From Haloferula helveola (GTDB lineage: Bacteria > Verrucomicrobiota > Verrucomicrobiia > Verrucomicrobiales > Akkermansiaceae), in assembly GCF_037076345.1 (NCBI RefSeq), contig NZ_AP024702.1:4960001-5024000 (forward strand): a stretch of 64,000 nt of DNA. The letters are read 5' to 3'. Position numbers and translations under genes: made by a program. Shown here piece after piece: positions 1-64,000 of this stretch (position 1 is its first letter; each line of letters begins with the position of its first letter). The notes beneath the pieces were generated by a model. The model had not been told where the DNA came from, searched no databases, and saw only the letters and a program-made list of their open reading frames with translations.

Positions 1-265
1 CGAGGGTGACGTCGGCGAGCTTGCCGTCCTTGTCCGGCACCTCCAGCGAGACGAGCGTCGCGCCGAGATCCGTGATCGTTGCCTTCAGTCCGTTGGCGTT
101 GGTCAGCGTGTAGAGTTTGGCTTTCCCTCCATCGGGAAGTTCGCCGAACTCGCTAACAACGATGCCGGCGTTGACGGTCGGGGTGGACTCGGGCTTTTCG
201 CAGCTAAGTTGGGTCATCGCTAGGGCAACGGATGTTGAGGAGAGAATGAGGCGTGTGGAGTTCAT
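1..265 (-). CDS. Aldose 1-epimerase (galactose mutarotase) lipoprotein, partial
   Basis: The reverse strand opens with ATG at 265 and stays open to the window edge, so only about 88 N-terminal residues are visible. The first 23 residues look like a lipoprotein signal ending in a lipobox (LAMTQLSC). The following stretch, LYTLTNANGLKATITDLGA then LVSLEVPDKDGKLADVTL, is the typical N-terminal strand pattern of GalM-type mutarotases. It lies 26 bp downstream of araA in the same direction, so a role in interconverting arabinose anomers outside the cytoplasm is likely (inference). The catalytic His and Glu residues lie beyond the window and cannot be checked. Confidence 0.8.
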   Translation of the reverse strand, partial: MNSTRLILSSTSVALAMTQLSCEKPESTPTVNAGIVVSEFGELPDGGKAKLYTLTNANGLKATITDLGATLVSLEVPDKDGKLADVTL

Positions 266-291
266 GGGTTGTTGGGAAGGTTTGTTCGGGT

Positions 292-1812
292 TCAGCCGGT
301 GATGCCCTGGCCAAGGTGGTAATAGAGATCGTTCTGCCGGAGCTCGTTCTTGTAGCCGCGCAGCTTGGTGTCTTCGTCGATCACACTCAGTTCGACCTTC
401 GCCATTTCGGAGAAGTCCTCGAGGTGTTCGGACGTGAGCGCGTAGGAAAGGACGGTGTGGTGGGCGCCTCCGGCGTGGATCCAGGCCGCGGTGGCGGTCT
501 TGAGGTCGGGCAGGGGTTTCCACAGCACCCGGGCAACCGGGAGCTTCGGCAGGTCGTGAAGCGGGGCAACGCAGTCGACCTCGTTGACGAGGAACCGGTG
601 ACGGTTGCCGAGATCGATGATCGAGCCGTTGACGGCCTTGCCGGCTCCGCAGTCGAAGACCATGCGGCAGGGGTCCTCCTTGCCGCCGATACCCAGCGGG
701 TGGACTTCGATCTTCGGAGTTTCGTTGGCGATCGACGGGCAGATCTCGAGCATGTGCGCGCCGAGGATCAGCGGGTTCTGCGGATCGAGGTGATAGGTGT
801 AGTCCTCCATGAAGGAGGTCCCGCCCTCGAGGCCATGGGCCATGACTTTCATCACCCGGGTCAGGGCGGCGGTCTTCCAATCGCCTTCGCCGGCGAAGCC
901 GTAGCCGTCTTCCATCAGCCGCTGGACCGCGAGGCCGGGCAGCTGCTTCATGCCATGGAGGTCTTCGAAGGTCGTGGTGAAGGCGGTCGCACCCAATTCT
1001 TCGAGGAGCGCGCGGAGACCGATCTCGATCGCCGCCGAGTCGCGTAGCGACTGGTGGCGCGCACCGCCCTTTTTCAGTTCGTCGGAGACGCGATACTTCT
1101 CCTCATACAGCGCGCAAAGGCTGTCGACCTCGGTATCGGTGACACTGTCGATCTTGGCGACGAGGTCGCCGATGCCCCACGTGTTGACTTCCCAGCCGAA
1201 CCGGATCTGGGCCGAGACCTTGTCGCCCTCGGTGACCGAAACGTAGCGCATGTTGTCGCCGATGCGGGCTACCTTGAGCGTCCGCGAGGCGTGCCAACCG
1301 CGTGCCGCACGCGACCAGGCGGCGAGCCGCTCGTGAACCTCCGGGTCTTCCCAGTGGCCGACCACCACCTTGCGCGGGTAGCGCAGGCGGGCGCCGATGT
1401 GACCGAACTCGCGGCCGCCGTGGGCGGTCTGGTTCAGGTTCATGAAATCCATGTCGATCTCACCCCACGGGATGTCCCGGTTGAACTGCGTGTGGAGGTC
1501 GGCGAGCGGCTTGCGCAGGATTTCCAAGCCCTCGATCCACATCTTCGCGGGCGAGAAGGTGTGCATCCATGCGATGATGCCGATGCAGTTTGCCGACGAG
1601 TTCGCGTCGATCGCGAGCTGCGTGATCTCCTCGGCCGATTTCAGGACCGGCTTGAAGACGATGCGGTGGGGCAGGGCACCCGACGTGTTGAGCGCGTCGA
1701 CTACGGCCGCCGAGTGGCGGTCCACCTGCTCGAGGGCTTCAGGGCCGTAGAGGTGCTGGGAGCCGGTGACGAACCAGATCTCGAGTTCGTCGAAGTTGTT
1801 GATGTCGGACAT
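292..1812 (-). CDS. araA: L-arabinose isomerase
   Basis: Converts L-arabinose to L-ribulose in the cytoplasm. The protein is 506 residues, the usual family length, when started at the ATG at 1812, which begins [23 protein letters not shown]; the open frame runs further upstream only into araB. The metal and catalytic positions match those known for the E. coli enzyme: Glu309 in AGEGDWK, Glu336 in GTSFMEDY and His353 in [10 protein letters not shown], with a further His in the WIHAGGAHH segment near residue 450. It lies 8 bp downstream of araB and 26 bp upstream of the epimerase, so the three are probably one transcript controlled by the operator at 3529-3553. Confidence 0.96.
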
Positions 1813-1820
1813 GGGTTGGG

Positions 1821-3485
1821 TCAGTTGGACTGTTGGGCCTTGATGGCGAGGAGGGTTTTCATCACGCGGCCGAGGTCCGCTGAGGTTTCGACACCACCGA
1901 AGCTGTCGTGCAACTGGCGGTAGAGTTGGTAGAGCGAGTCGTAGATTTCCTGATTTCCGGCGATCGGGTGGTAAGAGGTTTCCTTGAGTCCGGTCATCGC
2001 TGCTTGGGCGGTTGGGAAGTCGGGGTGCGCTCCGGCGACCACCGCGGCACCGACGGCCGAGCCGAGGGCGCAAGACTGGGCCGAGCGGGAGACGCGCATT
2101 TCGCAACCGGTGACATCTGCATAGATCTGCATGAGTAACGCATTCTTCTCGGCAATTCCGCCAGTGCACACGATCCGCTCGACCGGAACCCCGTATTCAC
2201 GGATGCGCTCGACGATGGCGCGGGCCCCGAAAGCGGTGGCCTCGATCAGCGCGCGGTAGATTTCCGAGCGGGTCGTGTAGAGCGTCTGGCCAAGCATCAG
2301 GCCGGTCAGGAGCTGGTCGACGAGAATGGTGCGGTTGCCGTTGTTCCAGTCGAGCGCCAGCAGGCCGGATTGTCCCGGCTTGAGGCGTGCCGCTTCTTCG
2401 GTGAGCGTCGCGTGCAGTTCGACGTCGCCGAGCACGCCTTCCACGTACCACTTGAAGATGTCGCCGACGGCTGACTGGCCGGCTTCGACGCCGAAGAATC
2501 CCGGGAGGATCGCGCCTTTGACGATCCCGCAGATGCCCGGGATGTCGGCCACTTCCTTGTCGGCCGAAACCACCGCGCAGTCGCAGGTGGAAGTGCCGAT
2601 TACCTTCACCAGGGTGCCTTCGTCGACGCCGCAGCCGATGGCCCCGTAGTGGACGTCCATCTCGCCGATCGCGATCGGGATGCCGGCGGGCAAGCCGAGC
2701 TTGTCGGCCCACTCCTGGCAGAGCTTGCCGGCGGAAACCGATGCGTCGTGCGCTTCGTCGTAGAGACGGTCACGCAGGTCGGCGAGGCGGGGATCGAGTG
2801 CCGAGAGGAATTCCTTATCCGGGAGTCCGCCCCAGTCTTCCGCGTAGATCGCCTTGTGACCGGCCATGCAGACCCCGCGGACGATTTCCTTCGGATCGGT
2901 GACGCCGGCGAGGACCGACGGGATGAAGTCGGATAGCTCGACCCACGAGTAGGCGGCGGAGAAGACCTCGGGGTCGGTCTTGAGGCAGTGCCAGATCTTG
3001 GCCCAGAACCATTCGGAGGAATAGGTGCCACCGATTTTCGCGAGATACTGCGGGCGCAGGTCCTTGGCCTTGGCGGTGATCGCGGCGGCTTCCGGGATGC
3101 TGGTGTGATCCTTCCACAGCCAGCACTGCGCGCTCAGGTTGTCACGGAACCCGTCGGAGAGGGCGAGGGGGACGTTCTTGTCGTCGACCGGGATCGGGCT
3201 CGAGCCGGTGCCGTCCATGCCGATGCCCACCACCTGATCAGCGCTGAAGCCCTTCACCGCGCTCTTCGCTTCGGCGAGCGCCTGAAGGGTCGCCTGCTCG
3301 AGGGCGTGGAGGTAGTCGGCCGGGCTCTGGCGGGCGAGGTGGTGATTCGACGGGTCGAGAAGGATGCCCTGATGGCCCGACGGGTAATCGACCACGGCGG
3401 TGCCGATCTCCCTTCCGTCGGTGCAGTCGACCACCAGCGCGCGGGCCGAGTTGGTTCCGTAATCAAGTCCAATGGTGAATGGCAT
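1821..3485 (-). CDS. araB: Ribulokinase
   Basis: Phosphorylates L-ribulose to L-ribulose 5-phosphate. The 554-residue protein has the FGGY kinase layout: the N-terminal phosphate loop DYGTNSARA (residues 8-16), the [13 protein letters not shown] segment, the family stretch [26 protein letters not shown], and the C-terminal ATP-binding segment [15 protein letters not shown] followed by [10 protein letters not shown]. Length agrees with bacterial AraB (about 550-570). It is the first gene of the minus-strand arabinose operon, and its start lies about 45 bp from the 25-bp palindrome that probably carries the repressor. No araD epimerase is visible in the window. Confidence 0.95.
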
Positions 3486-3528
3486 GGTTCCTGATTTATG
3501 CAGGGGACCGACGATTTCGGGAAGGGTT

Positions 3529-3553
3529 CCTCAGTATGACAGTCATATTGAGG
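3529..3553. promoter_or_regulatory. Palindromic operator between araB and the LacI-type regulator
   Basis: The half sites CCTCAGTATGAC and GTCATATTGAGG are inverted around a single central A and match at 11 of 12 positions. The site lies in the 104-bp divergent spacer between araB (minus) and the regulator (plus). A palindrome of this size in this place is the expected binding site of the adjacent LacI/AraR-type repressor; that assignment is inference. Confidence 0.7.
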
Positions 3554-3589
3554 CTGGCGCAGCGATGTCGTGGCGTCTAGGATCACTTG

Positions 3590-4639
3590 ATGGATCGGCC
3601 GAATATGGGCGATGTGGCCCGTGAGGCCGGAGTCTCCAAGAATACCGTGAGCCTTGCTCTGCGGGGGAGTCACCGCGTCGCGAAGGAAACGCGGGAGAGG
3701 GTTGAAGCGGTCGCGAGGGATCTCGGCTACCAGCTGAATCCGACCGTGGCGCAGCTGATGTCGGAGCTTCGGCAGAACCGGACCGCGGGCTTTCAGGCGA
3801 CACTTGCGTTGGTCAACGCGAACGAGAGCCGCAGCGCGTTTGCCGATCACCCGACCGTGCCGATCTACGTCGAAGGTTGCCGTCGTCGGGCGGAGAGGCT
3901 CGGATACGCTCTCGATGAGTTCTGGCTGCACGACCCGGAGCTTTCGCTGGCCCGTTGGCAGTCGATATTTCGTGCGAGGAACATCCGCGGCGCATTGATC
4001 GTCGGAATGATGAGTTCCAATAGATTGCCCGTGCGCTTGGCCCCGCTCTGGGAAGAGTTCCCCGCATTGGTGACCGGTGTCCGTACGCGCAACCCGGCGT
4101 TGTCCTACGCCTGCAGCGACCACCACTCGCTTGCGATTCTTGCTTTCGAGAAAGCTTTGGAACTCGGCTACCGGCGTCCGGCCATGGTGCTAGATGGAGT
4201 GATCGACCGTCTCATTGAGGGCCGCTTCACCGCGGGTTTTCTGACGGCGCAGAGCCGCGTTATTCCCGTGTCCGAGAGAACCGAACCGTTCTTCGATGTG
4301 TCAGGAGCGCGGATCGATCTCGAGGTGTTCCGGCGTTGGTTTGAGGTCAACCGACCGGATGTGATCTTCACGCTTTATCACGATGTCGCGCGTTGGATTG
4401 AAGAGATCGGCCTGCGTTGTCCGGAAGACGTCGGGCTGATCCAGTACGAGTGGCGTGAGGATCATGCGGCATGGGCGGGGATGAACCAGCACAACGACCA
4501 GGTCGGCGAGGCGGCGGTGGACATGCTGGTTTCACTCGTCCAGCACCACGAGCGAGGCATCTCGAAGTATCCCCGCGCCACCCTGATCGGAAGCGAATGG
4601 GTGGATGGCGTGACTGTCAGGCCGAATCCGAAGCACTGA
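3590..4639 (+). CDS. LacI/GalR-family transcriptional regulator of the arabinose operon
   Basis: A 349-residue repressor-type protein. Residues 6-55 form the LacI helix-turn-helix (MGDVAREAGVSKNTVSLALRG) with the hinge segment LGYQLNPTVAQLMSELR; the rest is a periplasmic-binding-protein-like sensor domain with the strand pattern RGALIVGMM, RPAMVLDG and DVIFTLYHDV. The ATG at 3590 was chosen over the TTG one codon earlier; an ATG at 3605 would still keep the HTH. It is divergent from araB and shares the operator-containing spacer, so it probably senses L-arabinose or a derivative. The gene ends just before a terminator shared with the ancestral tRNA-Lys. Confidence 0.88.
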   Translation: MDRPNMGDVAREAGVSKNTVSLALRGSHRVAKETRERVEAVARDLGYQLNPTVAQLMSELRQNRTAGFQATLALVNANESRSAFADHPTVPIYVEGCRRRAERLGYALDEFWLHDPELSLARWQSIFRARNIRGALIVGMMSSNRLPVRLAPLWEEFPALVTGVRTRNPALSYACSDHHSLAILAFEKALELGYRRPAMVLDGVIDRLIEGRFTAGFLTAQSRVIPVSERTEPFFDVSGARIDLEVFRRWFEVNRPDVIFTLYHDVARWIEEIGLRCPEDVGLIQYEWREDHAAWAGMNQHNDQVGEAAVDMLVSLVQHHERGISKYPRATLIGSEWVDGVTVRPNPKH

Positions 4640-4671
4640 AGTCTCAAGGACGCTCCGGTCCCAAAAAGGTG

Positions 4672-4702
4672 AAAGGCGCTGACCGTGAGGTTCAGCGCCT
4701 TT
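4672..4702. terminator. Bidirectional terminator, original downstream terminator of tRNA-Lys
   Basis: A perfect 11-bp stem (AAAGGCGCTGA / TCAGCGCCTTT) with a 9-nt loop. The A-rich left flank and T-rich right end allow it to work in both directions. It ends the regulator gene on the plus strand. Because it lies directly beyond the displaced 3' end of tRNA-Lys on the minus strand, it was presumably the tRNA terminator before the island integrated. Confidence 0.75.
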
Positions 4703-4704
4703 CA

Positions 4705-4751
4705 TGGTACCCCGTCTAGGACTCGAACCTAGGACCAAAAGATTAAGAGTC
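4705..4751 (-). repeat. Left attachment repeat: displaced 3' half of tRNA-Lys
   Basis: These 47 bp match 29733-29779 at 45 of 47 positions and correspond to the tRNA from the anticodon stem to the CCA end. The two differences both fall in one base pair of the T stem (pair 51:63, A-U here and U-A in the intact tRNA). Beyond 4751 the two copies diverge at once. The fragment lacks the 5' half and cannot be a functional tRNA; it is the host 3' half pushed away by integration of the island. Confidence 0.92.
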
Positions 4752-4791
4752 GTTGCGCAATTCCTTATTTTATGGGGGTTGCAGCGCCGGG

Positions 4792-4816
4792 TGTAACCAA
4801 CTGTAACCACTTTTGG
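4792..4816 (+). repeat. Left-end copy of the 25-bp island end repeat (candidate integrase arm site)
   Basis: Contains two TGTAACCA units 10 bp apart followed by CTTTTGG. It matches 29610-29634 at 24 of 25 positions in the same orientation. The location just inside the attachment repeat at both ends is that expected of integrase arm-type sites; binding is inference. Confidence 0.65.
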
Positions 4817-4851
4817 CTTTCCTGCATCGTGCTGCACACCATTCTGGCTCT

Positions 4852-6105
4852 ATGAAACAGGCAACCGTCGCGGAGGTGAAACATCCCCGCTACACCCACA
4901 GGGTGAGATACACCGGACCGGGGGGCAAGACCCTCCAGAGATGGTTCAAGAATGAGACGGACGCACTCGCGTTCGCCAAGGACACGGACAAGGAAACCGG
5001 CATCGAGGGGAAGGCCTTCGGAAAGCTGGGAGCCGACGAGAAGGCCGTGATCGAGTTCTGGCGAAACTTCGTCAGTGAATCGTCCGATGCGGCGCCACCG
5101 CCCCTGATCGATGTCGTGCGTGAGTACGCCGATCGCTGGAAGGCCACCAGAACGTCCGTGACGGTCCAGCAGGCTTTCGACCGGTTCATCGCAACCAAGG
5201 AGGCAGAGGGGCTTCGGAGGCTCTCCGTGGACGGTCTGAGAACCCGCTGCGGGCGGTTCGCCAGGGACTTCGCCGAGCGACCGATCTGCACCATCACCAC
5301 GACCGAGGTTTCGGATTGGGTTCTGGGGTTAGTCGATACCCGGGTTCCGAAGCAGAAGGGGAAGGCACCGGCAGAGGTTTCGCTTCTCACCAAGAAGAAC
5401 TACCGCCGGGACGTGGCCACCATGTTCAGCTTCGCGAAGTCCAGAGGCTGGCTTTCCGACAACCCGATGGAGAACGCAGCGAAGCCCAAGCCGCCGAAGA
5501 AGCGGCCGGGGGTTCTCTCGCCTGAGGACGTGAAGCACTTCTTCGAAGCCCTGGGAGCTTGTGCTCCCGAGCTGGTCCCATTCTGGGCCGTCCGGTTCTT
5601 TGCCGGCGTCCGGGAGCAGGAGACCCTCCGGATGGATTGGGCGATGGTCGACCTCGATGCCGGCGAAATCCATCTCCCGGAGACGATCACCAAGACCGGA
5701 GTCGACCGGACGATTTCGATCCGGCCGGCTCTTGAAGCATTCCTTCAACCTCTTGCGAAGCCGTCGGGCCCTCTGTGCGATGCCACCGTGACCGCACGGC
5801 GCTACGCATTGAAGAAGACGATCAAGGCGATTGACGCAGCCGCTCAGAAGCGGGCCAAGGGGAAGAAGTTCCAGCCCTTCTCCATGCCCAAGAATGCGGC
5901 ACGGCACAGCTTTGCCACCTTCCACCTGCTCGCGTTCCGCCACCCGGGGGAAACCTCACTGCAATTGGGGCACGGCGGGAGTCCCGAACTCCTCCATCGC
6001 CACTACCGCGGGATCTCGAGCGAGAAGGAAGCGAAGGCCTTCTGGTCGATCCGTCCGTCGAAGCCGAAGAATGTCACCTCGATCCGGGAAAGGAAATCAG
6101 CATGA
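4852..6105 (+). CDS. Tyrosine-recombinase integrase of the island
   Basis: Catalyses site-specific recombination between the tRNA-Lys site and the island attachment site. The 417-residue protein starts at ATG 4852 (MKQATVAEVKH); a TTG start further upstream would only add residues running through the repeat at 4792-4816. An N-terminal arm and SAM-like core-binding domain (to about residue 210) precede the catalytic domain. Catalytic residues seen are Arg254 (GVREQE), a Lys in ITKTGVDRTI, Arg351 and His352 (NAARHSF), His374 (LGHGG) and the nucleophile Tyr385 (RHYRG). The first His of the classical HxxRH box is replaced by Asn. Its stop overlaps the next start in ATGA, so the two genes are probably translationally coupled. 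Confidence 0.93.
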   Translation: MKQATVAEVKHPRYTHRVRYTGPGGKTLQRWFKNETDALAFAKDTDKETGIEGKAFGKLGADEKAVIEFWRNFVSESSDAAPPPLIDVVREYADRWKATRTSVTVQQAFDRFIATKEAEGLRRLSVDGLRTRCGRFARDFAERPICTITTTEVSDWVLGLVDTRVPKQKGKAPAEVSLLTKKNYRRDVATMFSFAKSRGWLSDNPMENAAKPKPPKKRPGVLSPEDVKHFFEALGACAPELVPFWAVRFFAGVREQETLRMDWAMVDLDAGEIHLPETITKTGVDRTISIRPALEAFLQPLAKPSGPLCDATVTARRYALKKTIKAIDAAAQKRAKGKKFQPFSMPKNAARHSFATFHLLAFRHPGETSLQLGHGGSPELLHRHYRGISSEKEAKAFWSIRPSKPKNVTSIRERKSA

Positions 6106-6728
6106 GTCGTGCACCGAAACTGCCGCCCCTGAAAAAGGAAACCGAAGATGCGCTACCTCAGATTCATTCGAGTGAGGCGAAACTCAACGATAGCGGCGAG
6201 TGGGTTCTCCAGGACCGCGAGAGGTTGATGCGTCTAACGACCGCCGCCGAGGTCAGTCCCCGGCTGGCCAGTCTCCTGTGGGAGTTGAGATGGGTTCATC
6301 CAGCGGATTATCGGAACGATTGGGACGAACATGACCCTGATACGCACGATCCCAAGTTTGAGCTCTTAGAGAAGCAATTTCAGGAGGCAGCGCTGGTCGC
6401 GTTGCTGCGCAAGGACGAAGGCTTCTTCAAGCAAGTCGACTATGTTCTTCAGGAGTGGAGGAAAGATGAATCCAGGCGTAAGAAGTCATCTTTGGACAAA
6501 TCCAAGAGTGAGCCGGCTCCGTCGGATATTCGGTTTCGTATCGCCTCATTCTATGAGCGTATCGACCGTGTTCCCCGAATGACGGAGGTGTTCGATCACG
6601 TCAATCGAGGGCTCCGTCGAGATTTTCTCAAACCCTTGGAGAGTCTACAGATCATCCAGTACCATCTGAAGGCTTTGGGCTACGAGACCAAGGAGGGGAA
6701 GAACCGCAAGGCTGGTCCGAAGCAGTAA
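6102..6728 (+). CDS. Unrecognised 208-residue protein coupled to the integrase
   Basis: No family recognised. The product is charged and lacks a signal peptide or membrane segment. The middle part (KFELLEKQFQEAALVALLRKDEGFFKQVDYVLQEW) looks helical, a basic Ser/Lys-rich linker follows (RKKSSLDKSKSE), and the C-terminal third (MTEVFDHVNRGLRRDFLKPLESLQIIQYHLKALGY) could be a small helical DNA-binding domain. It overlaps the integrase by 4 bp, which suggests a role in recombination or its control. That function is inferred from position only. Confidence 0.7.
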   Translation: MSRAPKLPPLKKETEDALPQIHSSEAKLNDSGEWVLQDRERLMRLTTAAEVSPRLASLLWELRWVHPADYRNDWDEHDPDTHDPKFELLEKQFQEAALVALLRKDEGFFKQVDYVLQEWRKDESRRKKSSLDKSKSEPAPSDIRFRIASFYERIDRVPRMTEVFDHVNRGLRRDFLKPLESLQIIQYHLKALGYETKEGKNRKAGPKQ

Positions 6729-6776
6729 GGATTCGGTTCCCAACCATAGTTTTGCATCCAGATAACGATCCGGGGT

Positions 6777-6992
6777 GTGTTCGTGCCCATGCACGAGAAA
6801 GCACAACCACCCCTCCTGACGCGTAACGAGGCCGCAGAAGCCCTCGCCATCTCCCTCCGCTTGTTCGACAGCCTTGTCGCCAAGGGTGAGATACCCGTGA
6901 TCCGAATCGGCAAGAGCGTGCGAATTCGTCCGAGCACGATCGAATACTTCATCGAGGCACGGGAAGGATATCGCAACCGCACCAAGCGATGA
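6777..6992 (+). CDS. Excisionase-like helix-turn-helix protein
   Basis: A 71-residue protein (67 if started at the ATG at 6789 rather than the GTG at 6777). Residues 14-60 match the MerR/excisionase winged HTH used by phage and island Xis proteins: LLTRNEAAEALAISLRLFDS, then GEIPVIRIGKSVRIRPSTIEYFI. Its size, place just after the integrase and overlap with the next gene (ATGA at 6989-6992) fit a recombination directionality factor or a small regulator of the island. Confidence 0.8.
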   Translation: MFVPMHEKAQPPLLTRNEAAEALAISLRLFDSLVAKGEIPVIRIGKSVRIRPSTIEYFIEAREGYRNRTKR

Positions 6993-8059
6993 ATCGGCAT
7001 CACTTGAACGGGGGCCGGGACCATGGCCCGGGAGCAGGGATCACGACTCTGGCAGGGAAGGCGCGGAATTCCTCCGATGAGGGTTCCCGTCTGACCGGCG
7101 CTCCGGTAGAACCGAAGCAGTCTTGCGCTACTTCCAAGGCATCCCAGGCCAGCGGAGCGAAGGCGGGTGATCTCGGCCCCACAGGTGTCGAAGACTCTCA
7201 CGGCAGGAAGCGCGTGGGGCCTTCTGGCGCACCAGTGGCTGAGGATTCTCGCGGCACCGAGCCATCTGGGCAATCTGGAAAGCCTGACTTGTCTGGGGCA
7301 TCTGGTGGTTGTGGAGAGACTGGAACATGTACGGAAGCTGTAGCGACTGGGATTGCTGAGGATTCTTTGGGTTGTGGGGATTCTTTGGCTTCTATGGAAA
7401 AGTTCCGCCTCCTCCAAAGGCAGGCTGATGCAAGAAATGATCTACCTGATTCGATCAGGGAACTTTACTCGCGGTACATCGGCAACCGATACACGGCGAA
7501 AAAGGGGATGCTCTTGGAGCAACTGGAAATCATGATCCCCTTTTTGTTCGAATGCGTCTCAAGGAGCCAACTGATCCTGCTCGTGACCGCCCACTACGAG
7601 ATGAACCAGTTGATCTTCACGGAGGCCAGCAAGTTCCCGATCGAGCACGTTGAAGCTCTGATTGACGAGTTGAATGCTCAGTGGCTATCGAGCCTTTCGG
7701 TCAACGAAAAGTCGATCGTCGAACAGCTTCCCGCCTCGGACTTGGAGATTGAGGCATTCCGGATCTGTCGCAGTCTTGCCATGGTTGAAGATGTCCAACT
7801 TGAGCGCGGCAGCTTCTACCTCGGAGCCAACAATTTGGCGCAGAGGCTGGGGGAGACCAAATACATTGCAGCCATGATTCTCGAGGCATTCTGCGAATTG
7901 GACATTCTGAAAGTGGTCAAGAAGGGTGACTCGTTTCAGAAGGAAAGACCCCTTGAGAAGGGCCGCCGGCGTAAGGCTACGATTTACCGCTGGCTGCCGC
8001 GCCTTCCCGAACCGTCGGAGAAGCCGGGAACCAGGGGGGCAGATCGCAATCAGACCTGA
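6989..8059 (+). CDS. Unrecognised 356-residue island protein with low-complexity N-terminus
   Basis: No family recognised with confidence. Residues 1 to about 135 are a Gly/Ser/Ala-rich low-complexity region in which short units such as AEDSRG and AEDSLG recur; the DNA repeats gctgaggattct at two places. Residues 140-335 are ordinary globular sequence (FRLLQRQADARNDLPDSIRE onward) ending in a possible winged-helix segment (GANNLAQRLGETKYIAAMIL) and a basic tail (KGRRRKATIYRWLP). The domain order would fit a replication initiator or DNA-binding adaptor of the island, but this is speculative. Translationally coupled to the excisionase-like gene. Confidence 0.6.
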   Translation: MNRHHLNGGRDHGPGAGITTLAGKARNSSDEGSRLTGAPVEPKQSCATSKASQASGAKAGDLGPTGVEDSHGRKRVGPSGAPVAEDSRGTEPSGQSGKPDLSGASGGCGETGTCTEAVATGIAEDSLGCGDSLASMEKFRLLQRQADARNDLPDSIRELYSRYIGNRYTAKKGMLLEQLEIMIPFLFECVSRSQLILLVTAHYEMNQLIFTEASKFPIEHVEALIDELNAQWLSSLSVNEKSIVEQLPASDLEIEAFRICRSLAMVEDVQLERGSFYLGANNLAQRLGETKYIAAMILEAFCELDILKVVKKGDSFQKERPLEKGRRRKATIYRWLPRLPEPSEKPGTRGADRNQT

Positions 8060-8612
8060 AAACCTGAGATGAAATTTTCTCACGCTCACTCACCCTTGGT
8101 TCTCCGTTGGGGTAGGGTCTGAGGGGGATCGACCCGAGCCCCCCCGCCGTCCGGATTTTGGTTACAGTTCAGGGTTTTGCAGACTCTCAATCGGAGTATG
8201 CAACGGAGGGTCTGATTTCTGACTAAATTCGAGAATCTCTAACATACTCCTTCTGTTCAGAAAGGAGTGAGCTCCGTTTTTCTCTGATTCTAAGCAGGTT
8301 CCGCGTCTGTGAGGGCTGCGGACGTGTGACTTTTGGAGCATTCGACCCAAACCTTCCTCCTCACCCCTTGTGTATGAAGCAGCAAGGAGCTCGTCCACGG
8401 AGTGTCCACCGTCCTGTCGTGAACACCGCATGCCGTGATGATTAGTTTGGTTGACTAAAATCCGACCCCTACCTGACGGGTCCTGTCGCCCTCTCAGCGC
8501 CTCCCATTCGCGACTCTCCCCACGCCTCGCACCAGCGGGGCCTTTTCGTTCTCGGACGCATCGTCCAACGCCGCCGCGGCTGGCGAATCTGCCGCACCTA
8601 CCAACAACGACA
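8060..8612. other. Non-coding stretch of about 550 bp inside the island
   Basis: No convincing gene is seen. The stretch is visibly more AT-rich around 8160-8460 than its surroundings. It contains an isolated GGTTACA (inverse of the end-repeat unit) near 8158 and a small inverted repeat TTAGT/ACTAA near 8440. The reverse-strand frame 8162-8815 has no family features and atypical composition. The stretch may hold the promoter of the following gene or a small RNA; nothing in the sequence proves either. Confidence 0.4.
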
Positions 8613-9047
8613 ATGAAACAACACCACCACGCCCCTGCATCCGGGGGAAACACAGCCCTGAAACACAATGGCACCCGCGGGTTCCGCAGTCCGAGCCGGG
8701 AGGCCATAGCGCCGCCCAGGAAACCCGACCCGCATCCACCACTGAAGCGCCACTCGGTCACGATCCCGAATTTCAGGACCATCGCCGGCGTCAGCCCGAT
8801 CGCTGTCGTCAGCATCGACGACTACACCCGGGGCGGTATCGCCTTGCGAGTGATCGACCACGACGGCCCATTGATGACCGCGACGGTCTGGGTTCCGGGG
8901 ATCCCGGCCGGGCATGTCGCGATCAAGGACTACCCGGAGCACGAGGGCTGCCTTGAGCAATTGATCCGCCACCGGGTCGTTGAGCCAACCGGAGACACCC
9001 TCGACGGATTCCCGATCTGTCGCCTCGGATCCGCCTTCCACGACTGA
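8613..9047 (+). CDS. Unrecognised 144-residue protein
   Basis: The ATG at 8613 (MKQHHHAPASGG) is preferred; the frame is open further upstream but that part is Pro/Arg-rich like untranslated sequence. Residues 1-50 are polar and probably disordered. Residues 55-144 look globular: a strand-rich run (VVSIDDYTRGGIALRVIDHDG, TATVWVPGIPAGHVAIKDYP), then a helix (GCLEQLIRHRVVE) and a short strand. No signal or membrane segment. A hairpin terminator follows at 9107-9131, so it forms its own small transcription unit. Function unknown. Confidence 0.55.
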   Translation: MKQHHHAPASGGNTALKHNGTRGFRSPSREAIAPPRKPDPHPPLKRHSVTIPNFRTIAGVSPIAVVSIDDYTRGGIALRVIDHDGPLMTATVWVPGIPAGHVAIKDYPEHEGCLEQLIRHRVVEPTGDTLDGFPICRLGSAFHD

Positions 9048-9106
9048 TTCCCGCCAACGAACCGAAACCAAACGCAAAACAACCGCCGGCCTCTCCCGGC
9101 ATGTCG

Positions 9107-9131
9107 AAGCCCCGCCACGAGCGGGGCTTTT
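9107..9131 (+). terminator. Rho-independent terminator
   Basis: A 9-bp perfect stem (AAGCCCCGC / GCGGGGCTT) with a 5-nt loop followed by TT. It lies 60 bp after the 144-residue gene and before the next start at 9179. Confidence 0.75.
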
Positions 9132-9178
9132 GCGTGTACAGGCATCGCCTTCGGGAAGGGGCCGGCACCCACACGACC

Positions 9179-9847
9179 ATGAAAATGCCGAACGATGACC
9201 ACGAGGGAGCAGCCGCTTTCTCGAACGACAACGCGATGAATGCCGAACTGGGCAGGATGCTCGTTGATGACGTGATTCCGCGACTTAGGGCGCTTGCCGC
9301 GACCTTCCCCACGGTGGGGGCGGATGATGAGGAGGAGATGCTTCAAGACGCCACGCTGCAGGCTGCACGGCTGATGCTGTCGGCCTCGCAGAAGGGCCGG
9401 ACGTTCACGGCGGGCAACATAGCCTACTTTGCCGCCAAAGCGGTCAGGAGCGGCCGCAGAAGCCACTACACGGGCCGGAGTGACGTCATGTCCCCTGGGT
9501 GCCAGCTCGATGGCGCCTGTCGCTTCACCTACCTCGATCAGGAGGTCGAGTTCGAGGAGGGGTGGACCGGAGCTCTCCATGAGGCGATTCCACTGTCCGA
9601 CTACCTGGGCAAGGGAGAAGATCCCGCGGAGGAAGCCGCCCGGAATCTCGATTGGGAATTGTTCCTCGGCTCCCACCCCGAACGTCACTGCATCGCGATC
9701 CAGGCGCTCGCGGAGGGTAGAACGATGCGGGAGGCAGGACGGTGGTGCGGCCTCAAGGATAGTGGAGCCCTCAACCTCAGAAGGAAGATTGCTGAAGACC
9801 TCGTTGAATTCTTCGGCGAGGAGGAGATTCGAGCTCTCATGCCGTAG
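9179..9847 (+). CDS. Possible sigma-70-like or HTH DNA-binding protein
   Basis: The 222-residue frame is started at ATG 9179 because the longer start at 9101 would translate the terminator. Residues 30-100 (helices around EEEMLQDATLQAARLMLSA and TAGNIAYFAAKAVRSGRRS) resemble a sigma-70 region 2 fold. The C-terminal part (CIAIQALAEGRTMREAGRWCG then ALNLRRKIAEDLVEFFG) resembles a region 4 helix-turn-helix. Resemblance is by pattern only and no motif is decisive, so the family call is tentative. No partner gene is obvious, and the next two genes run on the opposite strand. Confidence 0.5.
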   Translation: MKMPNDDHEGAAAFSNDNAMNAELGRMLVDDVIPRLRALAATFPTVGADDEEEMLQDATLQAARLMLSASQKGRTFTAGNIAYFAAKAVRSGRRSHYTGRSDVMSPGCQLDGACRFTYLDQEVEFEEGWTGALHEAIPLSDYLGKGEDPAEEAARNLDWELFLGSHPERHCIAIQALAEGRTMREAGRWCGLKDSGALNLRRKIAEDLVEFFGEEEIRALMP

Positions 9848-9876
9848 CCTTCCGGCGGCGATGATCCTCTCCCGGC

Positions 9877-10170
9877 TCAGTCCATCATCTGGTCGATGTC
9901 TCCAAAGATCACCAGGAAGATGACCAATGGTCCGAAGCCACAAAGCGCGAGCGAGAGAACCTTGAACATCGCGTCCTTCGGATCTCGCTTGGTTCTGAAG
10001 CCTGCAATGATCAGCGCGAGCAGGATCGGAACCAGCACGGCTGCCAGGAAGATCGACAGTGACTTCCAACTGTCTTCAGACCAATCGTCGATCTTCACCC
10101 AGATCAGGAAGACGATCCCCACGCCAAGAAGCGTGAAGCATCCGCCCTTGTAGATCTTCTCACCGTCCAT
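9877..10170 (-). CDS. Small membrane protein with three predicted helices
   Basis: A 97-residue hydrophobic protein. Likely membrane segments are residues 11-25 (FTLLGVGIVFLIWV), 38-58 (LSIFLAAVLVPILLALIIAGF) and 70-92 (VLSLALCGFGPLVIFLVIFG), with a basic loop FRTKRDPKD between the second and third. No family recognised. It lies 36 bp downstream of the Sel1-repeat lipoprotein on the same strand, so the two may form an envelope-located pair. Confidence 0.6.
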   Translation of the reverse strand: MDGEKIYKGGCFTLLGVGIVFLIWVKIDDWSEDSWKSLSIFLAAVLVPILLALIIAGFRTKRDPKDAMFKVLSLALCGFGPLVIFLVIFGDIDQMMD

Positions 10171-10206
10171 GGGGTCTTCCTCGATAGAGCCGCTGTGGAT
10201 TGACCA

Positions 10207-11214
10207 TTACTCAGCCTTCTTGGGCTTCCACTCCCGGCTCAGCTTCTGTGCTTCGTCGATCTGGCTGCGATCCATGACGTCCGAAAGTATTTCCCTGGCC
10301 TTCTGAGCACGATCGTCACCGGACGCTGCGGCCAGATTGAACCACATATAGGCGAGCACGGTGTCCTTTGGTACACCTGCTCCAAGCATGTAGAGACGTC
10401 CCAAGTTGGCCTGCGCGTCCGCATTTCCCTGCTCAGCGGCCCTGCGATACCAACGCACCGAGTCCTCTACATCCTGAGGGCCACTCTTGTGGCTCTCATG
10501 GAGTCGACCCAGAGCGAACTGCGCTTCTCCCAAGCCCTGGTCGGCTGCCATTCGGTACCATGCGAAGGCTTTGGGAAGGTCTTTTTCGACGCCTGACCCC
10601 AATTCGTAGCAGATTCCTAAGCAACACTGAGCTCCGGCAAGTCCTTGTTCGGCAGCTCTGCGATACCACTTCGCGGCCTCTTCCTCATCTTTCACAACGC
10701 CTTGGCCGCTATCATAGAGGGATCCAAGGATCATCTGCGGAGTGGCCTCCCCTTGCTCGGCCGCCTTGCGAAGCCACTTCGCAGCTTCGGCGTGGTCCTC
10801 GGGCACACCCATTCCGGTCATGTAGAACGTTCCCAATTGACCCTGTGCCTCGGCATTGCCTTGCTCCCCGGCCTCCCGGAACCATCTGGCAGCCTCGCCG
10901 GGATCGGCAGGCACGCCTTCCCCTGCCGCGTAGGCTAAGCCGAGCACGCACTGTGCGTCGGCGTGGCCTTGCGATGCGGCCTTGAGAAACCATTCCACTG
11001 CCTTCGACGGATCTGCCGTGACCCCGTCCCCATCCTTGTATCGCAGTCCTTCTCTGAACTCGGCTTCGGCACCTACTGGCTCGCTGGATGGCTCGCTGGA
11101 GATTTCGTCCTTCGATCCGCAGCTCAAGCAAAGGACTGAGAGCAGTAGGGAAAGGGCGACGCCCCCGCCCTTGAAGGTGGCCAATGCGATCGGGGCAAGT
11201 CGGGCGGCATTCAT
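10207..11214 (-). CDS. Sel1-repeat lipoprotein
   Basis: The ATG at 11214 gives 335 residues beginning with a lipoprotein signal whose lipobox is LCLSC (Cys near residue 32); longer starts would overlap the divergent regulator. From about residue 50 to 310 the chain is six to seven tandem Sel1/TPR-like repeats of about 36 residues, recognisable from recurring A..WF/YRKAAEQG.A.AQ..LG..Y..G.GV blocks. Sel1 proteins act as scaffolds for protein-protein contacts, here at the membrane. A small membrane protein lies downstream and an XRE regulator is divergently placed. A part in island maintenance or defence is possible but unproven. Confidence 0.85.
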   Translation of the reverse strand: MNAARLAPIALATFKGGGVALSLLLSVLCLSCGSKDEISSEPSSEPVGAEAEFREGLRYKDGDGVTADPSKAVEWFLKAASQGHADAQCVLGLAYAAGEGVPADPGEAARWFREAGEQGNAEAQGQLGTFYMTGMGVPEDHAEAAKWLRKAAEQGEATPQMILGSLYDSGQGVVKDEEEAAKWYRRAAEQGLAGAQCCLGICYELGSGVEKDLPKAFAWYRMAADQGLGEAQFALGRLHESHKSGPQDVEDSVRWYRRAAEQGNADAQANLGRLYMLGAGVPKDTVLAYMWFNLAAASGDDRAQKAREILSDVMDRSQIDEAQKLSREWKPKKAE

Positions 11215-11287
11215 TGGGTGCCAGATTGACGAGTTGTAGCTCCTGTTACAACCACAACCGTCTCTATCGCCCTCTACAAGCTGGGGG

Positions 11288-11518
11288 GTGAAAGAGGAGG
11301 AAGCCGATACCCGAGTCGCTGAGATCGTCTCCAGACTGAAAGCACGGCGGGAGAGTCTGGGCATGTCCTTGAGCCGGCTGTCCGAGCTGGCAGGGATGAG
11401 CCACGTCGGAATCCTCCAGATTGAAAGCGGTGAGCGGAGCCCGCAGCTTCGGACCATCATCAAGTTGGCAGCGGCACTGGATCTGAAGCTGGCCAAGCTG
11501 TTCTCAGGTCTGGACTGA
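11288..11518 (+). CDS. XRE-family transcriptional regulator
   Basis: A 76-residue protein from a GTG start at 11288, consisting almost wholly of one Cro/C1-type helix-turn-helix (VSRLKARRESLGMSLSRLSELAG, then SHVGILQIESGERSPQLRTIIKLAAALDL). It is divergent from the Sel1 lipoprotein gene. The 73-bp spacer carries an interrupted inverted repeat TTGTA/TACAA near 11232-11249 that could be its operator. It is likely a local repressor of the Sel1 gene and possibly of the gene train starting at 12033, since it is the closest regulator upstream. Confidence 0.8.
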   Translation: MKEEEADTRVAEIVSRLKARRESLGMSLSRLSELAGMSHVGILQIESGERSPQLRTIIKLAAALDLKLAKLFSGLD

Positions 11519-12032
11519 CTTCCGGATGTGGCGGGGAAAGCCTTCCCCTCGGACCTACTTCGTGCGGTCCTACCCCTTCGAGCGGGGGCTACCCCCGCAA
11601 CGCCCCCAGGAGACAGTCAGGCTGGTCAAGAGACAGTGTCCGGAGGCCTCGCTCGTTCCTCGCTCCGGATCAGGTCACAGACTCTTTCCGGCGCAGGATA
11701 GGGAAGGCGGACCTGATCCCGCTGCGCGGGACACGTCCCGGGCTCCGCACCCCGGCTCCGGGAGCCCTTGACCGCGGATTCCTGCCCCCCTGGACCCCGC
11801 CTCAACTGCCGAAGCCAACCGTCTCCGGCCCCTCGTGAGGCTGCCAAGGGGACCTCCCCGGTAAAGGGCTGTCCTCGCCCAGCCGATCCGTGCGCGTATC
11901 GCGCCCCGGCACAGCATCGGGTTGACCCTGCAGGGCCGACCATTCCAACCTCCCTGCAGACTGGGACTTTCCCTCTGTCACGTAGAGTGGCGGCATGACC
12001 AGAGCGTCCCGTTTATCCCCCGAGGCCTTCGA
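11519..12032. other. Highly structured non-coding region before the defence gene train
   Basis: About 510 bp without a credible gene. It is rich in inverted repeats: GGATCAGGTC (11667-11676) with GACCTGATCC (11710-11719), a perfect 10-bp stem; CTGCAGGG (11928-11935) with CCCTGCAG (11952-11959); GGGCTCC/GGAGCCC pairs around 11740-11768; and a directly repeated CCTCGCT near 11647-11665. Such density is seen in replication or transfer origins, structured RNAs and attenuators. The region directly precedes the helicase gene, so it probably contains that operon's promoter; no clear -35/-10 pair stood out. Confidence 0.55.
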
Positions 12033-15000
12033 GTGAACACAATCGACAACGTCAACGACCTCCTGGGTGACGATCTCAAGAGGACGGTCCAACCCGGAGC
12101 AAAGCTCCGAATCGCAGCCTCCTGCTTCTCGATCTACGCCTACGAGGCCCTGAAGGAGGAGCTGGCACAGGTTGAGTCGGTGGAGTTCATCTTCACCTCG
12201 CCGACCTTCGTGCACGGTGAGGCGACGGACAAGCTACCGAAGGAGAGGCGGGAGTTCTTCATCCCAAAGCTGGAGCGGGAGCGGAGCCTCTACGGGACCG
12301 AATTCGAGATTCAGCTCCGCAACAGGCTGACCCAGCGGGCCATCGCCCGGGAGTGTGCCGAGTGGATTCGCGGCAAGGCCACCTTCCGGTCGAACGCCAC
12401 GAAGTCGTCCATGCAGCAGATGGCATGCGTGGAGGGGGACGGCCAGGAGCCGGTCGTATATTTCCCTCTTCAGGGCTTTACTGCGGTGGACCTCGGCTAC
12501 CAGCAGGGCAACGCCCTCTCGAACATCGTCAACAAGTTCACCGGATCGCCGTTCACCGACGGCTACCTGCGGCTATTCGAGCAAATCTGGAATGACCGGG
12601 AGAAGCTTGAAGACGTGACCGAGCAGGTCTGCGACCACATCGCCGGAGTCTATTCGGAGAACTCCCCTGAGCGGATCTACTTCGTGATGCTCTACAACAT
12701 CTTCACGGAGTTCCTCGAGGACATCACGGAGGATGTGATGCCCAACGATCGGACAGGCTACCAAGACTCGGTCGTCTGGCGGAAGCTCTTCAATTTCCAG
12801 CGTGATGCTGCGGTGGGAATCATCAATAAGCTGGAAACCTTCAACGGCTGCATCCTCGCCGACAGCGTCGGCCTCGGGAAGACCTTCGCAGCACTTGCCG
12901 TGATCAAATACTACGAGCTTAGGAACAAGTCCGTTCTCGTGCTTTGCCCGAAGAAGCTCGCCGACAACTGGCTGACCTACAACCACAACCTCAAGACGAA
13001 CGTCTTGGCTGGCGACCGGCTGAACTACGATGTCCTGAATCACACCGACCTCCAACGGAAAAGCGGATACTCCCACGGCACCCCCCTCAAGCAGGTCAAC
13101 TGGGGCAACTACGACCTCGTGGTGATCGATGAATCCCACAATTTCCGGAACAACAACCCGGGCGAGGAAGAGCGGAAGTCCCGCTACGAGCTACTGATGG
13201 AGCAAGTGATCCGGGCCGGCGTACAGACAAAGGTCCTGATGCTTTCCGCCACCCCGGTGAACAACCGTTTCTCGGATCTGCGAAACCAGCTCGCCCTGGC
13301 CTACGAGGGTGAATCGGAGAAGCTCAGTTCCAAGCTCAAGACCAAGAACAGCATTGAGGAGATCTTCCGGCAGGCTCAGGCGGCGTTCACCCGGTGGAGC
13401 AAGATGCCGGCAGAGGAGCGGACACCGGAGGCCATTCTCAAGGCCCTCGACTTCGAGTTCTTCGAGCTGCTCGACAGCGTCACGATCGCCCGCTCCCGGA
13501 AGCACATCGAGGCCTATTACGATACAGCTGACATCGGAACCTTCCCTGAGCGCCGACCGCCTGTCGCGTTTCACCCGCCGCTGACGACGAGGGACGACGT
13601 CGATGGCTTCGACGAGATCTACGATCAGCTCACCCAGCTTGATCTCGCCGTCTACACGCCCGCAGAATACCTTCTCCCGAGTCGGCGGTCGAAATACGAG
13701 CAGGCCTACAGTGACGATCTCGAGGGAATTTCCCGCAACGTGAGTCTCGAGGGCCAGCAGAAGGGCATCCGAGCCCTGATGACGGTCAACCTTTTGAAGC
13801 GCCTTGAAAGCTCCGTCCAGGCCTTCCGAATCACCCTCGGTAAGCTGGAGGCCAATCACCGGAAGCTGCTCAAGCAGATCGCGGACTTCCAAGCGGGCAA
13901 CCGTTCGACGCTCTCGGTGTCTGGCATCGATGCCGAGAGCTTCGATCCGGATGACGACGAGCTCCCCGATCCCGACGAAATGACCTTGGGGGGCAAGAGT
14001 CAGATCGCGCTCGAGGACCTCGACTTGCCGTCATGGAAGCGGGCCATGGAGAACGACCAGTCGGTGATCCTCGCCCTGATTGCCGAGATGGAGAAGGTTA
14101 CTCCCGAGCATGACGCCAAGCTCCAGCACCTTCTCCAGCAGATTAGCTCGAAGGTCCAGTCACCCATCAATCCTGGTAATCGGAAGGTGCTTATCTTCAC
14201 CGCTTTCGCCGATACCGCCGACTACCTCTACGAGAACATCGCAAAGCGACACCTGCAGAAGTTCGGCCTCCACACCGGAAAGATCACCGGGACCACCAGT
14301 CCGAAGACCACCCTCGGCCAGGGTTACGACTTTCAGGACGTCATGACCCTTTTCTCGCCGATCTCGAAGGAGAAGGCGCTCGTAATGCCTGACGAGGAGG
14401 GCGTCATCGATCTTGTCATAGGAACCGACTGCATCTCGGAGGGTCAGAACCTTCAGGACTGCGATTACCTGATCAACTACGACATTCACTGGAATCCGGT
14501 ACGCATCATCCAGCGATTCGGCCGCATCGACCGGATCGGCTCCCCCAATGCGTGCATCCAGCTTGTCAACTACTGGCCGGACATCTCGCTCGATGAGTAC
14601 ATCAACCTCAAGGAGCGGGTGGAGAACCGCATGGTGATCGTCGACGTCACCGGCACGGGCAGTGACAACGTTCTCGACCCAAAGGCAAACGAGGTCTCCT
14701 ACCGAAAAGAGCAGCTTCGCCGCCTCCAGGAGGAGGTTATCGACATGGAGGACCTCAAGACGGGAATCTCGATCACCGACCTCGGCTTGAACGATTTCCG
14801 CATGGATCTCGTCAGCTACGTGAAGGAACACGGCGACCCCAGCCGCACGCCCAACGGCCTGCACGCCATCGTGCCTGCGAATCCCGAGCGCGGACTCGTG
14901 CCCGGGGTGCTCTTCACCCTCCGCAACCGGGAAGACGGAGTGAACATCGATCACCAGAACCGGCTCCACCCTTACTACCTCGTCTTCATCAGTGATGACG

Positions 15001-15308
15001 GGCAGGTTGTCACCCGTCACACTGAGGTGAAACGACTGCTCGATCTCGCTCGGACCGCCTGTAAGGGGAGGGGAGAGCCCTACGCCGATCTCTGCCGTCG
15101 TTTCAATGCGGCCACGAAAGACGGCCGGGACATGAGTCGCTACTCCGGTCTGCTCGATGATGCCATCCGCTCGATGATCGACGTGAAAGAAGAGGGCGAC
15201 ATCGACAGCCTGTTCCAGCCGGGCAAGACCACGGCGCTTGTCGATTCGATTTCCGGCCTCGACGACTTCGAGCTGATCTCCTTCCTGGTCGTTCAGCCAG
15301 CGGATTGA
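12033..15308 (+). CDS. SNF2-type helicase with N-terminal PLD-like domain
   Basis: A 1091-residue superfamily 2 translocase, first gene of the defence train. The GTG at 12033 (VNTIDNVNDLLGDDL) is chosen because upstream sequence reads through the structured region. Residues 20-200 look like a phospholipase D-type fold (LRIAASCFSIYAYEALKEEL, NIVNKFTGSPFTDGYLRLFEQIW), but I do not see the HxK catalytic motif. Helicase motifs are clear: motif I ADSVGLGKT (about 276-284), motif II DESH (about 366), motif III LSATPVNN, motif V TDCISEGQNL and motif VI QRFGRIDRIGS (about 827). The stop overlaps the region of the next gene's start. It probably moves on DNA as a sensor or loader for the system. Confidence 0.9.
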   Translation: MNTIDNVNDLLGDDLKRTVQPGAKLRIAASCFSIYAYEALKEELAQVESVEFIFTSPTFVHGEATDKLPKERREFFIPKLERERSLYGTEFEIQLRNRLTQRAIARECAEWIRGKATFRSNATKSSMQQMACVEGDGQEPVVYFPLQGFTAVDLGYQQGNALSNIVNKFTGSPFTDGYLRLFEQIWNDREKLEDVTEQVCDHIAGVYSENSPERIYFVMLYNIFTEFLEDITEDVMPNDRTGYQDSVVWRKLFNFQRDAAVGIINKLETFNGCILADSVGLGKTFAALAVIKYYELRNKSVLVLCPKKLADNWLTYNHNLKTNVLAGDRLNYDVLNHTDLQRKSGYSHGTPLKQVNWGNYDLVVIDESHNFRNNNPGEEERKSRYELLMEQVIRAGVQTKVLMLSATPVNNRFSDLRNQLALAYEGESEKLSSKLKTKNSIEEIFRQAQAAFTRWSKMPAEERTPEAILKALDFEFFELLDSVTIARSRKHIEAYYDTADIGTFPERRPPVAFHPPLTTRDDVDGFDEIYDQLTQLDLAVYTPAEYLLPSRRSKYEQAYSDDLEGISRNVSLEGQQKGIRALMTVNLLKRLESSVQAFRITLGKLEANHRKLLKQIADFQAGNRSTLSVSGIDAESFDPDDDELPDPDEMTLGGKSQIALEDLDLPSWKRAMENDQSVILALIAEMEKVTPEHDAKLQHLLQQISSKVQSPINPGNRKVLIFTAFADTADYLYENIAKRHLQKFGLHTGKITGTTSPKTTLGQGYDFQDVMTLFSPISKEKALVMPDEEGVIDLVIGTDCISEGQNLQDCDYLINYDIHWNPVRIIQRFGRIDRIGSPNACIQLVNYWPDISLDEYINLKERVENRMVIVDVTGTGSDNVLDPKANEVSYRKEQLRRLQEEVIDMEDLKTGISITDLGLNDFRMDLVSYVKEHGDPSRTPNGLHAIVPANPERGLVPGVLFTLRNREDGVNIDHQNRLHPYYLVFISDDGQVVTRHTEVKRLLDLARTACKGRGEPYADLCRRFNAATKDGRDMSRYSGLLDDAIRSMIDVKEEGDIDSLFQPGKTTALVDSISGLDDFELISFLVVQPAD

Positions 15309-15313
15309 TCCCT

Positions 15314-15970
15314 ATGTTCGCCTTTCCCCAGAAAACCGCGTTCGGGAAAATCATCCCCAAATCCCGGATCTATGCCCATGCCGAACCGAGCCGGCGCGTC
15401 CGCGAACTGTTCACCTCTCAAGTCGCCGAGATTCGCTGGGCCCACAAGCTGTCCCGCGAGACCCTGAACCTGCCTGAAACCGCAGGGGTTCCGGAAATCG
15501 AGATCTTCGAGATCCGGCTCAAGACGCCGACGCTCGACGACGCCGTCCTCGAGGCCATCGACCGGGCCATTCCCTATCCGATAGTCCATCGACTACGTTC
15601 GGAGCAGGGAGTCGCCCATAGTGCGGCCTTCAAGCGCCCGAGCGAGGTGGACTCAAGCCAATGGGTCGTGGGCTCCCGGTTCACCTCGGAGTTCCGGCCG
15701 CCCCCGGAGGACCTGCCGGCCTTGCCCACCGTTCTCGACCTCGGCCACCTCTACGGCGCCCTCATGGCGGGCCTGATGCCCCTCCCGGCCCGCAAGCGCG
15801 AGCCACTCGGAGACCAAGTCGCCCGCTGCGAGCGGTTCCGAATCCTGAAGCGGCAGGTCGATCAGCTCACATCCCGGATCCGCCGAGAAAGGCAGTTCAA
15901 CCGCAAAGTCGCCTTCAATCAGGAGCTGAAGCCCTTGAAGGCTGAGTTGGAGGCCCTCTCAGCTCCCTGA
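15314..15970 (+). CDS. DUF4391 family protein
   Basis: A 218-residue protein; ATG 15314 gives the typical family N-terminus MFAFPQKTAFGKIIPKSRIY. The run ELFTSQVAEIRWAHKLSRET, EIEIFEIRLKTPTLDDAVLE and AIDRAIPYPIVHRL is characteristic of DUF4391. The C-terminal helix (QVDQLTSRIRRERQFNRKVAFN) is probably a coiled coil. Members of this family are, as far as I recall, habitually encoded between an SNF2-like helicase and a Mod-type methyltransferase; the biochemical role is unknown. Here it follows the helicase by 5 bp, but a 149-bp gap and an AAA/protease pair separate it from the methyltransferase. Confidence 0.85.
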   Translation: MFAFPQKTAFGKIIPKSRIYAHAEPSRRVRELFTSQVAEIRWAHKLSRETLNLPETAGVPEIEIFEIRLKTPTLDDAVLEAIDRAIPYPIVHRLRSEQGVAHSAAFKRPSEVDSSQWVVGSRFTSEFRPPPEDLPALPTVLDLGHLYGALMAGLMPLPARKREPLGDQVARCERFRILKRQVDQLTSRIRRERQFNRKVAFNQELKPLKAELEALSAP

Positions 15971-16119
15971 CGCCAACCGAAGAGTGACCCGCTTTTTCCG
16001 ATCAAAACTTGCAGCCCCCCCCTGCATTTGTCCCATCCTCAGTGGCAGATTCTGCTCGAATGGTCGGTAGGATTATTCAAGGTTCCTTTAGCTCCCGAAT
16101 TGCAGGAAAACACCCCTTT

Positions 16120-17103
16120 ATGGCTACCGCTTCCCAGATCAAAGCCCTCTTGACCAGCCACTCCACGGGCGACAACGAGCGTTTTCATGCGGTCGCACTC
16201 CAACTCGCCGCGGCCGAGGCCCGGAAGGGCCACCAGAAGCTCGCCGACGAGATCCGGGAGCTGGTGAACGAGGCACGACGCAAGGCCCAGTCCGAATCGG
16301 CCTTCCAAAAGGTCCACAGCCTGGCCACGCCCCAAGGTGAGGCTGGGGAGCTGCTCGAACCCACTGAGACCCACCTTCACATCTCCGACCTCGTCCTCGA
16401 GGACTCGCTGCGGGAGCGGATCGAACGAATCGTCCAGGAGCAGAAGAACCTCAGCAGGTTGAAGGAGCGGAATCTCCGGCCCCGCCAACGGCTCCTTTTC
16501 ACCGGACCGCCCGGGTGTGGAAAGACGATCACCGCCTCGGCACTTGCGAACGAGCTTCGACTCCCGCTTTTCGTCGTGCGTCTCGACTCCCTGATCAGCC
16601 GCTACCTCGGCGAATCCCTCTCCAAGCTGCGTCTCATCTTCGAGGCGGCGGAGCGGCACCGGGCGGTCTACCTCTTCGACGAATTCGACAGCATCGGCTA
16701 CACCCGGGACGCCGCTGGCGACGTGGGGGAAATGCGGCGGGTGCTGAATGCCTTCCTCGTCTTCATTGAGAAGATGAAGAGCAACAGCCTGGTGATTGCG
16801 GCCACGAATTACGGAAGGCGACTCGATCCGGCACTCTTCCGCCGGTTTGATGATCTCGTGGAATTCGGGCTCCCTGAGCCACCCCAGATCCGGGAGACCA
16901 TCGAACGTCTGCTGAGGGATGTCGCGAAGGAAAAGCTCGTCTGGAAACGGATCCAACCCGCCGCCAAGGGGCTCAGCTATGCGGAGATTACCCGGGCTAC
17001 CGAGGAGGCGATCAAGGGGATGCTCATTCACGACCTGCCCAAGGTCACCAACGATGCCCTTTACGGGGCACTCACCGAAAGGAGACTTCACCTCAACCAT
17101 TGA
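16120..17103 (+). CDS. AAA+ ATPase partnered with the subtilisin-like protease
   Basis: A 327-residue single-domain AAA+ protein (ATG at 16120 after a GCAGGAAAA ribosome-binding site). An N-terminal helical region of about 95 residues precedes the ATPase core: Walker A GPPGCGKT (129-136), Walker B YLFDEFDS (Asp187/Glu188), sensor 1 AATNY and arginine finger RRFDD (about 240). The pore-proximal segment SLISRYLGESLSKLR places it with classic-clade (FtsH/Cdc48-like) ATPases. The protease gene starts 21 bp later, so this ATPase probably unfolds or gates substrates for it. Paired AAA ATPase/subtilase genes recur in defence-type islands. Confidence 0.9.
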   Translation: MATASQIKALLTSHSTGDNERFHAVALQLAAAEARKGHQKLADEIRELVNEARRKAQSESAFQKVHSLATPQGEAGELLEPTETHLHISDLVLEDSLRERIERIVQEQKNLSRLKERNLRPRQRLLFTGPPGCGKTITASALANELRLPLFVVRLDSLISRYLGESLSKLRLIFEAAERHRAVYLFDEFDSIGYTRDAAGDVGEMRRVLNAFLVFIEKMKSNSLVIAATNYGRRLDPALFRRFDDLVEFGLPEPPQIRETIERLLRDVAKEKLVWKRIQPAAKGLSYAEITRATEEAIKGMLIHDLPKVTNDALYGALTERRLHLNH

Positions 17104-17124
17104 GTCGTCAGATAAGTCTCCCCC

Positions 17125-19704
17125 ATGCCTGATCATCTCCCCAATCGACTCACGCACCTCAGGTTCACGCCGAACACTGAGCAGCTCGCCTACAAAGGTG
17201 ACGGTCGGGGCGACTTCAAGATCCGTCCCGTGGCTGATCGAGCCGGACACGTCTCCTACCTCCAACGGCAGGTGGCGGCTGTACAGCAGGAATTCGATAA
17301 GGTGGAGAAGGAGCGGGCGGACTTGGCGCTATCTTCGGATTTCGGGCTCATCCTGAACGTCACCTCGGAACCTGACCTTCCCTTGGCCTACTGGAGCCTG
17401 GAGAAAGCCCCCTCCAGCAAAGGGGAGGGGATTACCCTTCTCAACCTTAGGCATGAAAAGGACCAGCAAGGGCGAGAAATCACGAAAGCCGCCATCTTCG
17501 TTCCTCATGGGCAACTGGACGTCCTCGAGAAGAAGATCGCCGAGTACGCGGACCCCAGCAAGGACAGCAAGGACAAGGCTGGGAATGTCACCAATCCGCG
17601 GAACGCCCCTCTGCTCAACAACATCCACTCCATCTCCTCTGCGGCCGTCGATGCCCTATGGACAGACCCGGAGCCGCTCCCCGAGGCAGATGAGCCCTGC
17701 TGGTTCGAGCTGTGGATTCGACGAGATGACCAAAAGGACTGGCAGGGCCAACTCATCCAAGAGTGTGCCGAGCTCGGTATTGAGGTGCCGGAGCAGACCC
17801 TTGTCTTCCCCGATCACGTGGTCGTGATTGGCCACGGCACCCGGAGCCAGCTTGAGTCGTCGCTGGACCTGCTGAACTGCCTCTCGGAAATTCGCAAGGC
17901 CCGGCCCTGCAGCGTCGGACTCACCGATCTGAACGGCCTCGATCAGGAAGAGTGGATCGACGAGGCCCTTGAGAGGATCCAGTGGCCGGGCGACGACGCC
18001 CCGGCAGTCTGCCTGCTCGATACCGGGGTGAATCGCGGACACCCTCTCATCGAGCCCGCTCTTTCACAGAGCGATATGTCCACGGTGTTCGGCGATGGGG
18101 ACACTGCGGATGACAACCAATTGAAGCACGGCACGCCCATGGCCGGACTGGCCGCATTCGGGGACCTGCGGACGCTGATGATGTCCACCCAGACGTGGGA
18201 TCAGCTACATCGCCTCGAGTCGGTGAAGCTCATTCGCAGCTCCACCGAGCATGATCCTGAGAACTACGGTGCCGTCACACTCGCCGCGATCAATGAGCCG
18301 GAGAGTATCGCCCCGGACCGCCCACGGGTCTTCTGCATGGCGGTCACCGCGGATGGTCCGAATACCTTCGGCAACCCCAGCGCCTGGTCAACTGCCGTGG
18401 ACATCGCCGCCGCAGGTGCTCAGAACGAAACCGACCAAGCACGGGTCATTCTCGTTTCCGCCGGCAACACCGAGGTGCACGACGAAACTTTCAGCTATCC
18501 CGACACCATGCGGGGCAACCCAGTGGAGGATCCGGCCCAAGCATGGAATGCCATCTCCGTTGGAGCCGTCACCCATCGTACGACCATCACCGAGGACGAT
18601 GATGAGGCTCGTCGCTGTGACCCTCTCGCTCCGGAGCACCACCTCAGTCCATACACTCGCACCAGCCATGCTTGGTGCCTTGGGCGGAAAGACTGGCCGA
18701 TCGCTCCGGACGTAGTCATGGAGGGAGCCAATCTCGGAAAACATCGGGACTTGGAGAACGAATATCCCGCCTTCGACTCCTTGGCGCCTCTCACCACGGC
18801 ATCCAATTTCAACCTCCGGCCGATCGCTCCCTTCAACGCCACCAGTGCCGCGACCGCACTGGCGGCACGAATCGCCGCTCAGGTCACCCAGCGCTACCCG
18901 GATGCCAGCCCGGAAACCATTCGCGGCCTCCTTGTGCACTCCGCACGCTGGCCCCAGGCGGTCCTCGATCGCCTCGGTCTCGATCCCCATCAAATGAGGG
19001 GCAACGAGGCGATGCAGGACCTCATGCGTGGATACGGATTCGGCGTGATCAATGAGCAGCGTGCCTTGGATAGCCTGGGAAACCAAACCACCTTCTTCAC
19101 CGGAGAGAGCATCCAGCCTTACAAGGGCAGGGCCGGCGACGCCAGTTTCAACGAGTGCCACCTGATCAGGCTCCCTTGGCCGGTTGACTTGCTTCAGGCA
19201 AATCCGAACGTCACCTGCACGCTCCGGGTCACTCTCTCCTACTTCATCCATCCGAATCCCGGGACGCGCTCTTGGGACAATGGGCAGAAATACAAGTATG
19301 CGAGCCACCTACTGGGCTTCACGCACAAGCACAAAGAGCACAGTCTCGAGGAATTCCGCTCACGCCTCCACGCGGAGGAGGAAGCTCTTGTCGGGAGCTT
19401 GAACGACCCCGGCTGGGCCATCGGCCCAAAGCTTCGAGGCAAGGCCGGCTCGCTGGTTCAGGACGTCTGGCGAGGTCCGGCCGCCGACCTCGCGGCCATG
19501 GAAGCCATCGCGGTCTTCCCCCGAGCCAAGGGATGGTGGGCGACCCGCAAGTACGCCGAGGGACGGCAGGAACACAACTGCCACGAGAAGACGGTCCCAT
19601 ACTCACTCATCGTCAGCCTTGAGATCGATGCGGATCTGCCGGTCTACACCGAAATCGAGGCCGCCATCCAAGCCATCGAAGCAGGCATCGACATCACGAC
19701 CTGA
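17125..19704 (+). CDS. Subtilisin-like (S8) serine protease, cytoplasmic
   Basis: An 859-residue protein without signal peptide. The first 290 residues are an accessory region with a helical segment (YLQRQVAAVQQEFDKVEKERADLAL). The S8 catalytic domain follows with Asp299 (CLLDTGVNRGHP), His335 (KHGTPMAGLAAFG), the oxyanion Asn in SAGNTE and Ser574 in NATSAATALAA. The usual GTSxA box reads ATSAA, so the Gly is changed but the nucleophile is kept. A C-terminal beta-rich region (about 640-859) ends the chain. With no secretion signal and an AAA partner upstream, it probably cleaves an intracellular target upon invasion, as in caspase-like or abortive-infection logic (inference). Confidence 0.9.
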   Translation: MPDHLPNRLTHLRFTPNTEQLAYKGDGRGDFKIRPVADRAGHVSYLQRQVAAVQQEFDKVEKERADLALSSDFGLILNVTSEPDLPLAYWSLEKAPSSKGEGITLLNLRHEKDQQGREITKAAIFVPHGQLDVLEKKIAEYADPSKDSKDKAGNVTNPRNAPLLNNIHSISSAAVDALWTDPEPLPEADEPCWFELWIRRDDQKDWQGQLIQECAELGIEVPEQTLVFPDHVVVIGHGTRSQLESSLDLLNCLSEIRKARPCSVGLTDLNGLDQEEWIDEALERIQWPGDDAPAVCLLDTGVNRGHPLIEPALSQSDMSTVFGDGDTADDNQLKHGTPMAGLAAFGDLRTLMMSTQTWDQLHRLESVKLIRSSTEHDPENYGAVTLAAINEPESIAPDRPRVFCMAVTADGPNTFGNPSAWSTAVDIAAAGAQNETDQARVILVSAGNTEVHDETFSYPDTMRGNPVEDPAQAWNAISVGAVTHRTTITEDDDEARRCDPLAPEHHLSPYTRTSHAWCLGRKDWPIAPDVVMEGANLGKHRDLENEYPAFDSLAPLTTASNFNLRPIAPFNATSAATALAARIAAQVTQRYPDASPETIRGLLVHSARWPQAVLDRLGLDPHQMRGNEAMQDLMRGYGFGVINEQRALDSLGNQTTFFTGESIQPYKGRAGDASFNECHLIRLPWPVDLLQANPNVTCTLRVTLSYFIHPNPGTRSWDNGQKYKYASHLLGFTHKHKEHSLEEFRSRLHAEEEALVGSLNDPGWAIGPKLRGKAGSLVQDVWRGPAADLAAMEAIAVFPRAKGWWATRKYAEGRQEHNCHEKTVPYSLIVSLEIDADLPVYTEIEAAIQAIEAGIDITT

Positions 19705-19740
19705 ATACCCTCCGCCAACCTCTTTCCAACTTCGCCAACC

Positions 19741-19974
19741 ATGACCTCTGCTGCCCTATTTATCCGATCCGTCGATGACGGAACTGAATACGCCTGTCAG
19801 AAACTCAACCTGATCGGATCGCACCCCCTGGGAGGCAATCTTGAGTGCCCGCAGGTGTTCGATGTCGCAGGAAGAATTGGTCGCGTGTTCGAGGTAGTCC
19901 CGCTGGGCTTCAAGATCAAGATCACCCCGGGTAGCGCCGAGCCGAAGCAACCCACTTTTGTCGTGGAGTCGTAA
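19741..19974 (+). CDS. Orphan 77-residue protein between protease and methyltransferase
   Basis: No family recognised. The frame starts at ATG 19741, 36 bp after the protease gene, and ends 28 bp before the methyltransferase start. The protein has no membrane segment. It looks like a small beta-rich fold: MTSAALFIRSVDDGTEYACQ, GSHPLGGNLECPQVFDVAGR, VFEVVPLGFKIKI, with two Cys residues. Size and position would suit a protease inhibitor, pro-peptide-like factor, adaptor or antitoxin for a neighbour; none of these is demonstrated. Conservation in other copies of the cluster would decide whether it is real. Confidence 0.6.
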   Translation: MTSAALFIRSVDDGTEYACQKLNLIGSHPLGGNLECPQVFDVAGRIGRVFEVVPLGFKIKITPGSAEPKQPTFVVES

Positions 19975-20002
19975 AGCGCCGCACTCACTCATCCTGCAAG
20001 CT

Positions 20003-22024
20003 ATGGACAAACTCAAACTGCACACTCCGGACTTTGTGGAGGCCAACGCTGCGAAGCTGGCGGAGCTGTTCCCGAATTGCGTTACCGAAAGTCGGGCTGA
20101 GGATGGATCGATCAAGCGGGCCATCGACTTCGATCTGCTGCGACAGGAACTGTCCGGCGATCTGGTGGAAGGAGTTCAGGAACGCTACCGGCTGGATTGG
20201 CCGGGCAAGCGGGAGTCCTTGGCCCTCGCCAATGCCCCGATCACCAAGACCCTGCGGCCCTGCAAGGAGGAATCGGTGGACTTTGAAACGACCCGAAATC
20301 TCTACATCGAGGGCGACAACCTTGACGCCCTCAAGCTGCTCCAGGAGACCTACCTGAACCAAGTCAAGATGATCTACATCGACCCGCCCTACAACACCGG
20401 GAACGACTTCATCTACGACGACAACTTCTCGATGAGTAGGGAGGATTACGAGGATGAAGCTGGTGAACGTGATGAAGAGGGTAATGCGATGTTTGACGAG
20501 GAGAAATGGAAGCAGAACTCGAGTGCGAGTGGTCGCTTCCACTCTGAGTGGGTGTCAATGATGTACCCCCGCCTCAAGCTCGCACGAAACCTGCTTCAGG
20601 AAGATGGTGTAATCCTTGTTAGTATTGATGATGGGGAAGTCGCCAACCTTATCAAGATTGGGAACGAGGTATTCGGGGAGCAAAACTTCGTAGGGAACTT
20701 TGTGTGGGAAGGGGGGCGAAAAAACGACGCAAAGCTGGTGTCCAATAGTCATGATTTCATTTGTTGCTGGGTCAAATCACGGGATCTCCTGACAGAGAGA
20801 AATGTGCGGTGGCGGGAGCGGAAGGCTGGATTGGACGATATATACAAACAGGAATCGTTGATCCGGAAGAGAAACGGAAAGGACTTCGAGAAGTGTCGGG
20901 CTGATCTCAATGAATGGTTTCGCAGTCTTCCAAAGGACCACGGAGCTCTTCAACACAAGCACTTCAGTTATTTTGATCAGCGAGGGCTCTATGCTCCTGC
21001 AGACCTTCGGAGTCCAAATCCTCGTCCAAACCTCGTCTACGACTGGAAGGGATACAAGCCCCACAAGAATGGATGGGCATACGCAAAGGAGCGTATGGCA
21101 AGAATGGATGCGGAGGATCGGCTCCATTATCCAGCGTCCAGCGACGGTCGAATTGCCCTCAAGTCGTATCTCCATGAACACGAGACTTGGGCGCCCAGTT
21201 CGGTTTTTTACCAAGATCGTAGGGCTTCATCCAAGAGGCTTTCCCGGCTCTTGGGAAAAGGCGTGTTTCCATTTTCGAAGGACGAGAATGTCATCAAGAG
21301 ATTCATAAAGAGCTGTGCAGCTGAAGACTCTCTTGTCGTGGATTTTTTCTCTGGGTCCGGGACTACTGCCCACTCAGTAATTCAGCTCAACGCTGAGGAC
21401 GGAGGAAATCGGAGGTACATTGCAGTGCAGCTTCCTGAGCCGTGTGAAGAGAAGAGTGAAGCATTCAAAGCGGGCTACTCGACAATTTCCGACATTGGGA
21501 AAGATCGGATACGCAAAGCGGGTTCTCAGATTCGAGAAGGCCTTCAAGCCAGTCTCGACGGGGAGCTGAAGGATACCGAGAGACATCAGGAAATTACACG
21601 ACGCATTCAGGATCTCGACATCGGCTTTCGCGTCCTGAAGATCGATAGCTCAAACATGGCTGACGTCTATTACCAGCCAGACGAGGTCACTCAAGATGGC
21701 CTCGATTTTCAGGTCGATAACCTGAAGGATGGGCGTGAACCCGAAGACCTCCTCTTCCAAGTTCTTCTGGATTGGGGGGTCGATCTCGGCCTGCCGATCA
21801 CCGAAGAGGTGATCGAGGGCAGGCGTGTCTTCTTCGTGGCCGACAACGCGCTCGCCGCCTGCTTCGATACAGGGCTGACCGAGGACTTCTGCAAGACCCT
21901 CGCCAAGCGGGAGCCGCTGCGAGCCGTCTTCCGCGACGCCGGCTACGCCAGCGACTCCACCAAGATCAACATCGAGCAGATATTCAAGGCCCTCAGCCCC
22001 CACACCGAGCTCAAGACACTCTGA
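20003..22024 (+). CDS. Type III-like DNA adenine methyltransferase (Mod)
   Basis: A 673-residue beta-class N6-adenine methyltransferase. ATG 20003 (MDKLKLHTPDFVEANAAKL) is the family-typical start. The catalytic motif DPPYNTGNDF starts at Asp127, preceded by the LYIEGDNLDALKLLQETY block; the SAM-binding motif VDFFSGSGTTAH lies at about 446-456, giving the beta order (DPPY before FxGxG). The interval 150-445 is the target recognition region. By eye, 20440-21660 is more AT-rich with different codon preference than both flanks, which suggests exchange of the recognition domain. Together with the Res gene at 26372 it would form a type III restriction-modification enzyme, but four kilobases of other genes lie between them. 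Confidence 0.93.
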   Translation: MDKLKLHTPDFVEANAAKLAELFPNCVTESRAEDGSIKRAIDFDLLRQELSGDLVEGVQERYRLDWPGKRESLALANAPITKTLRPCKEESVDFETTRNLYIEGDNLDALKLLQETYLNQVKMIYIDPPYNTGNDFIYDDNFSMSREDYEDEAGERDEEGNAMFDEEKWKQNSSASGRFHSEWVSMMYPRLKLARNLLQEDGVILVSIDDGEVANLIKIGNEVFGEQNFVGNFVWEGGRKNDAKLVSNSHDFICCWVKSRDLLTERNVRWRERKAGLDDIYKQESLIRKRNGKDFEKCRADLNEWFRSLPKDHGALQHKHFSYFDQRGLYAPADLRSPNPRPNLVYDWKGYKPHKNGWAYAKERMARMDAEDRLHYPASSDGRIALKSYLHEHETWAPSSVFYQDRRASSKRLSRLLGKGVFPFSKDENVIKRFIKSCAAEDSLVVDFFSGSGTTAHSVIQLNAEDGGNRRYIAVQLPEPCEEKSEAFKAGYSTISDIGKDRIRKAGSQIREGLQASLDGELKDTERHQEITRRIQDLDIGFRVLKIDSSNMADVYYQPDEVTQDGLDFQVDNLKDGREPEDLLFQVLLDWGVDLGLPITEEVIEGRRVFFVADNALAACFDTGLTEDFCKTLAKREPLRAVFRDAGYASDSTKINIEQIFKALSPHTELKTL

Positions 22025-22028
22025 CGCC

Positions 22029-23987
22029 ATGGAGCCGATGCAGACCAGAGTACGGTGCGTCGGTGTTGTCGAATCATCCCCCGAATCCATGGAGAAAGAG
22101 GTGACGCTACCCCGATCGGACGAGTTCGAGATTCAGGCTCGAAGCTGCACCCTTTTCACGAACGACCGCGTTCCCCACGACGTTCTCTGGCGACCCGGAG
22201 TCCGCTACCGCGTACCGATTTTTCAGCGGCCATATTCATGGGGAATCGCCGAAGTGCATCGGCTGATGACGGATCTCCTGATGGGCTACTTCGGAAGGAA
22301 CGGCCGGATTCCACGGGAACAGATGTTCATCGGGACGATGCAGCTCTCCGCTGCCGAGACCGGCTCATGGGGCGACTACGAGATTCAGCACGACATCATC
22401 GATGGCCAACAGCGGATCTCAACACTGATCCTGATCCTGAAGGCCCTTCAAGACCTGGTGCCCGAACTCTCGATTTGGCCGCGTCTGGATTTCCAAAAGC
22501 GTCTTACCACAGCCGTGAGCGGCAAGATCCAGCAAGACTACCTCCAGCGGGCTTTGGAAACCGGAGCCGATGACCTCAATGATTCCGCCGAACTCAACGC
22601 CTACCTCCGCAACCTTACCGGCATCAGGGACCAGATCAGGGATGACGATGAGTTCGACGCACTGAAGGCGGATATTGGCAGCTTTGTCGACTACCTCTGT
22701 TCCCGAGTTTACTTCGTGATCATCGAGACCCGGGCACCCCTCTCGAAGACCCTCCAGATTTTTGATGCGATCAATACGTCCGGCATGGAGCTGGATGGTG
22801 GGGACGTCTTCAAGATCCGCTATTTCGAGTTCCTCCGGAAGCGTGAGGGAGCAGCCGAGGAGGTCTTCCATGAGGTCTCCGCCCTGTACGAAAGGATTGA
22901 TCGCGAGAACTCAAACCAAAAGCGGGCTGTCTTGGAAATTGGGGAAGTCCTCGCACTTGCCCAGCAGATCCTCATCACAGACCACGAACTGAGCAACGAG
23001 ACCCGCTCTCTCGCAGGTACGACCTTCTTCGAGCGCCTGCTCGACGTTTCTCTCGGCCTCCAGAACTGGGAAAACTTTCAGCCCGACAAGTGTCGACAGG
23101 TGCGGTTGCCGCTCCGGTTCTTCAGCGACCTGATCGGGGTCCTCATCGAGTGGGACGCCCGCCTGAAGCAGTTCCGCCCGGAGGCCGACGCCATGATCTG
23201 GTTTATTTGGTGGAGCCGTTACGGCCGCTACCACTACCTGCCCGCCTACTTCCTGCACCGCTTCCGGGACCGTTCCGACCGGGACACCGTTGCCTTTCAA
23301 AGCGAACTGGAGGAGTTCGTCATCGAACTCGGGAAACTACTCGTGGTCTACAGCTTGAGGTACCAGCGGGTCACCAACGAAGGCAGGCAGAAGGCTCGTG
23401 AGCTGATGACCCTGATGTCCAGCAATGCCACCCATATCGAGCCGACAGACGTGATCGCCTACCTGCAGCTGGAGCGGGCGAAATGCTCCGGCGAGATCCG
23501 GGAGCGATTGTTGACCGATTGGATCGCCCATATTCCGAAAGCCAAGAATCTGGTCTGCCGCCTTGTCGCGATGTTCACCGAACTCGAAGTCGACTCCGAG
23601 CCGGAGAATCTCGGGGCGCTCCTGTTCGAGACACCCATCGACATCGAGCACATCGAATCCGCCAACCACAAGGATCCCATGGAGAGGGAGCGGATCCATC
23701 AGGATTGGGGAGCAGAGCTCCATCAGCTTGGCAACCTGACGGTCCTGGAATTTGACCTCAACCGGTCGATCGGCAACCACGACTATGCTACCGAGAAGCG
23801 GGCCCGCTATCTGGCAGAGAGCCGGTTCCGGTCCGTGCAGACCTTCGCCGAAGAGAATGCTGAATGGAACCAAGAGCGTGCCCGTGCCCGCCGCGAGGCT
23901 CTTGCGGAGCGGTTGACGGGGTATCTTTGCGGTCCTTCGCCCCGAGGCAAAGAGCAGAGGCCTGCCTCAGCGAGCGTCCCAGTTTAG
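22029..23987 (+). CDS. GmrSD-type protein (DUF262 plus HNH nuclease)
   Basis: A 652-residue single-chain homologue of the GmrS/GmrD modification-dependent restriction enzyme. The N-terminal DUF262 domain has VPIFQRPYSW (from residue 62) and the ParB-like nucleotide motif IIDGQQRISTL (Asp125). The C-terminal DUF1524-like HNH region has IEHIES (His541), then HQLGNLTVL (His565) and a YATEKRARY tail. The family cuts DNA with modified cytosines or acts on phage DNA in an NTP-dependent way. It begins 4 bp after the methyltransferase stop; the ATG at 22029 is the longest start and an ATG at 22089 is an alternative. Cytoplasmic, co-transcribed with its neighbours. Confidence 0.88.
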   Translation: MEPMQTRVRCVGVVESSPESMEKEVTLPRSDEFEIQARSCTLFTNDRVPHDVLWRPGVRYRVPIFQRPYSWGIAEVHRLMTDLLMGYFGRNGRIPREQMFIGTMQLSAAETGSWGDYEIQHDIIDGQQRISTLILILKALQDLVPELSIWPRLDFQKRLTTAVSGKIQQDYLQRALETGADDLNDSAELNAYLRNLTGIRDQIRDDDEFDALKADIGSFVDYLCSRVYFVIIETRAPLSKTLQIFDAINTSGMELDGGDVFKIRYFEFLRKREGAAEEVFHEVSALYERIDRENSNQKRAVLEIGEVLALAQQILITDHELSNETRSLAGTTFFERLLDVSLGLQNWENFQPDKCRQVRLPLRFFSDLIGVLIEWDARLKQFRPEADAMIWFIWWSRYGRYHYLPAYFLHRFRDRSDRDTVAFQSELEEFVIELGKLLVVYSLRYQRVTNEGRQKARELMTLMSSNATHIEPTDVIAYLQLERAKCSGEIRERLLTDWIAHIPKAKNLVCRLVAMFTELEVDSEPENLGALLFETPIDIEHIESANHKDPMERERIHQDWGAELHQLGNLTVLEFDLNRSIGNHDYATEKRARYLAESRFRSVQTFAEENAEWNQERARARREALAERLTGYLCGPSPRGKEQRPASASVPV

Positions 23988-23996
23988 TCTGATATC

Positions 23997-26363
23997 ATGC
24001 GTGAAGTCATTTACATCGACCAAGCCGGATTCCGCGAATCCATGATGCGATTGCGGAAGAAGGGTGGAGCGTCCCAGCGGGCCTTCGACGAAGCCTGCCG
24101 GATTATCAAGTGCCTCGAGCTGGAGGCGGACGTCAGCAACAAGCTCACAAAGCACGGCGAGAGCCGGATCGATCACTGCATCAAGTACGATATCAGCAAC
24201 GACGCCCACCGACTGGTCACGGTTCACACCAACAACTTCATCTACCTTCTTTTCATCGGCTCCCACGATGAGACGGAAAGCTGGTTGAACCGGAATCGTG
24301 GCCTGACCGTCACTTGCAACCCATCGACCCGCAGGATCACGGTGACCCACGTTACCCGGGACGAACCCCGCGAGACTCCCCAGGTCAGCATGGAGAACTT
24401 GACCGAGGCCAACCTGCCCTACCTGGAACGGATCGGCGTGGATCCGGCCGAATACGTGTCGCAGCGGGTGCTGGCACGGTCCCTTTCGCGGATCAATGAC
24501 GATACCTCGGACGAAGAACTGGGGGAGCTTGTCGAAGATCTGAGTGACGTCGACAAAGCGATCTCAAACCTTATGCTCGACCTGCTTTTCGAGATTCGGG
24601 AGGGAAAGCTGGACGCTGCCGAGGCCAGGCTTGAGCAGTACCATGCCGAGGCCGTGGCCGTACAGGAACAGGAGGAACTCGAGAGGGAGGCCATCGCCTC
24701 CATCGAGAATTCCGAAAGGCTGATCAATTTGACCGGCCTCAACGAGGAACAGCTGAAGGATTTGTTCTCACCAGGAAAGTTCCACAAATGGATGCTCTTC
24801 CTCCATCCAGAGCAGAAGCGGGTCGCCGAGGCAAAGTATGAACGGCCCACCGTGCTGACCGGCGTTTCAGGGAGCGGCAAGACCTGTGTGCTCGTGCATA
24901 GGGCCCGTCAGCTTGCCCGCCGGTATCCTGGTGAACGGATCGGAGTCATCACGCTCAATCGGAGCCTTACCCGCCTGATCGACAATCTCATTTCCCAGCT
25001 CTGCACCGAAGAAGAGCGGGCCAACATCCACGTGACGGCTTTCTACGACTACTTTGCCGGCCTTGTGGAGCATTTTACTCCGGCCAAGGAGCTCGATCAG
25101 CTCAGGGATCTCGCTGCTGGCCACGACGAGAGCGACGACATACTTCGTGCAATCGATCGGGTGGACCCCAAGAGATTCGCCCGCGAATTCTGCCAGCTTT
25201 CAGGGGAGACGCTTGACGATACATGGGCCCTTTTCTGTGACCAAGATTCGGTTCGGACCCGGCTGACTTACTTCCGGGAGCACTTGTACAAGTACGACGA
25301 CTGGGTCGACAGCCGGAAGTATCTCAGGGAGGAGTTCAGCCTGATACGAAGTGCGGTTCCGACCTCGAACCGGGTCAAAGGCTACCAAGAACTGGAACGG
25401 CACGGACGGGCGATCCGCTTCACGGACGCCGTGAAGAAAAACGTGCTCGAAATGCTGTTGCTCTACGAGGAAACCATGTTCACCGGCGGAATTCTTGACG
25501 AGCTGGGCCTCACCCTCGCCTTGGTTCCGCACCTCACCGAACTGAAGACCCTGCCGCCGGAGATGAGATTCCGGTGCCTCTTGATTGACGAGTTCCAGGA
25601 TCTCTCAACGCGGGATTTGGCACTGCTTCGCCTCATTCCGACAGGCACCGACGACGGCTTCTTCCTGACCGGAGATACGGTGCAGCGGGTGATGGTGAAG
25701 GACCTTCGCCTCGGCGCGGTGGGTCTCGACATCATCAACTCCACCCGGGAGCGGATTCTGAAGAATTACCGGAATAGTCGACAGATTCTCGAAGCGGCCT
25801 CCTATCTGGCCAACGCCTATGGCAAAGAGGCGAAAGATCTCGGCGAGGACGTGGAGGTCCTCGACCCCGAGCTTGCGGTACGCGAAACCAGCTATCCGAT
25901 GGCCGTGGAGTGCGAGGCAGGCAAAGATGTGAGCCGGGCTTGGGAGTATGCACGCGAATGTATCCAGACCGGAGCCGCAATACCGTGGTCGATTTGCATT
26001 GTGACCGCCAGTGAGGAGATATCACCCGCCGACATCATCGCAGCTTGCCCGGCGGACTTTCCTGTAAAGGCGGGCAAGATTACCGGCGACTATACTGAGC
26101 AGACGGATACGCTGAGCGTCGCTTCGATGGCGGACGTGAAGGGCTTCGAATTCTCACTCGTCCTCATCGTTGGATGCGGAGCGAAGCTGCTTCCCAGCAA
26201 GAACGGCTGCCAGAAGGAGTCGTGGCGGGAGGCTCTACGGCTCTACGTAGCGATGACCCGGGCCCGCGACGAAGTGCGGCTGTTTTACTCAGGAAAGCCG
26301 TCACCGTTCCTGGCGACGATGAACGAGGGCCTCTACTGGCAAGAACTTGGGAAGGAAAGCTGA
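23997..26363 (+). CDS. UvrD/Rep-type helicase with RelE-like N-terminal domain
   Basis: A 788-residue superfamily 1 helicase. Residues about 20-105 look like a RelE/ParE toxin fold ([17 protein letters not shown] helix, [26 protein letters not shown]). A helical, acidic linker (about 170-245) leads to the helicase: Walker A GVSGSGKT (289-296), motif [11 protein letters not shown] (Asp531), motif [12 protein letters not shown], motif [11 protein letters not shown], motif [10 protein letters not shown] and motif [14 protein letters not shown] (about 748-759). It starts 9 bp after the GmrSD gene and ends 8 bp before res. The head domain could be an RNase or a binding module; catalytic residues cannot be assigned by eye. 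Confidence 0.87.
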
Positions 26364-26371
26364 GCCGATCG

Positions 26372-29300
26372 ATGAAACTCCAATTCAAGCACAAGGAATA
26401 CCAAGCCGCTGCGGTGGATGCCGTGGTCGATTGCTTCGCCGGCCAGCCGAAGGTTGAGGGCGTCGGCTACCGGCTCGATCCCGGCAAGATGGCTGCGAAG
26501 CAGACCCAATCGGAAATGGACTACGGCACCGAGGCCTTTCGCAACGCTCCGATCATGCTCGATGACGGACAGCTGCTGGAGAACATTCAGAAGGTCCAGC
26601 GGGGCCAGAACCTGCCACAGTCCTCGTCCCTGACCGAGTTTACGGTCATCGACGGCAAGAAGAACAAAAAGTCGGCGGTCAAGGCCTCATATCGGAAGGA
26701 AATCCTGGCTGCCTCGTCCCTCCACCTCGATGTAGAGATGGAGACGGGAACCGGGAAGACCTACTGCTACCTACGGTCGATGTTCGAGCTGAACCGCCGC
26801 TACGGCTGGAGCAAGTTCATCGTGGTGGTCCCGAGCATCGCCATCCGGGAAGGGGTCCAGAAGTCCCTCGAAATCACCGCCGAGCATTTCCTCCAGGACT
26901 ACGGCAAGAAGGCCCGCTTCTTCACCTACGACTCGAAGCACCCACACAAGCTGGAGAGCTTCTCCTCCGACGGGGGGATCAACGTGATGGTCATCAACGT
27001 CCAGGCCTTCAATGCAACTGGTCAGGATGCCCGGCGGATCTATGAGGAGCTGGACGATTTCCAATCCCGCAGGCCGATCGATGTGATCAAGGCGAACCAT
27101 CCGATTCTGATTCTCGACGAACCCCAGAAGATGGAGGGGAAAAAGACGATCGAATCCCTAAAGGAGTTCAACCCGCTCTTCATCCTCCGCTACTCGGCCA
27201 CGCACAAAACCGAGCACAACAAGATCCACCGCCTCGACGCCCTCGATGCCTACAACCAGAAGCTGGTGAAGAAGATCCGGGTGCACGGTATCGCCCAGAA
27301 GGGCCTGAGCGGAACGGACTGCTACCTTTTCCTCGAGGCGATCGTGCCTGCCCAACCGAAGGCCTACGCCCGGCTCGAACACGAGGTAAGACTGAAATCG
27401 GGAGCGATCAAGCGAGTCGTGCGACGGGTCGGAAGTGGCTACAACCTCAAGGAGCAGTCTGGTGGCCTCCCACAATACGAAGGGTTCGTTGTCAGCGAGG
27501 TTGATGCCCATCATGACACCATTTCGTTCCGGAACGACCTGAAACTGGAGGTCGGAGCCGTCAGCGGGGACATCACCGAGTCCGCTCTCCGGCGGATCCA
27601 GATCCGCGAAACCATCCGGGCTCACTTCGAGGCCGAGAAGAAGCTCTTCGATCAGGGAATTAAGGTCCTGAGCCTCTTCTTCATCGATGAGGTGGCGAAG
27701 TACAAGCAGTACGACGACGATGGCAACGAGCTCGGCGGCGAGTACGCCACCGCCTTCGAGGAAGAATACGAGCAGGCGCTCAACGAGGAACTGGATCTCG
27801 AGGACAGCCCCTACCAGCGCTTCCTCAAGGAGATCACCGCGGCGGATACCCACAACGGCTACTTCTCCATCGATAAGAAGAGCAAGCGGCTGGTTGACCC
27901 GACGGTTAAGTCACGCGGCGAGGACGCCGGCACAGCGGACGACGTGGATGCCTACGACCTGATTCTCCGCGACAAGGAGACTCTCCTGTCGTTTCCGGGG
28001 CCGCACGATTCGGACCTCGACCGGCGGAAGAAGCAGGTGCGGTTCATCTTCTCCCACTCCGCCCTGCGGGAAGGTTGGGACAACCCGAACGTCTTCAACA
28101 TCTGCACCCTCAAGCACAGCGATAGTACCATCTCCCGGCGACAGGAAGTGGGTCGGGGAATGCGGCTATGCGTGAACCAGCACGGCGAGCGGATGGATAA
28201 CCCTGCGACCGCCCATCAGATCAACGTGCTGACGGTCATCGCCAACGAATCCTACGACGACTTCGTCCGTGGCCTGCAGGATGACATCAGGAACGGCCTT
28301 TCCGACCGACCACGGAAGGCAACCGAAAAGTATTTCACCGACAAGATCCTCAAGACCGAGGATGGCGAGATCAAGGTCACGCCGGCTATGGCGACCAAGC
28401 TTCACCGCTACCTCGTGAAGCAGGATTATGTCGATGACGATGACAATGTCACCGAGGCCTATCACATGGCCAAGAAGGAGGGCACGTTGGCCGAGCTTCC
28501 CGAGGAGTTGAGGGCCTATGCCGCCCAGCTCTTCCAGCTCGTCGATTCGGTTTACTCCGACGCCGCCCTGCCCGACATCGAGGACGGCCGGAAGGCCAAG
28601 CCGAACGTCCTCAACGAGAACTTCAAGAAGAAGGAGTTCCAGGACCTGTGGGAGAAGATCAACCGGAAGGCAGCTTACACCGTTGACTTTGACAGCGATG
28701 AGCTGATCGCGAAGTCCATCAAGGCTCTCGACAAGGACCTGCGGGTCGAAGAGCTGCGGTTCCAAGTGGTACGCGGCGAACAGGAGGACACCATCGCCCA
28801 CGAGGACCTTGCTGCCCGCGATAGCTTCAAGGTGAAGGAGCGGGAGACGGAGTACATGAAAGGCTCCATTAGGGCGACCGTGAGTTACGACCTGATCGGC
28901 GAGATGGCCGAGCGGACCCAGCTGACCCGCCGAACCGTGGCCGCCATCCTCAAGGGCATCAACGTTGCTGTATTCGGCCGTTTCAAGGCCAACCCTGAGG
29001 CGTTCATCAGCAAGGCCGCTACCCTCATCAAGGAGCAGAAGGCCACCATGATCATCGAGCACCTCGCCTACGACCCGATCGACGAGCGCTACGATTCGAC
29101 GATCTTCGCCGTGGAGAAGGCCAAGGAGGACTTCTCAAAGGCCTACAAGGCCAACCATCACATCTACGACTACGTCTTCACCGACTCCAAGGTTGAGAGG
29201 GAGTTCGTTGAGGAGCTGGACACGAGTGCCGAGGTGGTGGTCTACGCCAAGCTCCCCCGTGGTTTCGCCATCCCGACCCCCGTCGGCGACTACAACCCCG

Positions 29301-29506
29301 ATTGGGCGGTGGTCTTTGACTCGGGCAAGGTCCGGCATGTCTATTTCATCGCCGAGACCAAGGGATCGATGTCCAAGCTCGAGATCCGGCCGATCGAAGA
29401 ATCGAAGATCGACTGTGCCCGGAAGTTCTTCGCCAAGATCTCCACCGACCAAGTAAAATACGATAAAGTCGACAGCTACGACGAGCTCCTGAAGCTGGTC
29501 AGGTAG
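26372..29506 (+). CDS. Type III restriction enzyme, Res-type helicase-nuclease
   Basis: A 1044-residue Res subunit. ATG 26372 follows a GGAAGGAAAG ribosome-binding site; an earlier in-frame start would overlap the UvrD gene by 190 bp and adds unrelated sequence. The SF2 motor has METGTGKT (about 123-130), LDEPQKMEG (about 248), RYSATHK and QEVGRGMRL. The C-terminal PD-(D/E)xK nuclease is visible as YNPDWAVVF followed by FIAETKGS (Glu near 994, Lys near 996). With Mod it would translocate on and cut unmethylated DNA. It is the last gene of the train and lies about 225 bp from the right island end. Confidence 0.93.
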
Positions 29507-29604
29507 GGGCGGGGTGAGGGAGGTGCGGGAAGTGGGGAGACCAGCCGGAGCACTCGTGGAGTTTGCTCCATGGCCCGTTTCAGTTAACGAGGCTCGGATT
29601 CCCA

Positions 29605-29644
29605 GATTCTGTAACCAAGTGTAACCACTTTTGGTTACAGAATC
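29605..29644. repeat. Perfect 13-bp inverted repeat at the right island end
   Basis: GATTCTGTAACCA (29605-29617) is exactly inverted at 29632-29644, with 14 bp between. The right-end copy of the 25-bp end repeat (29610-29634) lies within it. Three TGTAACCA-type units thus occur here against two at the left end. Probably a cluster of integrase or excisionase binding sites (inference). Confidence 0.65.
29610..29634 (+). repeat. Right-end copy of the 25-bp island end repeat
   Basis: Identical to 4792-4816 at 24 of 25 positions and in the same orientation; two TGTAACCA units and CTTTTGG. It lies about 100 bp inside the right attachment repeat. Confidence 0.65.
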
Positions 29645-29686
29645 ATGCGTTTCCACGCATCTTCGTGCCCTGACCCCCGAAACGAG

Positions 29687-29719
29687 AAATCCCCGCAACC
29701 ATTTGAGTTGCAGGGATTT
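29687..29719. terminator. Terminator of tRNA-Lys supplied by the island
   Basis: A 13-bp stem with one mismatch (AAATCCCCGCAAC / GTTGCAGGGATTT) around a 7-nt loop, 13 bp beyond the tRNA 3' end on the minus strand. It differs completely from the host hairpin at 4672-4702 and lies inside the island, so the element brings its own terminator for the tRNA it rebuilds. It can also end the res transcript on the plus strand. Confidence 0.7.
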
Positions 29720-29732
29720 CCGTCTGAAAAGC

Positions 29733-29779
29733 TGGTACCCCGTCTTGGACTCGAACCAAGGACCAAAAGATTAAGAGTC
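29733..29779 (-). repeat. Right attachment repeat within tRNA-Lys
   Basis: The 3' portion of the intact tRNA, from anticodon stem to CCA, matching 4705-4751 at 45 of 47 positions. Recombination probably takes place in the uninterrupted identical run GACCAAAAGATTAAGAGTC, which covers the anticodon loop. Confidence 0.92.
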
Positions 29780-29808
29780 TTCTGCTCTACCAACTGAGCT
29801 AACGAGGC
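29733..29808 (-). tRNA. tRNA-Lys (anticodon CTT)
   Basis: A 76-nt cloverleaf on the minus strand with encoded CCA. The acceptor strands are GCCTCGT and ACGGGGT (two G-U pairs), D arm GCTC/GAGC, anticodon arm GAAGA-CTCTTAA-TCTTT with anticodon CTT, and T arm CTTGG-TTCGAGT-CCAAG. Its 5' half is of host origin and its 3' half was supplied by the island on integration. The displaced host 3' half at 4705-4751 has an A-U instead of a U-A pair at 51:63, and both versions fold. Confidence 0.95.
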
Positions 29809-29868
29809 ATTACCGCCGGAGCGGGCGGGAAGGAGATACCCTGCGCGGGACGGGTGTCAACCCGGAAA

Positions 29869-30945
29869 TCAGGCGTCCACGGGCAGAAAAAGCACGCAGA
29901 TCGGGGAGGGGACCGAGACGGTGTTTCCGGTGCCCTTGAGTTCTCCGGTCTCTGGATCGAAGGCGAAAACGTGGATGTCGTTCGAGTCCTGTCCGGCTAC
30001 GAGGACCCAACGCCCGCCCGGGGCAATCTTGAAGTGGCGGGGGATCTTCGCGCCGGCGGGCACGATCGCCTTTCGCTCAAGGCTTCCGTCCTCGGCGTCA
30101 AAGCGGAACACCACGATCGAGTCGTGGCCTCGGTTTGACGCAAGGACCCACTTGCCTGTCGGGTCGACCTCGATCTCGGCGGTGGTGTTCTGACCTTCCC
30201 AGTCGTCAGGGAGTGTGGATGACCGGCTGGTGCTGGTGAGCTTGCCGCCATCCACTCGATACGCTTCGGCCACGGACGAGAGCTCGTGGATGGCGAAGGC
30301 GAACTTGCCGTCAGGCGAGAAGGTCAGGTGCCGCGGGCCGTCGCCAGGTTGGGCTTTAACGAAAGCCGGCTCGGACGGTTTCAGTCCGGAATCGCCGTCG
30401 GTCCGATATAGCATCACCCGGTCGGTGCCGAGGTCCGGGACCGCGAGAAGATCGCCGAGAAAGTGAGCTCCGTGGGCATGCGGTGCGGTTTGCCGCTGGG
30501 GGTGCGCGCTCGATCCCTCGAACTGGATCACAGCGCCCAGCTTCTTGAGCGAGCCATTCTCTGCGAGTGGGAACCACGAAAGCGTGCCGTCTCCGTAGTT
30601 GGCCACGGCAAGGAGCTTGCCGCCGGGATCCACTTCGAGGTGGCAAGGATTGGTTCCTTGGGTCGAGAAGCTATTCAGCAGCTTGAGGGATCCGTCTTTC
30701 CCGTAGCTGTAGGCCGCGGCGGCGTTCTTGCCGGTCGCGTAAACCACCGGCTTGTCCGGGTGGAGGGCGAGAAATCCGGGGTTCTGCGCCAAGGCGACCA
30801 ACCGGACGTCGGACAGCTTGCCCGTCGAATCGTCGAAATCGGCGGCGTAGATGCCTTTCGACTCACCGTTGGTCCGGGTGCCGATCAGGACCGGGGTCGC
30901 GGCGGAGACGGCGGCGGATGCGAGCAGCAGGAGGATGGATTTCAT
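29869..30945 (-). CDS. Lactonase-family beta-propeller protein (6-phosphogluconolactonase type), exported
   Basis: A 358-residue protein with a short Sec signal (MKSILLLLASAAVSAATP). The seven-bladed propeller pattern of the YbhE-type lactonase family is evident: VLIGTRTNGESKGIYAADFD, PGFLALHPDKPVVYATGK, GTNPCHLEVDPGGKLLAVANY, APHAHGAHFLGD, GDGPRHLTFSPDGKFAFAIHE and KIPRHFKIAPGGRWVLVAGQ. Cytoplasmic relatives hydrolyse 6-phosphogluconolactone; an exported form probably acts on another lactone, so the exact substrate is unknown. It is divergent from gpmI with 118 bp between starts. Confidence 0.85.
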   Translation of the reverse strand: MKSILLLLASAAVSAATPVLIGTRTNGESKGIYAADFDDSTGKLSDVRLVALAQNPGFLALHPDKPVVYATGKNAAAAYSYGKDGSLKLLNSFSTQGTNPCHLEVDPGGKLLAVANYGDGTLSWFPLAENGSLKKLGAVIQFEGSSAHPQRQTAPHAHGAHFLGDLLAVPDLGTDRVMLYRTDGDSGLKPSEPAFVKAQPGDGPRHLTFSPDGKFAFAIHELSSVAEAYRVDGGKLTSTSRSSTLPDDWEGQNTTAEIEVDPTGKWVLASNRGHDSIVVFRFDAEDGSLERKAIVPAGAKIPRHFKIAPGGRWVLVAGQDSNDIHVFAFDPETGELKGTGNTVSVPSPICVLFLPVDA

Positions 30946-31063
30946 GGGTGAGGAAACGTCGGCGGACGGGCGATGTATCAGCGCATCGTGTCAGGGACGG
31001 ATGCGGCATTTGAACGGCTTGTCACTGGACCTCGGCACGGGTGGGGGTTAAACGCGGCGCGTC

Positions 31064-32611
31064 ATGGCAAAGAAACCGGTGGTGCTCATCATTCGCGACG
31101 GCTGGGGTGTGAATCCAGGTGGCAAGGAAACGGCCGAGAAGGACGGCAACGCGACCTTGCTCGCGGATACCCCGTTTCACGACGACATGATGGGCAAGTA
31201 TCCCAAGGGTTTCCTCAGTGCCTCCGGGATGGATGTCGGTTTGCCTGACGGACAGATGGGCAATTCCGAGGTCGGGCACCTGAATCTCGGTGCGGGCCGG
31301 ATCGTGTATCAGGACCTGACGCGGATCAACAAGGCGATCGAGGACGGCAGTCTCGAGAGCAACGAGACTTTCCAAGCCGCGATGAAAGCGGCCAAGGCGC
31401 GCGGCAAGCGGCTTCACTTCATCGGACTCGTGTCGGATGGCGGAGTTCACAGTCATCAGGACCATCTTTGCGCGATGGTGGAAATGGCGAACCGCGCCGG
31501 AGTGAAGGACATTCTCGTTCACGCGATCACCGATGGCCGTGACACTTCGCCGACCGCCGGAGCCGGATACATTTCGGAAGTCGAGGACCGCATCGCCAAG
31601 TTCGGGGGCCGGATCGTGACGGTGGTCGGTCGCTACTACGCGATGGACCGCGACAAGCGATGGGAGCGTGTGAAGCTGGCATGGGACGCGATCGTCCATG
31701 GCAAGGGCGAGGATAAGGAAGTGCTCGCTTCCGAGGCGGTTGCCGAGATGTACGCTGCGGACAAGACGGACGAGTTCCTGCTGCCGATGGTCTTCGGCGA
31801 AGCCAACAAGCAACGGATCCGCAGTGGCGATGTCGTGCTGTTCTTCAACTTCCGCGCCGACCGCGCGCGGCAGCTCTCTGAGGTTTTCCTGCACCAGGGA
31901 CGCTTTACCGATTTCAAGGCAGGACGTCGTCCGAACGTGAACTACGTCACGCTCACCGAGTACGACGCCGAGTACGACTGCGATGTCATCTTCCCTCCGG
32001 AGGAACTTGAGAAGGTTCTTGGCGAGGTCGTTTCCGCAAAGGGCAAGCAGCAGCTGCGGATCGCGGAGACCGAGAAGTATCCGCACGTCACCTACTTCTT
32101 CAACGGAGGCGTCGAGAAGAGTTTCAAGGGCGAGGACCGTGTGATCATTCCGTCACCGAAGGATGTTGCCACGTATGACCTGAAGCCCGAAATGAGCGCG
32201 GACGAGGTCACGGAGACGGTCGTGTCGAAGCTGAAGGATTACGACATGGTGATCCTCAACTTCGCCAACCCGGACATGGTCGGTCACACCGGTGTCGTCG
32301 AAGCGGCGATCGCGGCGTGCGAAAAGATCGATGCCGGCGTGAAGGCCGTCGTCGAGGAAACCCTGAGACTCGGTGGCAAGCTGCTGATTACCGCCGATCA
32401 CGGGAACTGCGAGTTCATGGTCAATGCCGACGGCTCGCCGAACACCGCCCACACGACCAATCTGGTCCACGCGTTCTACGTTGCTGACGACGCGGAAGGT
32501 GTCTCGGTTCGGGACGGGATCCTTGCGGATGTCGCCCCGACCCTGCTTGATATGATGGGCGTGGCGCAGCCTTCCGAAATGACCGGGAAGTCGCTTCTGG
32601 AGCGGGGTTGA
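31064..32611 (+). CDS. gpmI: 2,3-bisphosphoglycerate-independent phosphoglycerate mutase
   Basis: Interconverts 3- and 2-phosphoglycerate in glycolysis. The 515-residue protein has the alkaline-phosphatase-like metal site: DGWGVN near the N-terminus, the phosphoserine nucleophile Ser68 in NSEVGHLNLGAGR, the DGRDTSP loop, RADRARQLS, and the C-terminal metal ligands NPDMVGHTG and ITADHGNCE. Length is that of the family (about 510). It starts at ATG 31064 and stands alone between divergent and co-directional genes. Confidence 0.96.
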   Translation: MAKKPVVLIIRDGWGVNPGGKETAEKDGNATLLADTPFHDDMMGKYPKGFLSASGMDVGLPDGQMGNSEVGHLNLGAGRIVYQDLTRINKAIEDGSLESNETFQAAMKAAKARGKRLHFIGLVSDGGVHSHQDHLCAMVEMANRAGVKDILVHAITDGRDTSPTAGAGYISEVEDRIAKFGGRIVTVVGRYYAMDRDKRWERVKLAWDAIVHGKGEDKEVLASEAVAEMYAADKTDEFLLPMVFGEANKQRIRSGDVVLFFNFRADRARQLSEVFLHQGRFTDFKAGRRPNVNYVTLTEYDAEYDCDVIFPPEELEKVLGEVVSAKGKQQLRIAETEKYPHVTYFFNGGVEKSFKGEDRVIIPSPKDVATYDLKPEMSADEVTETVVSKLKDYDMVILNFANPDMVGHTGVVEAAIAACEKIDAGVKAVVEETLRLGGKLLITADHGNCEFMVNADGSPNTAHTTNLVHAFYVADDAEGVSVRDGILADVAPTLLDMMGVAQPSEMTGKSLLERG

Positions 32612-32746
32612 CGGGTGGGGGAGTGCCCGCAGGGGCACGCGATCGCGTGAGGTGGGGGAGTTGGCAGATTGCCGAGGTTGGGATATCGTCCCCCCGCCGG
32701 GCGGCATAAATGCTGCTGCCTATTCCGCGTCACCCCCCTCCCACCC

Positions 32747-35700
32747 ATGTCCCTTTGGATTCGTCGGCTGTCCCGACTGATCTGTGCCTTGCTGGTCACC
32801 GGCTTCGCACAGGCGGAGATTCGTGTGCTTCTCATTGAAGGTGCGAGCAATCACGACTGGGAGCGTCGAATCTCGATTCTCGAATCGATCGTCTCGCGAG
32901 ACGGCGGCATTTCGATGGACGTCACGGTGCCGCCCGCCGATGCGGGTGATCCGGGATGGGCGACGTGGGAGCCCGATTTTGCGAGCTACGATGTCGTGAT
33001 TTCCGGCTACCGTGGGGACAATGGTTCACCCGATTGGCCTGCCGCTGTGAAGACGGCGCTGGTGGGGTTCGTCAATGGCGGCGGCGGCTTGATGGTTTTC
33101 CACGAAGCGCTGCAGGGATTTCCGAACTGGACGGAGTATCAGTCGATGATCGGACTCAGCACGGAGTTCGGGCAGCCGGGGACCGCGGTCGAGATTGCGG
33201 GAGATGGGAGTCTGATCTTCCACGCTCCGGGAACCGGAGGTGCGACCGCCCACGGCGCTCAGACGGACTCTCTGGTCACACGGCTCGGCAGTCATCCGAT
33301 CCACGCGGGTCTTCCGGTGTCGTGGATGGCGGCGAATCTCGAGGTTGTCCGCTATCCTCGCGGTCCGGCTGCCAACCTGAGCATTCTTTCCTACGCCACC
33401 GACCCCGATCCGCCTGTGGGTGATCCTGCGCAGAACTGGCCGATCGAGTGGACCGTTGATTACGGAACCGGTCGCGTCTACGCGTCGACCTTCGGGCACA
33501 TCTTCGACTTCGAAGACGAGCCGGAGGGGATGCGTTGCGCGGCGTTCCAAGAGATTTTTGTCCGGGCGATCAAGTGGCTGGCGGGAGACGTTCCGCCGTC
33601 GACCGTGCCCGTGGACTTCCCCGGCACGACGGAGACCTCCCTGCGGCCCTACTCGGAAGGATTCGCGGCGTTTGGTGGGGCGGTGCCGGTCGGGCCCTAT
33701 GCCGATGGTGTCTTGCCGAACTCCTCGATCGTGCCGACGGGCTATGAGATCGTGCCGGCGTTCCCAAATCTTGCCTGGGATTCTCCCATCGACGCCCGGC
33801 CTTGGCCGGGAGCCCCGGGTGAGTTGATGGTCGTCGAGATGGACGGCCGGTTTTACCGGGTGGCGGACGATGACGCCACGAAGACCAAGCAGCTGGTGCT
33901 CGATATCCAGGACCGCGCTTGGTACATGAACTGGGACAGCGGCTCGGATCCGCCGGACATTCTCGCCCACAAGCATGGCGGGGTGATGTCGTGCGCCTTT
34001 CACCCATTGTTCGGCACCGGAGCGGGGAAGGATGAGTTGTATGTCTTCTACCTCAATCATCCGACAGATTCGCCGGGAGCGAGCCCACCGTATTTCCAGC
34101 GGGTGAGTCGGTTCTTCTGGGATGAGATGACCGGCGCCTTCGAGCTCGATGGCGGAGGGCCGCTGCCGCGCGAGGAGATCCTGATCCAGCAATACGACAC
34201 GGTGAAGGGACACGACGGAGGCAGCCTCGTCTTCGGGCCGGAAGGGTTTCTCTATATCACCTTTGGCGACGAAGGAACCGCCAGCGAGGACGCCGGCCCG
34301 CATGTCCAGAAGATCGACGACCGGCCACGCTCGGGGGTCTGGCGGATCGATGTGGACGAAACCGGTGGCTCGGTTTCGCATCCGATTCGTCGGCAGCCGG
34401 CGAAGGCGTCGCCTTCCCACGATTCCTACACGCAGAACTACTACATTCCCAGTGACAATCCTTGGGTGGATGCCGGCTTCGATCCGATGATTGATCCGGA
34501 GGCCGATGCGCTTGAGGAATTCTATGCCATCGGATTGCGGGAGCCGCACCGGATGAGTTACGATTCTGTGGAAGACCGGTTTTGGATCGGTGACGTCGGA
34601 GCGAATACCATCGAGGAGGTGGATGTGCTCGACGGTCCCAGTGGGACGGTCGGCCTGAACTTCCAGTGGCGTTACAAGGAAGGCAGCATCACCGGCTTCG
34701 GAAGTGTGCCGTCGCCGATCATCGGCACCGAGCGCGGTCCGGTTCACGAGTATGACCACGGAACCGGAACATGCATCATCGGCGGCATGGTTTACCGCGG
34801 CGTCGCCATGCCGGAGCTGCAGGGCAAGTACCTGTTCGGCGACAACGGTACGCAGAAAATCTACTCGCTAGAATACGACGACACCGGCGGGGTGGTGACC
34901 GAGATCGCCGTTGAGGAAGTGGGGACGGCCCGCGAGGGAGTGATCTGGGTGGGGCTCAGCTCCTTCGGAGTCGACTCTTCCGGGGAGCCTCTGGTTCTGC
35001 AGATGGGCGGCGGTGTCACAGGCGGAGGTTTGATTTCCCGGATTCAGCCGGCGGGAACCGCTTCGACGCTTGAGTGGGAATATCCGGCACTGCTTTCCGA
35101 GACCGGTCTTTTCACCGACCTTGAGAACCTCGTCCCTGCGGATTCGATGATCCCTTACGAGGTCAATGCACCTCTCTGGAGTGCGGGAGTTTCAAAGAAG
35201 CGCTGGGTGATGATTCCCAACGACGGGGTGCCGAGCGACGCGTCAGAGCGGATCACCTACAGCGAGAACCAGTCCTGGCAATTCCCGTTCGGAACCGTGT
35301 TCGTGAAGCACTTCGAACGCCCCGACGATGGAGCGCCGTTGGAAACCCGGGTGATGGTGCACGGTGTCGATGGCTGGGGTGGAGTGACCTACCGGTGGCG
35401 TCCCGACGGACTGGAGGCGGACCTGCTTGAGGAAGGCGGGGAGGAGATGCTCACACTGGAGGGTGAGACGTTTCCCTACCTCTACCCGGCAAGAAACCAG
35501 TGCATGCTCTGCCACACTACGGCGGCCGGCTCGGTGTTGGGTTTCCGCACGCGACAGCTGAATGCGAGTATCGAGTATCCATCCGGTCTTGTCGGCAACC
35601 AGATCGAGGCTCTGAGCGCGGCGGGATTCATTGAGGAAGTCATCAAAGAGGAAGATCTTGTCGGAGCGCTGACGTCGGCGGGGTTTGATGATGGCTCGGT

Positions 35701-37513
35701 CGACCTGACCCACCGGGTGCGATCCTACCTCGACAGCAACTGTTCCCATTGCCACCAGCCTTCCGGGAGCTCGCGTGCCTTCTTCGACGCGCGCCTCACG
35801 ACTCCTCTGGAGAATCAGGGAATCCTTTGTGGCCCCGTGATCGAGTCGCTCGGGCTCGATGCGCCCGCGGTGGTGAAGCCCGGAAGCCTCGAGAATTCGG
35901 TCCTGTTCCAGCGGGTGCACTCCATGGATCCCAGTATCTCGATGCCGCCGCTTGCCAAAGGTCGGATCGACGACGAAGCCGTGGTCGAGTTAGCCGCTTG
36001 GATCCTCGGGATGACGCCCGATGCTTGCACCAATGCCCAAAGTTTCTACGAGGGTGGTGCGATGGGTAATGTCACTTCGACCGGAGTTGCCGGGAGTGAT
36101 GCATGGCAGACGAACATCGTGATCGACGAGAGCTCGACCTACACCAACACCAGCGGTGCTCCGATCATTGTTTCGCTCGGCGACTTTCAGTTCGAGGCGT
36201 CGGTCTCCGGCGATCCGGTCACGCCGTTCGTGGTGCGGGTGAACGGCGACAACGACTTCACCGTGTTGGCGGTCGGAACGAGTCGGAGCGGGTATGCGAT
36301 TGGTGCGAACGAGTATCCGTTCTCCGATATTGCAGATGAGGTCGTGTTGCAGCCGGGTGAGGTGCTCGCCGCCGGATTCCTTGATGCGATTGTGGACGGA
36401 AGTGGTGGATCGGGAGGCGAAGTGGTGGTTTGGAGCGATGGCGGTTCCGAGGTTTGGCACGGCGGCGGACCGGATGAATCGGATGCGGGTTCGGTGGCCG
36501 TCGGGCTGGCGCCGGATCCAGGCGGCAACCTGCTCACGAACCAGAACCGCGACTACCGGTTCTCGATCGATTACGCGGTCACATCGCTGCAACTCGGTGT
36601 TGGAACCGAGTATCCCGGGTTCCAAGCGGCGGACGGAGCCCCTTCGAACTTCGTCATCAACCTGAGCGACACCTTTACCAACAATACGTCAGAGACCCTG
36701 AAGGTGAGCGTGGACCGTTTCCGTTTCCGGACGACCCGCGTGACCGATCCACTCACGCCCTTCGTCGTTCGGGTCAACGGTCCGGATGATTTCACCGTGA
36801 TCGCGGTCGGCGAGTCGCAGGTGGTTTACGCAGTCGGGCTGAATGATGTTCCGTTCACAGGCTCCACCTCGCTGATTTCGGTCGCACCGGGAGAAACGGT
36901 GGCGGCGGGCTTCGTCGACTCGTTCGCCGATGGATCCGGAGGAGACTCGCAAGGGTCGATGGCCTACGTCGAAGGGGGATCGACCAACTACTACCGTTAC
37001 CACTTCCCGGACCATGTGGGTGCAACCTTGGAACTCGGCCAAGCACCGATCGTGCCGCATCCCTACGGGGCATCCCAAGGGCCTCGCAGCTATCTGTTCT
37101 CGTTGTCGATCGGATTCGGCGGCAACGAGGATGAGGACGGTGATCTGCTTCCCGACTCGTGGGAGCTGGTCTACGTCGACGATCTCTCCGAGCTCGGTCC
37201 CGGTGATTCGGATGGCGACGGAGCGACCGATGCGGAAGAGCTTGAGGCCGGAACCGATCCGACCGACCGGGAGAGCCGGTTCGAGGTGATCGAGGTTACC
37301 CCGTCACCCGGTGAGGGAGCGGTGGTGAACTTCCGTTCGATTCCGGGGCGGGTCTACGCGATCTCTTGGTCGACCGACTTTGGCACCTGGACGGACGCGG
37401 GCAGGGTTGAGGCGTCGGACTGGCCCGCGCAGTCCACGCAGGCACTGATTCCGTCCGCCAGTCTTCCCGGTGATCCGCCGCAGCGACTTTTCGTCAGGGT
37501 GAGCACTCCCTGA
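32747..37513 (+). CDS. Giant secreted ThuA / sugar dehydrogenase / cytochrome c fusion
   Basis: A 1588-residue protein with a signal peptide (MSLWIRRLSRLICALLVTGFAQA). Domains in order: a ThuA-like class I amidotransferase fold (about 22-280, RVLLIEGASNHDW and GGGLMVFHEA); a glucose/sorbosone dehydrogenase-type propeller (about 300-770, HDGGSLVFGPEGFLYITFGD and YAIGLREPHRMSYD); a c-type cytochrome region with CMLCH (Cys919) and CSHCH (Cys999); two related repeats of about 170 residues (TPFVVRVNGDNDFTVLAVG and TPFVVRVNGPDDFTVIAVG); and a tail with a calcium-loop run DSDGDGATDAEELEAGTDP. Probably oxidises a sugar in the periplasm and passes electrons to its hemes. ATG 32747 is chosen because the signal begins there. 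Confidence 0.87.
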   Translation: MSLWIRRLSRLICALLVTGFAQAEIRVLLIEGASNHDWERRISILESIVSRDGGISMDVTVPPADAGDPGWATWEPDFASYDVVISGYRGDNGSPDWPAAVKTALVGFVNGGGGLMVFHEALQGFPNWTEYQSMIGLSTEFGQPGTAVEIAGDGSLIFHAPGTGGATAHGAQTDSLVTRLGSHPIHAGLPVSWMAANLEVVRYPRGPAANLSILSYATDPDPPVGDPAQNWPIEWTVDYGTGRVYASTFGHIFDFEDEPEGMRCAAFQEIFVRAIKWLAGDVPPSTVPVDFPGTTETSLRPYSEGFAAFGGAVPVGPYADGVLPNSSIVPTGYEIVPAFPNLAWDSPIDARPWPGAPGELMVVEMDGRFYRVADDDATKTKQLVLDIQDRAWYMNWDSGSDPPDILAHKHGGVMSCAFHPLFGTGAGKDELYVFYLNHPTDSPGASPPYFQRVSRFFWDEMTGAFELDGGGPLPREEILIQQYDTVKGHDGGSLVFGPEGFLYITFGDEGTASEDAGPHVQKIDDRPRSGVWRIDVDETGGSVSHPIRRQPAKASPSHDSYTQNYYIPSDNPWVDAGFDPMIDPEADALEEFYAIGLREPHRMSYDSVEDRFWIGDVGANTIEEVDVLDGPSGTVGLNFQWRYKEGSITGFGSVPSPIIGTERGPVHEYDHGTGTCIIGGMVYRGVAMPELQGKYLFGDNGTQKIYSLEYDDTGGVVTEIAVEEVGTAREGVIWVGLSSFGVDSSGEPLVLQMGGGVTGGGLISRIQPAGTASTLEWEYPALLSETGLFTDLENLVPADSMIPYEVNAPLWSAGVSKKRWVMIPNDGVPSDASERITYSENQSWQFPFGTVFVKHFERPDDGAPLETRVMVHGVDGWGGVTYRWRPDGLEADLLEEGGEEMLTLEGETFPYLYPARNQCMLCHTTAAGSVLGFRTRQLNASIEYPSGLVGNQIEALSAAGFIEEVIKEEDLVGALTSAGFDDGSVDLTHRVRSYLDSNCSHCHQPSGSSRAFFDARLTTPLENQGILCGPVIESLGLDAPAVVKPGSLENSVLFQRVHSMDPSISMPPLAKGRIDDEAVVELAAWILGMTPDACTNAQSFYEGGAMGNVTSTGVAGSDAWQTNIVIDESSTYTNTSGAPIIVSLGDFQFEASVSGDPVTPFVVRVNGDNDFTVLAVGTSRSGYAIGANEYPFSDIADEVVLQPGEVLAAGFLDAIVDGSGGSGGEVVVWSDGGSEVWHGGGPDESDAGSVAVGLAPDPGGNLLTNQNRDYRFSIDYAVTSLQLGVGTEYPGFQAADGAPSNFVINLSDTFTNNTSETLKVSVDRFRFRTTRVTDPLTPFVVRVNGPDDFTVIAVGESQVVYAVGLNDVPFTGSTSLISVAPGETVAAGFVDSFADGSGGDSQGSMAYVEGGSTNYYRYHFPDHVGATLELGQAPIVPHPYGASQGPRSYLFSLSIGFGGNEDEDGDLLPDSWELVYVDDLSELGPGDSDGDGATDAEELEAGTDPTDRESRFEVIEVTPSPGEGAVVNFRSIPGRVYAISWSTDFGTWTDAGRVEASDWPAQSTQALIPSASLPGDPPQRLFVRVSTP

Positions 37514-37526
37514 TGTCGGTCGCGGG

Positions 37527-38165
37527 TTAGGCCCAAGGCGCGGTCATGAAGAGAGCCAGCACCAAAACCACGGTGGCGGCGATGCCGGCGACGGCGACGA
37601 GCGTACGCTGCTGGAGCTTTTGGTAGTCGCGGGCCATTTCCTTCTCGGACTCCGCCATGCGATCGAACAGCGACTCGAAGCGTGCGGTCACGTCCTCCAT
37701 GCGCTCACCGACCCGGGCAACGGCGCCGGCGGTATCGGTCTGGCTCTTGCGAACGCCTTCCAGCGTCTGGTCCACGTGATCGATCGAGTTCGTCAGGCGG
37801 TCGCTGACCTTCTCCGAGCGCTCCATGTGTTCGTTGAGCGAGGACAGCCCCATGGAAATCTCCTTCTGTCCCTTGCTGATGTCCTCGATCCCGCGAATCA
37901 CCGGCATCGGATCGATTTCCATCGATGGCGACGACGAACTCTCGGATGCATCCAGCCGCTCGTTGAGCTTCTCAAGGGTCTCGACCAGACGATTGTGCTC
38001 GGCCCGAAGATCCTCCATCAGGCGGCGGCGCTTGCCCAGCCACTGCCGACGGGGACGGTCGCTGCGGGTGAAGGGATTCCACCAGCGGCGTGTCTTGGCG
38101 GCGGGATCGCTTTCCGGAGTGTCGAGATCGATGGGGGCGTTCTGGTCAAGGGTGTGGGTGCTCAT
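37527..38165 (-). CDS. Coiled-coil protein with C-terminal membrane anchor
   Basis: A 212-residue protein from ATG 38165. An N-terminal basic/aromatic stretch (TRRWWNPFTRSDRPRRQWLGKRR) is followed by long heptad-rich helices (about 55-180, LRAEHNRLVETLEKLNERL and MERSEKVSDRLTNSIDHVDQTLEGV) and one transmembrane helix at the very end (TLVAVAGIAATVVLVLALFM). No enzyme motif. It resembles tail-anchored, methyl-accepting-like or LemA-like scaffolds only in layout. A plausible promoter lies at 38192-38219. Confidence 0.75.
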   Translation of the reverse strand: MSTHTLDQNAPIDLDTPESDPAAKTRRWWNPFTRSDRPRRQWLGKRRRLMEDLRAEHNRLVETLEKLNERLDASESSSSPSMEIDPMPVIRGIEDISKGQKEISMGLSSLNEHMERSEKVSDRLTNSIDHVDQTLEGVRKSQTDTAGAVARVGERMEDVTARFESLFDRMAESEKEMARDYQKLQQRTLVAVAGIAATVVLVLALFMTAPWA

Positions 38166-38191
38166 GGGATGGTAAACAACGTTACGTATCC

Positions 38192-38219
38192 AAATTATCA
38201 ACATTTCTTAACTATTCAA
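38192..38219 (-). promoter_or_regulatory. Candidate sigma-70 promoter of the coiled-coil gene
   Basis: On the minus strand TTGAAT is followed after 16 bp by TAATTT, about 27 bp before the ATG at 38165, in a locally AT-rich stretch. Pattern only. Confidence 0.4.
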
Positions 38220-38261
38220 GGGGTCGTTCGGCGAATCTTTTCGGATCACCGGACGGGTACG

Positions 38262-38295
38262 CAAAAACGGCGGAGCCCGGTAAGGGCTCCGCCGT
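38262..38295 (-). terminator. Rho-independent terminator after the ClpP-like gene
   Basis: A perfect 12-bp stem (ACGGCGGAGCCC / GGGCTCCGCCGT) with a 5-nt loop, followed on the minus strand by TTTTTGC. It lies 19 bp after the stop of the ClpP-like protease gene. Confidence 0.88.
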
Positions 38296-38313
38296 GGGAA
38301 AGTCGGACCGCAT

Positions 38314-39681
38314 TCAGCGGAGGCGGTAGTAGCCGTCCGGATTGTAGATGAAGTAGACGTCTTTCGGGTTGATGCGCGGGAGGTACATCACCGGGCGTCC
38401 GTCCTCGTCGAGCGTCGCCTCCATGACCGGGGGGCCGGTCTGAACCGAGGCGGTGGGAGTCGCGGCGGGAGCGCTGCGGGCGGCATCCGGGCTGCGGAGG
38501 AAGGACGTCTCGTCGATGCCCTGCACGATGTGGTTCACCCACTTGAGCTTCTGGGCCTCGACACCGAACTCGCTCCAGTCACCGCTGGTCGACTGGGCAT
38601 ACATCTTCTTGATGAACTCCTCCTTGGTGATGCCCATCTTGTCGGCGATCGGGGTTGCGAGGCGTTCCCACCAGCGCTGGCTTTCCTTCAGGAATTCCTC
38701 CTGCTGGGTCAGGTTGAGGCGGCCGAACACCGTCGCACTGATTTGGTGGTGAAGCATCACCGCGTTCGGATAGCAGTAGGACTCCTCGGCGAGGGTGGTG
38801 ATGGCGGCGGCCATCGAGGCGGCGAACGATTTCACCACGACATGGATCGGGGCGTCGCTGGCTTCCATCGCCTTCAGGATCCGGTAGCCGGCCATGACCG
38901 AGCCCCCCGGCGACTCATCGATGACGATGAAGATCGGGTGCTCGCGGTTCTGGTTGTTGAAGTAGTGGATCCGATCGGTGATGTAGTCGGCGGTCGAGCC
39001 GCTGATGGCGCCATTGAGCGCGATCCGGCGGTCGGAAATGACCAGCGTGCCGTCGGCCTTCAGCGGCTTCTTGAGGTACTCGGGCTTGGCGTCGGCGTAG
39101 GTCTTGCGCTTCTCGGCCATCTCGAACTCCTGAATCTGGTTCTGGAGTTTGGTGATCTCGATGCCGCTCTCGGCCTGGACGGCCTTGAGTTCATTGGTGA
39201 GCATCTCGGCGCGGGCCTTGGCGATGTTCGCTTCGCGGGCGAGGCGTGCGGCTTCGACCTCCATTTTGGCGGCCTGGGCTTCGTCATCCGCCTTGCGCTT
39301 CATCGCGGCGAACGACATCCGCTCGGCGATGAGTTCCTTTTCGGCCTTCAGGCGGGCGACTTCGGAACGCAGCTTGGCAGTCTCCTTCTTGACCCGCTCG
39401 TCAGCGAGGGCGTTTTCGAGGGCCAGGCGGGCCTGCTCCTCTTTCATCTGCTCCTCACGGTTCTTCTTCGGGGCCGGCTTGTCGGTCTTGGCCTCCTTTT
39501 TCGGAGCTTCGGCCGATTTCGGGGCCTTCTTGGCAGGCTTCTTTTCGTCGGCCTTCTTCTCGACCTTGATTTCCACCGGTGGGGTGGTCGCAGCGGAGGG
39601 TGAGGCCGAGTTTTGCTGGGCGCAAAGGGTGCCAGCGAGGGCAAGGCCAAGCAGGGCGGAGCGGGTGACAGTGGTTTTCAT
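38314..39681 (-). CDS. Exported ClpP-like serine protease with coiled-coil N-terminal region
   Basis: A 455-residue protein. It begins with a signal peptide (MKTTVTRSALLGLALAGTLCAQ), then a Lys/Glu/Ala-rich segment and a long coiled coil (about 75-200). Residues 212-400 are a ClpP/crotonase-fold protease domain: LVISDRRIALNGAISGSTADYI, FIVIDESPGGSVMAGYRI, Ser289 in KSFAASMAAA and His311 in NAVMLHHQIS, both at the spacing of ClpP. The third residue of the triad is not certain. Unlike classical ClpP it is exported and has no ClpX/ClpA partner nearby, so it may act in envelope quality control (inference). Followed by a strong terminator. Confidence 0.85.
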   Translation of the reverse strand: MKTTVTRSALLGLALAGTLCAQQNSASPSAATTPPVEIKVEKKADEKKPAKKAPKSAEAPKKEAKTDKPAPKKNREEQMKEEQARLALENALADERVKKETAKLRSEVARLKAEKELIAERMSFAAMKRKADDEAQAAKMEVEAARLAREANIAKARAEMLTNELKAVQAESGIEITKLQNQIQEFEMAEKRKTYADAKPEYLKKPLKADGTLVISDRRIALNGAISGSTADYITDRIHYFNNQNREHPIFIVIDESPGGSVMAGYRILKAMEASDAPIHVVVKSFAASMAAAITTLAEESYCYPNAVMLHHQISATVFGRLNLTQQEEFLKESQRWWERLATPIADKMGITKEEFIKKMYAQSTSGDWSEFGVEAQKLKWVNHIVQGIDETSFLRSPDAARSAPAATPTASVQTGPPVMEATLDEDGRPVMYLPRINPKDVYFIYNPDGYYRLR

Positions 39682-39731
39682 ACGTTGGGACTGGGAATAC
39701 GGCGATTGGGCCGATTTCTTTTACTCAGGCC

Positions 39732-40598
39732 TCAAGCGTCGGTTGACCCGCTTTTCGTGTCCGATTCCTCGGCGATTTTCCGAAGCTGGGCCTTGTAGCC
39801 AACAAACAGCAAAGTTCCGGCCAAAATCAGGAAAACGAGCATCGCGGCGCCGAGGAAAATGGCGATCTTGCCGCCACCTTCACGAAATTCCTCGTCACTG
39901 ACCGTTTCCGGGACCGCTTCGCCCGGAATCCGGGCGAGCACCAGCTTGTCGCCATCGATCTCGGCGCGAGTCAGCTTGGCCATCGGTGGCCCGACCGCCG
40001 GGTCCTGCATCGATTGTTCGAAAATCCGGAGCGTCGAGAAGTGCCCCATGAAACCCTCTGCCACCTCGGCGTCTTCGACGTTGAGGTCTTCGACGCGGAG
40101 GGCGAGCTCGCGCTTGCCGAGCTGGGGTGTCGCGATCAGCTCCCCGACGAGGTAGCGCGGGTCGGAGGTGACGAAGCCCTCTTCGTCTTCCTTGGTCAGC
40201 CGCGGGCGGCCGTTGAGCTGGTAGCAGATGTCGATTTTCAGGACCTCGTCCGCGATCTCACGGACGTGGAAGGCACCGCGGAGCTGTTCGAGCTGTTCGA
40301 AAAGCGCGACTGCCAGATTGAGGTCGTCGGCCGACAGTTCGATCCGGGCCTCGGTTTTGTCGTCGCTGAGCTGACTGCGGAAGGTCTCGAGCCGCTCGAC
40401 CAGAGCCTTGGCATCGTCCTCGCGCTGTTCGATCGACTCTGAGGGAACCGGGGACGGTTTGTCCTGGGTGAACTTCTCGATTTCGTCGGCTTGGCGAAGG
40501 GGCGTCCAGATCGAGAAACCGATCAGGAACACGAGCATCAGGACGGCGGCGATCAGAATGGCGCAGCCGGAGAGGGGTGAACGGGCGGAATTGGACAC
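39732..40598 (-). CDS. Membrane protein with two transmembrane helices, function unknown
   Basis: A 288-residue protein started at GTG 40598, directly before a transmembrane helix (CAILIAAVLMLVFLIGFSI). A soluble part of about 200 residues follows with helical and strand-rich stretches (DDAKALVERLETFRSQLSDD, ARIELSADDLNLAVALFEQL, RYLVGELIATPQLGKRELALRV). A second helix lies near the end (IAIFLGAAMLVFLILAGTLLFVGY) before a short cytoplasmic tail. The longer frame upstream overlaps mnmA and is not used. No family recognised. The segment between the helices probably faces the periplasm. Confidence 0.7.
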   Translation of the reverse strand: MSNSARSPLSGCAILIAAVLMLVFLIGFSIWTPLRQADEIEKFTQDKPSPVPSESIEQREDDAKALVERLETFRSQLSDDKTEARIELSADDLNLAVALFEQLEQLRGAFHVREIADEVLKIDICYQLNGRPRLTKEDEEGFVTSDPRYLVGELIATPQLGKRELALRVEDLNVEDAEVAEGFMGHFSTLRIFEQSMQDPAVGPPMAKLTRAEIDGDKLVLARIPGEAVPETVSDEEFREGGGKIAIFLGAAMLVFLILAGTLLFVGYKAQLRKIAEESDTKSGSTDA

Positions 40599-40698
40599 GG
40601 TTGGAGGGAGGCCCTGTGCCTCGGGATGCCCGATTTTCCAATTCCAAAAACCGGAAATGGGCGCTTGGCAGGTGGTGGCGCGACGATTGAATCGGCGC

Positions 40699-41787
40699 AT
40701 GGCGAAGGTGCTGGTGGGACTTTCCGGCGGAGTGGACAGCTCCGCCGCCGCGGCCTTGCTGATCGAGCAGGGCCACGAGGTGTCCGGTGCCTTCATGAAG
40801 AACTGGATCAACGCCGAGGGTCTCCCGGGGGATTGTCCGTGGGAGCAGGACCTCGATGATGCGCTCGCCGTGGCGAGAAAGCTCGGGATCGAGTTCCGGG
40901 TGATCGACCTGATCGACCAGTACAAGCAGCGGATCGTCGACTACCTCGTCGAGGGCTACCGATCCGGGATCACTCCGAATCCAGACGTCTGGTGCAACCG
41001 CGAGATGAAGTTCGGGGTGTTCCTCGATTACGCGCTCGAGCAGGGGTTCGAGCGGGTGGCAACGGGACACTACGCGCGACGCCGGGAGCTTTCGAACGGG
41101 CAGGCCGCGATCCTGAAGGGTGCGGATCCGAACAAGGATCAGAGTTACTTCCTTTCGCTGATGACCCAGCATCAGGTGGCGCACGCGATGTTCCCGGCAG
41201 GCGAGATGCTGAAGCCGGAAGTCCGCGAGGTGGCGCGTCGTCATGACCTGCCGACCGCCGGCAAGAAAGACAGCCAGGGGATCTGCTTCATCGGTGAAAT
41301 CAAGATGCGCGATTTCATCCGCCACTACATTCCGGACTCGCCCGGCGATATCGTCGACACCGAAGGGAAAGTGCTCGGCCGTCACGACGGCCTGCACCTT
41401 TACACCCTCGGGCAGAGGAAGGGGCACGGCGTGGCATCACCGCGTGATGGCATGGCGTATGTGGTTGTGGGGAAGGATCTCGCGAACAACCGGCTCATCC
41501 TCGGTTGGGACGAAGGCGTCACACCGGGGCTCTACGCGCGGCAGGCGGTGATTGGTAGTGTCTCGACCATCAACGAGCCGTTTGACCGTGCGATGCGTGT
41601 TGAAGCCCAGCCGCGCTATCGATCGAAGGCCGAGCCATGCAGGGTCACGCCCTTGGGTGACGACTGTGTGCAGATCGAGTTCGAGAAACCCCAGCGGGCA
41701 TTGGCAGCCGGGCAAATCTGCGCCTTCTACGAGGGTGGCCGGCTGCTGGGCGGAGGCGTGTTCGAGAAGATCGAAGGCGCGGTCTGA
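40699..41787 (+). CDS. mnmA: tRNA-specific 2-thiouridylase
   Basis: Adds sulfur to uridine 34 of Lys, Glu and Gln tRNAs. The 362-residue protein starts at ATG 40699 with the PP-loop GLSGGVDSSAAAALL, has the family segment GAFMKNW, the first catalytic Cys in NPDVWCNREMKFG and the second in DSQGICFIGEI, and the C-terminal beta-barrel tail. Length matches the family (about 360-370). Divergent from the preceding membrane-protein gene and convergent with the acyltransferase run. Confidence 0.96.
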   Translation: MAKVLVGLSGGVDSSAAAALLIEQGHEVSGAFMKNWINAEGLPGDCPWEQDLDDALAVARKLGIEFRVIDLIDQYKQRIVDYLVEGYRSGITPNPDVWCNREMKFGVFLDYALEQGFERVATGHYARRRELSNGQAAILKGADPNKDQSYFLSLMTQHQVAHAMFPAGEMLKPEVREVARRHDLPTAGKKDSQGICFIGEIKMRDFIRHYIPDSPGDIVDTEGKVLGRHDGLHLYTLGQRKGHGVASPRDGMAYVVVGKDLANNRLILGWDEGVTPGLYARQAVIGSVSTINEPFDRAMRVEAQPRYRSKAEPCRVTPLGDDCVQIEFEKPQRALAAGQICAFYEGGRLLGGGVFEKIEGAV

Positions 41788-41795
41788 GGCGGCGA

Positions 41796-43046
41796 TTAGC
41801 GGGCGTCGCTGTCCATTTCGCCGTCGCGCAACTCGTCGGTGCCTTGGTAGTTGGAGATCGCGTCGACCATCCACTGCCACAGCTCCGGTTGCTCGGTTCT
41901 GAAACGTTCGTAGCCGTCACGCAGTTGCTGGTAACGGTCCTCGAGATTCTCGGCGGTCAGTTGGATGCCGTAGTCCTGACCTTCGCCATCGATCGGCCAG
42001 CCCATGATGCGGTGGAGCATCACGTCGCCGAGCGCTTTGCGGGCGTGGGTGCCGTCGAGCCACCAGTGCATCCGGCTGCCATCGGTCGGGATCGGTTCGC
42101 AATTGAGCGGATGGAAGTCGTTGAAGTCCCAGATGACGGCCGGCGGAGCGTCGGGATGCCGGGCATTGCTCTCGGCGAGCATCTTGACCATCAGGGCGCG
42201 GTCGGTGCTGTGGACCCGGTCATCATCGTTGAGGTAGTGATAAACGCCCAGATAGGTCGCGTGGTTGGGTGGCATCACCACCACCAACTTGCACTTCTTC
42301 GCCTTGGTGTCGTCGAGGATGCGCTGGAGACAGGCGACCTTCCACGGGTTGGGTTCAACTTCGAGCGTCCGACGCCGTCGCACGACACGGATCGCGTGCG
42401 GAATCGAGTCGCGGTAGATCACTTTCGCGACATTGTCCGGCTCCTGATGCCGCAGCCGGTGGCCTTGGGTGGTGTATTCCGGAAGGCGCTCCTCGGCGCG
42501 GTTTTCCATCGCGCGGATCGAGCTCTCGAACGTTGAGATACCGGCGAGGTAGCGGAGCTCTCGCTCGAACGGGTCACCCTTCTCATTGAACGGCGACTCC
42601 ATGTAACCGGTCGTGCGGATGCCGGATCCGGCGCCCATAAGGTCACCGAGGTCGATTCCGACGATGGCCAGTTCGAGCGGGTCACGCTCGATCGCGTAGT
42701 GGAGAATGCCCGACGTTTCCGGAAGGGTGCCGGCGCTGACCGCGAGATTCACCGCCTTTGTGTCGCCCCACTCGGGCAGGGCGGGGTCGAGCGCGATATC
42801 GATGCGTGACGATCCGAAGAACGCGGCCTGCCAGTCTTCGGCGCGGACCATGCCTGCCTTGGCTGTCCGCTGGTGGCGATAGACGGGACGCCACTCGGCG
42901 AAGCCGGTGTCGGTCCACGGGGTAGGCGTGACCCAGAGCGGATTGATCCAGGTATTCAGCGCCGTGAAGCCGACCACAACGACCGCGACGAATCCGACGA
43001 TCGTCAGCACGAAGCGGCGGTAGGCCTTCTGGGGAAACCGGGTCAT
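41796..43046 (-). CDS. Membrane-anchored SGNH-like protein (AlgJ/AlgX/DltD-like), copy 1
   Basis: A 416-residue protein with one N-terminal membrane helix (LTIVGFVAVVVVGFTALNTWINP) and an extracytoplasmic domain. The block AAFFGSSRIDIALDP resembles the first conserved block (GSSR/GDS) of SGNH-type partners of MBOAT acyltransferases; KLVVVMPPNHA, VIWDFNDFHPLNCEP and the segment HWWLDGTHARKALGDVMLHR fit later blocks. It is the last gene of the run, 3 bp after an MBOAT gene, and a paralogue of the product at 46236-47438. It probably transfers or prepares acyl groups for an envelope glycan. Confidence 0.78.
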   Translation of the reverse strand: MTRFPQKAYRRFVLTIVGFVAVVVVGFTALNTWINPLWVTPTPWTDTGFAEWRPVYRHQRTAKAGMVRAEDWQAAFFGSSRIDIALDPALPEWGDTKAVNLAVSAGTLPETSGILHYAIERDPLELAIVGIDLGDLMGAGSGIRTTGYMESPFNEKGDPFERELRYLAGISTFESSIRAMENRAEERLPEYTTQGHRLRHQEPDNVAKVIYRDSIPHAIRVVRRRRTLEVEPNPWKVACLQRILDDTKAKKCKLVVVMPPNHATYLGVYHYLNDDDRVHSTDRALMVKMLAESNARHPDAPPAVIWDFNDFHPLNCEPIPTDGSRMHWWLDGTHARKALGDVMLHRIMGWPIDGEGQDYGIQLTAENLEDRYQQLRDGYERFRTEQPELWQWMVDAISNYQGTDELRDGEMDSDAR

Positions 43047-43049
43047 CGA

Positions 43050-44600
43050 TCAGAACTGGAAGTAGATGAACTCACTGAGCTTGTCGAATTGGTAGATCGT
43101 GCCGGCAAGCAGCAGGATCAGGAAGATCGCCCACATCGGGGTCGGGCGCCATTGCCACCAGCGGCGCTGGCCGAGCATGCCGCCGGGCATCGATCCGACG
43201 CCGAGCGCCGGTTGGTAGCGGCGCATCCACTGCTGGGTGTTCGGCAGCAACCACACGAGCAACACGCAGAGGACCGCGCGGATGGCGTGGCTGTCCTTGA
43301 CCATCATCGCGCTGCGGTCCGGCCAGCCTTCAAAGCCGTTGAGGCCGAACATGGATGCCAGTACCGAGCGCGTCGCCCGCAAGGCGGCTTCGGTCGATCC
43401 GTTCGGCCCGAGTTCGAAGTTGCCGGCACGGAAGGGAACCCACGCGACCAGAACCGCGATGAAAGTCAGCGCGATTGCCAGCGGCTTCGGCAGCGCCGGC
43501 CAGTTCATGGCCTTGCGCAGCGCGAACCACGCGTGGTTGGCGCAGAGGTAGATTCCGTGAAGCACGCCCCAAAGGAGGAAGGTCCAGCCGGCGCCGTGCC
43601 ACAGGCCGCCGAGGGCCATCGTGATCATCAGGTTGGCGTAGCGCCGGACCTTGCCGCAGCGGTTTCCACCGATGGCGATGTAGAGGTAGTCGCGCAGGAA
43701 GCGGGAGAGCGTCATGTGCCAGCGACGCCAGAAGTCGACCACCGATGTTGCCTTGTAGGGTGAGTGGAAGTTGAGCGGGAGGCGAATGCCGAAAAGGCGC
43801 GCGGCGCCGATCGCCATGTCCGAGTAGCCAGAGAAGTCGAAGTAGATCTGGAGTCCGTAGGTCGTCGCAGCGGCCCATGCTTCGCCGACCGTCATGTCAC
43901 GCTCGCCGGTCGCCGCGAGACTGAACAGCCGCGTCGCGATGGCGGCGAAATTGTCGGCGAGCACGACCTTCTTGAAGAGACCGGCGATGAGGATGGTGAT
44001 GCCGACGGAGAAATTGACCCAGCGCTGCGAGTTGTAGCGGCCCTTCTGGAACTGCGGCAGCATCTCCTTGTGGTGGACGATCGGTCCCGCGATCAGCTGC
44101 GGGAAGAAGGTCACGAACAGGAGGTAGTCGGTGAAGTGATACTCCTCGGTCTCGCCGCGCCAGGCATCGACGAGGTAGGCGATTTGCTGGAAGGTGAAGA
44201 ACGAGATCCCGAGCGGCAGGATGATGTCGGGCAGGGTCAGGCCGGCACCTGTGAGCGCGGCGAGGGTCTTGGCGAAGAGTCCGGCGTACTTGAACCACGC
44301 GAGCACCCCGAGGTTGGCGACGACCCCCACAATCAGCGTGACTTTCCCCGGCGGGGCTCCGCGGTTGCGGGAAATCGCGCGACCGAAGAAGAAGTTGGCG
44401 ACCGACGATCCGAGGATCAGGGAAAGCCACCAGGGTGACCACGGCTCGTCGGGATTCGGATTCCACCAGCCGTAGTAGACGAGGCTCATCAGCACGAGCC
44501 ACGCGAAGCCGACCCGGACCTTGCGCTTGGCCACCAGATGGAAGCCGAGCAGCGTCAGCGGCAGGAAGAGCAGGAGGAACGTGTAGGAATTGAAAATCAT
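43050..44600 (-). CDS. MBOAT-family O-acyltransferase (AlgI-like), copy 1
   Basis: A 516-residue multi-helix membrane protein. It starts MIFNSYTFLLLFLPLTLLGFH, the typical AlgI opening, and contains GISFFTFQQIAYLVDAWRGE, LLFVTFFPQLIAGPIVHHKEMLPQF, YFDFSGYSDMAIGAARLFGI and the signature MALGGLWHGAGWTFLLWGVLHG with the catalytic His. It carries acyl (usually acetyl) groups across the membrane for attachment to exopolysaccharide. Close paralogue of 44705-46231; the two are 104 bp apart with the copy-1 gene second in transcription order. Confidence 0.92.
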   Translation of the reverse strand: MIFNSYTFLLLFLPLTLLGFHLVAKRKVRVGFAWLVLMSLVYYGWWNPNPDEPWSPWWLSLILGSSVANFFFGRAISRNRGAPPGKVTLIVGVVANLGVLAWFKYAGLFAKTLAALTGAGLTLPDIILPLGISFFTFQQIAYLVDAWRGETEEYHFTDYLLFVTFFPQLIAGPIVHHKEMLPQFQKGRYNSQRWVNFSVGITILIAGLFKKVVLADNFAAIATRLFSLAATGERDMTVGEAWAAATTYGLQIYFDFSGYSDMAIGAARLFGIRLPLNFHSPYKATSVVDFWRRWHMTLSRFLRDYLYIAIGGNRCGKVRRYANLMITMALGGLWHGAGWTFLLWGVLHGIYLCANHAWFALRKAMNWPALPKPLAIALTFIAVLVAWVPFRAGNFELGPNGSTEAALRATRSVLASMFGLNGFEGWPDRSAMMVKDSHAIRAVLCVLLVWLLPNTQQWMRRYQPALGVGSMPGGMLGQRRWWQWRPTPMWAIFLILLLAGTIYQFDKLSEFIYFQF

Positions 44601-44704
44601 CGCTGAAGCGGAGACCTGCCGGCCGCGCTCGGTTTAGGCCGCGAAGGGCCCGCATGCAACGCCGATTCGGGTCGCGGGCACGGCTGTGGGTGGCGGCCGA
44701 CCGG

Positions 44705-46231
44705 CTAGAACTGGAAGTAGATGAACTCGCTCAGCTGGTCGAATTCGCGGCCGACGAGGTAGAGCATGGCCAGCGTGAAGGCCAGCCACGGCAGCGTGGG
44801 CCGCCACTGCCACCACCTCCGGCGGAAGCCCTCGGACGGCTTCAGCAGGCCGATCGCGGGATTGTAGTGTCGCATGAACTGCTGGGTGCTCGGCAGGAAG
44901 AGCACGAGGATCAGTCCGAGGATGATCGGTTTGAAGGCGCGGCTGTCTTTGACCACGATGGCGGCGTCAGGTGGCCAGAAAGTGGCGCCCTTGAGGCCGA
45001 ACATCGACTCGAGGATGTTGCGGGTCGCGCCCAGCGCGGCGGAGGTGGACCCGTCGGCACCGAACTCGTAATTGCCGGCGCGGAAAGGGATCCACGCGAA
45101 CATCACCGCGAGGAAAGTGAGCAGAACGCCGACCGGACGGGGGATCGCGGGCAGCTTGAAATTCCGCCGGAGGTGGTGCCAGCCGTGGTTGATGCAGAGG
45201 TAGAGGCCGTGCAGGGCGCCCCACATCAGGAAGGTCCACCCGGCGCCGTGCCAGAGACCGCCGAGCAGCATGGTCAGCATCAGGTTGACGTAGCGCCGCG
45301 ACGGTCCCTTCCGGTTGCCGCCGAGCGGGAAATAGAGGTAGTCGCGGAGGAAGCGCGACAGGGTCATGTGCCAGCGCCGCCAGAACTCGACGATGGAAAA
45401 CGACTTGTAGGGGGAGTCGAAGTTCAGCGGCAGTCGAATGCCGAAGAGCCGGGCGGAACCGATCGCCATGTCCGAGTAGCCGGAGAAGTCGAAGTAGATC
45501 TGCAGCGTGTAGGCCAGCGTGCCGGCCCACGCCTCCCCGATGGTCAGGTCGCGGCCTTCCGGGCTCGCCGCGAGGTCGAAGATCGGGCCGCTGGTGCGGG
45601 CGAGGTAGTCGGCGAGGATGATCTTTTTGAACAGCCCGATCGCGATGATCGTGACACCGATCGAGAAATCGAGCGAGTTCAGGCCGCGTCCCTTCTGCTG
45701 CTGGAATTGCGGCAGCATCTCCTTGTGGTGGACGATCGGTCCCGCGATGAGTTGCGGGAAGAACGAGACGAACAGAAGGTAGTCGGTGAAGTGATACTCC
45801 TCGGTCTCGCCGCGCCATGCATCGACGAGATACGCGATCTGCTGGAAGGTGAAGAAGGAGATGCCGAGCGGCAGGATGATCTCGGGAAAGTTGAGGCCTT
45901 CTCCCGTCAGCGCGGCAAAGGTCTTGTCGAAGAGGCCGGCGTATTTGAACCAGCCCAGCAATGCGAGGTTGGCAACGACGCCCGCTGTCAGTGTGGCGAA
46001 GCCGGGCCGGGTGTCGCGCAGCCGTGAAACGCGTCGTCCGATGAGGAAGTTGAAACCGCAGGATGCGCCGATGACCCAAAGGTCCTGCGGCCTCCACCAT
46101 CCGTAGTAGAGGAAGCTCATCAGCACGAGGAAGCCGATGGAAACCCTGAACGGCGCGCGGCGCAGCAGGTGGAAGCCGATCAGGGCGATCGGGAGGAAGA
46201 GGAAGAGGTAGGGGTAGGAGTTGAAAATCAT
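44705..46231 (-). CDS. MBOAT-family O-acyltransferase (AlgI-like), copy 2
   Basis: A 508-residue paralogue of the neighbouring MBOAT protein, with the same blocks: MIFNSYPYLFLFLPIALIGFH, GISFFTFQQIAYLVDAWRGE, FFPQLIAGPIVHHKEMLPQF, IYFDFSGYSDMAIGSARLFG and LLGGLWHGAGWTFLMWGALHG with the catalytic His. It starts 4 bp after the stop of the SGNH-like copy-2 gene, so both are probably translated together. The tail ends in the same DQLSEFIYFQF as copy 1 (there DKLSEFIYFQF), which points to a recent gene duplication. Confidence 0.92.
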   Translation of the reverse strand: MIFNSYPYLFLFLPIALIGFHLLRRAPFRVSIGFLVLMSFLYYGWWRPQDLWVIGASCGFNFLIGRRVSRLRDTRPGFATLTAGVVANLALLGWFKYAGLFDKTFAALTGEGLNFPEIILPLGISFFTFQQIAYLVDAWRGETEEYHFTDYLLFVSFFPQLIAGPIVHHKEMLPQFQQQKGRGLNSLDFSIGVTIIAIGLFKKIILADYLARTSGPIFDLAASPEGRDLTIGEAWAGTLAYTLQIYFDFSGYSDMAIGSARLFGIRLPLNFDSPYKSFSIVEFWRRWHMTLSRFLRDYLYFPLGGNRKGPSRRYVNLMLTMLLGGLWHGAGWTFLMWGALHGLYLCINHGWHHLRRNFKLPAIPRPVGVLLTFLAVMFAWIPFRAGNYEFGADGSTSAALGATRNILESMFGLKGATFWPPDAAIVVKDSRAFKPIILGLILVLFLPSTQQFMRHYNPAIGLLKPSEGFRRRWWQWRPTLPWLAFTLAMLYLVGREFDQLSEFIYFQF

Positions 46232-46235
46232 CGGG

Positions 46236-47438
46236 TCACTCCGCCTTCCTGAACAACTCTTCCTTCCACTCGACGTCCCGTGCTCCCGGGCCGTTGAGAT
46301 ACGCCTCGTAGCCCGCGCGGACCTCCTCCAGTCGCTCCTCGAGGTTCTCCGAACTCAGGCGTGTCCCGTAGTCCTCGCCGATTTCCAGCGGCACGTCCCA
46401 TCCCATCATCCTCGCCTGCATGGTATTCCCGACCGGCAGCGAGTAGTGCCCGAGGTCACCCCAGAAATCCATCCGTTCGCGTCCATCGATCGGGAGCGGC
46501 TCGCAGTTGATCGGATGAAAGTCGAAGAAGTCCCAAAGCTCGACCGGCGGGCCGGCGAGTCCCTCGGCGTTCACGCGATCGACCATCTCGACAAGCGTCG
46601 GCCGCTCCCGCCGGAAGAACACGGGTGGATCCGACTTGTCCGCCGCCCGCGCGTGCATCACCGCGTGCTGCGGATGGATGTAGAGGATGACCCGTGTGCC
46701 GGCGGTCCTTGCCATTCTCAGGATGCTCTCCAGTTCCTTCGCCTTGTCCTGGTTGATCGGACGCTGCTTGCGGCCGTCCTCGGCAAGGAAGGCTTCGCCG
46801 AGCAACCGGCTTCGGATGAAGTCGATCTGGGAACGTTGTCCGGCCTTGTCCGAGCGGACACGGAGGCCCTCAGGCGTGTAGGACGCCAGCTTGCCGCGAT
46901 GCTTCCGGCTCAGGGTCTCGATCGAGATCTCGAGGGTCGAAATGCCGATCAGGTAGCGCATTTCGCGGTCGACCCGGTCGCCGCCGGGGGCGAATGGCGA
47001 ACCGTAGTAGTCGCCGAGAGGGCGGGTGTCGAAGGGGGATGAGAGATCACCCGGATCGACACCGAACAGGATGACTTCGGGCATCTCCTGCTCGAGCAGG
47101 TAGCGCGAGATGCCTGTCGTCTCGAACATGAAGCCGCCGCTGCATCCGAGGTTGAGCACCTTCTGATCGCCCCAGCCTTCGAAATTCGGATCCATTCCGT
47201 TGGCAACCCGCGACGAGCCGACGAACGCGGCGTCGGCGTGGCCCGACGAGCGGAGGATGCCCGCCTTTCCGGTGCGGATCTGGTTGGAGATCTCGCGGTA
47301 CTGCTCCAACGAGGGATCCGACCACGGCGCCGGGGTGACCCGGAGCGGGTTGACCCAGGTGTTGATCGCCGCGGCGACCAGGGTGAAGCCCGCCACGATG
47401 CCGACGAAGCCAAAGGCGTAGCGGCGTGCGGATCTCAT
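46236..47438 (-). CDS. Membrane-anchored SGNH-like protein (AlgJ/AlgX/DltD-like), copy 2
   Basis: A 400-residue paralogue of 41796-43046: N-terminal helix (FGFVGIVAGFTLVAAAINTWVNPLRVTPAPW), block AAFVGSSRVANGMDP, RVILYIHPQHAVM, ELWDFFDFHPINCEPLP and a MDFWGDLGHYSLPVGNTMQARM segment. Predicted periplasmic. Together with the MBOAT gene 4 bp downstream it forms an acyl-transfer pair. The order of the four genes along the transcript is SGNH, MBOAT, MBOAT, SGNH. Confidence 0.78.
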   Translation of the reverse strand: MRSARRYAFGFVGIVAGFTLVAAAINTWVNPLRVTPAPWSDPSLEQYREISNQIRTGKAGILRSSGHADAAFVGSSRVANGMDPNFEGWGDQKVLNLGCSGGFMFETTGISRYLLEQEMPEVILFGVDPGDLSSPFDTRPLGDYYGSPFAPGGDRVDREMRYLIGISTLEISIETLSRKHRGKLASYTPEGLRVRSDKAGQRSQIDFIRSRLLGEAFLAEDGRKQRPINQDKAKELESILRMARTAGTRVILYIHPQHAVMHARAADKSDPPVFFRRERPTLVEMVDRVNAEGLAGPPVELWDFFDFHPINCEPLPIDGRERMDFWGDLGHYSLPVGNTMQARMMGWDVPLEIGEDYGTRLSSENLEERLEEVRAGYEAYLNGPGARDVEWKEELFRKAE

Positions 47439-47482
47439 GACTGCTTATGGATAGCCCGGGCCGACCGTGTCAACCCGGCGGC

Positions 47483-48187
47483 TCAGCCGGGGAAGCCGTG
47501 GAGTGGGGGTTCGTCTGCAGCCAGCGGACGGCATTTGCCGTTCCGGTAGACCGGGACCAGATCAAACTCGTCGAGCCGGGCGCAGAAATCGATGTCCTCG
47601 CGGAGTCCGAGGTTCAGCAGATTCCGTCCGGAACCGCCTTCGAGGAAGGTCTTGAGATGGATGTCAGACGGAGCGGCCGGTTCTCCGGAACGGATGACTT
47701 CCGCCATCAGCTCGGCGGTCAGGTTGTCCTCGACCGCATCTTCTTTCAGTCGGCCGGCGGCGAGCATGGTGATGTCCTTCCCGTAGTGGGCCGCGATCCG
47801 CTCCGCAGCTCGTGCGGTCGCGGTCAGATTGACGAACGCTCCGAGCAGGACGATCGCCATCGGATGGGTCGCGGCGGCCTCGAGACAGCGAGTGCCGTTT
47901 GTCGTCGTGATGGTCAGCCGTTTGCCCCGATGGGAATCGGAGAGGAAGCTGCGCGGCGAGTTGTCGAGGTCCACGCCCGGCAGCTTCTGTCCACCTCGCT
48001 CACCGGCCGTGAGCTCACCGATGCAGTCTTCGACCTTCGCCACGGGAATCACCGCACGGATCCCGTGGGCGAGAGCAGTGGTGATGGTTGTGGTGGCCCG
48101 GAGGGCATCGATGAGCACGATCACGTCGCCTCGTGCCGATGCCTCACCCGCGGCCGACTCTCCGGAAGCCAGACGAATGCCGCTCAT
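47483..48187 (-). CDS. comB: 2-phosphosulfolactate phosphatase
   Basis: A 234-residue ComB-family protein: VIVLIDALRATTTITTAL near the N-terminus, DLDNSPRSF, LTITTTNGTRCLEAA, LLGAFVNLTATARAA, and AGRLKEDAVEDNLTAELMAEV. The enzyme removes phosphate from 2-phospho-3-sulfolactate to give sulfolactate. It lies 4 bp after the VOC gene, two genes after ComA, so the two enzymes of the route are co-transcribed. The next enzyme of coenzyme M synthesis (ComC) is not present in this window. Confidence 0.88.
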   Translation of the reverse strand: MSGIRLASGESAAGEASARGDVIVLIDALRATTTITTALAHGIRAVIPVAKVEDCIGELTAGERGGQKLPGVDLDNSPRSFLSDSHRGKRLTITTTNGTRCLEAAATHPMAIVLLGAFVNLTATARAAERIAAHYGKDITMLAAGRLKEDAVEDNLTAELMAEVIRSGEPAAPSDIHLKTFLEGGSGRNLLNLGLREDIDFCARLDEFDLVPVYRNGKCRPLAADEPPLHGFPG

Positions 48188-48191
48188 CGGC

Positions 48192-48593
48192 TCAGTACAT
48201 CATCGATGGGTCGTTGTAGTGCTTGAACTCGAGCAGGTTGTTCGACGGATCGATGAGGAAGAAGGTCCGATGTTCCTCCCGCTTGCCCCCGAAACGGACG
48301 AAGGGCTCCTGAAAGAACGGCAGCCCGTGTTTCTCCGTCTTGTCCAGCAGCGCGTCGTAGTCGGCGGCGTGACGGAAGGTGACGCCGTAATGGCGGGGAT
48401 ACATCTTCGGCTCCTTGTCGATGCCGTCGGGATCGAGGTGGCAGACGACCTGGTCGCCGAAGAAATTCAGGGTCACCCGGTCGTCGTAGCGGCGGCCGAG
48501 TTCGCAGCCCATCTTGTTGACGTAGAAGTCCTGGGTGGCGTCGAGATCGGCGCAGGGAATGGCGAGGTGGAAAACGTTCTCGGGGTCTCTCAT
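48192..48593 (-). CDS. VOC-superfamily (glyoxalase-like) protein
   Basis: A 133-residue protein from ATG 48593 (MRDPENVFHLAIPCADLDAT). The two beta-alpha-beta-beta-beta modules and metal ligands of the vicinal-oxygen-chelate fold are recognisable: HLAIP with the first His, VVCHLDPDG, HYGVTFRHAADYDALL and the last ligand in LLEFKHYND. Such proteins act as dioxygenases, isomerases or resistance factors, so the reaction cannot be told. Location between ComA and ComB suggests a role in handling sulfolactate or its product. Confidence 0.82.
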   Translation of the reverse strand: MRDPENVFHLAIPCADLDATQDFYVNKMGCELGRRYDDRVTLNFFGDQVVCHLDPDGIDKEPKMYPRHYGVTFRHAADYDALLDKTEKHGLPFFQEPFVRFGGKREEHRTFFLIDPSNNLLEFKHYNDPSMMY

Positions 48594-48618
48594 GGATGAC
48601 TGGTGGTTCGCGGGCGAT

Positions 48619-49374
48619 TTAGGGGGCAAGCGTGTCCGAGCGCAACCCGAGCCTCAGGGTTTCGAGGCCGACGATGTCGGAAAACGCGACGTTGGCGAGG
48701 TTCACGTTGGCGCCGACGCGCTTCACGAAGTAGGTCTGCAGCGCCTTGTTCGGGGCTTCGAAGATCACGTGTCCGAGATCGATCTCGGAGCCGATGATGT
48801 CCTCGATCAGTCCGAACCGCACCTCGCCGTCCGAGCGGCAGATCCCGCTGGTTCCCGACTCGCGAGCCTCGGTCAGGACCATCGAGGCGCCGCAGTCGAG
48901 AGATTTGCGCATGTATTCGACCCACTTCGACGGCGGAAGGTCGAGCGAGCGCTGCTGGTCTTTGTAGCCGACCTCGCTCCAGACCGTGAACTCGCCGGCG
49001 AAGCGACGGATCAGCTCGCACTTCTCGTCGGAGCTCAGGTTGATCGTGCCGTCGGAGACCTCGACGATCGGGCATTGGTGCTTTCGCACGAACTCGGCGA
49101 ACTCGTCCACGCTGTCGCGTGTGTAGGCGACCTCAAGCAAGGTCCCTCCGAAAAGGTAGGGGACTTCGAGTTCGCGGAGGATGGCGATCTTGCGTTCGAT
49201 CTCGCGCGTGACGAGCGACGTGCCCCAGCCGAACTTGACCGCGTCGATGAGCGGGTGGTGGCTCCGGACGACGTCCTCGAAGTAGGAGGTCGGGTAGCCC
49301 GAATCGATGATGCAGGTCAGGCCGGAGGTCCGTGGCTTGTCCTCACGCGATGGCAGTTGCAGGGATTCAATCAT
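48619..49374 (-). CDS. comA: Phosphosulfolactate synthase
   Basis: Adds sulfite to phosphoenolpyruvate to form 2-phospho-3-sulfolactate. The 251-residue protein, from ATG 49374 (MIESLQLPSREDKPRTSGLT), shows the family blocks IDSGYPTSYFEDVV, DAVKFGWGTSLV, YLFGGTLLEVAYTRDS, VEVSDGTINLS, SEVGYKD and LTEAR. Length matches ComA (about 250). The longer frame upstream is the shadow of the ATP-grasp gene. Its ATG overlaps the ATP-grasp stop in ATGA, so translation is coupled. Bacillus uses the equivalent pair to make spore sulfolactate. Confidence 0.92.
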   Translation of the reverse strand: MIESLQLPSREDKPRTSGLTCIIDSGYPTSYFEDVVRSHHPLIDAVKFGWGTSLVTREIERKIAILRELEVPYLFGGTLLEVAYTRDSVDEFAEFVRKHQCPIVEVSDGTINLSSDEKCELIRRFAGEFTVWSEVGYKDQQRSLDLPPSKWVEYMRKSLDCGASMVLTEARESGTSGICRSDGEVRFGLIEDIIGSEIDLGHVIFEAPNKALQTYFVKRVGANVNLANVAFSDIVGLETLRLGLRSDTLAP

Positions 49375-50546
49375 CGTTTGCTGAAGATCTTTGCACGGTG
49401 TTTGTAGTAAAGGTACGACTGCACCAGAAAGGGAACCGGGTCGTCGATGCTGAAGTCCATGAACGAGTCGTCGTCGAAGTCGAGGTGCTTGCGTGCGACT
49501 CGGAATCCGCGTTCGGAGCGCGGGTTCTTGAAGTAGCTGATCACGTCTCCGGCGATCCACCGTGAACGATGGCCGAGCGGGTATTCGGGATTTTCCCGGA
49601 ACGGCAGGCCGTGGGCGAGGCAATACTGGTAGTAGGGGTAGCTCACCCCGCAGTTCAGGTCGTGGGGAGTGGTGCCCCAGTAGCGGGGATTGACCTCCAT
49701 CAGCCAGCGTTCGCCGGATTCGCGGTCGACGATGTATTCGAACATCGCGACGCCGGAATAGGACAGATGCCGGACGATCCTGGTCGCGTCCTCGAGGGCC
49801 TCCGGGAAGAGGATGCTCTCGCATTTCACCGCCGCGCCGCCGAAGGTTTCCTTCTCGCGTACGTTACGCCGCGCGAAGTTCGCCTTCACTTCCCCCTTCT
49901 CGGCGAGAACCATCACCGTCTGGATGGTGCCGTGGACGAACTGCTGGACGATCGGCGCGGGAGCGCCTTCCGGTTGCTCCGCCATCACCCGCGCCCACCT
50001 TTCGCGAAGTTCGGAGTGATTCTCGAAGAAGCTCACGCCATGCGAGCCATGGCTGAACGGCACCTTGATCACGCCCTTCTCCGGAAGATGGGGAAGGGAG
50101 GTCTCGAGCGAGCTCTCGCTCCCGATCTCGAAGGTGGCCGGGTGGGGGACTCCGAGCTCTTCGGCGAGTTGTTGGGCGTGGAGTTTGTGGTCGAGCGTGC
50201 GGATCGCCTCGTAGTCCGCAACCGCGACGTGCACGGAATCCGGAAAGCGGTCGCGGTGCTTCGCGACGAGAAAGCCCTCCTCATGGGAAGGGATATACAC
50301 GCCGATGTCATGCTTCATGATGTAATCGACCACCGCCGAGATGAAGCCGTCGGTATCGGCGTGGAAATGGGGGTATTGGAACCAGCCGCTGCAGTAGCGT
50401 GAGAAGCGGCTCATGAAGAAGCTCTGGTGGTCGCCGACGTACACCTCCAGTCCGTGCCGCGCAAGATTCCGGATGAGCCCCCACGAACTACGGACCCAGC
50501 CGTAGGTGACAAGCACGCGGGGATTGGGCAGGGAAGCGGAAGACAT
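49371..50546 (-). CDS. ATP-grasp ligase
   Basis: A 391-residue ATP-grasp protein (ATG 50546). An N-terminal Rossmann-like part (RVLVTYGWVRSSWGLIRNLARHG, SHEEGFLVAKH) precedes the grasp fold: KGVIKVPFSHGSHGV with the ATP-binding Lys, IVQQFVHGTIQTVMVL, and the metal-binding segment WLMEVNPRYWGT. Such enzymes join a carboxylate to an amine or thiol with ATP. The gene touches the glycosyltransferase upstream and overlaps comA downstream, so a carboxylate such as sulfolactate and an amino sugar are candidate substrates (inference). Confidence 0.85.
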   Translation of the reverse strand: MSSASLPNPRVLVTYGWVRSSWGLIRNLARHGLEVYVGDHQSFFMSRFSRYCSGWFQYPHFHADTDGFISAVVDYIMKHDIGVYIPSHEEGFLVAKHRDRFPDSVHVAVADYEAIRTLDHKLHAQQLAEELGVPHPATFEIGSESSLETSLPHLPEKGVIKVPFSHGSHGVSFFENHSELRERWARVMAEQPEGAPAPIVQQFVHGTIQTVMVLAEKGEVKANFARRNVREKETFGGAAVKCESILFPEALEDATRIVRHLSYSGVAMFEYIVDRESGERWLMEVNPRYWGTTPHDLNCGVSYPYYQYCLAHGLPFRENPEYPLGHRSRWIAGDVISYFKNPRSERGFRVARKHLDFDDDSFMDFSIDDPVPFLVQSYLYYKHRAKIFSKR

Positions 50547-50547
50547 G

Positions 50548-51495
50548 CTAGCCGGGCGTGGGTGCGGGTGCGATCCGGGCGGCATCAGGAAGCTCAAGCC
50601 GGCGTCGGAGGAGCTTCGAGTAAAAGGTGAACCGACCCTTCAGGTTGCTGCCGTAGAACTTGGCGATGGCCCGGGTGAAGGACTCGTCTGGATCGTCGGG
50701 TATCTGTTGCCAGTCGGGTTGGTCTCCGGCGAAGAGGGTGGTCTCGAAGCGGTCACTCTTTCCGCAGTGCGCGCCGGTTCCGTCGATCCCGTGGTTCTGG
50801 ACGAGCGAGATGCTGGGAAAGATCACGTCTAGGTCGCGTTTCACGACCTCGAGCGTGGCCATCATGTCGTAGGCCAGCAACTCGCCGAGCGTGCAGCGTC
50901 GGAGCATGCCGATGAAATTCACGCCGGTTTGCCGGATGATCCGGCGGCGCATCGAGGGTGAACGTAGGATCTCGCGATATTCGGAAGGTTCGGGTTGGCA
51001 GCGGACCATCGCGTCGGTACGCGCGTAGATCCCGAATCCCCAGGCCTTGAAGCGCTTGGCCCGGAGCAAGCGGAAGGGTTCGGGACGGAATCCGTCGAGC
51101 GGCGGGAGGTAGCCTGATATCGAGAACACCCGCGGGTCGTCCTCGTAGCGATTGAGGCAGGCGTTCATGTAGCTGAGAAACATCGGGGAGGTCGCGCAGT
51201 CGTCCTCGAGGTAGATCATCCGGCCGAAGCCCGAAGCGAGCTCGCGGCGGATTTTCCAATTCTCCAGCCGGCTGTTTTCGTCCCGCGCAAGGACCTCGAC
51301 CTTGCGGAAGCCTTGAACGGTCTTGAGCCATTCGCGGACATCCGCGACCGCCTCCTCGTCACCGGGGCGGGGTCCGTCCGAGGTGACATAGAGTTCGGTC
51401 TGGTCCGCCAGCGTGTTCGCCGCGAGTGCGGCAATCGTCTTCTGCAGGTGACCGAGCCTGCGGTAGGCGGGGATCATGACGGGTGCGGGTGTCAT
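50548..51495 (-). CDS. Glycosyltransferase, GT-A fold
   Basis: A 315-residue protein from ATG 51495. The N-terminal nucleotide-binding part resembles GT2/GT13-type enzymes: PVMIPAYRRLGHLQKTIAALA, ELYVTSDGPRPGDEEAV, and the acidic metal-site motif YLEDDCATSPMFLSYMN (EDD). The block RFKAWGFGIYARTDAM fits the acceptor-side region. It probably adds a sugar made from dTDP-activated precursors to a lipid-linked or peptidoglycan-linked acceptor on the cytoplasmic face. No transmembrane segment is apparent. It lies 11 bp after the aminotransferase gene. Confidence 0.8.
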   Translation of the reverse strand: MTPAPVMIPAYRRLGHLQKTIAALAANTLADQTELYVTSDGPRPGDEEAVADVREWLKTVQGFRKVEVLARDENSRLENWKIRRELASGFGRMIYLEDDCATSPMFLSYMNACLNRYEDDPRVFSISGYLPPLDGFRPEPFRLLRAKRFKAWGFGIYARTDAMVRCQPEPSEYREILRSPSMRRRIIRQTGVNFIGMLRRCTLGELLAYDMMATLEVVKRDLDVIFPSISLVQNHGIDGTGAHCGKSDRFETTLFAGDQPDWQQIPDDPDESFTRAIAKFYGSNLKGRFTFYSKLLRRRLELPDAARIAPAPTPG

Positions 51496-51506
51496 GGATC
51501 GGCGGG

Positions 51507-52616
51507 TCAGGCGTGGGCGGAGCGGGGCGGATGAACGGCGTCTAGGATGCGGTCGACATGTTCCAGCTCCAACCGGGTCGACAGCGGGAGACAGAGGATG
51601 CGGGCGGCGACGTCCCGGGCGACGGGGCAGGAGGCTTCGGCGGATCCTTCGAGACCGCACTGGTCGAGCGACGGGTGGAAGTACCTCCGGGTGCCGAAGC
51701 CTGCCGCATCGAGCCGGGTCATGGCGGCGAGCAGTTGTTCCTCCGTCTCGAATCGGACCGGGAAGTAGCAGTGATTCCACTCGGTGTCGGCCGCGAGATC
51801 GAAGGCGAAACGCGCACCGTCGATTTCAGGGAGGCCCTTGAGGTAGCGCGCGATCAGCGCCTTCCGGGATTCGAAAACGGCATCCGCCTGTCGCAGTAAG
51901 CAGATGCCCATCGCGGCATGCAGTTCGGACATCTTCGCGTTGATCCCGACGCCATGGTAGGCTTCTTGGCCGTTGTGGCCGAAGCGCCGCATCCACTCGA
52001 TCCTTCCTGCGGCCGCCGGGTCGCGTGTCGTGACGAAACCGCCCTCGACCGAGTGGATTACCTTCGTTGCATGGAGGCTGACGATCGAGGCGTCACCATA
52101 GTCGAGGATGCTCCTGCCGGCATGGCGGACGCCGAATGCGTGGGCGGCATCGTAGATCAGCGCGAGTCCGTGGCGCTCGCAGATGGCTTCCAGAGCGGCA
52201 ACATCACAGGGGTTGCCGAACACATGGGTCGCGAGCACCGCCTCAGTTTGCGGTGTGATCGCGGCTTCGACCGCGGCCGGGTCGATGTTCAAAGTGGATG
52301 CGTCGATGTCGGCGAACACCGGGGTCAGTCCTTCCCACAGCGGGCAGGAGGTGGTTGCCACGTATGAGTAGGGTGTGGTGACGACTTCGCCGCCGAGGCC
52401 CATCGCCTTGATGGTCAGCTGCAGGGCGAGCCCGCCGTTGGCCACGCAGTGGAGGGGGCGGTCGCTGCCCGACGCCTTCTTGAGCAATCCCTCGAACTCG
52501 ACCATGAGGGGGCCGCCGTTGGTCAGGTGCCTTCGTTCCCAGATGCCTTCGAGCAGGCGCACGTAGTCGTCGAGCGGCGGCATGTGGGGCTCCGTTACTT
52601 CCGAGATCCGACTCAT
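51507..52616 (-). CDS. DegT/DnrJ/EryC1-family sugar aminotransferase
   Basis: A 369-residue PLP enzyme from ATG 52616 ([19 protein letters not shown]). Family blocks: [52 protein letters not shown], the PLP-phosphate and ring contacts [10 protein letters not shown], and the Schiff-base Lys in [14 protein letters not shown]. Acts on keto-sugars of the kind produced by RfbB, probably giving a dTDP-amino-dideoxysugar. Its ATG overlaps the rfbA stop in ATGA. Confidence 0.9.
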
Positions 52617-53479
52617 GGCTGCTTGCAGAGTTGGAGGATGTAGTCGCGGTAGCCGCTCTTGGGATAGGATTTGGCGAGCTTGCGCAGTTGGTCGATATCG
52701 ATGAAGCCGGAGTAATAGGCGGTCTCCTCGATGCACCCGATCTTGGTGCCCTGCCGCTCCTCGATCACCCGGACAAAGGTCGAGGCTTCGTTGAGCGAAG
52801 CGAAGGTGCCGGTGTCGAGCCACGCGATGCCGCGGTTGAAGATGCCGACCTGAAGACGTCCGCGTTCGAGGTAGGTCTGGTTGACCGAGGTGATCTCGAC
52901 CTCGCCGCGTGGGGAGGGCTTCACGCTGCGGGCGATCTCGACGACCTCGTTGTCGTAGAAATACAGCCCGGGCACCGCATAGTGGGACTTCGGCTTCTTC
53001 GGCTTTTCCTCGATCGAAACCGCCCGCCTTTCCTGGTCGAACTCGACCACGCCGTAGCGCTCGGGGTCCTGAACCGGGGCGGCGAAGATCACCGCTCCAT
53101 CCGGGTTGGTATGCTGCCGGATGAGTTGCCCGAAGCCGGAGCCGTAGAAGATGTTGTCGCCAAGAATGAGTGCGACCGAATCCGATCCGATGAAATCGGC
53201 GCCGATCGTGAAGGCCTCGGCGAGACCTTTGGGTTCGGCTTGCTCGGCGTAGGAAAAACTGCAGCCAAGGTCGGCCCCGTCGCCGAGCAGCTCGCGGAAG
53301 AACGGCAGATCCCGCGGGGTCGAGATGATCAGGATCTCGCGGATGCCGGCGAGCATCAGGACCGAGACCGGATAGTAGATCATCGGTTTGTCGTAGACCG
53401 GCATCAGCTGCTTCGAGAGCACCTTGGTGACCGGGTACAGCCGCGTGCCGGCGCCGCCTGCGAGTACGATGCCTTTCAT
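52613..53479 (-). CDS. rfbA: Glucose-1-phosphate thymidylyltransferase
   Basis: A 288-residue RmlA/RfbA enzyme: [67 protein letters not shown] and [11 protein letters not shown]. Makes dTDP-glucose from dTTP and glucose 1-phosphate. ATG 53479 gives the exact family start. Its ATG overlaps the rfbB stop by 4 bp. Confidence 0.95.
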
Positions 53480-54546
53480 ACCGCCGAGCCGATGCGTTTG
53501 AGTTGATATTCGCCGGAGAGGATGTGGCGCCACCATGACTCGTTGGCGAGATACCATTCCACGGTTTCCCTCAGTCCCTGTTCGAAGGTGTGCGCGGGCG
53601 TCCACCCGAGCTCCGATTCGATCTTGGTGGTGTCGATGGCATACCGCCGGTCGTGACCCGGCCGGTCGGTCACGAAGGTGATCAGCTCCCGATAGCCGGA
53701 AGTGCCGGCCGGACGCCGGTCGGCGGCGACCTCATCAAGGAGGTCGCAGAGCGTTTCGACCACCTCGAGGTTCCGGCGCTCGCTGTTGCCGCCGATGTTG
53801 TAGGTTTCGCCCGACTTGCCGGTCGTGAAGACGGTCCATAGCGCTTCGACGTGGTCATCGACGTGCAGCCAGTCGCGGATCTGGGCACCGTCGCCGTAGA
53901 CCGGCAGAGGTTTTCCCGCGATGGCGCTCAGGATCATGTGGGGGATCAGCTTCTCGGGGAACTGACGCGGCCCGTAGTTGTTCGAGCAGTTGGTGATGAG
54001 AACCGGCAGGCCGTAGGTGTTCGACCACGCCCTGACGAGGTGGTCGGACGCCGCCTTGCTGGCCGAGTAAGGCGAGCGGGGGTCGTAAGCGGTGGTCTCC
54101 GTGAACTTCTCCTCGGTTCCGTCGAGGTCGCCGTAGACTTCGTCGGTCGACACGTGGAGGAAACGGAAACGCTTCGCCGCATCATCGTTCAGAGTGGAGA
54201 CGTGCGCCCGGGTCGCTTCCAGCAGCGCGTGGGTACCGAGAACATTGGTCTCGATGAATTCCCGCGAGCCTTCGATGGACCGGTCGACATGCGACTCGGC
54301 GGCCAGATGGAGAATTCCGTCCGGCTGAAACTCCGAAATGGCTTCGGCCACGGCCGCGTGGTCACCGATGTCGATCTGTCTGAACCGATAGTTCGCGGCG
54401 TCTTCGATTTCGGCCAGCGACTCGGGACTCGCGGCGTAGGTCAGCTTGTCGAGATTGAGAACTTCGCAGCCCGGTTCCCGGACGAGGCGCCTCACCAGCG
54501 CGCTGCCGATGAATCCGGTTCCTCCCGTGACAATGAGCTTCATCAA
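53476..54546 (-). CDS. rfbB: dTDP-glucose 4,6-dehydratase
   Basis: A 356-residue extended SDR enzyme: NAD-binding [28 protein letters not shown], the dehydratase signature STDEVYGDL and the catalytic [12 protein letters not shown]. Produces dTDP-4-keto-6-deoxyglucose. First gene of the twelve-gene minus-strand run. Two ATG codons in a row at 54546 and 54543 are possible starts. Genes rfbC and rfbD, needed for rhamnose, are absent here, so the keto-sugar is probably taken by the aminotransferase. Confidence 0.95.
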
Positions 54547-54624
54547 TCCTGAAATTCGCGACGTCCTGCAGGTGCCATTGCGTCAGATCCTGACCACCCC
54601 GGCAAGGGCTTAGACCGGAGGGTT

Positions 54625-55371
54625 TCAGCTTTTGTTGAGGCGGGGCATCGACGCCAGTTTCTTGCGCGTTCCGAGGAATTCGCAGAGGCGCTGGACCGCA
54701 TCGGCATCGCCGACATTGAGGGTGAGAAAGTCGTCGGGTCGCCCGGCGAAGTAGTCCTGCACGGTGCGGTTGTAGTTCTCGTAGTGCTCCATGTAGATCC
54801 TGGGATCGTAGAGGGTCGACTCGTCGATCCCGTAAACCAACCGGTGGGTTTTCCAGATCCAACCGGGCTCCCGGTAGCCGAACTCCTTGAGATCGTCGGG
54901 TGTCGGCAGCCGGTCCTTGCCAACGATTCCCGTGTGAAAGCGCGTCAGGCTGTCGTACCAGGTTTGCGCGTCCTTGCGGACCGTGAGGATGAATTTCGAG
55001 CCGGGAAAGGCGGCATCGACGGCCTCGTAGGTGCCCGGGAGGGCGAACGGGATGTCCTGGAAGGCATCCGCGGTGCGGCAGTGGTCGATGATCCGCGAGA
55101 AGTCGCCCCGGCCCCAATCGTCGATGAGGAGCTCGGCCTCCTCCTGCTTGCCGACGAGGTAGCCGAGTTCGCGGAGAGCCGCGGCCATCGATGTGGTCCC
55201 GGTCTTGTTCCGTCCGATGACGAAAACCTTGTGCTTCTTCCGCGGAAATCTTCGCCCGAACAGCCTCACGGACGGACCGTGCTTGGCGGCCTTGGCGGGT
55301 GTCAACCGGGAATGGCCCGGCGGCGTGCGGGCCGGTGCGCGCTTGACCTGCCGATCCGTTGGGCGCGACAT
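54625..55371 (-). CDS. Sulfotransferase-family protein 1
   Basis: A 248-residue protein. After about 45 basic residues it has the 5'-phosphosulfate loop KVFVIGRNKTGTTSMAAALRELGY, and later KFILTVRKDAQTWYDSL, which contains the Arg and Ser-like 3'-phosphate contact region. These enzymes move sulfate from PAPS to sugars or proteins. The ATG at 55369-55371 shares bases with a possible ATG of the divergent sulfotransferase; a GTG inside the basic leader is a shorter alternative. It lies just downstream of no other minus gene and 78 bp before rfbB. Confidence 0.82.
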   Translation of the reverse strand: MSRPTDRQVKRAPARTPPGHSRLTPAKAAKHGPSVRLFGRRFPRKKHKVFVIGRNKTGTTSMAAALRELGYLVGKQEEAELLIDDWGRGDFSRIIDHCRTADAFQDIPFALPGTYEAVDAAFPGSKFILTVRKDAQTWYDSLTRFHTGIVGKDRLPTPDDLKEFGYREPGWIWKTHRLVYGIDESTLYDPRIYMEHYENYNRTVQDYFAGRPDDFLTLNVGDADAVQRLCEFLGTRKKLASMPRLNKS

Positions 55372-55384
55372 GGAGCGCCGTCCG

Positions 55385-56356
55385 ATGACCCGACCGATCT
55401 TCTTGCTCTCCCTGCCGCGGGCCGGCTCGACGCTTCTCCAGCGGCTGATGCTGGCGAGCGGGCGGTGCGCGACCCTTGGCGAGCCGAGCCTGCTGCTGCG
55501 TTTTCTCGGCGGCGACGAGGTGATCGCCCGGCGGGCGACCTACTGGGAGTCGCTGGTCGAAACGGCCGAGGCCGACATCCGCAAGGAATGGCCGGAGTTC
55601 GATGCGAGCTATCGGGAAGGGGTGGCGGCACTGATGCAGCGGGTTTACCACGGACTTGCGGGAGGCAAGGAGTGGTTTCTCGACAAGACCCCGCGCTACA
55701 CGCTCATCGCGGAAGAGCTTCGGAAGACCTTCCCGGATGCGAAGTTCGTGGTCCTGTGGCGGCACCCGCTGGCGGTCGCGGCCTCGATTTGCCAGACCTA
55801 CCGCGACGGCAGCTGGTGCCCTGACGAGTTCGGGATCGACCTGCATGAAGGGCTTGGCCGGCTGATGCGGTTCGCGGAAGCCCATCGGGAATCGATTTGC
55901 GAAGTCCGCTACGAGGATCTGGTGAGCGAACCCGGCCCGGTGTTGAAGCGCCTTGGTGATTACCTTGGCTGGCCGGAACTTGAGGCGGCAGGTGAAGAGG
56001 AATTGCCTGCGTCGGCTGGCGGCACCTTGGGTGATTCGACCGGCGTGAAGAGCTACTCGAAAGTTTCCCAAGACAGCCGGGACAAGTGGATCGGGCAGGT
56101 CGACAATTGGTACCGTCGCGCTTGGTGCCGCGACTACTGGAGCTCGATCGATTCGGCCGGCCTCGGTCGCCTCGGTTATGAGATGCCGGATGAGATCGCG
56201 TCCCCGGGTTGGTGGTCGGGCGGGGTCATAAAGGGCGTCGGCGACATGCTCTCGGCGAGGCGTCGCATCCGCAGGCGGATCGAGCATCCGACGTGGCTCC
56301 CAAGGTTTTCGAAGGAGTTCCGCCGGAAGAGGGGCTACGGCGTCCTGTTCCGGTGA
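55385..56356 (+). CDS. Sulfotransferase-family protein 2
   Basis: A 323-residue protein from ATG 55385 (MTRPIFLLSLPRAGSTLLQRL), the 5'-PSB loop being LPRAGSTLLQ. Further blocks are EWFLDKTPRYT, KFVVLWRHPLAVAASICQTY (3'-PB) and VRYEDLVSEPG. These match the large PAPS-dependent sulfotransferase family 1/3. An ATG 15 bp upstream (55370) would add MERRP. Transcribed divergently from sulfotransferase 1. A third sulfotransferase follows 46 bp later on the same strand. Confidence 0.88.
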   Translation: MTRPIFLLSLPRAGSTLLQRLMLASGRCATLGEPSLLLRFLGGDEVIARRATYWESLVETAEADIRKEWPEFDASYREGVAALMQRVYHGLAGGKEWFLDKTPRYTLIAEELRKTFPDAKFVVLWRHPLAVAASICQTYRDGSWCPDEFGIDLHEGLGRLMRFAEAHRESICEVRYEDLVSEPGPVLKRLGDYLGWPELEAAGEEELPASAGGTLGDSTGVKSYSKVSQDSRDKWIGQVDNWYRRAWCRDYWSSIDSAGLGRLGYEMPDEIASPGWWSGGVIKGVGDMLSARRRIRRRIEHPTWLPRFSKEFRRKRGYGVLFR

Positions 56357-56402
56357 TCCCCGGGCACTTGACGCAGGTGGGGCGGGCGGTGACGCTCGGT
56401 CC

Positions 56403-57017
56403 GTGATTTCCCTCCGCCACCGGTTTCTCTTCGTCCACATCCCCAAGACGGCTGGAAACTCGATCCAGAACATCCTCAAGGACTACTCCGAGGACCGGAT
56501 CGTCGCTTCGGGGAATCAGGACGGTGTCGAGAGGTTCGAAGTTCGCTCGGAGGGACGCTCGCTGGAGAAGCACTCGACTCTTGCGGAGTACTACAGCGAG
56601 TTGGGCGCGGAGGTGGCCGACGGCTTGTTCAAGTTCGCGGTCGTGCGTAACCCGTGGGACCGGTTGATCTCGTTCTATTTCTCGCCGCACCGGCGTGAGA
56701 CCTCGTGGAGCCCGCGGAAGTTCAGGAAGTTTGTCGAACACGATGTCCGGCCGCTGACTTCATACTTCGAACTTGAGAACAATCGCGGTGCCTCTCCATT
56801 CGAGAATGTCGATGCGCTGATCCGTTTCGAGAACCTCGGAGCCGAGTTCGACGAGGTCTGTGAGAAGATCGGGATTCCGAAGGCCGAACTTCCGGTGCGG
56901 AACCGATCGGACCGCGGTCGGCCCAACGAGTACTACGACGCCGACCTGAGCAAGTGGGTGGGTGAACGCTTCGCCGAAGAGATCGAATTCTTCGGTTGGA
57001 CGCCGCCGGTTGCCTGA
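56403..57017 (+). CDS. Sulfotransferase-family protein 3 (carbohydrate type)
   Basis: A 204-residue protein from GTG 56403. The 5'-PSB loop FVHIPKTAGNSIQNIL and the 3'-PB block KFAVVRNPWDRLISFYFS are those of sulfotransferase family 2, which includes chondroitin and heparan types. The pair of blocks and the short length fit a polysaccharide sulfotransferase that acts inside the cytoplasm before export. Convergent with the GT11-like gene, with 19 bp between. Confidence 0.85.
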   Translation: MISLRHRFLFVHIPKTAGNSIQNILKDYSEDRIVASGNQDGVERFEVRSEGRSLEKHSTLAEYYSELGAEVADGLFKFAVVRNPWDRLISFYFSPHRRETSWSPRKFRKFVEHDVRPLTSYFELENNRGASPFENVDALIRFENLGAEFDEVCEKIGIPKAELPVRNRSDRGRPNEYYDADLSKWVGERFAEEIEFFGWTPPVA

Positions 57018-57036
57018 TGCAGATCGCAGAATTCTG

Positions 57037-57834
57037 TTAGAGTGCTTTCCAGCCGGGCAGGCAAGGATGCCAGAACGGTTCGTAGACGACCTCACCGTCG
57101 CCGATGATCCCGGCAAGGTAGCTGAAGGTGCTCTTGGCGGTGAACAGGACATCGGCGGTCACCATTCCGTGAAACGAGACGAAAGCATCTTCGTCGAGAT
57201 GGAGCCACGGATCGAACTCGGCGAATTCGGGAAAGTCTTCGGCGTTTCCCTGTGAGTACAGGTGGAGACGGCAGCGCTCTTCCGAGAAGTGTCGGCGGAG
57301 TGCGGGAAGCAGGCGGTCGGTGGAGCTGAAACGCTCGGAGAACCGCCCGTCGGCCGTAACATCGCCTCTGCGCAGATGGACGGCGATGTGTAGGAAGTTC
57401 TCATCAAAACCGGGCGGCTCGGGCTTCGGGGAGACCTCGTACTTCCGCCGCAGTTCGGGCGCGATCGACGCCCAAGCTTCGGGATGGTGGTCGGTCACCT
57501 TGTGGCAGTGCGCGACGACGTTCAACTTCCCGGAGCGTGGGCTCCGGCGGTGGGGTTTCGCCAAGGTGTTCTCGGGGATGCCAGAGAGTGAGGAAGCCTG
57601 AGTCTCTCCGTATCCAAGTGAGAAGAAATTCTCCCATCTTGCGCTCCAGTCTTCAGTCGACTCACCCAGCGGCGCATGGGCAACCGTTTGCAGCGGCGAG
57701 TGCACGTAGGTGGCCCGGCGAAGGCGCGCGTAGATCATGGTCGAGACGCAGGCCGCGATCTGGGCGCCGCCGCCGTCGTCGCGACCCCGGCAGGTGACGT
57801 AGGTCGGTCGTCGCGAGAATCGGAAGAGGGGCAC
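57037..57834 (-). CDS. GT11-like (fucosyltransferase-type) glycosyltransferase
   Basis: A 265-residue protein from GTG 57834 (VPLFRFSRRPTYVTCRGRD); a longer open frame upstream is Pro-rich and unlikely. Blocks resemble O-fucosyltransferase/GT11 proteins: the N-terminal GGGAQIAACVSTMIYARLR, the HLRRGDV motif with its key Arg residues near the middle, and SFHGMVTADVLFTAKSTFSYLAGI near the end. It probably transfers a GDP-linked deoxysugar to an envelope glycan. Start choice is uncertain. Confidence 0.65.
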   Translation of the reverse strand: MPLFRFSRRPTYVTCRGRDDGGGAQIAACVSTMIYARLRRATYVHSPLQTVAHAPLGESTEDWSARWENFFSLGYGETQASSLSGIPENTLAKPHRRSPRSGKLNVVAHCHKVTDHHPEAWASIAPELRRKYEVSPKPEPPGFDENFLHIAVHLRRGDVTADGRFSERFSSTDRLLPALRRHFSEERCRLHLYSQGNAEDFPEFAEFDPWLHLDEDAFVSFHGMVTADVLFTAKSTFSYLAGIIGDGEVVYEPFWHPCLPGWKAL

Positions 57835-58007
57835 GGGCGATACTTGGCGGCGAAGGGTGGGTTGCGGGCAAGCTTTGAATGGGGCGGATGGAATTGGAGG
57901 GGTGCCGGTTGGATGTGAACATCCGATGTCCGGCAAGGAATGATCAGTTTTCAGGGGGTCTGGACACAGGCTGATGCTCATCGGGTGCATCAGCCTCAGC
58001 ACGAAAA

Positions 58008-58036
58008 ACCCGCCCGGGAACAAGTCCCGGGCGGGT
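58008..58036 (-). terminator. Rho-independent terminator after the LysM gene
   Basis: A perfect 12-bp stem (ACCCGCCCGGGA / TCCCGGGCGGGT) with a 5-nt loop, followed on the minus strand by TTTTTCG. It lies 40 bp after the LysM gene stop. Confidence 0.9.
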
Positions 58037-58075
58037 GCCATGCCCGCTGAAGGGCTACCCTGAATGGTCCGGACT

Positions 58076-58933
58076 CTACTCCAAAGGCTGAGCGGAAACG
58101 TAGAGTTCCGAACCGGTTGCAAGAGGGGTCTTCGGCTCGAGATGGAGGCCGTTGAGAGCATTGAGCTTGCCCGGATCCATGCCGTGCTGCTTGGCGAAGT
58201 CGCCGAAGGAAATCTGGTCTGTCACCCGCACGCGACGGACGACGGGGCGGTTCATGACCGTCTGACTGGCCTCGTCGGCCCCGGCCGGATCCTCAGTCCG
58301 TGCGACTTCGGTAAGGGCGCTTTCGGTGGGCTCCGGTGCCTTGCGGGCGCTGAGCTTGAGTTCCTGTCCGACCCGAAGGCTGCGGTAATCGACGCCCGGA
58401 TTCGACTCTTGGAGGCGGTCCACACTCAGCCCGTAAGTACGGGCGATCGAGTAGAAGGTCTCACCCGACTTCACGCGATGGGTGCCCTCGACGGTATCAA
58501 CCTTCGATGACTCCGAGGCGACGCTCGTGTCGGCCGGCAGCTTGAGTCGCTGGCCTTCGCGAATCATGCCCGGGTTCTTGATGCCGTTCAGCTTGGCCAG
58601 GACTGCGGTGGTGGTGCCGTGCTGCTTGGCGATCTTGGAGAGCGACTCGCCGCTGCGGATGACATGGATCGGCGCTGCGGGCTCGGTTCGGGTCGTTTCG
58701 GGCGGCGTCACGGTCTCCTCCTTTTCCTCGGTAGAGACCGGCGCGAGGTCGGGTGCCGGAGTGATCTCGCCGAGGCGGGAACGCAGGCGCTGATTCTCGA
58801 GTTCGAGGTTCCGAATCTGGCGCTCCTGCTCGTCGCAACGTTGCTGGAGTTCGGTAACGCTGATTTCCCCGGCATCGACCAGAGAACCGAAGGCGAGGGC
58901 CGGGAGAACGGCAAACCGTGCGAACGTCTTCAT
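58076..58933 (-). CDS. Exported LysM-domain protein
   Basis: A 285-residue protein from ATG 58933 with a signal peptide (MKTFARFAVLPALAFGSLVDAG), a coiled-coil segment (ELQQRCDEQERQIRNLELENQRL), a Thr/Pro-rich linker and two clear LysM domains (HVIRSGESLSKIAKQHGTTTAVLAKLNGI and HRVKSGETFYSIARTYGLSVDRLQESNPG). A degenerate third unit (ISFGDFAKQHGMDPGKLNALNGL) ends the chain. LysM binds peptidoglycan glycan strands. No catalytic domain. A promoter with -35 TTGATT lies 60-89 bp upstream. Confidence 0.88.
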   Translation of the reverse strand: MKTFARFAVLPALAFGSLVDAGEISVTELQQRCDEQERQIRNLELENQRLRSRLGEITPAPDLAPVSTEEKEETVTPPETTRTEPAAPIHVIRSGESLSKIAKQHGTTTAVLAKLNGIKNPGMIREGQRLKLPADTSVASESSKVDTVEGTHRVKSGETFYSIARTYGLSVDRLQESNPGVDYRSLRVGQELKLSARKAPEPTESALTEVARTEDPAGADEASQTVMNRPVVRRVRVTDQISFGDFAKQHGMDPGKLNALNGLHLEPKTPLATGSELYVSAQPLE

Positions 58934-58992
58934 GATGTCCTGAAGAGTTTCAAAAAACTCATTTAGGAGCAATAGAAATTTAATAAATCTTA

Positions 58993-59022
58993 AATATAGG
59001 TGCGTAAGTGTCTCAAAATCAA
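58993..59022 (-). promoter_or_regulatory. Promoter of the LysM gene
   Basis: On the minus strand TTGATT (59022-59017) and TATATT (58998-58993) are 18 bp apart in a markedly AT-rich stretch, leaving about 50 nt of leader before the ATG at 58933. The match to a sigma-70 promoter is good. Confidence 0.6.
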
Positions 59023-59076
59023 CTATCGGGTTTGAAATATCCCGGTGATTTGCCGGGGAAACGCAGCCGGAGAGAC

Positions 59077-60273
59077 TTAGGACTCCGGAGTTTCGCTCTC
59101 AGCGGTGGCCGCGGAAGTCGACTCCACGACTTGGACCGGCGCGCCGTCGGGAGCGTAGGGAAGGCGGGTGGTCGACAGCCACTGGCCGGCCTTCAGGCCT
59201 TCCTTGACGACGATCACCTCGGCGGTGCTCCAAATGGGTTCGATCGTGGTCCGGATGATTGCCGGCTCATCCCGATCGACGAGGTAGATGCGGTTGATGT
59301 CGCGCAGCGCCTGGCGGGGAAGCACGAAGACATCGTCGAGCGTCTTGCCCTCGATCGAGGCGCGCACCGGCTGGCCGATCCGCAGCGGCGGGCGATTGCT
59401 TTCGAGTCCAAAGGGATCGTCGATGCGGGCGATCGCGAACAGCTCGCGGGAGGAGTCATCGAGAGCGCCTTCGGTTCGGACGATGCTGGCGGGCCACTGC
59501 GTTGCCGGTTCGTCGGGGTCCCGGGAGCCGAGGGCGTCGGTCAGCGTGACGGGAACCGCAGGGTCGCCAGGGCGTGAGGGAAGCGTGATGAACGAGAGTT
59601 GCTCCGGGGTGAGGGGTAGCCGGACTTCGGCGTAGTCGATGGCGAACAGGTTGCCAAGAGGGGTCGAGCCGCCAACGGCCTGGCCGAGACCCACCAGCCG
59701 GTCCCGCACGCGGCCGTTGAACGGGGCTCGGATCTTGGTCCGCTCGAGGTCGCGCTCGGCTTGATCGAGGGATGCCTTGGCCGCGTCCACATTCGCGCGA
59801 GCCTCTTTGAGCTGGGGTACGCGGAGGACGAGGTCAGAGGGTTCATCGGTGTAGCCGAGATCCTCCCAATTGAGCCGGGCCTGCTTCGCCCGTGCCTCTT
59901 CCTGGGCGAGGGCGGCTTCGGCCCGTGCCAAACTCGACTTTGCTGACTCGACCTGGGCCATGAAGTCGGCCGGGTCGAGTTCGGCAAGCACATCGTCCTT
60001 CTCGAAATAGGCGCCGTCTTCGAAGGATGAATGGATGGCGCTGATGGTGCCGTTGACCGCAGCGGTGAGAGGGGTTTCGTGGTGAGCGCGAACGACGCCT
60101 TGGGAATCGAGCATCACCGTGTAGTCGGTGGGAGTCAGCTCGACGATCTCGGTCTTCAGCTTCTGGGGCGGTACATGTTCCGGCTTGGGCGGCTCGACTT
60201 TCTGGCCAAGCCAGAGAGCCGCCAAGGCACCAATGCCAAGGATGACAATGGGTAGAATGAAGCGAATGACCAT
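59077..60273 (-). CDS. RND efflux periplasmic adaptor (membrane fusion protein)
   Basis: A 398-residue HlyD/AcrA-type adaptor from ATG 60273. An N-terminal signal-anchor helix (FILPIVILGIGALAALWLG) is followed by the lipoyl half-motifs (VVRAHHETPLTAAVNGTISAIHSSFEDGAYFEKDDVLAELDP and RTKIRAPFNGRVRDRLVGLGQAV), the helical hairpin (about 100-170) and the beta-barrel and membrane-proximal domains. It links an inner-membrane pump to an outer-membrane channel. It lies 88 bp after the channel gene's stop, but no RND pump gene follows; the next minus-strand gene is the LysM protein. Confidence 0.9.
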   Translation of the reverse strand: MVIRFILPIVILGIGALAALWLGQKVEPPKPEHVPPQKLKTEIVELTPTDYTVMLDSQGVVRAHHETPLTAAVNGTISAIHSSFEDGAYFEKDDVLAELDPADFMAQVESAKSSLARAEAALAQEEARAKQARLNWEDLGYTDEPSDLVLRVPQLKEARANVDAAKASLDQAERDLERTKIRAPFNGRVRDRLVGLGQAVGGSTPLGNLFAIDYAEVRLPLTPEQLSFITLPSRPGDPAVPVTLTDALGSRDPDEPATQWPASIVRTEGALDDSSRELFAIARIDDPFGLESNRPPLRIGQPVRASIEGKTLDDVFVLPRQALRDINRIYLVDRDEPAIIRTTIEPIWSTAEVIVVKEGLKAGQWLSTTRLPYAPDGAPVQVVESTSAATAESETPES

Positions 60274-60361
60274 GGAGCGGGCTGGGCTTGCCCGGGCCAA
60301 AGATGGCCGAGCATTACGGGTTTGCCAAATACGAAGCAGGGCACCGGAGGCTTGCGCCGAA

Positions 60362-61780
60362 TCACCGGTCCTCTGTCCGAAAGTCGCCGCCGAGGGCAAG
60401 GTGGAGGTCGATCCGGTTCTGGAGCCGGTCGTTGCGCAGGCGGATCAGGCTGGAGCGGGCGTTGTTCGCGCGGCGCTGGGATTCCAGCACGTCGAGGATG
60501 TCCGATCCTTCGATTCCGTCGGCGTAGTCCCGCGAGGCCTGCCTTTCGGCCAACGCCGCCTGCTCGACCTCGGTGACAAGAAAGCGCTCCTGCTCGGCGA
60601 GGGAGAGGTCGGTTGCCAGCGCGGACTCGACTTCACGGAACGCGTCGAGCGCCGTCTGGTTGTAGTCGTGAACCGCCGCACGGTTGCGCTCGAGGGCTGC
60701 CCGCGCCTGATTGCCGAGCTGTCCACCGGAGTAGAGGGTTTGGGCGATGTTGCCCGCGATGCTTGCGGCGAGCCACTCGGGATTGAGCAGGTCGGCGAAG
60801 CGGGAAACGGGTGTGCCTCCGGACGCGGTGATCCCGAACGATGGCAGCAGACTCTTGCGAGCGGCGTCGGCACGCTTGGCGGTCGAGTAGATCCGGGCAC
60901 GGGCGATGGCGAGGTCGGGTCGGCGGTCGATCATCGATGCGGGAATCCCGGCCGGGACAGTGCGCTTCAACCTTGGAAGTTCGGATCCGGCGCGGGTCGA
61001 ACCGGACGGGTAGCGCCCGGTCAGGGTTTCCAGGGAACGCGCGGCCTCGCCTCGGATGAGCTTCGAGGATTCGACCGCCCGCTTGGCCGCCGCCACGTTG
61101 GTTCGTCCGAACTGGACGTCGAGCGCGCCCTGTCCGGTCCCCTTGTAGTTGCGCTCACTGATCCGGAGATTCCGCTCGAACGAGTCGAGCGTGACCTTGG
61201 CGAGCTCGAGCTGCTGGTCGGCGGCGATCAGGTTGCACCAGGCCCGGGCGGTGCTGGCGGCCAGCGAGAGCCGGGCGCCACGGTAGGTCGCGCGGGCTGC
61301 CGCAAGATCGGCGTCGTCGGCGCGGTTCAGATCGCGGAGGCGTCCCCACAGGTCGGCCTCCCATGAGGCGGCGACCGTGATGCCGTAGCGCTCGGATTCG
61401 CTTGAGGCGGCGGAGCCGTTCTCGGAGATGCTGAAGCTGCCGGAAGTCGTCAGGTCGGCCTGAGGCAAGACGCGGGACCGTCCGGCGATGCGCACATATT
61501 CGGCCTCCCGCATCCGGGCCTGGGCGGCCGCCAGGTCCTGGTTGTGGCTCATCGCCTGGTCGACCGCGCGTCGCATCCCGGCGTCTCCGAATTCCGAAAC
61601 CCAGCCTTGGCTGATCTTCGAGTCCCGACCCTGACCGGCGCTGTTCCAGTAGGCGGGTGCGCTGATTTCGGCCGATTCCTGCGGCGCGTCAAAGGTCAGC
61701 GGCCCGCAGCCGGGAACCGTCAAAACGAGTGGGATGAGCGCGGCGATGCATTGTGTGCGCATCCGGGAATTCCGTTGCAT
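60362..61780 (-). CDS. TolC-like outer-membrane efflux lipoprotein (NodT type)
   Basis: A 472-residue protein with a lipoprotein signal and lipobox VPGC. It contains two repeated outer-membrane-efflux halves (NQDLAAAQARMREAEYVRIAGRSRVLPQADL; RPDLAIARARIYSTAKRADAARKSLLPSFGI) and the typical ASWEADLWGRLRDLNRADD and YSGGQLGNQARAALERNRA segments. It forms the outer-membrane duct for the adaptor encoded 88 bp downstream. Divergent from the retropepsin-like gene. Confidence 0.92.
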   Translation of the reverse strand: MQRNSRMRTQCIAALIPLVLTVPGCGPLTFDAPQESAEISAPAYWNSAGQGRDSKISQGWVSEFGDAGMRRAVDQAMSHNQDLAAAQARMREAEYVRIAGRSRVLPQADLTTSGSFSISENGSAASSESERYGITVAASWEADLWGRLRDLNRADDADLAAARATYRGARLSLAASTARAWCNLIAADQQLELAKVTLDSFERNLRISERNYKGTGQGALDVQFGRTNVAAAKRAVESSKLIRGEAARSLETLTGRYPSGSTRAGSELPRLKRTVPAGIPASMIDRRPDLAIARARIYSTAKRADAARKSLLPSFGITASGGTPVSRFADLLNPEWLAASIAGNIAQTLYSGGQLGNQARAALERNRAAVHDYNQTALDAFREVESALATDLSLAEQERFLVTEVEQAALAERQASRDYADGIEGSDILDVLESQRRANNARSSLIRLRNDRLQNRIDLHLALGGDFRTEDR

Positions 61781-61803
61781 TTCCTAACGACTGGTGGTGA
61801 AAG

Positions 61804-62556
61804 TTGGCCCGCGTGACCAGCAAATCCCAGGCCTCTACGTTCCTAGCGATCCTGCTCTGTCTCTTCGTGGGCGGGCTTGGACTAACCCGCGGACAGGACG
61901 CTGTCACGAAAGAGAAGCCCGCCGGTGAGGCGACGCCTGCCGAGGACGCCAAACTGGCCGACAAGCCGGATGCGAAGGAAGCTGAGAAACCGGCCGATGC
62001 TCCGAAGCCCGGAGATGACAAACCGGCTGAGCCGGAAATGGAGCCGGAGGAGGACGATCCGAAGAAGCTTGAGAAGGAGGAAGAGGCCGCCGCCATCGCA
62101 CTGCCGGTATCGCCCGATCCGGTGCAGATCTACGGTTGGAAGGAGTGGGTGTTCCTCAATGACGGTAAGGCCGACATGAAGATGGCCGCCAAGTTCGACA
62201 CGGGCGCCTACACCAGTTCGATCCATGCCGAGGAGAAGAAGCTCTTCGAGCGCGATGGCAAGAAGTGGGTGCGCTTCGTGGTGACCGATCCTTCGGAGAA
62301 AGACTTCCCGCGCATCCGTGTCGAGGCGCCGCTGGTGCGCATCGCTCGCGTCAAGGAACCCGGTGGCAATTCGGAGGAACGCGAGGTCGTCCGTCTGGCG
62401 TTCCGTGTCGGCGACCGCAAATTGAAGGCAGACTTCACCCTTAGCAACCGCAGCAACATGCTCAACCCGATGCTCATCGGACGCACCACGATCCGGGAAC
62501 TCGGATGGGTGGACCCCAGCCGCGCGTTCATCGCCGACAAAAAGCTCATGCGCTGA
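61804..62556 (+). CDS. Retropepsin-like (RimB/RloA-type, PF05618) putative aspartyl protease, exported
   Basis: A 250-residue protein. A signal-like N-terminus (about 1-35) is followed by an acidic Lys/Glu/Pro/Ala-rich linker (40-98), and then by the domain: QIYGWKEWVFLNDG, the active-site-like AAKFDTGAYTSSIHAEEKKLF, KADFTLSNRSNMLNPMLIGRTTIRELGW. The DTGA block is the single aspartyl site of this retropepsin-like family. Members are regularly found beside RimK-like ligases and the inactive transglutaminase/7TM proteins, and such a protein follows here. Start TTG/GTG choice at 61804 is uncertain. Confidence 0.83.
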   Translation: MARVTSKSQASTFLAILLCLFVGGLGLTRGQDAVTKEKPAGEATPAEDAKLADKPDAKEAEKPADAPKPGDDKPAEPEMEPEEDDPKKLEKEEEAAAIALPVSPDPVQIYGWKEWVFLNDGKADMKMAAKFDTGAYTSSIHAEEKKLFERDGKKWVRFVVTDPSEKDFPRIRVEAPLVRIARVKEPGGNSEEREVVRLAFRVGDRKLKADFTLSNRSNMLNPMLIGRTTIRELGWVDPSRAFIADKKLMR

Positions 62557-62601
62557 TTGTTCCGGCGGGCCAGTCCGAACGTCGCTTCACCCGGCACCTT
62601 T

Positions 62602-64000
62602 ATGGCCTCTCGAATCAAGCTGATCGCGATCGTTCTCGTCCTGACCCTGTTGGGTGGAGGGCTCGCTGCTTACAAGCACGTCAATCTGGGCATTCCGCTG
62701 ATGGTCGGCAAGAAGCCGACGGAGTGGCTGGTGGAGGCGAAGGTCAGCTTCATCGCGACGGGTGATCCTGTGACCGCACGCCTGTCGCTACCGACCGTTG
62801 CGGTCGACAAGGAGATGGGAGTCGACGCCCGTTCGGCCGGTTACAGTTTCATGGTCGAGGATGATCTCGGCGAATACTCGGCGGTCTGGTCGGCGGACGA
62901 GAAGGAAGGGAACCAGGCGCTCTACTACCGGGTGCGCTTTCCGGCGAAGGGTGTGGATACGGCCGGGCCGATCGCGCATACCGGAGAGGCCCCCCAGGCG
63001 GAGGAGCCGGGCCTCACCGGCAATCTCCGCGCTGCGGCCGACAGTGTGGTGCGTCGGGCGAAGGAGACTTCATCGAATCCGGACACTCTGTTCGTCGGGG
63101 TTTTCCGCGAGATCACCGCGATTGAAGGTTCTCAGGAGATCGCTTTGCTCAAGCGTCACTACGAGGAAGTCGCGAACGGGCAGGCGTTGACCCTGCTCGG
63201 GATCGATCTGCTCAACATGGCCGGAGTGCCGGCGCGGAAGGCCTATGCGGTCAGGCTTGACGAGATCCGGGGGGCGCAGGATCCGCTGATGTTCGTCGAG
63301 TATCACGACGGCGTCTATTGGAAGGTGCGGGATCCCGATGCCGCCACTTCGACGGTCGATCCACGCGAATACTTTGTCTGGAACCGGGGTGGGGAAGCAT
63401 TGCTGGATCTCGGCGGTGGCGAGAACTCGCAGGTCGTCTTCACGACCACGCGCGACGTCATCCCGCTGGACAAGTTGACCGACCTGAGGGGTTCTGGATT
63501 GCTGGTCTCGACGATCTTCGGTCTGCCGGCTTCGGAGCGGCAGGTGTTCCGCTACGTCGTCCTGATCCCGATCGGTGCGTTCGTGGTTGTTCTCCTGCGG
63601 AATCTCGTCGGGATCGCCACGCTGGGTACCTTCATGCCGGTGCTGCTCGCGCTCGCTCTGCTCGAGATGGATCTCCAGAGCGGACTCATCATGTTCGTTG
63701 TGATCGTGACGGCCGGTCTCTGGTTCCGTTTCCTTCTGTCGCGTCTCAACCTTCTTGTGGTTCCCAGAGTCGCGGCGTGCGTGGTGATCGTGACCTTGCT
63801 GATGATGGTTCTCAGTGTGGTCAGCTGGCACCTCGGCATGCGCGGCGGGCTGCGGATCACGTTGTTTCCGATGATCATTCTCGCCTGGACGATCGAACGC
63901 ATGTCGCTGATCTGGGAGGAGGAGGGCAAGCGCAGCGCGATCCTGCAGGTGCTCGGATCGATGATCGTCGCATACGTGGCCTACTTCTTCATGAAGGATC
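62602..64000 (+). CDS. Inactive transglutaminase fused to 7TM protein, partial
   Basis: The frame from ATG 62602 (MASRIKLIAIVLVLTLLGGG) is open through the window end, giving 466 residues without a stop. An N-terminal anchor helix precedes a beta-rich region and a transglutaminase-like domain without an evident Cys-His-Asp triad (GQALTLLGIDLLNMAGVPARKAYAVRL). From about residue 310 several hydrophobic helices follow (YVVLIPIGAFVVVLLRNLVGIATLGTFMPVLLAL, SGLIMFVVIVTAGLWFRFLL and two more). This matches the Transglut_i_TM plus 7TM_transglut architecture. The gene normally precedes a RimK-like ATP-grasp ligase, which would lie beyond 64000. Confidence 0.85.
   Translation, partial: MASRIKLIAIVLVLTLLGGGLAAYKHVNLGIPLMVGKKPTEWLVEAKVSFIATGDPVTARLSLPTVAVDKEMGVDARSAGYSFMVEDDLGEYSAVWSADEKEGNQALYYRVRFPAKGVDTAGPIAHTGEAPQAEEPGLTGNLRAAADSVVRRAKETSSNPDTLFVGVFREITAIEGSQEIALLKRHYEEVANGQALTLLGIDLLNMAGVPARKAYAVRLDEIRGAQDPLMFVEYHDGVYWKVRDPDAATSTVDPREYFVWNRGGEALLDLGGGENSQVVFTTTRDVIPLDKLTDLRGSGLLVSTIFGLPASERQVFRYVVLIPIGAFVVVLLRNLVGIATLGTFMPVLLALALLEMDLQSGLIMFVVIVTAGLWFRFLLSRLNLLVVPRVAACVVIVTLLMMVLSVVSWHLGMRGGLRITLFPMIILAWTIERMSLIWEEEGKRSAILQVLGSMIVAYVAYFFMKD

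Follow-up and report, generated by a model that had tools for sequence, protein, structure and literature searches.

In Haloferula helveola, a 25-kb island at tRNA-Lys probably bears a type III restriction-modification operon of the helicase type, with interchangeable defence cassettes as its cargo. The operon lies in a stretch of 64,000 nucleotides of contig NZ_AP024702.1 (the window), where nine genes on one strand occupy positions 12033..29506; their spacing, given as gaps of 4-36 bp and one of 149 bp in a preliminary description of the sequence, was confirmed from the coordinates. The nine genes are unequal parts, namely a four-gene core and cargo in slots between the core genes. Blocks of immune genes can be swapped in the gaps of the core, and a single operon thus seems to transport many defences. 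Type III systems linked to a helicase, and restriction operons with defence genes inside them, are already known; new here is a multi-slot type III carrier with DUF4391 as a core member. A literature search of titles and the opening of abstracts, with most subscription papers and preprints outside its coverage, returned no description of cargo in a helicase/DUF4391/Mod/Res frame, and within the text so covered the term DUF4391 led to one paper, on a saccharibacterium.

The nine-gene array and its island

The features of the island are as follows (bit scores are followed by the model's cut-off where one applies; L078 is the closest related locus).

4705..4751, - strand: attL-like, 47-bp partial repeat of the tRNA-Lys 3' end, matching 29733-29779 at 96% identity
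4792..4816, no strand: 25-bp inner direct repeat, left copy (96% to right copy)
4813..6105, + strand: tyrosine integrase (phrog_1, 100 bits; PF00589 below its cut-off)
6777..6992, + strand: excisionase-family HTH protein (TIGR01764, 37.7 bits, cut-off 28.8; PF12728)
12033..15308, + strand: core gene 1, SNF2/SF2 helicase whose N-terminal domain has a PLD fold but no HKD motif (profile matches, fold match, motif check)
15314..15970, + strand: core gene 2, DUF4391, function not assigned (PF14335, 177.5 bits, cut-off 29.9)
15971..20002, no strand: slot A, cargo stretch from DUF4391 to Mod (no DNA match to L078)
16120..17103, + strand: IetA-like AAA ATPase, slot A cargo (PADLOC IetA, 247.6 bits; NCBIfam IteA, 206.7 bits, cut-off 510)
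17125..19704, + strand: IetS-like S8 (subtilisin-type) protease with D/H/S motifs, slot A cargo (PF00082, 184.9 bits; PADLOC IetS, 120.0 bits)
19741..19974, + strand: 77-residue ORF in slot A, no assigned function
20003..22024, + strand: core gene 3, Mod, beta-class DNA methyltransferase (DPPY at 127, FxGxGTT at 449; PADLOC MTase_III, 692.7 bits)
22025..26371, no strand: slot B, cargo stretch from Mod to Res (no DNA match to L078)
22029..23987, + strand: GmrSD-family (DUF262 + DUF1524), type IV restriction-like enzyme, slot B cargo (PF03235, 88.0 bits, and PF07510, 45.2 bits, both above cut-off)
23997..26363, + strand: gene 8, UvrD/GajB-type helicase resembling ArmD, its head possibly RelE-like, slot B cargo (profile matches; homology to ArmD)
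26372..29506, + strand: core gene 4, Res, SF2 ATPase and PD-ExK endonuclease domain (PF19778, 118.3 bits; PADLOC REase_III, 1048.6 bits; motifs)
29610..29634, no strand: 25-bp inner direct repeat, right copy (repeat comparison)
29733..29808, - strand: intact tRNA-Lys (CTT), attR side of the island (tRNA call)

The island is recognized by its integrase beside direct repeats of the tRNA 3' end, and the 25-bp inner repeats may be an integrase arm site. In three relatives (L161, L164 and L166) the site is unoccupied, with a single tRNA-Lys in the stretch adjoining the same right-flank gene. The attL-side flank is contiguous with the tRNA in L165 and L166, and in none of L161, L164, L165 and L166 did the left chromosomal flank turn up next to the tRNA.

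The core begins with the SNF2 helicase, whose PLD head looks inactive, and continues with DUF4391, Mod and Res. Both hallmarks of type III restriction-modification are present: a beta-class Mod with DPPY and FxGxG motifs, and a Res made of an SF2 ATPase with a C-terminal PD-ExK domain. Exchange affects the middle part of Mod (about 20651-21617), presumably its recognition region. For DUF4391, a structure model of pLDDT 96.2 gave no Foldseek match at E<=0.001, a PDB sequence search gave no relative, and VIA matches fell almost only on the C-terminal helical part. On viral contigs no DUF4391 was confirmed, and the core-gene-1 helicase was found in five phage records.

Slot A of the window contains the IetA/IetS-like pair, whose genes adjoin with a gap of 21 bp, and the 77-residue ORF. 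As the protease scores 30.6 bits against NCBIfam IteS and the pair thus lies below both equivalog cut-offs (IteA 510, IteS 900), it is named IetAS-like. Relatives of the protease occur on plasmids in 421 records at E<=1e-30, every one below 60% identity. The 77-residue ORF has a 43% identical ORF in the same place in Haloferula luteola and one other relative, which are too few to call it cargo of a known type; its dN/dS pair of 0.56/1.00 indicates little constraint. The clustering of cargo described below took ORFs of at least 80 residues, so relatives of this ORF are outside its reach.

Slot B contains the GmrSD enzyme, with DUF262 and DUF1524 in a single protein, and the ArmD-like helicase. 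Compared with the EHxxP nuclease motif described in PMC12707154 (this and the other PMC papers are cited from the available portions of their text), the enzyme has EH at residue 540 and lacks the P at motif spacing. Gene 8 is homologous to ArmD across its helicase and a portion of its head, with 23-26% identity over the aligned parts. It had been described as a RelE-headed UvrD helicase, of which the helicase part holds (ArmD/GajB-like). The head matches the ArmD head but has no direct match to the ParE family: neither a Pfam scan of N-terminal pieces nor a PDB sequence search lent support, and a profile of 23 ParE-family sequences scored 15.2, against 15.8 for the best of 30 shuffles. No relative of gene 8 was found on plasmids at E<=1e-40. 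Metagenome contigs carry relatives of the UvrD protein at 85% and of IetS at 87%.

Slot exchange among relatives and across 110 loci

Replacement of the cargo is seen most directly between close relatives. In the helicase tree, the window and L078 are sisters (SH-aLRT 95) and H. luteola comes next (99). The L078 core shares 79-88% DNA identity with the window, with other genes in both slots and another middle part of Mod. DNA similarity ends near the end of DUF4391, restarts at the Mod ATG (20003), ends again at the Mod stop (22024) and restarts at the Res ATG (26372); both slots have been replaced at gene boundaries. The one other species found to have the full nine-gene set, with order and strand conserved, is H. 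luteola, at 43-87% protein identity to the window and with an extra DUF6088+AbiEii pair. The lack of any genome sharing the combined order, which the preliminary description had named as decisive against itself, is therefore not what was found, and the shared set would also fit mutual dependence. In H. luteola, Res is split over two open stretches and UvrD has one in-frame stop, and this copy may be partly decayed. The dN/dS pairs are 0.115/2.09 for IetA, 0.175/2.13 for IetS and 0.36/1.23 for GmrSD, with dS above 1 near saturation; UvrD was left out of this set, and for the H. luteola Res the comparison spans only 816 codons. Together, the three loci constitute a natural swap experiment in which the core is constant and the cargo different or enlarged.

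A survey of 110 loci, picked by helicase or DUF4391 and excluding L049, placed this exchange in a broader setting. Core genes were assigned by profile HMMs because the longest-ORF caller sometimes picks antisense frames. In 100 of the 110 loci, which span about a dozen phyla by record title, the core genes keep their order on a single strand, and DUF4391 is present in 88/90 loci of the helicase-selected sets; the helicase/DUF4391/Mod/Res neighbourhood of the preliminary description is thus real and widespread. Slots of at least 300 bp were found in 14/106 loci for slot 0, 26/105 for slot A and 48/101 for slot B, and 46 of 100 full loci have none; shorter slots were counted as empty, though ORFs of about 92 residues lie in a few of them (L081, L088). 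At empty slots the core genes are mostly 2-60 bp apart. Co-directional ORFs cover 120,912 of 134,351 bp of occupied slot length (about 90%), and the longest ORFs are antisense in 4/88 slots. DUF262 proteins stand just outside the core in L052 and L053, as do AAA ATPases in L051.

The 111 cargo ORFs of these loci form 57 clusters, with some families in more than one slot. Many of the scanned families are of defence or toxin type, several match PADLOC HEC and PDC models, and AAA_21 + DUF4276 pairs and Abi, Fic and RES-type toxins recur. Relatives of the window's GmrSD fall in the same cluster in two other loci (L039, L110), and its IetA, IetS and UvrD have none among the cargo ORFs of the other 109. 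Slot content turns over fast on the helicase tree: against 500 shuffles, slot 0 shows 13 changes (mean 13.9), slot A 24 (mean 24.0) and slot B 40 (mean 45.4, minimum 41), so a weak tree signal is kept in slot B. By our own count, which includes some unscanned clusters, 32 of the 57 are without a Pfam-named representative, making the slots a hunting ground for new families. The odd neighbours thereby become a testable rule, namely to seek defence genes in the DUF4391-Mod and Mod-Res intervals of this type III lineage.

How core and cargo may work together

Judging by their families, Mod would methylate a short asymmetric site and Res would cut DNA bearing unmethylated sites, with the helicase and DUF4391 aiding recognition or translocation. 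The ATPase and protease of slot A and the GmrSD enzyme and helicase of slot B would supply additional layers of defence, such as against modified-base phages in the case of GmrSD, or against phages able to block restriction. From sequence, we infer that the genes are co-transcribed, have these activities, and that the cargo acts beside the core rather than as its subunit.

The preliminary description proposed instead a composite system, in which Mod marks self, the helicases sense or process unmarked DNA and a built-in protease is a second effector arm. Taken strictly, this would be an obligate nine-component system with GmrSD and the protease as core-dependent effector arms. The nine-gene order shared with H. 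luteola, the short intergenic gaps and the low dN relative to dS of IetA, IetS and GmrSD (at near-saturated dS) are in its favour, but we regard it as very unlikely. The nearest relative, L078, has a near-identical core without either cargo set, almost half of the full loci lack sizeable cargo, and the window's IetA, IetS and UvrD lack counterparts in the rest of the survey. In addition, IetA/IetS pairs occur in 6/7 other fetched genomes of the family with the core genes absent from the fetched stretch, and UvrD homologues stand without core genes in G139 and G012. Alternatively, the genes could be independent neighbours in an ordinary defence island without special slots, their regular look arising from defence-gene clustering alone. 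The tRNA island and the defence-type genes just outside some cores would suit such an arrangement, which is nevertheless quite improbable given the co-directional cargo, the replacements that track gene boundaries, and the tight core spacing at empty slots.

In a third alternative, the type III core might hold or time the cargo proteins, with phage inhibition of restriction as their trigger, on the model of PrrC beside EcoprrI. The PrrC precedent, PARIS sensing of Ocr (PMC12707154), the position of cargo between core genes, and the recurrent toxins and AAA_21 + DUF4276 pairs speak for such a guard; on the other hand, the physical or regulatory link is hypothetical and some cargo families also occur alone, and we consider it possible but not likely. 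Were it true, the PrrC principle would extend to type III systems and proteases. A bolder and more doubtful version is a plug-in immune platform, with the type III complex as guarded sensor and slots A and B as positions in the transcript dedicated to docking. The resident effector (protease, GmrSD, Fic, Abi, SIR2 or a PARIS-like pair) would be released when phages block restriction, and the recognition region and both slots would be exchanged independently.

Relation to known defence systems

The combination had been described as absent from known defence systems, yet several of its parts have counterparts: the ATPase-protease pair resembles IetAS, gene 8 resembles ArmD, and for type III systems a helicase gene 5' of mod was described in 2021 (PMC8259958). 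According to the available text of that paper, the Eco86II and BspHIV systems have a conserved SF2 helicase-like ATPase 5' of mod, of function unknown to that study, in >500 genomes, and methylate m4C. The window resembles them in gene type and position, with Mod, Res and, co-directional with mod and 5' of it, an SF2 helicase-like gene. It differs in having DUF4391 as a fourth core gene and in the cargo that splits the operon, DUF4391 and cargo lying between helicase and mod; the searched text of PMC8259958 gave 0 matches for 'DUF' and mentions no cargo. Gene 8 is like ArmD of ARMADA type II (PMC12458937, in the portion available) in its helicase and in part of its head, but ArmA, ArmB and ArmC are absent among the nine, as are PglX-type and YprA-type genes in profile scans. 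Like PrrC in EcoprrI, the effectors are encoded inside a restriction-modification operon, whereas that system, in the text available, is of type I and its effector differs (PMC12707154).

The core helicase shares with SauUSI, its best fold match, a PLD-fold head joined to an SF2 ATPase, but lacks the HKD motif and is accompanied by a separate Mod and Res. DISARM membership was rejected, as NCBIfam DrmD reached 148.9 bits against a cut-off of 610. As in IetAS, an AAA ATPase adjoins an S8 protease with PADLOC matches to both components; unlike IetAS, the pair scores below both NCBIfam cut-offs and lies within a type III operon. The nesting of defence genes inside other defence operons was reportedly described in a 2024 preprint by Payne et al. 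A type I restriction-modification operon with a second defence gene inside is likewise presented in the available part of PMC12629846. The window shares with such operons a second defence gene within the operon of the first, and cargo families that match PADLOC HEC and PDC models; unlike that type I case, the frame here is type III, with up to three slots, two of them filled at once, and slot-by-slot replacement between close relatives.

The nine-gene array and its tRNA-Lys island

The nine genes at 12033..29506 lie co-directionally on the + strand in frames without interruption, and the spacing given in the preliminary description is borne out, with gaps of 5, 149, 21, 36, 28, 4, 9 and 8 bp. 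Its family assignments likewise stand after Pfam, PADLOC and NCBIfam searches. The core comprises an SNF2 helicase, DUF4391, Mod and Res, separated by slot 0, slot A and slot B, respectively; the cargo consists of IetA-like and IetS-like genes plus a 77-residue orphan in slot A, and GmrSD plus an ArmD-like UvrD helicase in slot B. The start codons assigned to Mod (ATG 20003) and Res (ATG 26372) are both supported by the points at which DNA similarity to L078, a locus from the window's own genus, sets in again. The two window ORFs examined at 11526-11998 gave no NCBIfam MAD1 match; small HTH genes scoring above the MAD1 cut-off lie immediately 5' of the helicase in two other loci (L051:15804-16004 and L193:12172-12336). 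The surrounding island has the following features.

29733-29808, - strand: tRNA-Lys (CTT), intact
4705-4751: 47-bp copy of the tRNA-Lys 3' end, 96% identity
right of the partial tRNA copy: integrase (phrog_1)
after the integrase: excisionase-family protein (TIGR01764, above cut-off)
6102-6728 and 6989-11496: unknowns of 208, 356, 217 and 379 residues and one Sel1-repeat protein, the only one of these with a Pfam or PHROG match at the limits used

Eleven stretches were fetched for comparison: nine from same-genus genomes, at the tRNA-Lys site or the left flank, and two from the surroundings of L078. Ten of them were compared, leaving out L162 (a copy of L161). A single tRNA-Lys adjoins the window's right-flank gene (31064-32611) in L161, L164 and L166, and the sequence left of the partial tRNA copy is directly joined to the tRNA in L165 and L166; therefore, about 25 kb is inserted at tRNA-Lys in the window. 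None of the ten stretches shows a fully symmetrical empty site, because in the genome of L161 the window's left chromosomal flank is on a different contig (L163). In L168 and L169, only a 44-45% relative of 29869-30945 lies near the tRNA, and in L167 no window neighbour was seen beyond it. No island was seen in the tRNA-Lys stretch of Haloferula luteola (G389).

A conserved core with variable slots

DUF4391 is present in 28 of 387 sampled Verrucomicrobiota genomes, and 20 regions chosen by this gene formed the first locus set. A helicase alignment scan of the genome collection found at least 590 matching places, of which the best 80 were kept; by our assignment from record titles, these 80 belong to Verrucomicrobiota, Pseudomonadota, Acidobacteriota, Actinomycetota, Bacillota, Bacteroidota, Planctomycetota, Spirochaetes, Campylobacterota, Desulfobacterota and two candidate groups. 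A further ten loci come from plasmids, out of 109 matching records. Among 110 loci (window counted in, L049 out), profile HMMs placed the four core genes in the order helicase-DUF4391-Mod-Res and on the same strand in 100; six of the others stop at a contig or record end (L050, L056, L082, L083, L101 and L113), and four have a part missing or contain fragments (L044, L075, L128 and L140). In the helicase-chosen sets, DUF4391 occurs in 88/90 loci. Two cores carry a tandem Mod pair (L119:13973-17727 and L125:13942-17772). In E. coli, plasmid-type helicase DNA matched in 68 of 5,426 complete genomes, with 59 of the 68 places chromosomal.

Slots of at least 300 bp, counted as occupied, number 14/106 for slot 0, 26/105 for slot A and 48/101 for slot B; no slot reaches this size in 46 of 100 full loci, whereas A and B are both occupied in 18. 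Co-directional ORFs account for 120,912 of the 134,351 bp of occupied slots, and the longest ORFs run antisense in 4 of 88. The 111 cargo ORFs of at least 80 residues fall into 57 clusters, 25 of which (74 ORFs) have a Pfam-named representative by our count over scanned representatives. Pfam and PADLOC names include SLFN_AlbA_2 with HATPase, RhuM, Bro-N, GmrSD, Abi_2/AbiD, Fic/SoFic, AAA_21/HEC-01A with DUF4276, UvrD, YhcG nuclease, SIR2 with HerA, RES, DUF6088 and 23S_rRNA_IVP, and several families are present in different slots. A recurrent slot 0 occupant is a protein of about 120 residues of the 23S_rRNA_IVP family (assigned from the representative), all seven members of its cluster C01 lying there (L036, L066, L071, L092, L098, L104 and L113).

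History of core and cargo

L078 matches the window at the DNA level in helicase (85.5%), DUF4391 (78.7%), Res (84.3%) and both ends of Mod (86.3% and 87.5%), with only one 182-bp piece (68%) in the Mod middle and no match in slot A or B. Its cargo is DUF6088 with Abi_2 in slot A and SLFN_AlbA in slot B; slot 0 holds 479 bp that match no known family.

A family search by cargo protein found UvrD in 2 and IetS in 9 of 244 genomes, the window's own included. In H. luteola, both lie on one 28,244-bp contig carrying all nine genes in the same order, with identities to the window of 87% (helicase), 71% (DUF4391), 58% (Mod), 80% (Res), 83% (IetA), 75% (IetS), 43% (orphan), 59% (GmrSD) and 81% (UvrD). 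Since this genome was found through its cargo, it carries no information on frequency. Similarity runs no further than the start of the helicase and the end of Res; slot A has an additional DUF6088 and AbiEii pair, and slot 0 an ORF of 87 codons. On this contig (C37; L181, L182), Res falls into two open stretches (817 and 181 codons) and a single in-frame TAA lies in UvrD; decay of the array or an imperfect assembly may account for this. In the comparison of window and H. luteola, with dS near saturation, dN is low relative to dS for IetA, IetS and GmrSD, and the orphan (0.56/1.00) gives a much weaker constraint signal. Core genes were absent from the fetched stretch in all six further IetS genomes examined (of seven), three with a contig end close to the IetA/IetS pair (L183, L184 and L188), and the UvrD homologues of genomes G139 and G012 lie away from the core.

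In a quick helicase tree (n=108), window and L078 are sisters (SH-aLRT 95), followed outward by H. luteola (99) and L043 (100). The most economical reading has the nine-gene set predating the window/L078 split and both cassettes being lost or replaced in L078; alternatively, the cargo could have been transferred into the window lineage. The number of slot-content changes over the tree is similar to that under shuffled labels (slot 0, 13 versus a mean of 13.9; slot A, 24 versus 24.0). Slot B retains a weak family signal, as its 40 changes fall below the minimum of 41 in 500 shuffles (mean 45.4).

Comparison with known systems

The preliminary description took the nine genes for a composite defence train acting as one system; such a single nine-part machine is unlikely, and any coupling of core and cargo is hypothetical. 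The cargo is of known kinds, in a combination found in two species. The general idea is already known, because PMC8259958 reports a helicase-like ATPase 5' of mod, conserved across more than 500 type III loci and dispensable for methylation and in-vitro cutting, and PMC12629846 (citing the Payne preprint) and PMC12707154 report, respectively, type I RM loci with embedded defence genes and PrrC within EcoprrI. The literature searched gave no match for a multi-slot type III operon in which DUF4391 is a fourth core gene. The array is real, mobile and modular, a host operon of a known kind in a novel form.
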